In this document: positions 1-35,695 of the stretch, one piece after another
How positions within the stretch are numbered: position 1 is the stretch's first letter
How the letters are laid out: every line of letters starts with the position of its first letter
Assembly (NCBI GenBank): GCA_005879405.1
Contig: VBKW01000089.1
Span: 1 to 35,695, forward strand
Direction: 5' to 3'
Length of the DNA: 35,695 nucleotides
From: Deltaproteobacteria bacterium
GTDB taxonomy: Bacteria > Desulfobacterota > Binatia > UTPRO1
Position numbers and translations under genes: made by a program
The notes under the pieces: model-generated
Database searches by the model: none
Told to the model about the DNA's origin: nothing
Seen by the model: only the letters and a program-made list of their open reading frames with translations

Positions 1-1105
1 CCGCCTCGTGCCGGAAGCGCATGAACTCGTCGTAGAGCTCGACGCGCTCGGCGAGCGCGGCGGCGTCCTCGCCCGCGGCGTCGCGCCGGATGAGGTCGGT
101 CAAGAAGTCGTTCTCGAGCGCGATGAAGTCGCTGCCGGGGCTGTAGAACGGGTCGGCGAACGCGGCCGCTTCACCGGAGAGACCCCAGCGCTCGCTGCTG
201 AAGAAACGCCTCGTCGCATAGGCGAGGTGCGCGTAGCTGCCGACGTCGAGCATCTCCGCGTGATCGAGCAGCGACGCGACTGCGCGGTGACGCCCGAGAA
301 ACTCGGTGAACCCGGTCCTCGTACGACACGGGCCGTCGACGGCGTCGCGATCGCCGACGACACCGACGCTCGTGACGCCCTCCTTCAGCGGGATGAACCA
401 GATCCAGTAGCCGGGATAGCAGAAGTGGACGGTCGACAGCATGCGGCTGCTATGGCGGACGCGCGCGCGGAAGCTCTCGGGTCCGAACTGGTCGAGGTCG
501 CGAACGCCGGTGTAACGTCCCCACACCGCCGCGATCGCATGCTCGCGTTCGGGGACGCGCAGACCCTTGGCGCGCGCGACGAGGCTCGCGCGCCCGGCCG
601 CGTCGACGAGCCAGCGGCTCTCGCAACGGCCGTCGACGCCGTCGCCGTGAAATGCGAAGCGATGCTGCGCGCCATCGGATCCGAGCTCCAGGTCGTGCAC
701 GCGCACGCCGGCTCGCAGCGCCACGCCGTCGGCGCCGTTCAGTGCCCAGAGATCGCGCTCGAGTCGCGCGCGGTTGATCTGAAACGCGGGATGGAACGGC
801 ATCGCGACCGATCCGACCTCGGTCATCTCGTGCAGCTCGGCGGTCTTCGCGGGCGTGTCGAAGAAGAAGCGCAGGCCGTTCTTCGGCAGGTGGCGATCGT
901 AGAGGTACGCGGAGAGACCGAGGCGACGAATGAGATAGTTGCTCGCGATCTCGACCGTCGACTCACCGACCTTGTACGAGCTCTCGGTCGCCTTCTCGAA
1001 CACGCCGACGCGGAGCTGCGGCAGCGTGCGCCGCAGCTGGCGTGCGAGCAGCGAGCCCGCGAGGCCGCCGCCGATGATCGCGACGTCGAGCGTCAGCCGT
1101 TCCAC
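1..1105 (-). CDS. FAD-dependent tryptophan-halogenase-like enzyme (C-terminus cut by window start)
   Basis: This is a flavin-dependent enzyme of the tryptophan halogenase family; 368 codons are visible and no stop is reached. The N-terminus has the FAD-binding motif GGGLAG (residues 12-17), a GEST motif (47-50) and the halogenase signature WIWFIP (234-239, pattern WxWxIP). K75, in PKNGLRFFF, sits where the catalytic lysine of PrnA-type halogenases is expected, and a late DPFYSPG motif matches the family FAD site. I chose the GTG start because GGGAGG lies four bases upstream and no better in-frame start exists. It is the last visible gene of the polyene-like cluster, 65 bp after the C45 hydrolase. 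Related genes accompany xanthomonadin and flexirubin clusters, so halogenation of an aryl group is the likely role. Some members act as plain oxidases or hydroxylases, and the substrate is unknown. Confidence 0.85.
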   Translation of the reverse strand, partial: MERLTLDVAIIGGGLAGSLLARQLRRTLPQLRVGVFEKATESSYKVGESTVEIASNYLIRRLGLSAYLYDRHLPKNGLRFFFDTPAKTAELHEMTEVGSVAMPFHPAFQINRARLERDLWALNGADGVALRAGVRVHDLELGSDGAQHRFAFHGDGVDGRCESRWLVDAAGRASLVARAKGLRVPEREHAIAAVWGRYTGVRDLDQFGPESFRARVRHSSRMLSTVHFCYPGYWIWFIPLKEGVTSVGVVGDRDAVDGPCRTRTGFTEFLGRHRAVASLLDHAEMLDVGSYAHLAYATRRFFSSERWGLSGEAAAFADPFYSPGSDFIALENDFLTDLIRRDAAGEDAAALAERVELYDEFMRFRHEA

Positions 1106-1170
1106 TCGGCCTCCCGCATCGCGCGACCATAGCAAAGCGCGCCGGCGCGCTGCACGCGGAATCTGTGGCG

Positions 1171-3045
1171 CTACTGCGCCGTGACCCCGCGCCGCGCTTC
1201 TACGTCCGCCGCCGGGCTCTCCGGCACGAGCTCCACGACGCGCTGCCACGCCGCGCGCGCGCCCTCGGCGTCGCCAGCCGCGGCGCGCGTCTCGGCGAGG
1301 CCGCGCCACGCGAGGTGGTCGTCGCCGCGGAGCGCCAGCGCACGCTCGAACTCTTCGATCGCCGCATCCGTCCGGCCGCGCGCCCGCTCGCGTTCGGCTT
1401 CGCGACGCATGCGGGCGCCGAGCAGCTGGCGGTCCAACGCGCGCAAGCCGAGGAGCGGGTCGGGCGGAATGTCGCCGCGGGCCTCGTACTCCGCGACGTC
1501 GTCGTGCGTGTCGTCCGCACGTTCACGAGCGTCGGCGCCGCGCGCCGAGTCGCCGGCTGCCGAATTGACCGGGTCGCCCCGTGCCCGCGTGTCGTCGTCG
1601 CCACGGGCGCCTCCCTCGCGCCGAGCCTCTGCCGGCTCGCCAATCGGACCACCGAGGCGAGCGCCGAGATCGATGCGGCGGTACGCCCCGAGCGTGTGCG
1701 GGCCTTCCGAGACCCACACGACGCGTGCCGTGAGATCGGCGACGACCGAATGGGTCGCGATCAGCGCATCGATCGCGTTGCGATTGCCGAGCGGCAGCGG
1801 GACGTCGTCGACGCCGCTCCGGTCGCGCAGAATCGCGACCGCCGTCCAGGCGTCGACGCGGCCGTCGGCGCGTGTGACGAGCTGCTCGAGACGCGCTTCG
1901 CGCTCGACCGTCGACGTGTGCTCGCGCACGAACACGTTCTTCGGATCGCTCGCGAACGCCGGCGCCGCGAAATGATTGGCGACGACCATCACCGACTGGC
2001 GACGGCGCACTGCCGGCTCGAGACCGGGGGCACGCTCGATGACGGCCGACTCGCCGCTGGTGCCGTCCGCGACGAGAAGCATGTGCGATGCCATCGGCGC
2101 GTCGCGGACGGCGATCGCGATCGCCTCGTCGAGCGTGTGCGCCTCCTCGAGGATCGTGCGCGTGGTGAAGACGACCGGGACGCCGTGCTCCTCGAACGTT
2201 CCCGCGCGCGCGCCGTTGACGCTCACCCAGATTCCGGCGGCGTTCATGCCGCTCACGACCCCGGTGAGGCCGGGCCAGGCGATCGACACGAAGGCGAGGC
2301 GGCCCGCCGGCTCGACGATCTGCACGGTCTTCTCGGTGTCGAACCACGGATCGACGTCGAGATCGAAGTTGCGGCCGACGATCGTGTGACCCGGCGTCCC
2401 GCCGGCGCGCGTCGCCTCGCCGGAGGCGACGAACGCGGTGCAGCCGAGGAGCGGTGAGCGTTCGAACGCGAGCGCGATGTCGTAGAGGGCGTGCAGATAG
2501 ACGAGGCGGTGGTAGGGCGTCAGAAACGCGGGGCCGCGATCGCCGTACGCGATCGACTCGCCGTAGATCTCGGCGCGCCGCTCGGCAGGGAAGCCGCGGT
2601 CGACGTCGCGGTAGCGTGCGCGCACGACCGTGGTGAGCACCGAACGCAGAGCGGCCGAGGGGACGAACGTCGCGAAGAGATCGAGCATGCGAGCGTCGCC
2701 GGCGGCCATGATCGGCGCCGTGAGCCGCGCGTGGCGATACCCGAGCTGAACCGGATCGCCCGCGAGGTGCATCACCCAGAGCGCGCCGCGCCGCTCGAGC
2801 GACGCCGGACCGACGCGTGCGACGCCGCCGTCGAACCGCAGCGCCTCGTCGGGAGGCGGCGCCATGTCCGGCGGCGCGATGCGCGTTGCGCGCTGGAACG
2901 CGATTGCCCCGGCGGCACCGAGGAGCGCGAACAGCAGGAGCGCGCGCAGCCCCCAGCGCCGGCGCCGCGGCGGGCGACCGGGTTCCGAGGCGCCATCGCG
3001 AGCGGCCGCATCGCGCGCGGCGGCGGTCGTGCTCGGGAGCGCCAC
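1171..3045 (-). CDS. Membrane-anchored C45-family autoproteolytic acyltransferase/hydrolase with TPR-like tail
   Basis: The 624-residue protein starts with an Arg-rich segment and one membrane helix (about residues 32-50), so the catalytic part is probably periplasmic. The core resembles peptidase family C45 (isopenicillin N acyltransferase-like Ntn hydrolases): GCTAF at 201-205 supplies the predicted self-processing point and nucleophile C202, followed by GRNFDLD near 224-230. These enzymes cleave or transfer acyl groups on amide bonds. After a charged, low-complexity linker (about 470-540), residues about 550-605 form helical TPR-like repeats. The GTG start is the first in-frame start before the membrane segment, though its ribosome site is weak. 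It lies 97 bp after the MMPL exporter and 65 bp before the halogenase-like gene, which suggests a late acylation or deacylation step on the exported product. The fusion to a TPR tail is unusual. The substrate is unknown. Confidence 0.8.
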   Translation of the reverse strand: MALPSTTAAARDAAARDGASEPGRPPRRRRWGLRALLLFALLGAAGAIAFQRATRIAPPDMAPPPDEALRFDGGVARVGPASLERRGALWVMHLAGDPVQLGYRHARLTAPIMAAGDARMLDLFATFVPSAALRSVLTTVVRARYRDVDRGFPAERRAEIYGESIAYGDRGPAFLTPYHRLVYLHALYDIALAFERSPLLGCTAFVASGEATRAGGTPGHTIVGRNFDLDVDPWFDTEKTVQIVEPAGRLAFVSIAWPGLTGVVSGMNAAGIWVSVNGARAGTFEEHGVPVVFTTRTILEEAHTLDEAIAIAVRDAPMASHMLLVADGTSGESAVIERAPGLEPAVRRRQSVMVVANHFAAPAFASDPKNVFVREHTSTVEREARLEQLVTRADGRVDAWTAVAILRDRSGVDDVPLPLGNRNAIDALIATHSVVADLTARVVWVSEGPHTLGAYRRIDLGARLGGPIGEPAEARREGGARGDDDTRARGDPVNSAAGDSARGADARERADDTHDDVAEYEARGDIPPDPLLGLRALDRQLLGARMRREAERERARGRTDAAIEEFERALALRGDDHLAWRGLAETRAAAGDAEGARAAWQRVVELVPESPAADVEARRGVTAQ

Positions 3046-3142
3046 CCCGCGCGTGTTAGCAAACGGTCGCGACCTCCGCCATCGAGGCGCCGCACTGCCC
3101 GTCCGGGCAGAACGTCGCCGTATGCAATGGAATCGACCGGCG

Positions 3143-5716
3143 TCAGCGCGCGTCGCGGCCGCGGGCGACGACGGCGAGGAATCCGGGAAGGAGGCAGATC
3201 GCGGCGGCGAACGCGGCGGCGATCGCGGTCATCGCCAGCCACCCGAGGCCCTCGAGGCCGCGGTAGCGCGAGACGGCGAGAAATCCGAATCCTGCCATGG
3301 TGGTGAGCGTCGTGAGAGCCATGGCACGACCGACGAGCCGCGCCGCCGTGCCGAGGTCGACGCCCTCGCGCCAGCGTTGCACGAGATAGACGCAGTAATC
3401 GACGCCGATGCCGAGCGTCAGCGGCAGCACGATCAAGTTGATCGGCGTGAACGCGACGCCGGCAAGATGCATCGCCTCGATCGTGCCGAAGACGACGACG
3501 ATCGTCGGCAGGATGACGGCGAGCGCCGGCGCCAGCGCGCGCAGCTGCAGCAGCACGATGATGAGGTTCAGGATCACGCTCGCGACCGTGAACGCGACGA
3601 CCTCGCGGGCGATCACCGTGGCGAGCGCCGCCTCCATGAACGCCCGCCCGGTCACGACGACGTCGTCGCCGATGTCGGCGCGCAGCTGCTCGCGGATGGC
3701 GGCGAGACTCGCGCCCGCAGCGGGCGTGAACATGACCGCCAGCGTGACGCCGTCCGGGGTGCGCCGGAGATGGCGTTGCACGAGCGGGCGCAGCCAGGGC
3801 GCGTCGAGGTCGCGCGGGAGCGCCGCGTCGCTCGCGGCGAGCGCGGCTGCGGCGTCCGCGAACGCGTCGACGCGGAAGCGCTGGCGGGCGAGCTCGGTGA
3901 CGAGCGCCGCGCGCGCGCGCGCCAACGGCAACTCCGCGAAGGCCGCGCGTCGCGCCGCCTCGGTGGCGCGCGAAGGCAGGAACGTGGTGAGCGCCTGATA
4001 TCCGGAGATCGCGAGAGCAGGGTCCCCGGCGGTCGTGGCGTCGCCCTGGACCGCATCTGCCGCGTCGGCTGCGCGGCTGCCGGGACGCGTGTCGGTTGCG
4101 ACCGACTCGCGAGCGCCTGGCGCGCCCGGCGCACGATGCGCCTCGAGCCACTCGACGACGCGCTCCTCGCGCGCGAGCGCCTGCTCGAGGTCGGGCCCCG
4201 TGACCATCGCATGGCCGTCCGGGATGAGCGCGCCGAATTTCTCCTGGATCGCGTCTTCGGCCGCGACGGCCTGGGACCCGGTCGCGCGCAAGTGCAGCAT
4301 GTCGGCATCGACCGGAATCGGCGGTCGTACCGCGATCCAGATGACGCCGATCGCGGAGGCGACGAGCAGCGCGGGCAACGGCTGACGCCAGGACGCGGCC
4401 GCGATCGCCCCGAGCCACGGCGCTTCGAGCGGCGCCGCCGGCGGCGCCGCGAGACGGCCGGGGAACGTCGCCACGAGCGCCGGCAGGACGACGAACGTAT
4501 TGACGATGTTGACGAGCATGCCGATCGCGGTGAGCACGCCGATCTCACGCACGGCCGCGAGCGTCGAGAAGGCGATCACGGCGAACGCCGCCGCGGTCGT
4601 CGTCGACGCGACGACGTTGGCGACGCCGAGTCCCGCGCAGGTGCGCGTGATCGCCTCGTCGAGCGAGGCGGTCCGCCGCTCCTCCAGGAGGCGCCCGTAG
4701 AAGTAGATCACCGAGTCGATCGCGAGCCCGTAGAAGATCGCCGCGAAGCACAGCGACAGCGCGTTCAAGCGGCTGTAGACGATCACCGACGTCGCGAACG
4801 CGAAGAGCGACCCGGCGACGAGCTGGTAGCCGATCAACGGCAAGATGCCGAGATTGCGAAAGCCGAGCTGAAAGATCGCGATCACGCCGACGAGGGCGAG
4901 GAGCGTGTAGCGGATGACGTCGCGCTCGATCAGCTGCGCGTCCTCGCGCGCATGCGCGTGGGCGCCGCCGTAGAGAATCCGGAGACCGGCAAGCGCCGGA
5001 TCGGCGCGGACGTCGCGCTCGACCGCCTCCAGTCCGGCGAAGAGCTGGGCGGTGAAGACGCCGTCGAACGGCGACCCGGTGGGATCGAGCAGCAGCAGCC
5101 CCGACGTGCCGTCGGGGCTGAGGATGTGCGGATCCGTCGCCGCCGCCAGCGGATCGGCGTAGCGATCGCGGATCGTCTGGCCGGCGACGAGCGCGAGGCC
5201 GAGCGGGTCACGGCGGAGATGCTCGGTCATCTCGCCGCCGCCCGGCATCGACAGGATCTTCTTCACCTGGGCGACCGCGGTCGCGATCGCGTCGGGCTCG
5301 AGCCGCGCGGCGAGCTCGTCACGGCGCTCACGCGGGATGATCGCCGGCACGTGCACGGGATCGAGGAACGGGACGTCGCCGCCGGCGGCGTCTCGCCCGG
5401 CGATGACGTTCGCGACCTGCGGCAGCGCGCGATACCCCGCGGCCAGGCGGTCGATCGCGCGGCCGAGGACGGGGCCTTCGACACCGGAGACGAGCACCGG
5501 CAGCATCTGCAGCGAGCCGAACGTCTCGAGAAACTGCTTGTACTCGTCGAACGCGGGTGTCCCCGTCGGCAACGTCGACAGCAGATCGACGTCGAGGCGG
5601 AGCCGCGTGAGCGAGAGCACGCTGGCGAGCGTCAGCGCGAGCGAGCCGAGCAGCACGAGGCGGCGCCGGCGTACGGCCCACGCGCCGACGCTCCCCGCGA
5701 CGCTACGACCGCTCAC
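3143..5716 (-). CDS. MMPL/RND-family exporter (ApeM-like)
   Basis: This 857-residue inner-membrane transporter of the RND superfamily has two similar halves. Each has one N-terminal helix, a large periplasmic loop and a bundle of about five helices. The first helix is near residues 20-38, and the second half repeats the pattern from about residue 450. Length and layout match MMPL exporters in aryl polyene clusters and the hopanoid exporter HpnN. The GTG start overlaps the stop of the upstream lipoprotein gene in a GTGA junction, so the two are probably translationally coupled. Immediate neighbours are a lipoprotein, a LolA-like carrier and the dehydratase, a combination that implies transfer of a lipid-like polyene from the inner to the outer membrane. 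The direction and substrate are inferred from context. Confidence 0.9.
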   Translation of the reverse strand: MSGRSVAGSVGAWAVRRRRLVLLGSLALTLASVLSLTRLRLDVDLLSTLPTGTPAFDEYKQFLETFGSLQMLPVLVSGVEGPVLGRAIDRLAAGYRALPQVANVIAGRDAAGGDVPFLDPVHVPAIIPRERRDELAARLEPDAIATAVAQVKKILSMPGGGEMTEHLRRDPLGLALVAGQTIRDRYADPLAAATDPHILSPDGTSGLLLLDPTGSPFDGVFTAQLFAGLEAVERDVRADPALAGLRILYGGAHAHAREDAQLIERDVIRYTLLALVGVIAIFQLGFRNLGILPLIGYQLVAGSLFAFATSVIVYSRLNALSLCFAAIFYGLAIDSVIYFYGRLLEERRTASLDEAITRTCAGLGVANVVASTTTAAAFAVIAFSTLAAVREIGVLTAIGMLVNIVNTFVVLPALVATFPGRLAAPPAAPLEAPWLGAIAAASWRQPLPALLVASAIGVIWIAVRPPIPVDADMLHLRATGSQAVAAEDAIQEKFGALIPDGHAMVTGPDLEQALAREERVVEWLEAHRAPGAPGARESVATDTRPGSRAADAADAVQGDATTAGDPALAISGYQALTTFLPSRATEAARRAAFAELPLARARAALVTELARQRFRVDAFADAAAALAASDAALPRDLDAPWLRPLVQRHLRRTPDGVTLAVMFTPAAGASLAAIREQLRADIGDDVVVTGRAFMEAALATVIAREVVAFTVASVILNLIIVLLQLRALAPALAVILPTIVVVFGTIEAMHLAGVAFTPINLIVLPLTLGIGVDYCVYLVQRWREGVDLGTAARLVGRAMALTTLTTMAGFGFLAVSRYRGLEGLGWLAMTAIAAAFAAAICLLPGFLAVVARGRDAR

Positions 5717-6423
5717 GCGCGCGGCGCCGATGCGAGGCGCGCCCGCTGCACGTGTATCGCCATGCCGGCGCCGCTCGTCGGATCGGCGATGTGGAGATCG
5801 GTCGGCGCCGCATGCGGATCGTCGCGCGTGTAGCCCTCGTAGGTGGCGACGAGGAGCGACGTGCCGTCGTCGCGCACGTACTCCTCACGCACCGGGCGCA
5901 GCTGGTCGTCCACCGTCACGCGCGCGTGCAGTGCCGGCGCGACGCGACAGACGATGGTCGCGCCGCGCCCGCTGCACGCGTCCGGACGCGCCTTCGGCTG
6001 GAAGAGCAGCGCGAGCGCGACGATCATCCGATCCGAGACCGCGACCGCCGGATCGGCGAGCGTGGCGGGATCGATCGTCCCCTGCGTCGTTTGCTGGCGG
6101 AGCGGCAAGCTGAGGGTGTATCCGCCGTCGCGAATCGTCAGATCGAGGACCGTCATCCCGAAAGCAGAAAGCACTTGCAGGCGGATCGCGCCGGCGTCAT
6201 CGATCGCGAGGTACGCGGGCGAGGGGAGGACGCTCGCGTGCTCGGTGCCGACGAGACGCACCGTCATCGAGAGACGCAGGCCGCGCGTCGCGCGCTCGCG
6301 CGCGGCGAGCGCCGCGACGACCGCCTGCGGCGTCGCCGCCGTGCCGACGTGCGGCCGCCGCGGCGCGACGCAGCCGACCACGAGCGCGACGACCGCACAG
6401 AGCGCGGCGACGCCGCGGCTCAC
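5713..6423 (-). CDS. Lipoprotein of the polyene export module
   Basis: This 236-residue predicted lipoprotein has a short signal sequence ending in the lipobox LVVGC with modified cysteine C18. The body is rich in beta-strand patterns and resembles small outer-membrane or periplasmic lipid-handling lipoproteins (LolB/DUF3261-type) that accompany MMPL exporters in aryl polyene clusters; I cannot assign the exact family by eye. It starts at GTG, overlapping the dehydratase stop by GTGA, and its own TGA overlaps the GTG of the MMPL gene in the same way. No +2 aspartate follows the cysteine (the next residue is Val), which in enterobacterial sorting rules would favour the outer membrane. A role in receiving exported product is inferred from position. 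Confidence 0.75.
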   Translation of the reverse strand: MSRGVAALCAVVALVVGCVAPRRPHVGTAATPQAVVAALAARERATRGLRLSMTVRLVGTEHASVLPSPAYLAIDDAGAIRLQVLSAFGMTVLDLTIRDGGYTLSLPLRQQTTQGTIDPATLADPAVAVSDRMIVALALLFQPKARPDACSGRGATIVCRVAPALHARVTVDDQLRPVREEYVRDDGTSLLVATYEGYTRDDPHAAPTDLHIADPTSGAGMAIHVQRARLASAPRA

Positions 6424-6869
6424 GCCTCGGGGCTCCGGACGGGCGCGAATGCCAGGGTCAGGATCGCGGTCGCGCACACCTGCCCACCGGCGACGGCGCG
6501 ACCGTGGATGCGTGCCATGTCGGCGTAGCGGCGTGTGACCGTGATCTCGACCATGAGGACGTCGCCGGCACGCGCCGGGGCGCTCACCTCGCAGCGATCG
6601 ATCGCGGCGAGCACGGCGTTGCCGAGCGCGCGCAGCGCCGGCTCGCGCCGCATCAAGACGAGACCCGCCGCCTGCGCCATCGCCTCGACGACGAGAATCG
6701 GCGACAGGACGCCCGACGGGCCGACCAGCGGGTCGTCGACGGTCAGCCCCTTGCTGAACCGGCCGCCTTGCTCGTCGATTGCGAGGATCCGATCGAGGAG
6801 GAGAAACGGCGCCGCGTGCGGCAGGAAGTCCGCCGCGAGGTCGCCCGCCGACGGGACACGCGTGCTCAC
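6420..6869 (-). CDS. Hotdog-fold 3-hydroxyacyl-ACP dehydratase-like protein (FabZ/ApeP type)
   Basis: This 149-residue hotdog protein probably dehydrates 3-hydroxyacyl-ACP to the trans-2-enoyl form during polyene chain growth. The N-terminal LPHAAPFLLLDRI segment (residues 16-28) matches the FabZ start, and E62 in VEAMAQ matches the catalytic acid on the central helix. The usual GHFPG motif carrying the catalytic histidine is absent; its place is taken by residues around PLVGPSG (47-53). ApeP-type dehydratases of aryl polyene clusters also depart from the FabZ motif, so this may be the non-classical partner of a second dehydratase outside the window. GTG overlaps the LolA-like stop (GTGA), and its TGA overlaps the lipoprotein start. 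No enoyl reductase is seen nearby, consistent with a conjugated polyene product. Confidence 0.8.
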   Translation of the reverse strand: MSTRVPSAGDLAADFLPHAAPFLLLDRILAIDEQGGRFSKGLTVDDPLVGPSGVLSPILVVEAMAQAAGLVLMRREPALRALGNAVLAAIDRCEVSAPARAGDVLMVEITVTRRYADMARIHGRAVAGGQVCATAILTLAFAPVRSPEA

Positions 6870-7603
6870 GCGCTCGTCCCCGGCGTCGAGCGCGGCGCCG
6901 CGGCCGACGTCGCAGGCAGCGGGCGCAGGTGGATCGTGGTGCGGTCGCCGCCGCGCTCACGCAGGACGACGTCGGTCGCGAACGGACCGTCGGGCGCGAA
7001 GCGCAGCTCGACCTCGCTGAACGGCGCGGCGGGATCGCTCGGGCGGAGCGTCACCGCGTCGGGACCGTGCCACTCCTCGCGGAACTGCTCCGGGCCCTTT
7101 CCGCCGAGCATGAGATCGGTCATGACGTGGCCGAAGCGCGTGAAGCCAGAGAACTCCGGCGGGACCGCGACCGGCGCGCCGGCGGCGTCGAGCACGGTCA
7201 GCGTGTCGCCGTCGACCGCGATGGTCATCGTCTCCGGCGCGGTGAGCGCGAGCCGCATGTGATCGGGAGCGCGAAACTCGATCGTGCCGCTGGCGCGCAG
7301 CACCTCGTCGACGAGCGATACCTCGCGCTCCTGCTCGAAGAGCGCGCGCGCCGTCGTGACCGGCGGAAACCGCCGCGCCCGCGCCGCGAGCGACTGCGGG
7401 GCGGCGGCGCCCGCCTCGGACTGCCGCGCAGCGTCGGTCGCGACGGCGTGCCACGGCGCCATCACGTCGGCGGCGAAGGCAATGGACCACCACGACGCGG
7501 CGGTGGTGAGAGCGATCGCGAGCGCGCCGGCGGCACGCCGTCGGCGGGCAGCCGTTCTCGTCGTCACGGGCTGCCGTCCCGCGGGAGCAGTCCCTCTCCT
7601 CAC
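6866..7603 (-). CDS. LolA-like outer-membrane lipoprotein carrier protein (ApeL type)
   Basis: This is a secreted periplasmic carrier of the LolA fold, about 245 residues. An Arg-rich n-region and a hydrophobic stretch end in AFA, with cleavage expected before the next alanine. The mature part has the LolA-like pattern of beta-strands (for example the run around ASGTIEFRAPDHMRLALT) and a C-terminal beta-rich half. Such carriers sit beside MMPL exporters in aryl polyene clusters and are thought to ferry the lipid product. The start is uncertain. GTG at 7603 overlaps the chain-length-factor stop as GTGA, matching three further GTGA junctions in this run. GTG at 7567 would give a tidier 34-residue signal peptide. 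Neither has a convincing ribosome site. Confidence 0.78.
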   Translation of the reverse strand: MRRGTAPAGRQPVTTRTAARRRRAAGALAIALTTAASWWSIAFAADVMAPWHAVATDAARQSEAGAAAPQSLAARARRFPPVTTARALFEQEREVSLVDEVLRASGTIEFRAPDHMRLALTAPETMTIAVDGDTLTVLDAAGAPVAVPPEFSGFTRFGHVMTDLMLGGKGPEQFREEWHGPDAVTLRPSDPAAPFSEVELRFAPDGPFATDVVLRERGGDRTTIHLRPLPATSAAAPRSTPGTSA

Positions 7604-8844
7604 GGCTGCGCCAAGAGAAGCGCCGTGCAAGCGCCGCCGCGGGCGGTGCCGGAGACGAGCGCGGCACGCACCCGTGCCGGTGGCGGCGCGTCGGTCGTCG
7701 CGAGACGCAGCGCGCACGCCGGATCGGGGCGGCGGAGCATCGCGAGCGGAGGCACCGCGCGATCGCGCAGGGCGAGCGCCGCGGCCGCGACGCTGAACGC
7801 CCCGGCGCCGCCGAACTCGCCGATGGCGCCTTTCACCGACGTGACGAGCGCGCCAGGCGCGCGCTCGCCGAGAAGTGCCGCCAGATGCGTCGCCTCGAAC
7901 GCGTCGAGATCGCGCGTCGAGTTGGCGCACGAGACGATGACGTCGATCGCGTCCGCCGCGCGCAGGCGGCGCAGCTCGTCCGCGATCGCGGGGACGGCCG
8001 CCGGCCGCGGCCAGAGGTGCGTCGGCGCGGCGACGCTCCGCATCGCGTGGCCGACGAGCTCGGCGTACGGCGTCGCGCCGCGCGCGCGCGCGTGCTCGGC
8101 ACGCTCGAGGAGCAGCATCGCGACGCCTTCGCCCATCACCATGCCGTTGCGGTCGCGGTCGAACGGGCTCGACCATTCCCGTCCGCTCGCGCCGCCGCCG
8201 CGGCGGCGACGGCCGGGTGACAGAACGCCGAGGTCCTTGTTGACGTGGAAGAGGACGGGCGAGAGCTCGTCGCCGCCGCCCGCGAGCACGACGTCGGCGT
8301 GGCCGCACACGATCGTGTCGTACGCGACGGCGAGCGCCGCTTCGCCGGAGATCTCGTTGCGGCACACGGTCGAGTTCGGGCCGCGCAGCCCGAGCTCGAT
8401 CGCGACGTAGCCCGCCGCGGCGTTGAGGACGAGATTCGGGAAGATCATCGGGTTCGCGAGCGCCGGCCCCTTGGCGATCAGGCCGCCGAGGAAGGTCTCG
8501 GTCTCGAGGAGATTCCCGTACGCGCAGCCGATCACGACGCCGATCGCGTCCGCCTCGGTCGCGCTCGGCGCCAGCGCGCCGTCGTCGAGCGCCATGCGAC
8601 ACGCGCTCACCGCCATTTGCGAGAAGCGATCCATCCGTCGCAGCGACGTCGGCTTGATGTGGTCCTTCGGCTGCCAATCGCGCACGCGCGCCGCCGTTCC
8701 GGGCGGCGTCGGTCCAGGGTCGAACCAGTCGATCGGCACGAAGCCGTGCTCGCCCGCGCGTACGCGGTGCCAGAAGCGCGGCAGCGGCCCGAGCGGGCTC
8801 ACCATGCCGATCCCGGTCACCACGACGCGCGCGAGCTCACGCAT
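7600..8844 (-). CDS. Ketosynthase-like chain-length factor without catalytic triad (ApeC-like)
   Basis: This 414-residue thiolase-fold protein is related to FabF but has lost catalysis. Aligning GPNSTVCRNE (from G155) with the FabF active-site loop puts E164 where the nucleophilic cysteine should be; C161 is three residues too early. The HGTxT histidine region reads CANST (306-310), and the second histidine is E343 in VKGAIGEF, although K338 remains. These changes are those of a chain-length factor that pairs with an active ketosynthase, as in type II polyketide and aryl polyene systems. It overlaps the ketosynthase gene by 8 bp (ATGCGTGA), so the two are probably made in equal amounts as a heterodimer. 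ApeC is the nearest named equivalent by position and logic; orthology is not proven. Confidence 0.85.
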   Translation of the reverse strand: MRELARVVVTGIGMVSPLGPLPRFWHRVRAGEHGFVPIDWFDPGPTPPGTAARVRDWQPKDHIKPTSLRRMDRFSQMAVSACRMALDDGALAPSATEADAIGVVIGCAYGNLLETETFLGGLIAKGPALANPMIFPNLVLNAAAGYVAIELGLRGPNSTVCRNEISGEAALAVAYDTIVCGHADVVLAGGGDELSPVLFHVNKDLGVLSPGRRRRGGGASGREWSSPFDRDRNGMVMGEGVAMLLLERAEHARARGATPYAELVGHAMRSVAAPTHLWPRPAAVPAIADELRRLRAADAIDVIVSCANSTRDLDAFEATHLAALLGERAPGALVTSVKGAIGEFGGAGAFSVAAAALALRDRAVPPLAMLRRPDPACALRLATTDAPPPARVRAALVSGTARGGACTALLLAQP

Positions 8845-10054
8845 GGCCGAGCACCACCGAGGTGTTGTTGCCGCCGAACCCGTACGAGTTGGAGAGCGCG
8901 TAGCGCAGCGTCGCGTCGCGGCTCCCGCCGGGCACGAGATCGAGCGCCCATTCCGACTCCGGCTCCTCCAGGTTGACGGTCGGCGGCACGAAGCCGTCGC
9001 GCAGCGCGAGAATCGTCGCCAGCGCTTCGATCGCCCCCGCGGCGCCGAGCGTGTGGCCGACGGCGCCTTTCGTCGAGCTCACCGCGAGGTGCGGCGCCTC
9101 GCCGAACACGATGCCGATCGCCGCCGCCTCGACCGCGTCGTTCAGCGGCGTGCCGGTGCCGTGGGCGTTGATGTAGTCGATGTCCGCGGGCTGGAGACCG
9201 GCGTTCGCGAGCGCGCGCGTCATGGCGAGGATCGCCCCCGTGCCTTGCGGATGCGGCGCCGTCAGATGATGCGCGTCGGCGCTGTTGCCCCAGCCGACGA
9301 GCGCGGCATGCGCGCGCGCGCCGCGGCGCGCGGCGTGAGTTGCGGACTCGACGACGAGAATCGCCGCGCCTTCACCGAGGGAGAGACCGGCGCGCCGGCG
9401 ATCGAACGGCCGGCACGGCTCGAGCGAGAGCGCGTGCAGCGCGTTGAACCCCGCGAACGTCATGCGGCAGAGAGACTCCGTGCCGCCGGTCACGACGGCG
9501 TCGACGCGTCCGAGGCGGAGCCAATCGAGCGCCGTCCCGAGCGCGTTGCCGCTGGACGAGCACGCGGTGCTGAGCGCGAGTCGCGGGCCGCGCAGGTCGA
9601 ACACGTCCGCGACGACGTCGGCGCTGACCGAGATCGGGGCGCCGATGATCGGATCGGCGCCGTAGCGCGCGCTCCGCCCCTCGATACGCGCGCGTAGACA
9701 CTCCTCGGCGCGCAGCATCCCGCCGGTCGTGCCGCCGAGGACGACGCCGATGCGGTCCGGGGCGACCGCGTCCGTGATGCCGCTCTCCGCGAGCGCCTCC
9801 GCCGTTGCGCGCAGCGCGAACACGTCGGATCGCGACGAGCGTCGCCGCAGCGCGCGCGGGAGCGTCGCAGGCGCGTCGTCGTCGTGTACCTGGGCCGCGA
9901 TGCGGGCGCGATACCCTTTGGTGTCGAAGAGCGTCACCGGTCCGATCGCCGACGTGCCCGCGCGCAGCGCGGCCGCGAACTCGGCGACCGAGCTCCCGAG
10001 CGCGTTCACCGTCCCCAGGCCGGTGACGACCACCTGCGGGGCGCTAGCCTGCAT
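8837..10054 (-). CDS. 3-oxoacyl-ACP synthase, FabF-like (ApeO-type ketosynthase)
   Basis: This 405-residue condensing enzyme elongates an ACP-bound acyl or aryl chain with malonyl-ACP units. The whole triad is present: C165 in STACSSSG, H298 in HGTGTPLND and H334 in VGHTLGAAG, with K329 in SSTKG. The length is normal for FabF. The ATG start is preceded by GGTGAG two bases upstream, and there is a 55-bp gap after the ACP gene. The next gene is its catalytically dead paralogue, so the pair probably forms a KS-CLF heterodimer that sets chain length. It stands in an operon with ACP, reductase and dehydratase rather than with housekeeping fab genes, so a specialised-product role is more likely than primary fatty acid synthesis. 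Confidence 0.92.
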   Translation of the reverse strand: MQASAPQVVVTGLGTVNALGSSVAEFAAALRAGTSAIGPVTLFDTKGYRARIAAQVHDDDAPATLPRALRRRSSRSDVFALRATAEALAESGITDAVAPDRIGVVLGGTTGGMLRAEECLRARIEGRSARYGADPIIGAPISVSADVVADVFDLRGPRLALSTACSSSGNALGTALDWLRLGRVDAVVTGGTESLCRMTFAGFNALHALSLEPCRPFDRRRAGLSLGEGAAILVVESATHAARRGARAHAALVGWGNSADAHHLTAPHPQGTGAILAMTRALANAGLQPADIDYINAHGTGTPLNDAVEAAAIGIVFGEAPHLAVSSTKGAVGHTLGAAGAIEALATILALRDGFVPPTVNLEEPESEWALDLVPGGSRDATLRYALSNSYGFGGNNTSVVLGHA

Positions 10055-10109
10055 CTCTCACCAACGCGTCTGCCGCGAGCGCGGCGCGCCCGCCCCGAGG
10101 GATCCAGGC

Positions 10110-10385
10110 TCAGGCGCCACGGCTCTGCTCGGCCGCGATGAAATCGGCGAGCGCATTGATCGACGCGAACGCTTTCTTCCCGACCTCCTCGTCGGGGATG
10201 GCGATGCCGAAATGTTCCTCGATCAGCACGACCAGCTCGAGGGCGTCGATCGAGTCGAGGCCGAGACCGTCGACGAAGATCGGCTGGTCGTCGGCGATGC
10301 CGGCCGGGGCGACGTCTTGCAAACGCAGACCCGTGATCAAGAGCTCTTTCAGCCGGCGCTTCAGATCGTCGGAGTTTGTCGTCAT
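10110..10385 (-). CDS. Acyl carrier protein
   Basis: This 91-residue acyl carrier protein carries the growing chain as a thioester on phosphopantetheine. The attachment serine is S45 in GLDSIDALEL, and acidic helix II (LVVLIEEHFGIAIPDEE) follows as in the family. The ATG overlaps the stop of the reductase gene (ATGA), showing tight coupling. It is the only ACP visible in the cluster, so it probably accepts both the starter from the ligase and the elongation intermediates. Aryl polyene clusters commonly carry two ACPs, so a second could lie beyond the window start. Confidence 0.93.
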   Translation of the reverse strand: MTTNSDDLKRRLKELLITGLRLQDVAPAGIADDQPIFVDGLGLDSIDALELVVLIEEHFGIAIPDEEVGKKAFASINALADFIAAEQSRGA

Positions 10386-11123
10386 CCCATGACCAGCCCG
10401 CCGTCGACGGCGAGCATCGCTCCAGTAATATAGGACGCGGCCGGCGAGGTGAGAAACAGGACGGCGGCGGCGATCTCGTCGGGGCGCCCGGTGCGGCCGA
10501 GCGGAATCTGCGCGGCCATCTCCTCGCGCACGTGCGTCGGCACCGCGTCGAGCATCGGCGTCTCGACGATCCCCGGGCAGACGGCGTTCACCGTGATCCC
10601 GAAGCGCGCCACCTCACGCGCGAGCGAGCGCGTCATGCTGAGAAGACCGCCCTTCGACGCCGCGTAGTTCGCCGCGCCGGTTTTGCCGACGAGCCCCGCC
10701 GGTGAGATGACGTTGACGATCCGGCCCCAGCGCTGCGCGATCATCGGCCTGAGCGCGCGCCGCACGCAGAGAAACGGCCCCGTGAGATTCGTCGCCAGCA
10801 CCTCGTCCCAGGCCTCGTCGGAGAGCATCATCAAGTGCGCGTCCCTTCAGCTCGCCGAAGAGCGCCGCCACCGCTTGCGCGTCGCGCACGTCGGATCGCC
10901 GCACCACGTGCTCGCCGCCGACCTGCGCCAGCGCCGCCGCCGCCGATTCCGCATCGCTCTCCCGCGCAGCCCACGTGACGGTGACCGCCGCGCCCGCCCG
11001 CGCGAACGCCAGCGCGATCGCACGTCCGATCCCGCGCGTACCGCCGGTCACGAGCGCCCGCCGCCCCGCCAGCGCTCGCGTCGAGAAGACGCTCGCGATC
11101 GCGTCCTCAGCCGGCGGTGTCAC
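10382..11123 (-). pseudogene. 3-oxoacyl-ACP reductase (FabG-like SDR) broken by internal deletion and frameshift
   Basis: Two frames together encode one short-chain dehydrogenase that reduces 3-oxoacyl-ACP. The first frame (11123 to about 10846) carries the NADPH motif TGGTRGIG and ends in ALFGELKG. The second frame (about 10846 to 10382) resumes at RDAHLMMLSDEAWDEV and contains NYAASKGG with the catalytic Tyr and Lys. Compared with FabG, about a dozen residues are missing at the join, including the NNAG motif that holds the cofactor and catalytic Asn, so a small deletion changed the frame. It may be a genuine inactivating mutation, a programmed event (unlikely, as residues are absent) or an assembly error. 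The proposed GTG start has GGGAG just upstream; GTG at 11138 is an alternative. Because the operon is otherwise intact, an assembly or culture artefact is quite possible. Confidence 0.82.
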
Positions 11124-11258
11124 GGTCTCCCGCGTCACGCGCACCCGATCCGCGCCCCGCGAGCGCGACGCCCGCGGCGGCGAGGCGCTGCGACCGAGAC
11201 GTCGACGCGATATGCGAGACTGTGCGGAATCGTGCTCATGTCGCCGGGTGAGACTCCT

Positions 11259-11287
11259 CGTAAACAATGCGATGCCGATGGAGTCAA
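11259..11287 (-). promoter_or_regulatory. Possible sigma70-type promoter for the reductase-ACP-ketosynthase run
   Basis: On the minus strand TTGACT (11287-11282) is followed after exactly 17 bases by TTTACG (11264-11259). The -35 box matches consensus at five of six positions and the -10 at three. It lies about 135 bp before the reductase start in the 263-bp gap after the ligase gene, the longest gap inside the cluster, so a second transcript starting here is plausible. A 9-bp inverted pair GATCACGCG (11300-11308) and CGCGTGATC (11350-11358) lies just upstream and could be an operator or weak terminator. Confidence 0.35.
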
Positions 11288-11386
11288 ACCGCGTCACACG
11301 ATCACGCGAGGTCGCGCGGCCAATGCCGGAGGACGAGCTACGGCGAGGCCGCGTGATCTGGGATTGCCACGTGCAGGCGCCTCGAA

Positions 11387-12832
11387 TCACGCGTCCTCGA
11401 GCAGCTCCCCGATGAGGATTTTACCGAGCGGCGACCGTGGAAGCGCATCGCGGAACGTGATCACCCGCGGGATCTTGTACGATGCGATCAGCCTCCCGCA
11501 ATGGACGCGCAGATCCTCCGCCGTGCACGACACGCGCGGGACCACGGCTGCCGCGACGACCTGATCGCCGTGCGGTGTCGGAGTCCCGAACACCGCGACG
11601 TCGGCAACCGCGGGATGACCCCGCAGCACCGCCTCGACCTCCGCCGGGTTCACCTTGTTGCCCGCGCTATTGATGAAGAGGCTCGTACGCCCGGTGATCA
11701 CGAGATCGCCGCGCTCGCTCCAGTGGCCTTCGTCGCGGGTGCGCAGCGGCTGCGCGGGGCCGCCCATCGCCGAGTCACTGCGGACGATGATCTCGCCGGT
11801 CGCGCCGGGCGCGACCTCGGCGCCGTTCGCGTCCTCGATCGTGACCCGCACGGTTCCGACCGGGCGGCCCACGCTCGTCGGGTCGAGCTCCGTGAGCGGC
11901 GCGGTGTTGAGCGCGACGTCGCCGGCCTCGGTCAAGCCGTAGAGCTGCCGGATCGGAATGCCGAAGCGCGTGAGGAAGGCGTCGTAGACGTCGCGCGTCA
12001 GCGGCGCGCCGGCGCTGATGCAGAGCCGAACAGCGTCGAGTGACCAGCGTCGGCTGCGGTCCGTCGTGACGAGCATGCGCGCCATGAACGGCACCGTCGG
12101 GAAGACGGTCACCGCGCCCGCGGTGAGGAGATCGAGGGTCGGCCGGCGCAGGAACCGCGGTCGCAAGACGAGCCGTGCCCCCGTCCGCAGGCTCGTGAGG
12201 AGCGCGTTGCCGAGCCCGTAGGAGTGCGAGAGCGGGATCACGCCGAGGATCGCGTCGGCGCGGCCGATGTCGGTCGCCGCGGCGATGTTCTCCGCCTCCC
12301 ACCAGAGATTCTCGTGCGTGCGGACGACGGGCTGCGGGCGGCCAGTCGTGCCCGAGGAGTACGCGACGAACGCCGGGTCGTTCGCGATCGGCGGGCGCGG
12401 CGGGCGATGCGCGCCGCGGAGCGCCCGTGCGACGCGCAACCCGCCGGGCTCGACCGCCAGCGCGGCGAGCCCGGGCGGCGCGACGTCGGCGCTCTGCGCG
12501 GCGCCGACGAGCGCGCATGCCGCCGCTTCGGCGAGCGCGCGGCGAACCTCGGCCGCCGGTGCGACCGGCGCGAGCACCTGCGCCTGCGCGCCGCACGCCA
12601 GCACGCCGAGAAACGCCTCGACGAAGCCGACCGAGTTCGTGAGCCAGAGCGCGACGCGGTCGCCACCACCGATGCCCGCGGTCGCGAGCACGGCGGCGGC
12701 GCGGGTGACGCGCGTCGCGAGCTCGGAGGCGGTGAGCGCGACGTGCTCGTCTTCCACCAGCGGATGGCCGCGATCGCGTGCGGCGGCCGCGGCGAGCAGC
12801 GCCGTCACGGTGCGGTCGGGAGATCGGGCCAT
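11387..12832 (-). CDS. AMP-dependent acyl/aryl ligase (class I adenylate-forming enzyme)
   Basis: This 481-residue adenylating enzyme activates a carboxylic acid as acyl-AMP and transfers it to CoA or an ACP. The ATP-binding loop YSSGTTGRPQ lies at 158-167, with Q in place of the usual K of the GxPK motif. The adenine motif YGLTEAG, the SERGDLV motif of the hinge region and the C-terminal catalytic lysine K471 in PRSPLGKI are all present. In aryl polyene clusters the equivalent ligase (ApeH; XanA2 in xanthomonadin) loads 4-hydroxycinnamate- or hydroxybenzoate-type starters, so aryl priming is the likely role here. A fatty acid starter cannot be excluded. It is the first gene of the cluster and diverges from a response regulator gene, with 151 bp between the starts. 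Confidence 0.88.
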   Translation of the reverse strand: MARSPDRTVTALLAAAAARDRGHPLVEDEHVALTASELATRVTRAAAVLATAGIGGGDRVALWLTNSVGFVEAFLGVLACGAQAQVLAPVAPAAEVRRALAEAAACALVGAAQSADVAPPGLAALAVEPGGLRVARALRGAHRPPRPPIANDPAFVAYSSGTTGRPQPVVRTHENLWWEAENIAAATDIGRADAILGVIPLSHSYGLGNALLTSLRTGARLVLRPRFLRRPTLDLLTAGAVTVFPTVPFMARMLVTTDRSRRWSLDAVRLCISAGAPLTRDVYDAFLTRFGIPIRQLYGLTEAGDVALNTAPLTELDPTSVGRPVGTVRVTIEDANGAEVAPGATGEIIVRSDSAMGGPAQPLRTRDEGHWSERGDLVITGRTSLFINSAGNKVNPAEVEAVLRGHPAVADVAVFGTPTPHGDQVVAAAVVPRVSCTAEDLRVHCGRLIASYKIPRVITFRDALPRSPLGKILIGELLEDA

Positions 12833-12983
12833 CAGTCGACGTGCGTGTTACCACAGCGTCTCCGCGTTGCCGAGGCGCGCGCGTCCGTGTGAGCGATGTC
12901 GCCGCGTCGAAACGGCTGGCGCGGGGTCGCCGAGTGGTCTACAAAGAACTGCCCCCCTTCATCGATGTGGTGGTGAGATGACG

Positions 12984-13442
12984 ATGGCGAAAACGAATGC
13001 TTCGCACCAGAAGGCCCGGGCACCCGAAGAACGTCCGACGATTCGACTGCTGCTGGTCGACGACCATCCGCTCGTTCGCGAGGGGCTGAAGCGCGTGCTC
13101 AGCTCGATGGTCGGAGTATTCGTCGTCGGCGAGGCGTCGACGGGTGAGGACGCGATCGCGCGCGTCCGCGACCTCGAGCCCGACATCGTCATGATGGATC
13201 TGTCGCTGCCGAAGATGAGCGGCATCGAGGCGACGCGCATCATCCGCAAGGATTTCCCGCAGACGCGCGTGCTCGCGCTCACGATGCACATGGAGGAGGT
13301 CTACGTCCGCGGCGCGCTCGAGGCGGGCGCGAGCGGCTACCTCGTGAAAGACGCGCGTCCGAACGAGCTCGTGCGGGCGATCGAAACGGTCCAGAGCGGC
13401 GAGCCCTACGTGATGACGGGTGCGGCGCCGAAACTTCGCTGA
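12984..13442 (+). CDS. Receiver-only response regulator (NarL/FixJ-type without DNA-binding domain)
   Basis: This 152-residue protein contains one complete receiver domain after a 20-residue charged leader. The acidic pair D26-D27, phospho-acceptor D72 in MMDLSLPKMSG, the switch Thr in LALTMHM and K122 in YLVKDA are all present. It ends shortly after the receiver at MTGAAPKLR, where NarL-type regulators would enter the linker to the LuxR HTH, so the output domain is missing. I prefer ATG at 12984 because GGTGAG lies six bases before it; ATG at 12978 has no spacing. It is closely similar to the receiver of the LuxR-type regulator at 28390-29037. It may act by protein contact, as a phosphate sink, or be a truncated remnant. 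A 35-bp gap separates it from the diiron protein gene. Confidence 0.85.
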   Translation: MAKTNASHQKARAPEERPTIRLLLVDDHPLVREGLKRVLSSMVGVFVVGEASTGEDAIARVRDLEPDIVMMDLSLPKMSGIEATRIIRKDFPQTRVLALTMHMEEVYVRGALEAGASGYLVKDARPNELVRAIETVQSGEPYVMTGAAPKLR

Positions 13443-13477
13443 TTCCCGGCAGCGGATCCGACTGATACCGTCGGGGC

Positions 13478-14290
13478 ATGGCCGATCACGCCACGGACCG
13501 TCGCACCGCGATCGCCGAGGTCGCGCCCGGCATTCATCGCTTGAGCTCGTATCACGAGCCCTGGCGAAGCTCGATCAACGGGTACCTGCTGACCGGCACG
13601 GAGCCGACGTTGATCTCGACCGGTATGCGCAGCCACTTCGACGACACGTGGAACGCGATCGCGCGCGTGCTCGATCCGAGCACGCTGCGCTGGATCGTAA
13701 TCCTGCACTTCGAGGCCGACGAGTGCGGTGCGCTGAACGAGTTCCTCGCGCGCGCGCCGCATGCGGAGACGCTCGCCTCGATGCGTGCCGCGATGGCCTC
13801 GCTCGCGGATTTCGCCGTCCGCCCCGTTCGCGGCGTCGGCGACGGTGAGGCGATCGCCGCGGGCGAGCGCACGCTGCGCGTCATCGATGCTCCGTACGTG
13901 CACGCATGGGACGGCATCATGCTCGTCGAGGAGCGCACGCAGATCGCGTTCACCGGCGATCTCTTTCTGCAGCCGGGACACCTCGACGCGATCATCCGCG
14001 ACGATCGCTCGTCGCTCTCGGTGCAGCTCTACCGCACGTTCTACGGTACGCCGCCGGAGGTGCCGCTGCAGCGCGTGCTCGACCGCGTCGAGGCGAGCGC
14101 GCCGACGTTGCTCGCCCCGGGTCACGGGTCGGTGCTGGCGGGAAACCTGGCGCCGTACTACCGCGCGTATCGGCAGTCGGTGAGCGCGCTCGCGGCTCTG
14201 CGCCCGCTCGCCGAGGGAACGCGGCCGCGGCGGAGCGTCGACGACGACGCTTCGCCGCGGGCCCCATCGCTCAACCGCGAGCGGGACTGA
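13478..14290 (+). CDS. Metallo-beta-lactamase-fold diiron protein, flavodiiron/ODP-like
   Basis: This 270-residue protein has the metallo-beta-lactamase fold, but its metal motif is HFEADE (H77, E79, D81) instead of HxHxDH. H142 in VHAWDG, D161 in TGDLF and H216 in APGHGS complete the set. The spacing closely matches the ligands of flavodiiron proteins (H, E, D, H, D, H), which bind two irons and reduce O2 or NO. There is no C-terminal flavodoxin domain, so it resembles stand-alone ODP-type oxygen-binding diiron proteins, some of which serve as sensors. It follows a receiver-only regulator by 35 bp, which hints at a signalling role. Its last 20 bp overlap the 3' end of the convergent HtrA gene. 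Oxygen or iron sensing is inference. Confidence 0.85.
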   Translation: MADHATDRRTAIAEVAPGIHRLSSYHEPWRSSINGYLLTGTEPTLISTGMRSHFDDTWNAIARVLDPSTLRWIVILHFEADECGALNEFLARAPHAETLASMRAAMASLADFAVRPVRGVGDGEAIAAGERTLRVIDAPYVHAWDGIMLVEERTQIAFTGDLFLQPGHLDAIIRDDRSSLSVQLYRTFYGTPPEVPLQRVLDRVEASAPTLLAPGHGSVLAGNLAPYYRAYRQSVSALAALRPLAEGTRPRRSVDDDASPRAPSLNRERD

Positions 14291-15767
14291 TCGTCACGAA
14301 CACCGTGCTCGAGCCGCGCCGTACGAGCAGGAGGATCGGCGGCTGGGCTGCGGAGAGCGCACGCACCGCCGCGCTCGCGTTCGCGACGTCTTTGCGGTCG
14401 ACCTGCACGATCACGTCGCCGGGTCGCAAGGCGGCGTCGTCGGCGGGACTCCCCGACGCGACGCCGGTGACGAGCGCGCCCGTGATCTCGCGACCGTAGC
14501 CGAGCTGGCGGCGCGCCGCATCGGTCAAGTTGTCGAGCGCGAGGCCGAGGTCGTTGACCGTCTGCCCACGGCCCTGCCGCTCGCCGCCGGGCTCGCCACC
14601 GAGCTCCTCGTCCGACTCCTCCTCGCCGGCCGTGGCGCGATCTTCCGGGAGCTGCCCGATGCGGACGCTCAGATCGCGCTCCTTGCCGTCGCGATTGATG
14701 CGCAGCTGCACCTCGGTGCCGGGCTTCATCATCGCGATCTCGCGACTGAGCGCGCCGGGCTCGACCACCGCCTTGCCGTTCAGCGCGATCACCACGTCGC
14801 CGCGTTTCAAGCCCGCCTTCTCCGCCGGGCTGTCGCGCTGCACGTCGGCGACGAGAGCGCCTTCGAGATCGCCGAGGCCGAGCGCCTGCCGCAGATCGCG
14901 CCCCAGCGGCTGAATGCCGACGCCGAGCCACCCGCGCACCACCTTACCGGTCGTGCGCAGCTGATCGACGACCTGCCGTGCGAGGTTGATCGGGGTCGCG
15001 AAGCCGATGCCGATGTTGCCGCCGCTCTGGCTGAAGATCGCCGTCGCGATGCCGATGACCTTGCCGTGCTGATCGAACAGCGGTCCGCCGGAGTTGCCGG
15101 GATTGATCGACGCGTCGGTCTGGATGAAGTCGTCGTACGGGCCAGCGCCGATCACCCGGTCGCGCGCCGAGACGATACCGGCGGTGACGGTATGCTCGAG
15201 ACCGAAGGGATTGCCGACCGCGATCACCCAGTCGCCGACTTGCAGCTTCGACGAGTCGCCGAGCGGCACGGTCGGCAGCCGCCCTTCGGGCTTGATCTTC
15301 AGCACCGCGACGTCGGTCTTCGTGTCCTCGCCGACGAGCTTCGCCTTGTACGCCTTGCCGTTCGAGAACTGCACGTCGATGTCGTCGGCGCCGTTCACCA
15401 CGTGGCGATTGGTGACGATGTACCCCGCGTTGTCGATGACGAACCCCGAGCCGAGGCTGCGCTGCTTCTGCGGCCCGCGTCGCCCGCCGAAGCGCTGCCA
15501 GAAATCCTCGCCGAAGAACTGCTCGAACGGGTCCTGTCCGCGCGGAAACGGCCGGCGCGGACCGGCGGTGATCGTCTTGCTGGTATTGATGTTCACGACC
15601 GCCGGCATCACCTGCTGCGCCAGGCTGGCGAACGACGGCATCTCGACTTCCATTTGGGACTCGAGCCGTGCCGGAATCGTGACGGCAAAGATCAATGCGC
15701 CGATGGCGCCGCCGGCGATGCTCAGCACCGCCAGCTGCCAGGGGCGCACGCGAACTTCTCGGTTCAT
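14271..15767 (-). CDS. Do/DegP-like periplasmic serine protease
   Basis: This 498-residue HtrA-family protease degrades or refolds damaged envelope proteins. A hydrophobic N-terminal segment (about 10-30) acts as signal or anchor and has no obvious cleavage site. The trypsin-like domain has the triad H122 (TNRHVV), D152 (TDVAVL) and S226 (NPGNSGGP). PDZ domains follow at about 276-372 and 402-495, separated by an acidic, Gly-rich linker of some 30 residues. The ATG is supported by a strong AGGAGGA ribosome site seven bases upstream. The gene stands alone, and its 3' end overlaps the diiron-protein gene by 20 bp. Family members are usually stress-induced; no clear sigma-E or CpxR site was recognised in its 140-bp upstream gap. 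Confidence 0.95.
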   Translation of the reverse strand: MNREVRVRPWQLAVLSIAGGAIGALIFAVTIPARLESQMEVEMPSFASLAQQVMPAVVNINTSKTITAGPRRPFPRGQDPFEQFFGEDFWQRFGGRRGPQKQRSLGSGFVIDNAGYIVTNRHVVNGADDIDVQFSNGKAYKAKLVGEDTKTDVAVLKIKPEGRLPTVPLGDSSKLQVGDWVIAVGNPFGLEHTVTAGIVSARDRVIGAGPYDDFIQTDASINPGNSGGPLFDQHGKVIGIATAIFSQSGGNIGIGFATPINLARQVVDQLRTTGKVVRGWLGVGIQPLGRDLRQALGLGDLEGALVADVQRDSPAEKAGLKRGDVVIALNGKAVVEPGALSREIAMMKPGTEVQLRINRDGKERDLSVRIGQLPEDRATAGEEESDEELGGEPGGERQGRGQTVNDLGLALDNLTDAARRQLGYGREITGALVTGVASGSPADDAALRPGDVIVQVDRKDVANASAAVRALSAAQPPILLLVRRGSSTVFVTISPARG

Positions 15768-15876
15768 AGATTGCTCCTCCTAGTGAATGACCGACGACGG
15801 GTCGTTCAGCGCGCCATTCTGACGCAGGCGCCCGGGAAGGCAATCAGGGACCGACGGCCGCAGCGAAAAGGCGATA

Positions 15877-15892
15877 CGCGCGCAAGCGCGCG
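15877..15892 (-). terminator. Hairpin downstream of the pectate-lyase-like gene
   Basis: CGCGCGC and GCGCGCG form a perfect 7-bp stem with a 2-base loop, 18 bp after the stop of the minus-strand gene. On that strand a short T run (TTTT) follows about 8 bases after the stem, so it is only a weak intrinsic terminator candidate. Simple alternating CG sequence could give the same pattern by chance. Confidence 0.25.
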
Positions 15893-15909
15893 CGCGATGC
15901 GAACTGCGA

Positions 15910-17376
15910 TCAGGGGGCCGTCAATCGCAGCGGCAGCTCTTTCGCGACGTTCCAGCCGTCGTGCAGATCGATGTACGCTTGGTCGACGTCGTCGCGCGGC
16001 ATGCAGCCGGCGCGCGCGCGCACGAGCGGCTCCATGTCGGCGACCGGAAGCGTCGTCACCGGCGGCGCGTCGAGCGGCGCCGTTGCGAGGCCGTCGACGC
16101 TGTGCTCGGCGAGCCCGCTGTACACGTTGCCCGCGGTAAACACGGGTCCCGACTGGATCAGCCGCAGCGCGCTGCGCGGCTTCCCCCCGATCGTGTGCGC
16201 GTACGGCCCGAGGTCGAAGAGCGAGCTCACCACGTTGCCGCTGGCGTCGGCCTCGAACCGCACGCCCCACATCGCCCAGTCCTCGACGATGACGTTGCGG
16301 ACGTCGGCGCGGACCGCGCTGGAGACGAGCGGGCCGCGAATCCATTGCTTCATCACCCACGTGTGATGGATCGACACGTCGGTCGTCGCACCGTACTTCA
16401 CGAAGAGCGAGCGCGTATTGCCGGCGACGAAGCTCCACTGCACGGTGACGTCGTGCGCGCCGTAGCCGATCGAGATGCCGTCGTCGGCGGCGCCGGTCGA
16501 CGACACGTGGCTGAAGACGACGTTGTACGCGCCGTCGCCTTGCGCGCGCAGGTTGTCGCCGCCGTTCCGCACCCGGAGGTTGCGGACGATCACGTCGTGG
16601 CCGCTCACCTCGAGAATCGGCGCGCTCGGGTCGATGCCGCTGCCGATCAACGTCGCGCCGTTGCCTTCGACCGTGACGAACGCGCCGCTGAGATACGGCA
16701 GCCGGCTCGTCACGACGATCGGCCCGGCGACGTCGAAGCTCACGATCGCGCCGCCGCTGCGCGCCTCCGCAAACGCAGCGCGGACCGCGGCTTCTGTCGG
16801 CTCCGCGACGCGAATCGTCCGGCCACCCGCGCCGCCTGCCGTCGTCGCGCCGAAGCCCTCGAGCGCGCCGTCGTCGAGCGCGCCGACGGGCGGTGCCGGT
16901 GGCGCCGGCGGCTCGACGACGATCGTCCTGCTCGCGGTCGCGACGTGAGATGCGTCGGCGACGCCGACGACCGCCACGTACGTGCCCGGTGTCGTGTACA
17001 CGTGCGTAACCCGGGCGCTCGACGCCGCCGGGTCGCGCGCCGTTCGGCCGCCGGCGACCGTACCGTCGCCGAAGTTCCATGAGAACGTCAGCGGGTCGCC
17101 GTCGCGGTCGCGTGACCGGCGGGCGCTCAGTGTGACGGTGAGCGGCGCCGCTCCCGACGTGGGCGACACGTGCAGACGCGGCGTCGGTGCCCTGTTCGGT
17201 ACGGGCGCGGTGGTCGCGTCGTCACCGAGGTGCGCGGGCGCGGCGGTCGCGCGCGTCGCCGTTGCGACGGTCAGAGCCGCGAGCGCGGCGACGAGAACGC
17301 GGCGTCGCGCCAAATACGTCGGTGACGACGTTGCCTGGCGCCGCGGACGGCGCTGCGTCGGGTGCTCGCGCTTCAT
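15910..17376 (-). CDS. Secreted PKD-domain pectate-lyase-like beta-helix protein
   Basis: This is a secreted protein of about 488 residues. A basic n-region and a hydrophobic segment (LVAALAALTV) form a signal peptide, with cleavage expected near ATAA. A PKD-type immunoglobulin-like domain follows, with WNFGDGT and HVYTTPGTY motifs. After a Pro/Ala-rich linker, the rest resembles pectate lyase family PL1 right-handed beta-helices: DDGISIGYGAHDVTVQWS matches the region of calcium-binding aspartates and IRGPLVSSAVRADVRN resembles the RxPxxR catalytic segment. It could cleave polygalacturonate or another acidic polysaccharide, or only bind one. The ATG at 17376 was chosen because the signal peptide begins soon after it; the frame stays open upstream to 17463. 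It has no operon partner, and it diverges from the membrane protein gene at 17548. Confidence 0.8.
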   Translation of the reverse strand: MKREHPTQRRPRRQATSSPTYLARRRVLVAALAALTVATATRATAAPAHLGDDATTAPVPNRAPTPRLHVSPTSGAAPLTVTLSARRSRDRDGDPLTFSWNFGDGTVAGGRTARDPAASSARVTHVYTTPGTYVAVVGVADASHVATASRTIVVEPPAPPAPPVGALDDGALEGFGATTAGGAGGRTIRVAEPTEAAVRAAFAEARSGGAIVSFDVAGPIVVTSRLPYLSGAFVTVEGNGATLIGSGIDPSAPILEVSGHDVIVRNLRVRNGGDNLRAQGDGAYNVVFSHVSSTGAADDGISIGYGAHDVTVQWSFVAGNTRSLFVKYGATTDVSIHHTWVMKQWIRGPLVSSAVRADVRNVIVEDWAMWGVRFEADASGNVVSSLFDLGPYAHTIGGKPRSALRLIQSGPVFTAGNVYSGLAEHSVDGLATAPLDAPPVTTLPVADMEPLVRARAGCMPRDDVDQAYIDLHDGWNVAKELPLRLTAP

Positions 17377-17547
17377 GGCGCATGACGATGCACCCGCCGT
17401 GCCGACGGCGTAGGCGAACCATTCCCGCAGCCGATGGCGTGCGCGGCCGCAAGCCGCCGTCACTCGTCAACGCGGCGACGAGCATCCGCTCTGCGACTTG
17501 ACGTGCGCGCTTGCAATTTGCGCCACGGCACACGACTCTCGCGCGCC

Positions 17548-18507
17548 ATGCCGGACGAGTCGCAGCCGTCGCGCGGCGGACGCTGGAAGATTCTTCTACA
17601 ATTCGGCGTCAGCGCGCTCGCCGTCTGGCTGATCGCGCGCCGGGTCGACCTTCGCGAGAGCGCGCACCTCGTCGCCGGCGCGCGTTCGGGCTACGTCGTC
17701 GCCGCGATCGCGCTCTACGTCGTCGGTCAGGTGCTGAGCGCGTATCGCTGGCGTTTGATCGGCGTCTCCGTCGGTCTCGTCGACAGCTTCGCTCATTACC
17801 TCCGCTACTACTTCATCGGCATGTTCTTCATGTTTTTCGGACCGAGCACGCTCGGCGGCGACCTGGTGCGCAGCCTCTACCTCGCGGAGGCCGCCGGCGG
17901 CCGCGGGCGCGCGTTCAACTCGGTGCTCTTCGATCGGTTGAACGGCCTCGTGGTGCTGGTCGCGATCGGGGCGGCGGCGTTCCTCCTCTTCCGCGGCCGG
18001 TACGCCGATTTGCCGCGGCCGCTCTTCTACGTGACGGTGGCCTTCGGCGCCGGCATCTTCCTCGCATGGTGGCTCGCGCCCGTGCTCGTCCGTCTCGTCC
18101 TCCCGCCCACGCACCGGATCCGCCGCTTCGTCGAGAACGACCTCGGCCCCTTCTGGCGCGACCGCGGCATGCTCGTCGGTGCGTCGGCGGTGTCGCTGGT
18201 CTTCCATTTCGTGCAGATCGGGACGCAGTTCATCGTCGCCCGTGCGCTCGGTCTCGACGTGCCGTTCACGTACATCTGCATCTTCCATCCGCTGGTGAGC
18301 GCGCTTGCGGCGATCCCGATCACGCTCTCCGGGATCGGGCTCCGCGAAGGGGGGTATCTCTTGTTCCTGCAGAAGATCGGGGTGCCGCAGGCGAGCGCGG
18401 TCGCCTACGCCGCGCTGTGGTTTCTGGTGATCGTCGTCAGCAGCTTGCTCGGCGGCGTGGTGTTCGTCGCGAGCGGTGCGCGCTTGCCGCGCCTGCGTCG
18501 CGCCTGA
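17548..18507 (+). CDS. LPG-synthase-type transmembrane protein (YbhN/UPF0104 family)
   Basis: This 319-residue inner-membrane protein has about eight predicted helices and resembles the lysylphosphatidylglycerol synthase transmembrane domain family (flippase part of MprF, YbhN). Typical features are the conserved segment FFGPSTLGGDLVR near 97-109, a LFDRLNGL motif and a late LSGIGLREGGY motif. Family members lack the aminoacyl transferase domain and are thought to flip or handle lipids; some sit in sugar-lipid pathways. The ATG was selected because the preceding in-frame sequence is Arg-rich and non-hydrophobic. The neighbours are unrelated, so a substrate cannot be inferred. Confidence 0.85.
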   Translation: MPDESQPSRGGRWKILLQFGVSALAVWLIARRVDLRESAHLVAGARSGYVVAAIALYVVGQVLSAYRWRLIGVSVGLVDSFAHYLRYYFIGMFFMFFGPSTLGGDLVRSLYLAEAAGGRGRAFNSVLFDRLNGLVVLVAIGAAAFLLFRGRYADLPRPLFYVTVAFGAGIFLAWWLAPVLVRLVLPPTHRIRRFVENDLGPFWRDRGMLVGASAVSLVFHFVQIGTQFIVARALGLDVPFTYICIFHPLVSALAAIPITLSGIGLREGGYLLFLQKIGVPQASAVAYAALWFLVIVVSSLLGGVVFVASGARLPRLRRA

Positions 18508-18530
18508 CACCGTCGCGCTGCGCGGAGATC

Positions 18531-18547
18531 GCGTCGCCGTGCGACGC
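18531..18547. terminator. Hairpin between convergent genes
   Basis: GCGTCG and CGACGC form a 6-bp stem with a 5-base loop in the 78-bp gap between the stops of the membrane protein gene and the M20 peptidase gene. CGCTTTCC follows on the plus strand. The position suits a terminator, but the T run is short. Confidence 0.35.
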
Positions 18548-18585
18548 CGCTTTCCGCGCCGCGGTTTCGTGCCGCGCGGGTCGAA

Positions 18586-19749
18586 TCAGCCGGCGCCGGC
18601 CCCGCGCAGCCGAACCATCTCTGTGATGACCGCCGCCGTCCGCGCCATGTCGCTCACCCGCAGCCACTCGTGGACGGTGTGGATCTTCTGCATGCCGGTC
18701 CCGAGGTTCGCGACCTCGAACCCGCGGCGGTTCAGCACGTTCGCGTCGCATCCGCCGCCCATCGCGGCGCTCTCCACCGACGCGCCGATCGCCTGCGCGG
18801 CACGGAGGACGAGCTGCACGATCGGCGACTCGTCCGGCACCGCCATCTCCTCGTAGCTGCGGAAGATCCGCGACTCGACGGAGGCGCGCACCGGGCCGTC
18901 GCTGCAGTTCACGATGTGGCGCGCGGCGGCCGCTTCCAAGCACGCGCGCATGTGCGCGCATTGCGCCTCGAGCTTCGCGACGTCGTGGCTGCGGGCCTCG
19001 CCGTGCAGCTCGACGCGGTTCGGCACGATGTTCGTCGCCGCGCCGCCGCGGATCGTGCCGATGTTCGCCGTCGTCTCGGCGTCGATGCGGCCGAGGCGCA
19101 TGGCGGCGATCCCCTCGGCCGCGACGCGGATCGCGCTGATGCCCTCCTCGGGCGCCATGCCGGCGTGCGCCTCGAGGCCGTGGACGACGAACTCGAGGTG
19201 ATTCGCCGCCGGCGCGCGCGTGAAGAGGTAGCCCGGCGCGTCGCTATCGAGGACGAGACCGGAGCGGGCGCGGAGCCGTGACACGTCGAGGTGCTTCGCG
19301 CCGAGGAGCCCCACCTCCTCGCAGATCGTGAAGACGACTTCGAGGTCGCCGTGCGGGATCCGCTGCTCGGCGAGGACGTGCAGCACCTCGCAGATGATCG
19401 CGCAGCCCGACTTGTCGTCGCCGCCGAGCACCGTCGTACCGTCGCTGCGGATGACGTCGCCCTCGATGATCGGCTTCACACCTTCCCCGGGCACGACGGT
19501 GTCCATGTGGGCGGCGAGCAGCAGCGGCTCAGCGGTGACGGTGCCGCGGACGTGCGCGAGAAGATTTCCGACGTTGCCGCCGACCTGCGTGCCGGCGTCG
19601 TCGTACCAGATCTCGGCGCCGAGCGCGCGCAGCTCGCGCTCGAGGCGCTCGGCCACCGCGAGCTCCTTGCGTGAGTGGCTGTCGATGCGGACGAGCTCGA
19701 GAAACAGCGCGGTCAGGCGTTCGGTCGAGATCGCCGACGCGGAGCTCAT
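18586..19749 (-). CDS. M20-family metallopeptidase (PepT-like)
   Basis: This 387-residue zinc-dependent exopeptidase of clan MH resembles PepT/tripeptidase and related M20 enzymes. Metal-site motifs are AAHMDTV (H81, D83), GGDDKSG (110-115), CEEVG (E144-E145), LDSDAPG (D168) and a C-terminal KIHTVHE histidine. A lid or dimerisation domain occupies about residues 178-300, with HAGMAPEEG matching the family motif. It probably trims short peptides in the cytoplasm, as no signal peptide is seen. The start ATG is the first in frame and has no clear ribosome site. It converges with the membrane protein gene. Confidence 0.92.
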   Translation of the reverse strand: MSSASAISTERLTALFLELVRIDSHSRKELAVAERLERELRALGAEIWYDDAGTQVGGNVGNLLAHVRGTVTAEPLLLAAHMDTVVPGEGVKPIIEGDVIRSDGTTVLGGDDKSGCAIICEVLHVLAEQRIPHGDLEVVFTICEEVGLLGAKHLDVSRLRARSGLVLDSDAPGYLFTRAPAANHLEFVVHGLEAHAGMAPEEGISAIRVAAEGIAAMRLGRIDAETTANIGTIRGGAATNIVPNRVELHGEARSHDVAKLEAQCAHMRACLEAAAARHIVNCSDGPVRASVESRIFRSYEEMAVPDESPIVQLVLRAAQAIGASVESAAMGGGCDANVLNRRGFEVANLGTGMQKIHTVHEWLRVSDMARTAAVITEMVRLRGAGAG

Positions 19750-19766
19750 GGCGCCGACTTTACACG

Positions 19767-19780
19767 CGGAGCGCGCTCCG
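19767..19780. repeat. 14-bp perfect palindrome between peptidase and prepilin genes
   Basis: CGGAGCGCGCTCCG is a perfect palindrome lying 18 bp before the M20 start and 42 bp after the prepilin stop. It could be an operator for the peptidase gene or part of the prepilin terminator. There is no T run. Confidence 0.3.
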
Positions 19781-19821
19781 ATGCACGCGCCCGTACGTCG
19801 GATCGGGCGCGACGAGCGGCC

Positions 19822-20199
19822 CTACATCATGATGAAGTTCGGATCGCCGGGGAGTGGGTCGCTCACCCAATCGAACTGGTGCGCCGCCTGCAGATGCGAG
19901 CCGTGGACGCGGAACGACGTCGCCAGGTCGCCGCTGTTGCCCGGCGAGACCGTGATGTCGACGTCCCCGGGGACCATGCCGGCCAGCTGCGCGATGTTGC
20001 CCGTGTACCCCTGATTGCCGGCGTAGTAGGCCTCCTCGCCCGTCGCGACGTGGCGCACGGCCGCCATCACCTTCGAGTCGTAGCTCCGCGCCCGGTAGCT
20101 GGCGTACTGAGGGATCGCGATGCTCGCGAGGATGCCGATGATCGACGTCACGACCAGGAGCTCGATGAGGGTGAAGCCGGCCTGTCCCTTGGTGGACAT
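19822..20199 (-). CDS. Type IV prepilin / pseudopilin with class III signal
   Basis: This 125-residue prepilin has the leader MSTKGQAG, with prepilin-peptidase cleavage expected between G8 and F9. FTLIELLVV follows with glutamate at +5 (E13), and the hydrophobic helix continues through IAIPQYASYRARS. The globular part is short (about 95 residues) and lacks a C-terminal cysteine pair, as in small delta-proteobacterial PilA proteins and in minor pseudopilins. I chose ATG at 20199 because it gives the canonical short leader; the frame is open further up but encodes nothing prepilin-like. No prepilin peptidase or assembly gene is in the window, so it relies on machinery elsewhere. A type II secretion pseudopilin is an alternative. 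Confidence 0.9.
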   Translation of the reverse strand: MSTKGQAGFTLIELLVVTSIIGILASIAIPQYASYRARSYDSKVMAAVRHVATGEEAYYAGNQGYTGNIAQLAGMVPGDVDITVSPGNSGDLATSFRVHGSHLQAAHQFDWVSDPLPGDPNFIMM

Positions 20200-20267
20200 G
20201 CGATCTGAGCAGAGCAAGGGCGATGCCACCGACCCGCCATGACGGGCGGCGAGCCGCGCGAGCGATA

Positions 20268-20288
20268 ACACAGGGTTGACCCCTGTGT
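20268..20288. promoter_or_regulatory. Inverted repeat upstream of the prepilin gene
   Basis: ACACAGGG, a 5-base spacer TTGAC and CCCTGTGT form a perfect 8-bp dyad about 70 bp before the prepilin ATG. On the minus strand it runs into TGTTATCGC, which includes a -10-like TGTTAT. The dyad could be an operator over the prepilin promoter or the base of a leader hairpin. The regulator is unknown. Confidence 0.4.
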
Positions 20289-20337
20289 CCCGTCGCCGCG
20301 GCGACGAGAGTGTGCGTCGAATGACGGTCGCGGCCGA

Positions 20338-20384
20338 GAATTGTCAACGGCGCGCCTAGAAGCGCGCCGCGTTCACAATTTCGC
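20338..20384. terminator. Long bidirectional terminator-like hairpin at the pckG stop
   Basis: The core stem GGCGCGC/GCGCGCC (20349-20355 and 20362-20368, loop CTAGAA) extends outward. GAATTGTCAAC on the left pairs with GTTCACAATTTC on the right, apart from a 2-base bulge and one mismatch. AT-rich outer arms flank a GC-rich core, as in bidirectional intrinsic terminators. The right arm runs through the pckG stop codon and its last sense codons, so gene end and terminator are merged. Confidence 0.6.
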
Positions 20385-22154
20385 CTGCAGCAGCTGACGC
20401 TCCAAGCGCAATGCGGCAGGCATCGTCGCATCGAGCTTGGCGAAGAGTTCGCCTTGCGACTCGATCTCCGTTCGCCACTCGTCGCGGTCGACGGCCATCG
20501 ACGCGGCGACGTTCTCCGGCGCCAGGTCGCGACCCTGCAGGTCGAGATCGCCGTCGCGCGGCACGGCTCCCACGAGCGTTTCGCGCGCGCCGACCTCGCC
20601 GTTCGCGCGTGCGAGGATCCACTCGAGGACACGCATGTTCTCGCCGTAGCCCGGCCACAGAAACTTGCCCTCGCGGCTCTTGCGAAACCAATTGACGAGG
20701 AAGATCGGCGGCGGGTTCTTCAAACGGCCTTGCATGCGCAGCCAGTGCGCGAAGTATTCGCCCATGTCGTAGCCGCAGAACGGTAGCATGGCCATCGGAT
20801 CGCGACGTACGACGCCGACTTGGCCGGTCGCGGCCGCCGTCGTTTCCGATCCCATCGTCGCCCCGAGGTAGACGCCGTGACTCCAGTTGAACGCCTGCAG
20901 CACGACCGGCACCGTCGTCGCGCGGCGGCCGCCGAAGATGATCGCCGAGATCGGCACGCCGCGCGGATCGTCGGCGTGCGGCGACAGGATCGGGTTGTTC
21001 GTCATCGGCGCCGTGAAACGCGAGTTCGGGTGCGCCGCAGGCTGGCCGGAGTCGCGCTTCCACGGGTTGCCCTTCCAATCGATCAAGCCTTCGGGCGGCT
21101 CCTCGTCCTTGCCTTCCCACCAGACGTCGCCGTCGGGGGTCATCGCGACGTTGGTGAAGATCGCGTCGCGCGCGATCGACTTCATCGCGTTCGGGTTGGT
21201 CTTGAAGTTCGTGCCGGGGGCGACGCCGAAGTAGCCGGCCTCCGGATTCACCGCCCAAAGACGCCCGTCCTCGCCGACGCGCATCCACGCGATGTCGTCG
21301 CCGATCGTCGTGATCTTCCAGCCTTTGAAGTGCGGCGGCGGCACCATCATGGCGAAGTTCGTCTTGCCGCAGGCACTAGGAAACGCGGCGACGACGTAGT
21401 GCGTGCGCCCCTGCGGATCCTCGGCGCCGAGGATCAGCATGTGCTCCGCGAGCCAGCCCTCGGTGCGGCCGAGCCACGAGCCGATGCGCAGCGCGAAGCA
21501 TTTCTTGCCGAGGAGCGCGTTGCCGCCGTAGCCGCTGCCGATCGACCAAATCGTGTTGTCCTCCGGGAAGTGACAGATGAAACGCTTCTCGGGGTCGAGG
21601 TCGAGCGTCGAGTGGAGCCCGCGGTTGAAGTCGGACGAGTCGCCGAGCGCGTCGAGCGCGACGCCGCCCATGCGCGTCATGATGCGCATGTTGAGCACGA
21701 CGTAGATGCTGTCGGTGATCTCGATGCCGACCTTCGAGAATGGCGAGCCCGCCGGTCCCATGAGGTAGGGCACGACGTACATCGTGCGGCCCTTCATCGA
21801 GCCGTTGAACAGCGCGCCGAGCTTGGCGTACGCGTCCTTCGGGCTCATCCAGTTGTTGTTCGGGCCCGCGGCTTCTTTCTCCCGCGTGCAGACGAACGTC
21901 AGGTGCTCGGTGCGCGCGACGTCGGTCGGGCTCGAGCGGTGGAGGTAGCAGCCGGGTCGCTTCTCGGGGTTCAGCGGGATGAGGATGCCGTGCGCGACGG
22001 CCTCGTCGGTCAGGCGCTTCTTCTCCTCGAGGGAGCCGTCGCACCAGTACACGCGATCTGGCTTGGTGAGGCGCGCCGTGTCGTCGACCCAGGCGACAAG
22101 GGTTCCGTTCGTCGTTGGCACATCGGTACGGTCAGATCGTTTGGGCTCACTCAT
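20373..22154 (-). CDS. pckG: Phosphoenolpyruvate carboxykinase (GTP)
   Basis: This 593-residue enzyme catalyses GTP-dependent conversion of oxaloacetate to phosphoenolpyruvate, the entry step of gluconeogenesis, or the reverse carboxylation. The kinase P-loop with the reactive cysteine, [11 protein letters not shown], is at 256-266. Other GTP-PEPCK hallmarks are the [13 protein letters not shown] region (72-84), [16 protein letters not shown] (209-223) and the late [10 protein letters not shown] motif. The length is normal. ATG at 22154 starts the conserved protein; the 32 codons open upstream look non-coding. GAGGAC lies about ten bases before the ATG. It diverges from panE across 152 bp that contain a copy of the dispersed repeat, and ends inside a long hairpin. 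Confidence 0.97.
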
Positions 22155-22260
22155 GGGGGCAACCGTCCTCGTGGGATCACGTGAAGGATGCGAGAAACTC
22201 GGGGGTGGGATAGTAGCAGAGCGCTTTTCGGAGGACCAGGCGCCAACCATGACCGGGACG

Positions 22261-22299
22261 GGCTCGCAACTCGCCCCAGTCCCGGCCGCAGCAGAGTGA
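22261..22299. repeat. Dispersed intergenic repeat, copy upstream of panE
   Basis: The segment contains GGCTCGCAACTCGCCCCAG followed by a GC-rich link and GCAGCAGAGTGATCG. The same order, with few changes, recurs at about 26223-26264 (GGCTCGCAACTCGACCCAG, then GAGCAAAGTAACCG), also just ahead of a plus-strand gene. Related cores without the tail occur at 26133-26213. It ends 7 bp before the panE ATG, so it forms the leader of that gene. Confidence 0.6.
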
Positions 22300-22306
22300 T
22301 CGCCGA

Positions 22307-23293
22307 ATGACCGAAACCATGTCGCAACGGGTGCTCGTTGCCGGCGCTGGGGCGCTCGGGTCGGTGTTCGGGGGCTTTTTGGCTGCAGCCGGCAATGACG
22401 TTACGCTGCTCGGGCGCGCGCCGCACCTGGACGCGATCGCTGCCGGTGGTCTTACGATCGAGGGGATTTTTGGGGCGCGGCAGGTGGCCGGCGTGCGTGT
22501 GGCGACCGACGCCGGGCGTCTACGGACGCCGTTCGACGCCGTGCTCCTCACGGTGAAAGCGTACGACACGGCGGCGATGCTCGCCGCCGTCGCGCCGCTC
22601 GTTGCGCGCGGCGGGTGCCTGATCTCCTTGCAAAACGGCCTCGGCAACGTCGAACGCGTCCGCGACGCGGTCGGCGCGGGGCGCGCGGTCGGCGCCCGCG
22701 TCATCTTCGGAGCTGAGATTCCCGCGCCCGGCCGCGCGCGTGTCACGGTATGCGCCGAGCCGGTTGCGATCGGCGCCGCCGCCGTCGGCGATCCTTCCGC
22801 CGACGCGCATGCGCGGCGCTGGGCAGCGCGGATCGCCGCGGCCGGCATACCCGCGGAGGCCGTGAGCGACGTGCATGCGTATCTGTGGACGAAGGTCTTC
22901 TACAACGCCGCGCTGAACCCGCTCGGCGCTCTCCTCGGCCTTCCCTATGGCGCGCTCGCCGCCGACGCCGATGCGCGCGCGATCATGGACGACGTCATCA
23001 CCGAGGCGTACGCGGTCGCGCGCGCACGCGGCGTCAGGCCGGGGGTACCGAGCGCCGAGGCGTACCGCCGCCTCTTCTACGAGCGCCTCGTTCCCGCGAC
23101 CGCCGACCACCGCTCGTCGATGCTGCAGGACCTCGAGCGCGGGCGGCGGACCGAGATCGACGCCATCAACGCCGCGCTCGCAACGTTCGGCGCGGCAGCC
23201 GGCGTGCCGACGCCGGTCAACACGACGCTCGCGCGTCTCATCCGCTGGCGCGAGCGTCTCGGCGGCTTGCAATCGACGGGTGCGCGCTCATGA
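22307..23293 (+). CDS. panE: 2-dehydropantoate 2-reductase
   Basis: This 328-residue ketopantoate reductase uses NADPH to make pantoate for coenzyme A synthesis. The N-terminal Rossmann motif [11 protein letters not shown] (13-23) and VKAYDT are typical. The C-terminal domain contains [16 protein letters not shown] with the catalytic lysine, and [16 protein letters not shown] with the family substrate-binding Ser and acidic residue. ATG at 22307 is used; a second ATG four codons on is possible. It is followed after 10 bp by the JAMM protease gene and then an alpha/beta hydrolase gene, so the three probably form one transcript, although no functional link is evident. Paralogues of PanE act on other 2-keto acids, so the symbol is probable rather than certain. 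Confidence 0.88.
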
Positions 23294-23303
23294 TGCGGCG
23301 ACG

Positions 23304-23783
23304 ATGATCGCGATCGACGCGAAGGCGATGGCGGCGATGCGCGCTCATGCCGAGGAGTCGTTTCCGGAGGAGTGTTGCGGCGCGCTCTTCGCCACCCCGC
23401 ACGGACAAGTCGTGCGGCGGATGACGAACATCCAGAACGCGCTCCATGCCGCCGACCCGGCGACGCATCCGCGCGACGCCCGCACCGCGTACCAGATGGA
23501 TCCACGCGAGCTCTTCGAGGTGAACCGCGACGCCGACCGCCCAGGCTGGCGGGTCCTGATCTTCTACCATTCGCACCCGAGCCACGGCGCCTATTTCTCG
23601 CCGACCGACCGCGCCCGCGCGCTCTGGGGCGAGCCCGATGGCGATCCGGAGCCGTCGTATCCCGGCGTCGCATACGCCGTGCTCTCGGTCTACGAAGGCG
23701 TCGTGCGCGACGTGAAGGCGTATGCGTGGAACGACGCGAGCCGTGACTTCGAGGAGGTCACGCTCGACGTCGCGGGCGCGTAG
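23304..23783 (+). CDS. JAMM/MPN metalloprotease (M67 family)
   Basis: This 159-residue protein is a complete JAB1/MPN/Mov34 zinc protease domain. The catalytic glutamate is E22 or E23 in PEECCGALF, and the metal motif HSHPSHGAYFSPTD supplies H89, H91 and D102. Bacterial members release amino acids or partners from the C-terminal Gly-Gly of ubiquitin-like sulfur carriers; for example Mec acts on CysO-cysteine, and archaeal HvJAMM1 cleaves MoaD-like SAMP conjugates. No ThiS, CysO or MoeB gene is adjacent here, but a MoaD-MoaE fusion with a Gly-Gly-Ser junction lies 6 kb downstream. The ATG start is ten bases after panE; the frame is open upstream within panE only as a shadow. Confidence 0.88.
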   Translation: MIAIDAKAMAAMRAHAEESFPEECCGALFATPHGQVVRRMTNIQNALHAADPATHPRDARTAYQMDPRELFEVNRDADRPGWRVLIFYHSHPSHGAYFSPTDRARALWGEPDGDPEPSYPGVAYAVLSVYEGVVRDVKAYAWNDASRDFEEVTLDVAGA

Positions 23784-23787
23784 GGCG

Positions 23788-24540
23788 ATGGAAGTCACGC
23801 GCGCCGGCGTCTCGCTGCACTACGAAGTCGCCGGCTCCGGACCCGAGACGGTCGTGCTGACGCACGGGCTCGGCTCGTCGGTGGCGACGTGGAGCGCGCT
23901 CGTCGCGGCGCTCGCGGACCGCTACCGCGTCGTGACGTGGGACCTGCGCTCGCACGGTCGCTCGGGGTCGCCGCTCGCGCCGTGCACCGTCGCGACGCTG
24001 GGCGACGATCTGGAGGCGATCGTCGCCGCGGCCGGCGGCGACGCACCGGTGCACGCGCTCGGACACTCCGCGGGCGGCGTCGTCACGATGCAGCTCGCGA
24101 TCGCACATCCGGAGCGCGTGCGCAGCGCGATCCTCGTCGGTACGTCCAGCGAGTGCAACGCGCGCGCGGCCGCCTACTACGAATCGCTCGCCGCACTCGG
24201 CGAGCGCGAGGGCGGAGCCGCCGTCGTGCGCCGTCTCGGCGCCGACTCCACGAGCATGCCGCCGGACGGCCGCGGCTTCGCGCACGTCGCGCGCGCCATG
24301 GGATCGCTGTACGGTGCGCCGCTCACGCCGGAGCTCGCGCGCGTACGCTGTCCGACGCTCGTCATCGTCGGCGCCGACGACGTTCTCGGCGTCGGCGGCT
24401 CGGTGATCATCAGCCGGCGCGTGCCGCGTTGTCGCCTCGAGATCGTGCCCGAGCGCGGGCACGCGATCTTCCACGAGGATCCGTTCGGGTTCGCGCGCCT
24501 AGTGCGCGAGTTCCTCGCCGAGGCAGGCGCCAGCGGCTGA
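23788..24540 (+). CDS. Alpha/beta hydrolase
   Basis: This 250-residue alpha/beta-hydrolase has the oxyanion-hole segment THGLGSS (25-31), the nucleophile elbow GHSAG with S94, an acidic residue D197 or D198 in VGADDVL and H225 in ERGHAIF. This matches the 3-oxoadipate enol-lactonase/BioH-like group of esterases. It begins 4 bp after the JAMM gene stop, so the genes are co-transcribed. The lid region (about 120-180) is short. The substrate cannot be told from sequence; enol-lactone or small-ester hydrolysis are options. Confidence 0.88.
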   Translation: MEVTRAGVSLHYEVAGSGPETVVLTHGLGSSVATWSALVAALADRYRVVTWDLRSHGRSGSPLAPCTVATLGDDLEAIVAAAGGDAPVHALGHSAGGVVTMQLAIAHPERVRSAILVGTSSECNARAAAYYESLAALGEREGGAAVVRRLGADSTSMPPDGRGFAHVARAMGSLYGAPLTPELARVRCPTLVIVGADDVLGVGGSVIISRRVPRCRLEIVPERGHAIFHEDPFGFARLVREFLAEAGASG

Positions 24541-24580
24541 TCGACGTCGCGACGCGGAGTTCTTTGCGGCTTGTGTCCGG

Positions 24581-25996
24581 CTATGCCGCGCGCGGCGCGC
24601 GGTCGTCCGGCGCAGCGTCGACGGCGCTCGCGATCAGGGTGTGCGCGGTGGCGCCGGTCACGACGGCGGTGAGGCATGTGCCCGGCGCGGCGGCGGCGGC
24701 GACCACGGTGGTGAGGAACTGCGGCGTCTTCCCGGCGACGCAGCCCGGCGAGCGCCGCGCCGCGCCCTCCACCAATACTTCGACGGTGCGCCCGATCCAG
24801 CGGCGGTTGCGCGCCGCGCTGATCTGCTCTTGGAGGGCGATGACGTGCGCCAGACGCCGACCCTTCTCTTCCTCGTCGACCGAGTCGTCCCAGCGCGCCG
24901 CTTTCGTGAGCGTGCGCGGCGAGTACTTGAAGAGGAAGGCGTGATCGTAGCCGATCTCTTCGATCAGCCGGCACGTCGCCTCGAAGTCGGCCGGCGATTC
25001 GCCGGGGAAACCGACGATCACGTCCGTCGAAAGTGCGATCTCGGGCACGCCATCGCGCAGACGCGCGACGAGGTTGCGGTAGTCGGCGACGGTGTGGCCG
25101 CGCTCCATGCGCGTCAGCACCACGTCGGAGCCCGATTGCACCGGCAGATGCAGCTGCGGCGCGATCGCCGGGACCTCCGCCATTGCGGCGATGAGCGCCG
25201 GCCTCATGTCCGCTGGGTGCGGCGAGGTGAAGCGCAGACGCAGAATCCCGGGAACGTCGGCCGCGCGGCACAAGAGGCCGGCGAGGTCGCAGTCGCCGTC
25301 GCGGTACGCGTTCACGGTTTGGCCGAGGAACACGACCTCGCGGGCGCCGTTTGCGGCCGCGACCCGCACTTGTGCGAGCACGGCGTCGGCGGCGAGACTG
25401 CGCTCACGCCCGCGGACGTACGGGACGACGCAGAACGTGCAGAACTTGTCGCAGCCGCGCATCACCGTGATCCACGCGCGCACGGCTCCCGCTGCGCGCG
25501 CGCTCGGCAAGTCGGCGTAGGTTTCATCCGGGTCGAGGCGGACGTCGACGAGCGCATCGACGTCCGCGACACGTGAGGCTGCAGCGGTCGCGTCGTCGCG
25601 CCGGCCACCGCGGATCGGAACGTGAGCGTCGGCACGCACGGCGCGTGCCGCGGCGAGCAGCGTCGGCAGACGGCGATACGCGTCGGGCCCGACGACCAGG
25701 TCGAGGGCGGGAACGCGCGCGGCGACCGCGGCGCGATGATGCTGCGCCATGCAGCCGCACATCCCCAGCACGAGATCGCGCCGCCGCGCCTTCAAGCGCG
25801 CGAGGTCGGTGAGACGTCCGACGACGCGCTCCTCGGCGTGCTCGCGGATCGCACAGGTGTTGAGGAGGATGACGTCGGCGGCCGCGGGATCGTCGGTCGT
25901 CGTGTAGCCGTGTGCGGCCACGTGGCCGAGGATGAGCTCGCTGTCGGCGAGGTTCATCTGGCAGCCGTACGTCTCGACGTAGATCGCGCCCGCCAT
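24581..25996 (-). CDS. miaB: tRNA-2-methylthio-N6-isopentenyladenosine synthase
   Basis: This 471-residue radical-SAM methylthiotransferase adds the 2-methylthio group to i6A37 of tRNAs reading UNN codons. The N-terminal UPF0004 domain has C12 (GCQMN), C48 (NTCAIREHAE) and C82 (CGCMAQ), which bind the auxiliary iron-sulfur cluster. The radical SAM cysteines are C182, C186 and C189 (CDKFCTFC). A C-terminal TRAM-like domain follows from about residue 405. The length matches E. coli MiaB (about 474). ATG at 25996 begins the conserved protein; an upstream in-frame TTG adds only poor sequence. It converges with the alpha/beta hydrolase, and its upstream gap carries the repeat array. MtaB/RimO relatives are less likely because the YGCQMN and NTCAIRE motifs are MiaB-like. 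Confidence 0.94.
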   Translation of the reverse strand: MAGAIYVETYGCQMNLADSELILGHVAAHGYTTTDDPAAADVILLNTCAIREHAEERVVGRLTDLARLKARRRDLVLGMCGCMAQHHRAAVAARVPALDLVVGPDAYRRLPTLLAAARAVRADAHVPIRGGRRDDATAAASRVADVDALVDVRLDPDETYADLPSARAAGAVRAWITVMRGCDKFCTFCVVPYVRGRERSLAADAVLAQVRVAAANGAREVVFLGQTVNAYRDGDCDLAGLLCRAADVPGILRLRFTSPHPADMRPALIAAMAEVPAIAPQLHLPVQSGSDVVLTRMERGHTVADYRNLVARLRDGVPEIALSTDVIVGFPGESPADFEATCRLIEEIGYDHAFLFKYSPRTLTKAARWDDSVDEEEKGRRLAHVIALQEQISAARNRRWIGRTVEVLVEGAARRSPGCVAGKTPQFLTTVVAAAAAPGTCLTAVVTGATAHTLIASAVDAAPDDRAPRAA

Positions 25997-26037
25997 CCGC
26001 GCGACTATAACGGCGCCGTCCGTCCCCAGCAACGAAC

Positions 26038-26266
26038 GCTGGGTACTGGGCCGATTTGCGTCGCGATACTTCGTTGCTCAGTCGCTCCGCTGCTCGGCGT
26101 AGCGCTGCTACGCCTGCGCTGCTCGCTTCCTTCGCGCCTCGTCTCGCTCGCAACTCGGCCCAGTACCCGCCGTCGCGCCTCGTCTCGCTCGCAACTTGCC
26201 CCAGTACCCGCCGCGCCGTTCTGGCTCGCAACTCGACCCAGCCTCGGCCCGAGCAAAGTAACCGCT
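26038..26266. repeat. Repeat array in the miaB upstream gap
   Basis: The 316-bp gap between miaB and the zinc-ribbon gene is mostly repeat. An inverted copy (GCTGGGTACTGGGCCGA, about 26038-26067) faces three degenerate direct copies of about 38-41 bp starting at 26133, 26174 and 26212. The first two share CGCGCCTCGTCTCGCTCGCA, then AACTCGGCCCAGTACCCGCC or AACTTGCCCCAGTACCCGCC. The third matches the copy before panE. Between the inverted and direct copies is a perfect hairpin, GGCGTAGC-GCT-GCTACGCC (26096-26114). The pattern suggests a small non-autonomous or REP-like element; no coding potential was recognised. Confidence 0.65.
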
Positions 26267-26312
26267 ACTCGAGCGAGGCGCGCGTCGCGGGTCGATGTGC
26301 TACATTGCGCGC

Positions 26313-26537
26313 ATGCGCGATCCGTTCGCTCCGCCGCCGAGTGACGCGCGCCGTCAGTTCCGCGACCTCGAGGCGACGCTGCTGCGCTGCCCGCGCTGCG
26401 CGGACGCGGTGCCGGTCCGCAAACGCCTGCTTCTTGTGCTGCCCGACGGCGACAAGTTCGAATACGTGTGCGTGCGCTGCTCCGCGACCTGCGGCACCAA
26501 GATCGAGAGGCCGCCGCCGGTCTCGCTTCGCCTCTGA
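26313..26537 (+). CDS. Small zinc-ribbon protein of unknown function
   Basis: This 74-residue protein has a CPRC pair (C26, C29) and a second cluster CVRCSATC (C53, C56, C60), separated by a beta-hairpin-like stretch with LPDGDKFEYV. This fits a zinc ribbon or small rubredoxin-like metal knuckle, with one extra cysteine. I do not recognise the family. The ATG at 26313 follows the repeat array; the frame is open 18 bases further to a weaker ATG at 26295. The protein has no signal peptide and no membrane segment, so it should be cytoplasmic, perhaps binding nucleic acid or protein. The histidine kinase gene follows after about 50 bp. Confidence 0.7.
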   Translation: MRDPFAPPPSDARRQFRDLEATLLRCPRCADAVPVRKRLLLVLPDGDKFEYVCVRCSATCGTKIERPPPVSLRL

Positions 26538-26588
26538 TGACGCCCTTCACCTTGACACTCGAAAAGCAACGGCAGTAGCGTCGCGCGC

Positions 26589-28409
26589 GTGCGAGCCGCG
26601 ACGACCGTCGGGTGGCAAGCGGGGACGCGAGGCCCCCGGACGTCCTCGAAGGCGGGCAGCAGGGAGCCAGGTGGCGCGTCCGAAGCGCCGACCTCCACGA
26701 CGCGCGGCACGCCGCTCGCGCCGGGAAGCCTCGCGACGTTCGCGGTGCTTCTCCGCATGGCCGGTGAAGCGCGCCTCGGCGCGCGGAGGCTCGCCGGACT
26801 CGCGAGCCGGCTCGCGCGCGCGCTCGACGTTCCGGTCCTGACGATCCGACTCGTCGACCCGACCGGCCGTTGGCTCGATCTGAAAGCCGCCGTCGGGCTC
26901 TCGAAGCGGATGCGTGCGCGGCTGCGGCGGATTCCGCTGGAATCCCTCGTCGGGAACGAGGCCGTACGGCGCGGGCGGCGCATCGTGCGTGCAGGCAATC
27001 CCGACGGCCGTCTGCCACCGTGGCCACGGTCGCTCCTCCGCCGCTACGGCGCGGGAGCGTTCGTCCCGATCCGTTCGGATACGAAGGTGCTCGGCGTCCT
27101 TGGCGTCGGTTTCCGCGAGAGTACTCGTCCGGCGGCGGCGCAGCTCCGGTTTCTCGATGCGCTCGGACGGCAGCTCGGAACCGCCATACACGTCGTCGGC
27201 GCGGGCGAGTCGCGGCGCGAGACGCGGTCGGAGACACGCTTCTTGCGGCGCATCGCCGCGGCGCTGAGCGCGAATCTCGAGCTCCCTGCGATCCTCGACA
27301 TGGTGACCTCGGCGGCGCAGCGTCTGACGCGGTCGCGCGGCGGGCTCGTCATGCTGCTGAACCGCGACGGCACCGAGTTCGAGATCGCCAGCACGAGCCG
27401 CTTGGAGGAAGGCGGAAGCGACATCCGCGGTTTCCGATTCCCCGTCGAAGGCAGCCTGTCCGGGATCGCGGTGCGAACGGGACGCGCGGTGCGCTGTCGC
27501 GACGCGACGACCGACCGTCGCGCGCTCCTGCGCGCGCTGCAACAGACGGCCAACGTCCGCGGCTTGCTGATCGTCCCGCTGCGCGGCGACAGCGGTGTGA
27601 TCGGGACCCTGAATGTGTCGAGTAGCCGGCCGCGCGTCTTCTCCGATCACGACCGGCGCACGCTCATGCAGCTCGGCGACCATGCGAGCATCGCGATCCG
27701 CAACGCGCGACTCTTCGAGGACGTGCTCGGACATCGACAACTGCTGCGGCAGCTGTACTCGCAGCAGTACTCGGTGCTCGAGAGCGAGCGGAAGCGCATC
27801 GCCCACGAGCTCCACGACGAGATGGGGCCGACGCTCTCGGCGATCCTCATCAACCTGCAGCTCCTGAAGGAGCGCGGGATGGACACGGCGCTGGACGCGA
27901 AGGTCGTCGAGACGGAGTCGCTGCTCACCGGCATCATCGAGAAGATCCGTGAGCTGGCGTACGGCCTGCGGCCGCCGATGCTCGAGCATCTCGGGCTCGC
28001 GGAGAGCATGAAGTGGCTGATCGAGACGTACTTCAGCGGCGGTCGTCTCGTCGTCGACTATCGCGTGTCGGGTTCGCCGGTGCGGCTCGACTCGGATCTC
28101 GCGCTCGCGTTGTATCGCATCGCCCAAGAGGCGCTGACGAACGTCGTGAAGCACGCCCGTGCCGCGCACGTGAAGGTGCATTTGCACCTCGCGCCGACGT
28201 CGGTGCGGCTCGAAGTGCGCGACGACGGGTGTGGATTCGATGCGACGCGCCTCGGAGCGGAGCGGCGCGTCGGGCTCGGTCTCGCGAGCATGCGGGAACG
28301 GATGGATCACCTGCGCGGCCGGCTCGAGCTGCGGTCGCGGCCGGGAAAGGGCAGTCAGCTCGTCGTGACGTGTCCGGTGGAGGCCGTGGATGCGCGTGCT
28401 GCTGGTTGA
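26589..28409 (+). CDS. GAF-GAF sensor histidine kinase (NarX/DesK-type, HisKA_3)
   Basis: This soluble two-component kinase has about 606 residues in the longest form. After a poorly conserved N-terminus, two GAF-like sensor domains occupy about residues 60-200 and 215-365. The HisKA_3 dimerisation domain has the phospho-acceptor in ERKRIAHELHDEMG (H409). The ATPase domain shows the N box AQEALTNVVKHA, DDGCGFD and GLGLASMRERM. No membrane helix is seen, so the signal is cytoplasmic. Binding of small ligands, heme or redox groups by the GAF domains is possible, but no diagnostic residues were identified. The start is uncertain: GTG at 26589 lacks a ribosome site, and ATG at 26757 (residue 57) just before the first GAF domain is credible. 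The stop lies 20 bp inside the partner regulator gene. Confidence 0.9.
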   Translation: MRAATTVGWQAGTRGPRTSSKAGSREPGGASEAPTSTTRGTPLAPGSLATFAVLLRMAGEARLGARRLAGLASRLARALDVPVLTIRLVDPTGRWLDLKAAVGLSKRMRARLRRIPLESLVGNEAVRRGRRIVRAGNPDGRLPPWPRSLLRRYGAGAFVPIRSDTKVLGVLGVGFRESTRPAAAQLRFLDALGRQLGTAIHVVGAGESRRETRSETRFLRRIAAALSANLELPAILDMVTSAAQRLTRSRGGLVMLLNRDGTEFEIASTSRLEEGGSDIRGFRFPVEGSLSGIAVRTGRAVRCRDATTDRRALLRALQQTANVRGLLIVPLRGDSGVIGTLNVSSSRPRVFSDHDRRTLMQLGDHASIAIRNARLFEDVLGHRQLLRQLYSQQYSVLESERKRIAHELHDEMGPTLSAILINLQLLKERGMDTALDAKVVETESLLTGIIEKIRELAYGLRPPMLEHLGLAESMKWLIETYFSGGRLVVDYRVSGSPVRLDSDLALALYRIAQEALTNVVKHARAAHVKVHLHLAPTSVRLEVRDDGCGFDATRLGAERRVGLGLASMRERMDHLRGRLELRSRPGKGSQLVVTCPVEAVDARAAG

Positions 28410-29037
28410 CGATCACACGCTCTTCCGCCAGGGCCTGCGGACGCTGCTCGAGAAGCACGGGGCATTTCAGGTCGTCGGCGAGGCGGAGGACGGCCGGAGC
28501 GCGGTCAAGCTCGTCGAGCAATTCCACCCCGACATCGTCGTGATGGACATCGCGATGAAGGGGTTGAACGGCATCGAAGCGACGCGACAAGTGCGGCAAC
28601 GCTTCCCGCGGACCCAGGTCGTCGTGCTCTCGATGCACCTCCTCGAGTCGTATGTGCGGCAGGCGCTCGAGTCCGGCGCCGCGGGGTATCTCCTGAAGAG
28701 CGCGGCCGGGAACGAGCTGATCGCCGCGCTGGAGAGCGTCCGCAACGGCGGCAGCTACTTCAGCGCTCCGGTCTCACGGATGATCGTCGAGGGCTACCTC
28801 GAGACCAATCGCGCCGCCAAGGCCGAGAAGCTGTCGATCCTTACGCCGCGGGAGCGCGAGGTGCTGCAGCTGATCGCCGAAGGCAACAGTTACAAGGAGA
28901 TAGCTGCGGCGTTGAAGATCAGCCCGAAGACGGTCGGGCAGCACCGCGAGCGGTTGATGCAAAAGCTGCACTGTCGCCGGACCGCGGAGCTGGTGAAATA
29001 CGCGCTTCGCGAAGGGTTGACACCTGCGATCGAATAA
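28390..29037 (+). CDS. LuxR/NarL-type response regulator
   Basis: This 215-residue partner of the preceding kinase has a receiver with acidic D7-D8, phospho-acceptor D53 (VMDIAMK), Ser-81 switch and K103. An LuxR-type HTH follows from about residue 148 (LTPREREVLQLIAEGNSYKEIA, then SPKTVGQHRERLMQKL). It should bind DNA as a phosphorylated dimer. The ATG lies 20 bp before the kinase stop, so translation is coupled. Its receiver is closely similar to the receiver-only protein at 12984-13442, suggesting one kinase could serve both. The targets are unknown. Confidence 0.94.
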   Translation: MRVLLVDDHTLFRQGLRTLLEKHGAFQVVGEAEDGRSAVKLVEQFHPDIVVMDIAMKGLNGIEATRQVRQRFPRTQVVVLSMHLLESYVRQALESGAAGYLLKSAAGNELIAALESVRNGGSYFSAPVSRMIVEGYLETNRAAKAEKLSILTPREREVLQLIAEGNSYKEIAAALKISPKTVGQHRERLMQKLHCRRTAELVKYALREGLTPAIE

Positions 29038-29229
29038 CCGGCGCGGAGGGTCACGTCGCCGGCAGTCGTGATTTAGATGTCGAAACAATAGCTTACAGCT
29101 CCGTAGCATCGTTTCGGCCACAGTGGCGTCGTAGCGTAGGGAACTTTTCTCGCCGGTATAGGGAAATGGTCCTGTTTACATAGCTTGGATGGCGCGCGAT
29201 AAGAGGAGCGTCGTGGGGAGGTGTGTTCG

Positions 29230-29249
29230 GGCATTCCTCAATGCCTTTT
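29230..29249 (+). terminator. Possible intrinsic terminator after the two-component genes
   Basis: GGCATT and AATGCC form a 6-bp stem with loop CCTC and are followed at once by TTTT. An outer pair GTGTTC/GAACAC (29223-29228 and 29253-29258) encloses it. It lies about 190 bp after the response regulator stop, far for a terminator, so it could also be part of an element. Confidence 0.35.
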
Positions 29250-29286
29250 CAAGAACACTGCGTACCTCATGGCTTATCCTCCTTCT

Positions 29287-29338
29287 CTCTAGGGGGTGAC
29301 GTTTTCGGACACGGCACCCGGAAGCGTCACCCCCAGAG
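29287..29338. repeat. Strong inverted repeat upstream of moaB
   Basis: GGGGGTGACG (29292-29301) and CGTCACCCCC (29325-29334) are perfect 10-bp inverted arms. Beyond them CTCT and AGAG extend the pairing with one bulged base. The 23-base interior includes TTTTCGGACACGG. Arms of this type resemble terminal or REP-like repeats of small transposable elements, but no target duplication or transposase was found. A leader hairpin for moaB is an alternative. Confidence 0.5.
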
Positions 29339-29410
29339 GGGCTCCAACGGCCCATCGAGGTATTGAATAGGTCCGTTGCCGATCCACGGCGCCTCCGCTA
29401 ACTCCCGTTT

Positions 29411-29917
29411 GTGGCGTCGCATCGTGGAGCGGTTCCCGCCGACCAGATCGGCTGCGCCGTTTTGACCGTCAGCGACACGCGGACCGAGGCGGATGACGAG
29501 AGCGGGCTGCTGATTCGCACCCTTCTCGAAACCGGTGGTCATCCGGTCCCGTTCTACGCAATCGTACCGGACGATCCAGTGGCGATCCGCGCGGGCGTGA
29601 CCGAGATCGTCGAACGCCGCGACGTCCGGGCGCTCGTCGTGACCGGAGGCACGGGAATCGCGCCGCGCGACGTGACCATCGAAAGCATCGGAAGCCTCTG
29701 GACGCGGGAGCTGCCCGGGTTCGGGGAGACCTTCCGCGCCTTGAGCTTCGCGGAGATCGGGCCGCCGGCGCTCCTCAGTCGGGCGACGGCGGGGGTGATC
29801 GCCACGACCTTCGTGGCGGTGCTTCCCGGGTCGAAGGCGGCGTGTCGACTGGCGATGGAGCGGCTCATCCTGCCGGTCCTCGGGCACGCGGTGGCGCTCA
29901 TCGGACCGGAGCGATGA
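29411..29917 (+). CDS. moaB: Molybdenum cofactor biosynthesis protein MoaB/MogA family
   Basis: This 168-residue MPT-binding protein adenylates molybdopterin ahead of molybdate insertion. Family motifs are VLTVSDTRTEADDESG (17-32), LVVTGGTGIAPRDVTIE (76-92) with the TGGTG nucleotide loop, and a late VAVLPGSKAACRLAME. The start is GTG with no clear ribosome site; no better in-frame start precedes the conserved core. Its stop overlaps the next gene's ATG (ATGA), tying it to the molybdopterin synthase gene. Whether it acts as MoaB or MogA cannot be separated by eye. Confidence 0.9.
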   Translation: MASHRGAVPADQIGCAVLTVSDTRTEADDESGLLIRTLLETGGHPVPFYAIVPDDPVAIRAGVTEIVERRDVRALVVTGGTGIAPRDVTIESIGSLWTRELPGFGETFRALSFAEIGPPALLSRATAGVIATTFVAVLPGSKAACRLAMERLILPVLGHAVALIGPER

Positions 29918-30657
29918 CCATTCGGGTCCTCTTTTTCGCCCATTTGCGCGAGCGCTGAGGGCGGGAGGCGCGCGTCGAGATCGCGGAGGGAACGTCGATC
30001 GCCGATCTCTGGACGCAGCTCCGTGCGCAACATCCTGTGCTGCAGGATGCCAGCGTGCGTTTCGCGTTGAATTGCGTCTACGTTGACACGGCGGAAGTGC
30101 TCCATGACAATGACGAGCTCGCGTTGATTCCCCCGGTGAGTGGTGGATCCATGGCGACTGGAGCGCACGACTCGTATCTGATCACCGGCGCAACGATCGA
30201 CGTGGCGGCGGTCCTGGCTGCGGTCACGGATGCGCGCGCCGGGGGCATCGCGCTCTTCGTCGGGACGACCCGTGACGAGAACGACGGCCGTCGCGTCGTG
30301 CGACTCGAGTACGAGGCCTACGAGGACATGGCGATCCGCGAGATGAGAGCGATTGGGGCGGAGATGCGGCAGCGCTGGCCGCTCGTCGCCGTCGCCATGG
30401 TCCATCGGGTCGGTATCGTGCCGCTCGCCGAGGTGAGCGTTGCGATCGCCGTCTCGAGTCCCCACCGCGACGAGGCATTCGCCGCCTGTCGCCATGGCAT
30501 CGATCGCTTGAAAGCGCTCGTGCCGATCTGGAAAAAAGAATATTACGCCGACGGGTCACGGTGGATCGGCGCGTGCCACGCCGATCCATCGCACACACCT
30601 GGGGCGCAGGCATCTGCGCGCCAAGCCGCGGCACACGCACACGAGGGGGCTGGCTGA
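29914..30657 (+). pseudogene. MoaD-MoaE molybdopterin synthase fusion interrupted by in-frame TGA
   Basis: One frame encodes the small and large subunits of molybdopterin synthase. The MoaD part starts MTIRVLFFAHLRER, then meets TGA (29956-29958) as codon 15, continues GREARVEIAEGTS, and ends in the expected PPVSGG (Gly-Gly at 30142-30147). There is no stop after Gly-Gly. The frame runs through Ser and Met into MoaE, with FVGTTRDEN and the active-site VPIWKKEYY lysines. The total is about 247 residues. In M. tuberculosis MoaX the same fusion is cleaved after Gly-Gly. The TGA would abolish MoaD unless read through, but the ATG at 30151, behind a GGTGAG/GGTGG tract, could start MoaE alone. Mutation, sequencing error and recoding are all open; no Sec signal was evident. 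Confidence 0.8.
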
Positions 30658-30764
30658 AGATGCGGAAAGCAGTGCACGCGGATTATTGCCGGACCGAAAA
30701 GATCGGACCCAGCGCGTAACCGACGACGCCAGCGAGATCTCTCACGCCACCGCCCGAGAGTTCG

Positions 30765-30794
30765 TTGACCACCCGCAAAAGCGCGTGGTACCTT
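30765..30794 (+). promoter_or_regulatory. Possible promoter of the TPR lipoprotein operon
   Basis: TTGACC (30765-30770) and TACCTT (30789-30794) are separated by 18 bp, with about 18 bp left to the ATG. The -35 box matches five of six consensus bases and the -10 three. It lies in the 155-bp gap after the molybdopterin synthase gene, where a new transcript is expected. Confidence 0.3.
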
Positions 30795-30812
30795 GGCTCG
30801 TCAGTCACCCCC

Positions 30813-32585
30813 ATGTCGCATTCCGTCCGTATCGGCCTGGTGCTCGCGGGGCTGGTCCTCGCCGCCGGCTGCGGACCGGGGCATCGGCAGCTGCCTGGGC
30901 CGCCTGCGCACCTCCAATGGGACCCGCGCGTCGGCGCGCTGCCGGGCCGCGTCGAGCCGCCGTCGCCGGAAGTGCAAGCGATGGGCGACTTCCTGAAAGG
31001 GGAGATCGCTCTCAACGACGGCAACTACGATGTCGCGCTCGCCGCCTTTCGTGACGCGGTCGCGAAGGATCCCGAGAGCCCGCTCCTGCAGCTGCGTCTC
31101 GCGATGCTCCTCGTGCGCAAAGGCGCGCTCGAGGAGGCGCTGCAGCATTGTCAGAACGTCGTCGCGGCGCGCCCGAACAACACCGAGGCGCGGCTGCTGC
31201 TCGCCGGCATTCTGTCGGCGCTGAACCGGCAGGACGAGGCCGCCGATCAGTACAAGCGCGTCCTGCAGCTCGAGCCCGAGAACCAGGAGGCGTACCTCTA
31301 CCTCGGGGCGCTCTATGGCAAGGAGAGTCGCTACGACGAGGCGGTCGCGACCCTCGACAAGCTGATTGCCCTCAATCCGCAATCCGTTCTCGGCTACTAC
31401 TACCTCGGGCGGGTGAACGCCGCCGCTGGACGCTACGACAAAGCGGAGCACGCCTATCGCGAGGCGCTCAAGCGCAATCCCCAGTCCGAGCTGATCTTGA
31501 TGGATCTCGCCACGCTCTACGAGCTGCAGAAGCAGTACGGCCGCGCGATCGAGCTCTATCAGCAGATCCTCGCCGCGAATCCCAACAGCGCGCTCGTACG
31601 CAAGCGTCTCGGCGGCTTGTACATCGGCCAGAAGAAGCTCGACGAGGCGCTCCTCCAGTACCACGCGCTCGAGAAAATCGAGACCGATCCCGAGGAGACG
31701 CGCATCAAGATCGCGCTCATCTATTTCGAAAAGGGCGAGTACGACCGCGCCGCGACCGAGCTGAACCTCGTCCTCGCCGCCGAGCCGGACAACGACCGCG
31801 TGCGATACTATCTTGGCTCGGTGTACGCGGAGACGAAGGAGTACCCGAAGGCGCTGGACACGTTCGAGAAGATCGGGACCGACTCCGAGTACTACGTCGA
31901 CAGCCGGGTGCAGCGCGCGGCGATCGAGCAGAAATTGGACCGCGGCGGCGCCGCGATCGCCGAGATCGAGGTCGCGCTCGCGACCAAAGGGCGCAATCCG
32001 GAGCTGCTGAGCTATCTCGGCTCGATCTACCGCGAGCAGAAGAACTACCCGAAGGCGATCGCGGCGCTGGAAGAGGCCGTCGCGCTCTCGCCCGACGACG
32101 ACAAGCAGCTCTTCGCCCTGGGCGCGCTTTACGACGAGGCGAAGGACAAGACGAAAGCGATCGAGCTGATGGAGCGGGCGATCGCGATCAATCCGCAAAA
32201 CGCGGCGGCGCTGAACTACCTCGGTTACACCTACGCGGAGCAGGGGAGCCATCTCGAGGAGGCGGAGCACCTTATTCGTCGCGCGCTCGCCATCGAGCCG
32301 AACGACGGCTTCTACATCGACTCGCTCGCGTGGGTGTATTACCAGCGCGGCGACTACACGCGTGCCGTCGAGCAGCTCGAGCACGCGATCGAGCTCGCAG
32401 GCGAGGACCCGACCGTCACCGAGCACCTCGGCGACGCGTACGAGAAGGTCGGCCGGCCGCGCGAGGCCGTCCGCGTCTACGAAGAGGCCTTACGGAAGGC
32501 AAAAGAGCCGGAGCAGATCGATCGCCTAAAGGGCAAGCTCGGGCTCCTCGGCGCCGGCACGCGGACGAGTGACAAGGGGTCGTGA
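30813..32585 (+). CDS. TPR-repeat lipoprotein
   Basis: This 590-residue lipoprotein has a signal ending LVLAAGC (C20) and, from about residue 55 to the end, roughly fifteen tetratricopeptide repeats with the usual W/L-G-Y-A-P spacing (for example AYLYLGALYGKESRYDEAV). Such proteins are scaffolds for envelope complexes. The ATG at 30813 begins directly with the signal peptide, so the longer frame upstream was rejected. It overlaps the next gene by 17 bp, and four genes from here onward look co-transcribed. The residue after the cysteine is Gly, which would permit outer-membrane sorting. The partner is unknown; the neighbouring LolB-like lipoprotein suggests a role in envelope assembly. Confidence 0.88.
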   Translation: MSHSVRIGLVLAGLVLAAGCGPGHRQLPGPPAHLQWDPRVGALPGRVEPPSPEVQAMGDFLKGEIALNDGNYDVALAAFRDAVAKDPESPLLQLRLAMLLVRKGALEEALQHCQNVVAARPNNTEARLLLAGILSALNRQDEAADQYKRVLQLEPENQEAYLYLGALYGKESRYDEAVATLDKLIALNPQSVLGYYYLGRVNAAAGRYDKAEHAYREALKRNPQSELILMDLATLYELQKQYGRAIELYQQILAANPNSALVRKRLGGLYIGQKKLDEALLQYHALEKIETDPEETRIKIALIYFEKGEYDRAATELNLVLAAEPDNDRVRYYLGSVYAETKEYPKALDTFEKIGTDSEYYVDSRVQRAAIEQKLDRGGAAIAEIEVALATKGRNPELLSYLGSIYREQKNYPKAIAALEEAVALSPDDDKQLFALGALYDEAKDKTKAIELMERAIAINPQNAAALNYLGYTYAEQGSHLEEAEHLIRRALAIEPNDGFYIDSLAWVYYQRGDYTRAVEQLEHAIELAGEDPTVTEHLGDAYEKVGRPREAVRVYEEALRKAKEPEQIDRLKGKLGLLGAGTRTSDKGS

Positions 32586-33408
32586 TCGCCGCAGGCGGGC
32601 GGTCGCGTTCGCGCTCACTGGACTCCTCGTCGCGCCCGGCTGCCGTGCCGGACGCCTGCGGCCGGCGTTTCCCGAGACGCTGCCGCGTGCCGACCGGGTC
32701 GTCGCCGCGATCGCCGCGCGCCGCCATGCGCTCACGTCGGTCCGCGGCTTCGCGCGCGTGTCGTACGAATCCGGCGACGCGCACGCCGCCGCGCGGCACG
32801 CGATCGTCGTCGCGCCACCCGATCGATTCCGCTTGGAGGCGCTGTCGCCGATCGGCGCCGTCGCGGTCGTCGCCTGCGACCGGAACGAGCTCGCGGTCTG
32901 GGTGCGTCGCGATCATCGGACCTATCGCGGCGCTGCGACACGAGCGAGCGTCGCGGCATACACGGGTTTGCCGGTCGATCCCGCCGACGTCGCGTCGGTG
33001 CTCGTCGGACTCCCGCCGGAGCGCCGCATGATCGGCGACCCGACCCTGACGCGTGACGAGGGTGCGGGCAGCCTGCGTTTGCGGGTGCCGATCGAGGGCG
33101 GGCGGCAGGACGTCTGGGTCGCGCCCGACTCGATGCTCCCCGTGGCGAGTGAGACCCCCATCGAGTCCGGCCGTACTCTGCGCGTGGAGCTCGGCAATTA
33201 CCGGACGATCGCTGGACTCGCGTTTCCGCTGAGCATCGACATGCACATCCTGCCGGACGGCGGTCGCATTCAGGTGCGCTACGAATCGCCGACGATCGGC
33301 GCTCCCGTGAGCGCCGACGTCTTCGCGTTTCCGCCGCGGCCCGGCGTCGACGAGGTGCGTCTCGACACGAGCCCGCCGGACACGCTGCCGTTCGGAGCAG
33401 CCGAGTGA
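32569..33408 (+). CDS. LolB/DUF4292-like outer-membrane lipoprotein
   Basis: This 279-residue predicted lipoprotein has an Arg-rich start, a short hydrophobic run and VAPGC (C25). Pro before Gly makes the lipobox imperfect. The mature part shows the LolA/LolB-like beta pattern: RGFARVSYES, then DRFRLEALSPIGAVAVVAC, a central helix, then a strand series ending with FAFPPRP. It resembles DUF4292/LolB-type lipid-binding lipoproteins. The GTG start lies inside the TPR gene (17-bp overlap). The stop TGA shares one base with the ATG of the next gene. A role in lipid or lipoprotein transfer is inferred from the fold. Confidence 0.75.
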   Translation: MTRGRDRRRRAVAFALTGLLVAPGCRAGRLRPAFPETLPRADRVVAAIAARRHALTSVRGFARVSYESGDAHAAARHAIVVAPPDRFRLEALSPIGAVAVVACDRNELAVWVRRDHRTYRGAATRASVAAYTGLPVDPADVASVLVGLPPERRMIGDPTLTRDEGAGSLRLRVPIEGGRQDVWVAPDSMLPVASETPIESGRTLRVELGNYRTIAGLAFPLSIDMHILPDGGRIQVRYESPTIGAPVSADVFAFPPRPGVDEVRLDTSPPDTLPFGAAE

Positions 33409-35111
33409 TGCGCGCTGCGAGCCGCGCCACGGCGCTCGCCCTCTGTGTGCTCGCCGTCGCGGCCGTCGCCGGGTGCCGTCGCAGCGCCGGCGACGAGCGT
33501 CTGCGCCGCGGCGATCGTCTCGTCACGGCGACGATCAGCGATCCGAAGACGTTCAATCCACTCATGTCCGTCGACAGTGCGTCCGGCGCGGCGACGAACG
33601 ACCTTTTCGAGGGGCTGGTGCGGTTGAATCAGCGGACGACCTTGCCGGAGCCGATGCTGGCGACGAGCTGGGAGCACGACGACGCGGGTACGACCTGGAC
33701 GTTTCATTTGCGCCCGGACGTGCACTGGCACGATGGCGAGCCATTCACCGCCGCCGACGTCGCGTTCACGTTCGACGCGATCTACGATCCGAAGGTCCCG
33801 AACAGCCTGAGGCACGTCCTCACGGTCGGCGGCAAGCGCATCGACGTGGAGGTCGTCGATCCGCTGACCGTCCGCCTGCGGCTCGCGGAACCGTTCGCGC
33901 CGCTGTTGAACAGCATCGGGTTCGTGATCCTGCCGAAGCACGTGCTCGGCAAAGCGCTGACAGACGGCACGTTCGCGCAGAGCTGGGGGATCGACGCGCC
34001 GCCCGAGAAGCTCGTCGGCACCGGACCGTACCGCATGACCCGCTACGTACCGGCGCAGCTGCTCCAGTATCGACGGTGGGACGGGTGGTGGATGCACGCC
34101 GAGTCCGACGTCATGCTGCCGCGCATCGCCGAGCAAGCGCTCCTCATCGTGCCGGATCAGAACACGATGTACCTCAAGTTCCTCGACCAGCAGCTGCACT
34201 ACTATTCGCCGCGGCCGGAGGAGATCGACGATCTTCGCGGCCGCGCACAGCGTCTCGACGTGAAGGTCGAGCGCGTCGGCCTCGATACCGGGATGCTGTT
34301 CGTGAGCTTCAACCGCAATCCGGCGCACTACGTCCACGACGGCCGACGCGACCCGCGCCTCGACTGGTTCACCGATCCGAAGTTCCTGCAGGCGATCGCC
34401 CACAGCGTCGACGCGCAGAGCATGATCGCGAACACCTACTTCGGCCACGGCGAGCGCGCGACATCGGCGATCTCGCCCGAGAACAAGGTCTTCTACGATC
34501 CGAACCTCGAGCCCTACGCGTACGACCTCGAGAAAGCGCGCGCGCTCCTCACCGAGGGCGGCTACGTCGATCGCGACGGCGACGGGGTGCGTGAGGACAG
34601 GAACGGCAACGCGCTCGAGTTCGACCTCTCGACCAACGCCGGCAACCAAGTACGCGAGCGCCTCTGCTCGATCCTGAAAGAGGACTGGACGAAGCTCGGG
34701 ATCCGCGTCAACTACCGGCCGCTCGAGTTCACGACCCTGGTCGAGAAGCTCTCCACCAACTTCGATTGGGACGCGATGGTGATGGGGTTCACCGGCGGCG
34801 TCGAGCCGCACAACTCGTCCAACCTCCTGCGCTCGTCGGGAAACCTGCACCTCTGGCAGCCGAATCAGGAGCACCCGGCGACGCCCTGGGAGGCGGAGAT
34901 CGATCGCGAGCTCGATCTCGGCGCGCGCGAGCTCGACCTCGAGAAGCGCAAGCAACACTACTGGCGCATCCAGGAGATCCTGCACCGTGAGCTGCCGCTC
35001 ATTCAATTGGTCCGGCAAGAGCAGTTCGTCGCCTACAAGTCGTACCTCGAGAACTTCGTGCTGACGCCGTGGGGGCTCTACCAGCCCGAGCGCATCGCGA
35101 TCCGTCCCTGA
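33408..35111 (+). CDS. Oligopeptide-type ABC transporter substrate-binding lipoprotein
   Basis: This 567-residue binding protein of solute-binding family 5 captures peptides or similar solutes in the periplasm. The signal peptide ends AVAGC (C23). Family motifs include ISDPKTFNPLMSVDSASG near the N-terminus, TWTFHLRPDVHWHDGEPFTAADV (the signature region), and the hinge-lobe LVGTGPYRMTRY. The C-terminal lobe holds GFTGGVEPHNSSNL. ATG at 33408 was chosen over GTG at 33405 because it overlaps the upstream stop by one base. The permease gene follows after 3 bp. The substrate could be di- or oligopeptide, nickel or microcin-like; it cannot be told from sequence. Confidence 0.93.
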   Translation: MRAASRATALALCVLAVAAVAGCRRSAGDERLRRGDRLVTATISDPKTFNPLMSVDSASGAATNDLFEGLVRLNQRTTLPEPMLATSWEHDDAGTTWTFHLRPDVHWHDGEPFTAADVAFTFDAIYDPKVPNSLRHVLTVGGKRIDVEVVDPLTVRLRLAEPFAPLLNSIGFVILPKHVLGKALTDGTFAQSWGIDAPPEKLVGTGPYRMTRYVPAQLLQYRRWDGWWMHAESDVMLPRIAEQALLIVPDQNTMYLKFLDQQLHYYSPRPEEIDDLRGRAQRLDVKVERVGLDTGMLFVSFNRNPAHYVHDGRRDPRLDWFTDPKFLQAIAHSVDAQSMIANTYFGHGERATSAISPENKVFYDPNLEPYAYDLEKARALLTEGGYVDRDGDGVREDRNGNALEFDLSTNAGNQVRERLCSILKEDWTKLGIRVNYRPLEFTTLVEKLSTNFDWDAMVMGFTGGVEPHNSSNLLRSSGNLHLWQPNQEHPATPWEAEIDRELDLGARELDLEKRKQHYWRIQEILHRELPLIQLVRQEQFVAYKSYLENFVLTPWGLYQPERIAIRP

Positions 35112-35114
35112 GCG

Positions 35115-35695
35115 ATGTTGCGGTTCGTCGCACGCCGGTTGCTGCAGATGGTGCCGTTGCTCGTCGGCATCACGTTCCTCTCGTTCGTCGTCGTCGACCT
35201 CGCACCCGGCGACTTCTTCAGCACCCTGCGTCTCAACCCGTCGATCTCTCCCGATCTCATCCGGCAGATGGAGGTGGAGTTCGGCTACGGGCAGCCGCTC
35301 GTCGTCCGCTACGGCCGCTGGGTGTGGCGGGTGCTGCACCTCGATCTCGGCATGTCGATCGCGTACCGCGTCGCGGTCGTCGACCTGATCGCGTCGCGCG
35401 CGCTCAACACGGTCATCCTCGCGGCCGCCAGCATGGTCTTCTCGTGGGCGCTGGCGATTCCAATCGGGACGATCGTCGCGCTCCGGCGCGGATCCGTCAC
35501 GGATCGCGCGCTTTCGTTCCTCTCCTTTCTCGGCATGTCGGTGCCGAGCTTCTTCCTCGCCTTTCTCTTGATGTACTTGGCCCTCGAGACCGGCTGGTTT
35601 CCGGTCGGCGGCACGACGTCGGTCGACTATCCGCTGCTCGATCCGCTGGACAAGGTCGCGGACCGTGCGATGCATCTCGTCTTGCCGGTGATCGT
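35115..35695 (+). CDS. ABC transporter permease, DppB/OppB type (C-terminus beyond window)
   Basis: The visible 193 residues are the first part of an inner-membrane permease that pairs with the preceding binding protein. It begins MLRFVARRLLQMVPLLVGIT, the classic DppB/OppB start with a first helix at about 9-29. A periplasmic segment containing PGDFF and FGYGQPLVVRY follows, then helices near 100-120 and 140-162 around MSVPSFFLAFLL. The EAA loop and the last helices lie outside. It starts 3 bp after the binding-protein stop, so a full peptide-type ABC operon with a DppC-like partner and ATPases is expected to the right. Confidence 0.93.
   Translation, partial: MLRFVARRLLQMVPLLVGITFLSFVVVDLAPGDFFSTLRLNPSISPDLIRQMEVEFGYGQPLVVRYGRWVWRVLHLDLGMSIAYRVAVVDLIASRALNTVILAAASMVFSWALAIPIGTIVALRRGSVTDRALSFLSFLGMSVPSFFLAFLLMYLALETGWFPVGGTTSVDYPLLDPLDKVADRAMHLVLPVI

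Follow-up and report, generated by a model that had tools for sequence, protein, structure and literature searches.

Does the run of genes at the start of this contig encode a new biosynthetic system or a version of a known one? The window, the whole stretch of 35,695 nt that was analysed, is an entire contig (G000:C453), and ORF and profile searches placed 11 genes, all on the minus strand, within positions 2-12832. From the upstream end these encode a ligase, a ketoreductase, an ACP, a ketosynthase (KS), a full-length chain-length factor (CLF), a LolA-like carrier, a FabZ-like dehydratase, a LolB-fold lipoprotein, an MMPL exporter, a C45 enzyme and a halogenase-like flavoenzyme, and every function that the earlier note had named for this run was thereby located. 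Six of the ten gene junctions overlap by 1-8 bases and the other gaps measure 274, 55, 97 and 65 bases, sizes that rest on approximate gene starts. The gene order is identical in a 40.8-kb contig from the same genus (G001:C61).

Aryl-polyene (APE)-type gene sets are widespread, and their products are light-absorbing polyene pigments of the outer membrane. We consider it likely that the run is a variant APE cluster of the xanthomonadin/flexirubin kind that works as proposed below. As both of its seemingly odd enzymes, the C45 protein and the flavoenzyme, recur in such gene sets, the cluster is a variant of a known pigment gene set and not a new system. Its unusual features are the full-length CLF, the lack of any detected anchoring enzyme of the ApeD/ApeJ type and an adjoining five-gene cassette. 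Candidate producers of such pigments thus come to include an uncultured lineage.

Biosynthetic and export genes

The ACP, ketoreductase, dehydratase and ligase of APE clusters are all present, with the reductase frame broken in this assembly. The AMP-dependent acyl ligase (11387-12832, minus strand, start possibly near 12808; PF00501, 1.6e-68), which we propose activates the starter, is only 22% identical to E. coli ApeH, and a gene 76% identical to it occupies the same position in G001. The ACP (10110-10385, minus) is of the ApeE type, passing the PRK09184 model with 71.7 bits (cut-off 70) and sharing 44% identity with ApeE and 54% with the ACP of a Persicobacter cluster. The hot-dog 3-hydroxyacyl-ACP dehydratase (6420-6869, minus) resembles both FabZ (PRK00006, 2.7e-18, below cut-off) and ApeP (phmmer, 1.1e-5).

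An APE-type export set of LolA, MMPL and LolB-like proteins is also present; the export roles of ApeL, ApeM and ApeN are described in PMC8253772. The LolA-like periplasmic carrier (6866-7600, minus, start approximate) matched the lolA (2.2e-9) and flexirubin LolA2 (6.1e-6) models, both below cut-off, and ApeL (phmmer, 2.4e-6). The MMPL/RND exporter (3143-5716, minus; PF03176, 1e-26) is ApeM-like (25% identity, 7.8e-16) and 20-22% identical to the MMPL proteins of two Bacteroidota loci, from Persicobacter and Aureispira. Between them lies a lipoprotein (5713-6423, minus) with the lipobox VVGC and no family match. It did not match ApeN by sequence; its AlphaFold model (pLDDT 78) retrieved 3bk5 (7.6e-9) and LolB (1iwm, 3.2e-8) in Foldseek, and on this predicted LolB/LolA fold we propose it as the ApeN counterpart.

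The apeA-R cluster of E. coli CFT073 (its genes are tabulated in PMC8253772) has in common with the run the KS, ketoreductase, dehydratase, ACP, ligase and LolA/MMPL/LolB-like export. The window operon differs in having a full-length CLF and one each of ACP, elongating KS and dehydratase, and in adding the C45 enzyme and the flavoenzyme, while ApeD, ApeJ, ApeI and ApeK were not found by tblastn of the G001 contig. Xanthomonadin-like clusters (Xanthomonas, Lysobacter, the Azoarcus arc cluster) share LolA, the exporter and, in Lysobacter, a KS of the CSSS kind. They differ in their half-length CLF, XanB2 starter enzyme and glycosyl- and acyltransferases, and the accessible parts of the sources mention no C45 enzyme.

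In the working that we infer from this gene content, the ligase would activate a starter acyl group, probably an aryl one, for the ACP, and the KS-CLF pair would add malonyl units to it. Each beta-keto group would become a double bond through the action of the FabG-like reductase and the FabZ-like dehydratase, with no enoyl reduction, yielding a polyene acid, the aryl head of which the flavoenzyme may modify in the cytoplasm, most simply by halogenation. At a late stage the C45 enzyme, as a self-activating acyltransferase or hydrolase, would move the polyene acyl group to a final acceptor or release it there, and the lipid-linked pigment would reach the outer membrane by way of the MMPL protein, LolA and the LolB-fold lipoprotein.

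The C45 enzyme and the flavoenzyme

The C45 autoproteolytic acyltransferase/hydrolase (1171-3045, minus) scored 153 bits against NF040521 (cut-off 85). It contains a GRNxD motif and the sequence GC202T, which we take to be the Gly-Cys processing site (Cys202), followed by a C-terminal TPR region. As a hydropathy plot indicates an N-terminal membrane anchor, the enzyme is probably periplasmic; the Persicobacter homologue as annotated is without such a segment. A sequence search of the PDB returned TPR and designed proteins only, and an AlphaFold model built from a two-row alignment (pLDDT 42) was left unused.

The earlier note knew no such enzyme from described clusters, but its foreignness to them was not supported by the phylogeny. 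In a tree of four polyene-cluster rows and 26 others (35 loci reduced to 26 distinct rows, with eight repeats of others and L098 without a match), the four, which include the window copy and the C45 proteins of Persicobacter and Aureispira, formed a clade (support 100/99.9). Both plasmid records with relatives at E<=1e-8, Persicobacter pPP6 and Aureispira pAUEa, carry them in the row MMPL-FAD-C45-ligase. In Persicobacter the ligase scores above the cut-off of the FlxY flexirubin model (566 against 520 bits), and upstream are genes for KS, ACP, CLF and LolA; the Aureispira record starts with this stretch, so that its upstream part is outside view. A 2018 paper (PMC5932025) lists among APE genes, those of the johnsoniae APE cluster included, an acyltransferase family that we equate with C45 from its eggNOG name. 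Together these exclude the C45 enzyme as an invention of this cluster.

These flexirubin-type clusters of Bacteroidota (Persicobacter pPP6 and Aureispira pAUEa, with those of Flavobacteriia in PMC5932025) thus share with the window a C45 enzyme of the same clade adjoining MMPL and ligase genes, and Persicobacter also LolA, ACP and KS. They differ in a short CLF and an MMPL protein fused to an acyltransferase, and Persicobacter in a CrtD/CrtI-like FAD enzyme and a FlxY/PaaK-like ligase. None of the 20 other C45 neighbourhoods fetched contained a KS, CLF or MMPL match, and a contig scan with two strict peptide patterns, weak as a negative, found one locus (JACQEO010000002.1). A literature search that reached few subscription papers found none giving a role for C45 in polyene clusters. 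The recurrence of this enzyme across phyla makes it deserving of a genetic test.

The flavoenzyme gene (2-1105, minus; PF01494, PF04820) is truncated because the contig ends there, leaving 368 of about 528 residues; the enzyme has no membrane segment. The nearest solved relative of the 528-residue copy from the same genus is the halogenase CmlS (3e-21). The window copy contains the motifs GGGLAG, KNGLRF, WIWFIP and FADPFYSPG, and the lysine that aligns with those of CmlS, CndH and ChlB4 is retained. GxGxxG, the catalytic lysine and WxWxIP, the marks of a flavin-dependent halogenase, are thus all found, in line with the earlier description of the protein as halogenase-like.

That the enzyme instead hydroxylates or dehydrogenates the polyene head, which would be compatible with an APE cluster, is a real possibility to which we give a little less than even weight. 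It falls under every curated cut-off for named halogenases, and its weaker matches include flavoenzymes that do not halogenate, such as QhpG and members of the geranylgeranyl reductase family. Neither G002 nor the six copies from APE loci showed the strict FxxPxxSxG pattern that the window copy carries. Against this stand the retained lysine, the WxWxIP motif and the identity of the best solved relatives, all halogenases.

The proposal that a halogenase makes this gene set unusual did not hold. Relatives with 54-60% identity lie after an ApeQ homologue, preceded by ApeP, in all six loci from other families of the class; four also carry ApeD, E, H, I and J in the fetched stretch and two are cut by contig ends. 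Halogenase genes are, moreover, described from xanthomonadin-type clusters of Xanthomonas and Azoarcus (PMC3691225, PMC3949708). More distant plasmid relatives were found in four records (best 36%), one beside a type I PKS. The linkage of the C45 and halogenase genes, the loss of which in close relatives was to refute the earlier proposal, held only in part: in G001 the two genes lie 4.9 kb apart, and G002 has a flavoenzyme (57-59%) on the contig of the same KS/CLF core, adjoining FabG-, ApeJ- and ApeG-like genes, and no C45 match at E<=1e-10. G003-G005 gave C45 matches of only 29-32%, elsewhere in the genomes.

Ketosynthase affinity and alternative readings of the cluster

The KS (8837-10054, minus) retains Cys-His-His in its active-site columns and a STACSSS motif. 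In the CLF (7600-8844, minus) the Cys is replaced by Glu and the two His by Cys and Glu. At 414 residues the CLF is full-length, compared with 240 for E. coli ApeC and 293 for the Persicobacter CLF, and is therefore not the short ApeC/ORF16-type protein expected of APE clusters.

The claimed kinship to the aryl polyene/xanthomonadin family, to be refuted by a KS grouping with fatty-acid systems, was borne out by gene content and by the KS tree, though not by simpler comparisons. In pairwise comparison with the KS, E. coli FabF (39%, 234 bits) outscores ApeO (35%, 205 bits), and among NCBIfam models FabF (403 bits, cut-off 494) ranks first and PRK09185 (358 bits, cut-off 407) second, both under cut-off. 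In the tree, however, the KS fell in a clade with E. coli ApeO and the Persicobacter KS (support 99/98), and an AU test, for a grouping picked after sight of the first tree, rejected the union of the six family KS sequences with the FabF group (p-AU 3.3e-6). For these trees the ORF filter retained only seven of the 20 class loci (L019-L038), and the second tree omitted four long-branch rows. With this set of references the KS is of the ApeO kind, and a fatty-acid FabF is rejected.

We regard it as improbable that the run is instead a type II KS-CLF system for another reduced or unsaturated acyl chain, such as a lipid-linked fatty acid, using the same MMPL/Lol export. Such a system would suit the pairwise affinity to FabF, the full-length CLF and the match (7.8e-51) of the MMPL protein to HpnN, a hopanoid transporter model with a cut-off far above its score. 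Cobalamin-type radical SAM- and deacetylase-like genes also lie near related KS/CLF pairs, in four genomes from three other families. No starter-making gene was found either: PF00221 ammonia-lyases, the tyrosine/histidine-type starter enzymes of flexirubin clusters, were absent from all six family genomes, while the same search was positive in five of 14 control genomes. This sets aside a coumarate starter from such a lyase in the family and upholds the earlier claim that a starter-making enzyme is lacking, as far as PF00221 is concerned. The KS tree opposes another acyl chain, as do the ApeE-type ACP, the ApeL/M/N-like export, the C45 enzyme and the flavoenzyme, all common to polyene clusters.

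The FabG-like SDR ketoreductase (10382-11112, minus, 5' end approximate) matches SDR families in two frames, and its C-terminal part is 36% identical to ApeQ. Aligned at the DNA level with the intact gene of G001, it lacks 47 bases, including the NN(A) motif, a gap that may be either an assembly error or a true mutation. As the gene reads broken in this assembly, it is uncertain whether the cluster is active in this strain. A decayed APE cluster, its pigment ended by this out-of-frame loss, is improbable, since the other genes of the run are open and score as coding, a housekeeping FabG could substitute, and faulty assembly of the metagenome bin may explain the gap.

Anchoring functions and a neighbouring cassette

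Within the favoured APE reading, the membrane-anchoring enzymes ApeD and ApeJ would be expected. Neither these nor ApeI and ApeK of E. coli gave a tblastn match at E<=1e-4 on the 40.8-kb G001 contig. For short proteins that have diverged the search is a weak one, as it also missed ApeL and ApeP, the counterparts of which are present. Among the six family genomes, G002 alone has a strong ApeJ match (46%); the others gave generic matches of 32-35%. In keeping with the reported lack of an acyltransferase, a glycosyltransferase and a second dehydratase, the ten scanned G001 genes downstream, a set that leaves out two ORFs of the 4.9-kb insertion, contained neither a PlsC-type acyltransferase nor a glycosyltransferase nor a hot-dog domain.

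Adjoining the cluster is a cassette that encodes, in fixed order, a halogenase-type protein (HAL3), a second ACP (ACP2), an HxxxDG acyltransferase-like protein, a FAD oxidoreductase (flavoprotein) and a ligase, with HAL3 divergent from ACP2. One speculative reading, to which we give low weight, is that the APE pathway of this class is coupled to the cassette: a halogenated acyl group would be built and joined to the polyene, and a periplasmic C45 transacylase together with the cassette would replace ApeD/ApeJ anchoring; the aryl-polyene conjugate so formed would be of a new type. When 145 genomes of the class were searched for each protein, the nine that carry the APE-type flavoenzyme (E<1e-180) all belonged to the 11 that carry the cassette HxxxDG protein (E<1e-100), which links both a halogenase-like enzyme and an uncharacterised ACP/HxxxDG cassette to the APE clusters of one class.

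Kinship of the core with aryl polyene systems

The window (~70% G+C) is one entire contig out of the 468 that make up a 4.49-Mb genome. It had been described as carrying a polyene-type gene run on the minus strand (2-12832), and family searches bore this out. Six of the ten junctions between run genes overlap, and the remaining gaps measure 274, 55, 97 and 65 bases. The FabG-like reductase gene (10382-11112) is split over two frames; alignment with the intact copy of the same-genus genome G001 showed that 47 bases, with an NN(A) segment, are absent from the window gene, out of frame, through either a real loss or an assembly error. Divergent from the cluster lies a short response-regulator-like ORF (12978-13442, plus strand), by resemblance a possible regulator; G001 has a counterpart of it upstream of its own cluster.

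The ketosynthase (KS) grouped, in a tree of 37 rows, with ApeO of the E. coli CFT073 aryl polyene (APE) locus, the KS of a Persicobacter plasmid polyene locus and other KS of the class (support 99/98), and a first tree had given a comparable 16-row clade (98/98). Constraining the six family KS with E. coli FabF and five FabF-like class KS, a grouping picked after that first tree had been inspected, was rejected (p-AU 3.3e-6). Contrary to the tree, FabF scored higher than ApeO in pairwise BLAST, and the best NCBIfam model was FabF, at a score under its cut-off. The acyl carrier protein (ACP) exceeded the PRK09184 cut-off, and in the export trio ApeL and ApeM were matched by sequence and the ApeN counterpart by its LolB-like fold. 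The chain-length factor (CLF) is full length, versus 240 aa for E. coli ApeC. Its active-site Cys is replaced by Glu in all ten class CLFs of this kind examined, and a second kind carries Phe or Leu at that position (n = 3). This full-length CLF, the apparent lack of ApeD and ApeJ, and a neighbouring five-gene cassette are the distinctive features of the variant.

The C45 enzyme and the flavoenzyme in polyene clusters

The earlier note had also called the late enzymes unusual, a description that did not hold: the C45 acyltransferase/hydrolase (1171-3045, minus strand) and the halogenase-like flavoenzyme (2-1105, minus strand, cut by the contig end) are recurrent polyene-cluster parts. The window C45 scores above the cut-off of the C45 proenzyme model, and its Gly-Cys site and GRNxD are retained. 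Matches at E<=1e-10 occurred in 7 of 148 class genomes: the two same-genus ones, plus five more in which identity is just 29-32%. Among 72,556 plasmid records only two carried relatives at E<=1e-8, the Bacteroidota Persicobacter and Aureispira, both in the row MMPL - FAD enzyme - C45 - ligase. Upstream of this row, Persicobacter has genes for KS, ACP, CLF, deacetylase and LolA, and its ligase beside C45 scores above the cut-off of the FlxY flexirubin model. One clade (100/99.9) joined the C45 enzymes of the window, G001, Persicobacter and Aureispira, apart from 26 others; a second C45 encoded in the window genome fell among those 26. A further 20 C45 neighbourhoods (5-20 kb each, selected non-randomly from matches above the family cut-off, one being that second C45) gave no KS, CLF or MMPL match at E<=1e-5, and four had lone matches to ligase, SDR or an ApeJ-like glycosyltransferase.

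A 2018 paper (PMC5932025) counts 4 Deltaproteobacteria as APE-positive and, with reference to the F. johnsoniae APE cluster, ties to APE genes an acyltransferase family that is C45-type as read from its eggNOG name; the C45-polyene association thus appears already published. In the literature searched, we found no statement on the function of C45 in polyene clusters. Since a membrane segment follows a basic stretch at the N-terminus of the window C45, as it does in Aureispira, a periplasmic C45 domain is suggested.

The best solved relatives of the G001 flavoenzyme are halogenases (CmlS, 3e-21). The window copy has GGGLAG, a Lys aligned with halogenases, WxWxIP and FxxPxxSxG; the Lys and WxWxIP are present in the copies of the same-family genome G002 and of six APE loci, and FxxPxxSxG was not found in these with a strict pattern. 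The flavoenzyme is a candidate halogenase, with motifs that fall short of proving halogenation. Matches at E<=1e-40 occurred in 11 of 145 class genomes. In all six other-family loci at 54-60% identity, ApeP, an ApeQ homologue and the flavoenzyme follow one another; four also have ApeD, E, H, I and J, and contig ends cut the remaining two. A seventh fetched locus (L151, 33%) has none of these Ape homologues, and an eighth match (G016, 33%) lies outside the fetched loci. Four distant plasmid relatives (best 36%) have other surroundings, one adjoining a type I PKS. The 17.6-kb contig G002:C133 (L041) holds the flavoenzyme, a full-length window-type KS/CLF core, ApeJ, ApeG and ApeL homologues and an ApeO-type KS, as if the common APE set and the variant core seen in the window had been combined there; it is possibly an intermediate between the two cluster types.

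The same-genus counterpart and the neighbouring cassette

Contig C61 of G001 holds the window's genes in identical order at 70-97% identity. C45 and flavoenzyme (528 aa in G001) are 65 bases apart in the window versus 4.9 kb in G001, where a stretch of ~60% G+C intervenes (C61 ~19285-24185, L039). A short HicB-like ORF, named by resemblance, lies within it. After the G001 flavoenzyme come a small CMD protein, then a ligase, an FAD oxidoreductase, a 464-aa HxxxDG protein (Pfam search without match), an ACP and a second halogenase-type enzyme, past which lie a polysaccharide deacetylase, an LPG-synthase-like membrane protein and a PEMT/ICMT-like protein. The window genome's copy of the ligase-to-halogenase block occupies a 4.8-kb contig, C262, at 74-86% identity, with both ends cut.

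The cassette order HAL3 - ACP2 - HxxxDG protein - FAD oxidoreductase (PF12831) - ligase is constant in seven genomes spanning several families of the class: G000, the window's own (C262, L115), G001 (L039:618-4960 and L057:11159-12403), G002, G008, G047, G060 and G069 (L128, L130, L131, L132, L133). In G043 three of the genes are seen, along with a 4-kb gap and a contig end; the set in G035 is partial and distant, with a KS nearby. KS, MMPL (27%) and ACP lie close to the cassette in G060; the stretches retrieved around it in G002, G008, G047 and G069 showed no KS match. In G008 and G047 an APE-type cluster lies elsewhere on the cassette's own contig. The HxxxDG protein occurred at E<1e-100 in 11 of 145 genomes, which include all nine whose flavoenzyme matched at E<1e-180. 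The hypergeometric probability of this overlap is 9e-13 when counted by genome, 5e-7 by genus and 0.006 by family, assuming 17 families; the co-occurring genomes belong to three families, and relatives among them do not count as independent cases. Cassette and flavoenzyme thus co-occur, which does not equal coupling.

Related KS/CLF pairs were also seen in G030, G050, G092 and G087 (L049-L056), with a second pair in three of the four loci. Judging by sequence, nearby genes resemble cobalamin-type radical SAM, polysaccharide deacetylase, LPG-synthase-like membrane and ICMT-like proteins, and these loci may represent another polyene or lipid pathway.

Follow-up and report, generated by a model that had tools for sequence, protein, structure and literature searches.

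A membrane-anchored C45 proenzyme as a candidate for a late, export-associated step in an aryl-polyene-type operon of a deltaproteobacterium

We analysed a 35,695-nt stretch of a deltaproteobacterial draft genome (hereafter the window; contig VBKW01000089.1) which carries an aryl-polyene-type operon and, directly beside the exporter gene of that operon, a gene for a C45-family protein with a membrane anchor, a pro-segment and a TPR-like tail. Our preferred reading, to which we assign a probability of roughly 55%, is that this protein represents a flexirubin-cluster C45 that is anchored, activates itself and acts late, at export, passing the polyene acyl group to an anchor. Little is understood of how aryl polyenes become attached to their anchor in the outer membrane, and a conserved, anchored, putatively self-activating C45 offers a concrete candidate for a post-export step.

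The C45 open reading frame and its predicted active site

The open reading frame has coding-like composition (GC of 0.77/0.58/0.86 at the three codon positions), and it is not a chance frame, because in a genus-mate (G001) an orthologue of 70-75% identity lies in the same gene order. It matches the family models NF040521 (153.1 bits against a cut-off of 85, residues 96-442) and PF03417 (60.9 bits against 23.2, residues 219-411), and its predicted nucleophile, Cys202, is the sole cysteine of the protein, all of which bears out the sequence-only reading, which had called a C45 enzyme with this nucleophile. Judged by these matches and by residue conservation, the protein is a C45 family member with a pro-segment before the cysteine and conserved Arg, Asp and Asn residues at the predicted active site; in addition to those listed in Table 1, N268 is conserved in 28 of 29 C45s.

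A nine-sequence profile run against solved structures recovered penicillin acyltransferase (2x1d) at E 1.7e-19, NAAA at 4e-12 and acid ceramidase at 4e-10; Cys202 aligns with the cysteine of the first and with residue 1 of the beta subunit in each of the other two. Autoprocessing at Gly201/Cys202 is probable by homology to these processed subunits, as the query cysteine falls on the first residue of both beta chains.

The expected N-terminal membrane anchor was recovered as a hydrophobic stretch following an RRRR run, and the catalytic domain is predicted to lie on the periplasmic side, because positive residues precede a single hydrophobic helix in all five members of the clade described below (positive-inside rule). 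The proposed C-terminal TPR-like segment is borne out: Pfam TPR models match it and AlphaFold2 models it as helices (pLDDT about 80-92), but it is short, at about two repeats. The AlphaFold2 alignments consisted of two rows (the window and L010 sequences only), and the catalytic domain was modelled at a mean pLDDT of 42 and 39, too poor for judging an acyl pocket.

Table 1. Features of the C45 gene and its operon, in window coordinates.
Feature	Position	Strand	Basis or remark
C45 proenzyme ORF, 624 aa	1171..3045	-	GTG start at 3045, stop ends 1171; G001 orthologue in same gene order
C45 pro-segment and catalytic domain (residues 96-442)	1720..2760	-	NF040521 match; PF03417
Codon of predicted nucleophile Cys202, after Gly201; predicted self-cleavage point	2440..2442	-	
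GRNFD motif (residues 224-228)	2362..2376	-	R225 and D228 invariant in 29 C45s
Asn357 in TNH/ANH motif	1975..1977	-	Conserved in 28/29; motif also aligned in penicillin acyltransferase structures
Predicted N-terminal transmembrane anchor (residues ~32-50), RRRR just before	2896..2952	-	Hydropathy scan, KD19 = 2.0
C-terminal TPR segment (residues ~550-611)	1213..1398	-	Pfam TPR models; AF2 helices
AMP-dependent acyl ligase, ApeH-like	11387..12832	-	PF00501, 231.7 bits
3-oxoacyl reductase (SDR), broken in window	10382..11390	-	47-nt deletion relative to G001
Acyl carrier protein (ACP), PRK09184 subfamily	10110..10385	-	Score above cut-off
Ketosynthase (KS1), C-H-H triad kept	8837..10054	-	High on PRK09185 KS model, but below cut-off
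Chain-length-factor-like KS (KS2)	7600..8844	-	Cys kept, both catalytic His positions lost
LolA-like carrier	6869..7567	-	PF03548, 36.7 bits
FabA/FabZ-like dehydratase	6423..6869	-	PF07977
Lipoprotein in ApeN/LolB position, lipobox LVVGC	5716..6423	-	Assigned by position and lipobox only; no Pfam match; 70% in G001
MMPL/RND exporter, 857 aa, ApeM-like	3143..5716	-	PF03176, 94 bits
Halogenase-like FAD enzyme (CmlS/Trp-halogenase-like), WxWxIP motif	1..1132 (1132 to <1), cut by contig end	-	NF033113, PF04820

An aryl-polyene-type operon with a dedicated export set

The C45 gene is the tenth of eleven on the minus strand, a strand that the sequence-only reading did not state, in the order AMP ligase, SDR, ACP, KS, chain-length factor (CLF), LolA, dehydratase, lipoprotein, MMPL, C45 and halogenase-like gene, with the exporter 97 nt upstream and the halogenase-like gene 38 nt downstream. 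Both its placement between exporter and halogenase and the identification of a polyene operon, as given from the letters alone, hold: the gene set of the aryl-polyene type is present from ligase to MMPL. The flexirubin-type core comprises KS and CLF, ACP, dehydratase, activating ligase and a reductase that is broken in the window and intact in G001, and a dedicated export set is formed by the MMPL/RND protein, LolA and a LolB-like lipoprotein, the last of these recognised by position and lipobox. KS2 is read as the chain-length factor because both of its histidine positions are lost. The 47-nt deletion in the SDR gene shifts the frame and removes the NNAG region, which may reflect a genuinely broken gene or a fault in the assembly.

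The operon resembles an APE cluster without being a canonical one, as the acyltransferase (LPLAT) and glycosyltransferase of the ApeD/ApeJ type are missing; close homologues of both are absent from the window's genome (G000) and from G001 (MAGs that are 96% and 93% complete). As to the supply of an aryl starter, the ammonia lyase of the Persicobacter cluster described below gave no tblastn match in the window, which ends inside the cluster, or in the searched G001 stretches. Four deltaproteobacterial genomes have been counted in the literature as holding more than half of the gene set. Outside the operon, a receiver-only response regulator (12978-13439) is encoded divergently and is conserved in G001, and a protein that looks secreted, with a PKD domain and repeats hinting at a beta-helix, is encoded at 15913-17466, upstream of a gene for a DegP-like protease in the same orientation.

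Linkage to polyene genes is conserved within one C45 clade

In G001 the order from ligase to C45 is kept, and the halogenase-like gene follows after some 5 kb of additional sequence. Between the C45 and halogenase-like genes an insertion of lower GC (L012 4282-6796) contains ORFs named by eye as HicB-like and MqsA-like. Past the halogenase-like gene (L018 12620-16000 with L012 1-956), G001 encodes an ACP, a 462-aa condensation-like protein without a Pfam match, a FAD oxidoreductase and an AMP ligase. Versions of this condensation-like protein are also encoded in the window's genome (G000:C262, 75%) and in a sister genus (G002:C164, 55%).

A distant member of the same phylum (G282) encodes a C45 of 37% identity, with anchor and TPR-like tail, which adjoins KS, SDR, FAD oxidoreductase and an MMPL-LPLAT-methyltransferase fusion on a contig that also has CLF, LolA, thioesterase and polysaccharide deacetylase homologues. 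The same C45 type occurs on two Bacteroidota plasmids, Persicobacter pPP6, where it sits in a complete set including the ammonia lyase, and Aureispira pAUEa; both share the order MMPL fusion (annotated as an acyltransferase in Persicobacter), FAD oxidoreductase, C45 and AMP-binding protein. Among 29 C45s, the five from these clusters (window, G001, G282, Persicobacter and Aureispira) form one clade (support 100/99), cluster linkage requires a single change on the tree (0/500 shuffles as low), and all five share the positive-then-hydrophobic N terminus and the TPR-like tail. KS, LolA and MMPL neighbours were found at none of the 17 other C45 loci with fetched flanks; for the seven further C45s of the tree the flanks spanned only ~1 kb.

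These results bear on whether the C45 could be a bystander, a general-metabolism C45-TPR amidase lying in the operon by chance. Such C45-TPR proteins do exist elsewhere in the phylum without polyene genes, but linkage to polyene genes is seen in two phyla and agrees with a clade of the C45 tree, the intergenic gaps are short, and we regard this explanation as highly improbable. In the survey of C45-TPR fusions with MMPL, LolA and KS genes that had been proposed, the linkage proved to be kept in G001, G282 and the two plasmids; the fusion also occurs outside such clusters. As a signature of polyene clusters the fusion was rejected, as other C45s of the phylum carry TPR-like tails elsewhere. C45s outside polyene clusters (L023, L026, L029 and L037-L039) have an N-terminal hydrophobic segment and C-terminal extensions, mostly TPR-like. 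A second C45-like protein of the window's own genome (L013, G000:C298:10218-10868, minus strand) has Ser (GGSTVF) at the position of the nucleophile, as do relatives in three genomes of the family (L014-L016), which lie a few kb from AMP-binding ORFs.

Within the phylum the C45 cluster gene appears sporadic, because a search of the order of G282 gave no second case of a C45 in such a cluster. Searching the phylum with KS2 was too unspecific for counting polyene clusters, with 379/395 genomes matching, and at 16 fetched loci with high-scoring CLF-like matches, several of them probably other KS clusters, there was no C45 nearby. A scan of genome contigs returned one real relative, the contig of the congener, and a scan of viral contigs returned none.

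C45 and LPLAT/GT2 in related genomes

The sister genus (G002) shares the ligase, ACP, KS, CLF, dehydratase and halogenase-like genes at 54-75% identity and carries a lipid-A-type LPLAT and a GT2, with no match to the C45; against its LPLAT and GT2, G000 and G001 gave weak homologues alone, mostly about 26-39% over part of the query. This opposition of C45 and LPLAT/GT2, from one genome versus two drafts, suggests a swap in the attachment machinery. As a general rule, replacement of LPLAT/GT2 by C45 was rejected, as Bacteroidota clusters (Persicobacter) carry all three together. That the C45 took over ApeD/ApeJ-type attachment in this lineage, coupling a halogenated polyene after its export to an amine or hydroxyl anchor at the periplasmic face, strikes us as unlikely; if true, it would imply a polyene conjugate that has not yet been described.

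A proposed late role and its rivals

Under our preferred reading, the C45 would be made as an inactive precursor with one N-terminal helix in the inner membrane and the remainder in the periplasm, and would then cleave itself between Gly201 and Cys202, making Cys202 the N-terminal nucleophile. It would act late, where the polyene leaves the MMPL exporter and either ahead of LolA/LolB-type transfer to the outer membrane or in the course of it, with Cys202 taking the polyene acyl group from an exported carrier and handing it to a hydroxyl or amine on the anchor, while the TPR tail would probably dock a pathway partner. Action during or after export is suggested by the location of the gene with those for MMPL, LolA and the lipoprotein. 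The family, the catalytic residues, the anchor, the TPR tail, the operon, its conserved linkage and the distinct clade are established by the analysis, and from these we infer self-cleavage, a periplasmic location and action on the polyene; transfer rather than hydrolysis is speculative, as is the identity of the acceptor.

Several points count against this late transferase. The closest solved relatives include the hydrolases NAAA and acid ceramidase besides a transferase, and Bacteroidota clusters hold C45, LPLAT and GT2, so the C45 is not a simple replacement. Furthermore, the periplasm is not expected to offer an activated thioester donor, so transfer would need an ester donor.

One rival is a periplasmic hydrolase: an amidase or esterase that would release the polyene from the carrier used for export, or would trim or recycle conjugates that had failed. 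NAAA and acid ceramidase, which come next after penicillin acyltransferase among the solved relatives, are hydrolases of lipid amides, and where CoA and ACP are lacking, as in the periplasm, the simplest acceptor is water. However, the end products of APE and flexirubin pathways are esterified or lipid-attached (PMC8253772, PMC3992019) so that a final step of pure hydrolysis has no obvious use, and we consider this reading somewhat improbable. The sequence-only reading had proposed that the enzyme attaches the exported polyene to an amine. Acylation by this enzyme, an amine as acceptor and the polyene as substrate are all putative, and a hydrolase role fits the family equally well; acyl attachment is a reasonable idea and its occurrence in the periplasm plausible, but the amine acceptor is a guess and an amide product speculation.

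The further suggestion that such a step would be new for aryl polyenes is weaker than thought: a C45-type gene, the 'acyl-CoA 6-APA acyltransferase' group, was listed with Flavobacteriia APE genes in 2018 (PMC5932025), and a 'ligase-like enzyme (FlxW)' was proposed in 2014 to esterify the polyene to dialkylresorcinol (PMC3992019). Our literature search found no paper that tests a flexirubin-cluster C45. By gene order FlxW may be the C45, since flxW lies between flxV and flxY and the Persicobacter and Aureispira C45s lie between a FAD oxidoreductase and an AMP ligase, and the C45 of the window could then esterify a dialkylresorcinol, as suggested for FlxW of Chitinophaga (C. pinensis). Against this, the 'acyl-CoA 6-APA acyltransferase' group of Flavobacteriia shows a bias shared with the APE genes whereas darA and darB are distributed differently (PMC5932025), and no DarA/DarB was seen within the clusters read, leaving a dialkylresorcinol ester quite unlikely.

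Comparison with known systems

By profile, the C45 shares its fold family, its cysteine site and the GxNxD and TNH motifs with the Penicillium acyl-CoA:isopenicillin N acyltransferase (2x1d), which is soluble, lacks a membrane anchor or TPR and uses acyl-CoA. Like NAAA and acid ceramidase, N-terminal-Cys, self-cleaved enzymes of lipid amides, it presents a cysteine that aligns with beta-subunit residue 1, but those are animal lysosomal hydrolases without TPR and outside any biosynthetic cluster. The window operon has counterparts of ApeH, Q, E/F, R/O, C, L, P/I, N and M from the APE cluster of E. coli (apeA-R), whereas that cluster has ApeD and ApeJ (lysophospholipid acyltransferase and glycosyltransferase/acyltransferase) and no C45 in its published gene table (PMC8253772). 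The clusters of Flavobacteriia are alike in annotation and cluster kind, and the Bacteroidota cluster C45s share clade, anchor and tail; the window differs in coming from a high-GC, deltaproteobacterium-type genome and in its smaller operon, without LPLAT/GT2 and with a halogenase-like gene. The C45 described here is a further member of a known but uncharacterised flexirubin-cluster component, whose role can be tested in genetically tractable flavobacteria, for which a C45-type gene is listed among the flexirubin/APE gene sets (PMC5932025).

Follow-up and report, generated by a model that had tools for sequence, protein, structure and literature searches.

The locus studied here raises the question of how an in-frame TGA close to the start of a molybdenum cofactor gene should be read: as selenocysteine, as a reassigned codon, as a tolerated or an old stop, or as a single-base error or mutation. 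The window analysed is the whole stretch of 35,695 nucleotides (contig VBKW01000089.1). Translation of the window revealed one frame at 29914-30657 (+) which encodes MoaD and then MoaE in 248 codons and is terminated by a TGA at 30655-30657. In this frame (MTIRVLFFAHLRER*GREARVEI...PPVSGGSMATGAHD...VPIWKKEYYADGSRWIG...) codon 15 is also a TGA (29956-29958, forward strand), the sole internal stop. The Pfam profiles ThiS (MoaD) and MoaE both matched above their cut-offs, MoaE with 136 bits. In the genome-wide search the ThiS match (63 bits) covered the full profile, positions 1-76, and spanned the TGA. The MoaD-MoaE fusion with a TGA at codon 15 that an earlier note had described was thus confirmed by translation and by both profiles. 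The MoaD domain (ThiS/MoaD beta-grasp; 29914-30147 (+)) ends in PPVSGG (30130-30147), which places an internal Gly-Gly at the MoaD/MoaE junction. The MoaE domain (30151-30657 (+)) has its own ATG at 30151 directly after the Gly-Gly, preceded by GGTGGA, which may serve as an internal start. On the 5' side, the start of moaD overlaps by ATGA with a MogA/MoaB-like molybdenum cofactor gene (29411-29917 (+)), which was assigned by Pfam MoCF_biosynth and scored below the cut-off of NCBIfam moaB_proteo.

The same fusion was found in a genome of the same genus, G001 (JACQEO01, a groundwater 'Deltaproteobacteria bacterium' draft). Its gene (L003) is about 70% identical, has Gly-Gly followed by Ser and forms a continuous translatable frame, whereas in the present assembly the frame is broken by the TGA at 29956-29958 and holds MoaD first and both domains together, as in MoaX, only when this codon is read through. 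A survey of the class gave a match in 138 of the 148 genomes. Many of these, in particular almost every genome of family f9 and a large part of f5, have one uninterrupted frame over both domains, and others, including the sister genus (G003-G005), have two separate genes. Compared with the locus studied here, the sister genus shows the same gene neighbourhood, a Cys at codon 15 and the same Gly-Gly, but its moaD and moaE are separate, overlapping genes and its MoaD ends two residues past the Gly-Gly. The earlier note had named separate genes in relatives as an argument against the fusion. Such genes do exist in the sister genus, but since fusions also occur in the same-genus relative and in entire other families, the fusion is genuine, recurrent and of a known kind, with fused and split states alternating within the class.

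Codon 15 was then read in 42 distinct relatives and was a sense codon in all of them, mostly for Ala or Leu and in a few cases for Met, Ser or Val. In the four nearest genomes, from the same genus and family, it was always TGC (Cys). Aligned by codons, the gene of the same-genus genome and the present one showed no gap at the site (CGG-TGC-GGG in G001, CGC-TGA-GGG here), so that a frameshift or misassembly at the TGA itself was ruled out; a single C-to-A change separates the TGA from the TGC of the family. Differences from the same-genus relative within MoaD fell on codon positions 1, 2 and 3 in the numbers 14, 8 and 40. Because they are mostly at third positions, the conservation of the frame across the TGA is not due to chance, and together with the ThiS match that crosses the stop this bears out the earlier statement that the frame is intact beyond it. 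The pN/pS values against G001 were 0.141/0.634 for MoaD and 0.158/0.581 for MoaE. MoaD is without sign of relaxed selection and is under constraint equal to that of MoaE.

A UGA opposite a cysteine is the classic appearance of a selenoprotein. Selenocysteine at the UGA in place of the relatives' Cys would account for the TGC found exactly at codon 15 in the four nearest genomes, which is the usual Sec/Cys pattern. However, SelA was not found in a search of this genome, which is a draft of 4.49 Mb in 468 contigs and 96% complete. The two matches of the tRNA-Sec model above the cut-off were a tRNA-Leu and a tRNA-Ser, and all of its matches that were sampled were ordinary Leu, Ser, Cys, Trp, Gly, Thr and Tyr tRNAs. 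An Rfam search gave no selenocysteine RNA element (SECIS) near the TGA, and the RNA downstream of it folds no better than shuffled sequence (z = -0.18). Moreover, most other families have Ala or Leu at codon 15, which indicates that the Cys there is not catalytic. The selenoprotein reading therefore failed on the synthesis machinery, with neither SelA nor a true tRNA-Sec, as well as on the SECIS after the UGA, and is considered exceedingly unlikely. The earlier note had come to the same outcome by a different reason, namely that the TGA falls at a variable position and not at a conserved Cys. The position is indeed variable across the class, but within the family it is always Cys in the four genomes, so that the missing machinery, not the position, upholds that judgement.

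The one in-frame TGA is also what could be brought forward for a genome-wide reassignment of UGA, which the earlier note had wished to see weighed. Against it, 24 of the 29 complete genes in the window, the moaD-moaE frame included, end in TGA, from which it follows that UGA is not reassigned, and the tRNA-Trp that was found has the normal CCA anticodon. This proposal found no support and has virtually no probability left.

A stop that is real and fixed could be tolerated if near-cognate tRNA-Cys or tRNA-Trp read through the UGA often enough to supply the small amount of MoaD required. Both tRNAs are present, the frame past the stop is intact and constrained, and the genome has kept molybdoenzymes with no other MoaD found. 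The genome-wide search gave three ThiS-family genes only, the moaD-moaE frame, ThiS and one CysO/SAMP-like protein, which speaks against rescue by a second MoaD. This CysO/SAMP1-like protein (L032:1405-1770 (+)) ends in GGER, that is, with residues past its Gly-Gly, and its gene adjoins E1-like and cysteine-synthase-like genes. MoaA is present and the molybdopterin oxidoreductase family gave seven matches, none with an internal stop; xanthine-dehydrogenase-type molybdoenzymes were not found in the genome. Given MoaA and these seven matches, loss of MoaD should carry a cost. The TGA, however, is common to no relative, the folding of the downstream RNA is not unusual at the z = -0.18 given above, and a frame that has stayed intact would result just as well from an error or a recent mutation. 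Tolerated read-through is thus regarded as very unlikely. Still a little less credit is given to its stronger form, in which the TGA is real, fixed in the species and works as a leaky stop. The low level of MoaD would then be set by reading through the UGA, for which tRNA-Cys may be responsible, and MoaE would be produced separately from its own start.

The frame could also be a decaying pseudogene of older date, with the fusion out of use, and other genes of this genome are indeed broken. This is contradicted by the single lesion in 248 codons, by the equal constraint on MoaD and MoaE and by the retention of what was sampled of the remaining molybdenum cofactor pathway. In addition, the same-genus genome already goes some way towards supplying an intact gene in a close relative at a nonsynonymous divergence that is just as low. 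An old pseudogene is accordingly judged highly improbable, lower again than read-through in either form. The equal constraint on MoaD and MoaE, the failure to find a second MoaD and the retention of MoaA and of open molybdoenzyme genes together indicate that the stop is either recent or not real.

The broken genes bear on the choice between these two. On the same contig, a fabG-like short-chain dehydrogenase gene (10382-11036 (-)) lies in two different frames that meet at about 10843; as estimated from profile coordinates, about 56 nt net are missing there, the NNAG region among them. Internal in-frame stops were sampled genome-wide through two large domain families, ABC and SDR. Among about 100 matches of these, three further conserved domains were broken up and lack about 17, 68 and 61 nt net (likewise profile-coordinate estimates), and the same searches in G001 gave one split, a single-base frameshift. 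The ABC and SDR genes so broken in the draft (G000) lie on contigs C89, C71 and C38 (L063-L065). A search for plasmid matches was negative. Within the ABC and SDR families no further internal in-frame stop was reported for this genome, so that the search for more in-frame TGA codons, which the earlier note had proposed as a check, gave none there, and the TGA does not belong to a general accumulation of stops. The broken genes indicate either that the consensus is imperfect or that genes have really been disrupted, and they make an error more probable a priori.

Taken together, we are confident that the locus is an ordinary fused MoaD-MoaE of the MoaX/DR2607 kind with an isolated one-base stop, which is either a draft error or a fresh mutation. 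The sense codon in all 42 relatives, the gapless alignment, the unrelaxed MoaD and the other defects of the draft argue for it. Against it, those defects are short deletions and not substitutions; they show a poor consensus or real gene decay and do not match the lesion at the TGA. The absence of further internal in-frame stops from the ABC and SDR matches also counts against it. An error in the draft consensus is the probable source of the stop, and a very recent nonsense mutation is a lesser, though real, possibility. The earlier note had listed both for consideration, and the TGA found in none of the 42 relatives favours them.

In the normal state, translation of the fusion would be followed by a cut after the Gly-Gly, whose codons (30142-30147 (+)) are predicted to give the free C-terminus of MoaD, with cleavage before the Ser at 30148. 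The need for this cut, stated in the earlier note, is supported by analogy with MoaX of Mycobacterium tuberculosis, where activity depends on a cut at Gly82-Ser83 (PMC4326299). MoaX too is a single polypeptide with MoaD ahead of MoaE and with Ser directly after an internal Gly-Gly; it differs from the present case, in which codon 15 is broken by the TGA and the cleavage is predicted. The protease that cleaves MoaX was not identified (PMC4326299). In Deinococcus radiodurans the fused MoaD-MoaE (DR2607) was reported to be cut by DRJAMM (DR0402), leaving a C-terminal Gly (PMC8832034), and a role of JAB peptidases in freeing fused MoaD had been proposed earlier (PMC1779556). A JAMM/MPN+ protease accompanies the fusion here as well. 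The gene at 23304-23783 (+), 6 kb upstream of moaD-moaE, encodes a stand-alone JAMM/Prok-JAB metalloprotease which was assigned by profile matches and in which a motif check showed the HxH...S..D motif (HSHPSHGAYFSPTD) to be intact. This protein is desampylase-like and related to haloarchaeal desampylase. By analogy it is the best candidate and the likely Gly-Gly protease. Unlike in the Deinococcus comparison, the JAMM gene lies inside a conserved moaDE neighbourhood, although its activity on the fusion is presumed. This neighbourhood, which the window has in common with G003-G005, consists of JAMM, a hydrolase, a MiaB-like gene, a response regulator, MogA-like, moaD, moaE and a TPR protein, and across the class about 15 genomes have a JAMM gene no more than about 8 kb from moaE. 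As a marker of the fusion the gene is not discriminating, since 134 of the 148 genomes carry it whether fused or split. Once released, the C-terminal tail of MoaD would be converted to a thiocarboxylate by a MoeB-like enzyme and supply MoaE with sulfur. A change of one base has turned the TGC (Cys) of the family into TGA in this assembly. If real, the stop would abolish MoaD, whereas MoaE could still be translated from its own ATG.

Extra residues past the Gly-Gly of MoaD were also observed where the genes are separate. Twelve junctions were compared (L004, L006, L012, L021-L023, L027, L030, L031, L044, L045 and L171), and in 11 of them 1 to 11 residues follow (e.g. GGNQ, GGTQ, GGAR, GGCDV). 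From these sequences, unfused MoaD also seems to need trimming at its C-terminus.

The interrupted gene is of little importance in itself. The case shows how one base can mimic the signature of selenocysteine, UGA versus Cys, in a draft genome, and it extends the record of fused MoaD-MoaE genes over a bacterial class. The extra residues past the Gly-Gly and the presence of JAMM in most genomes, often close by, suggest that MoaD is generally unmasked by proteolysis in this class.
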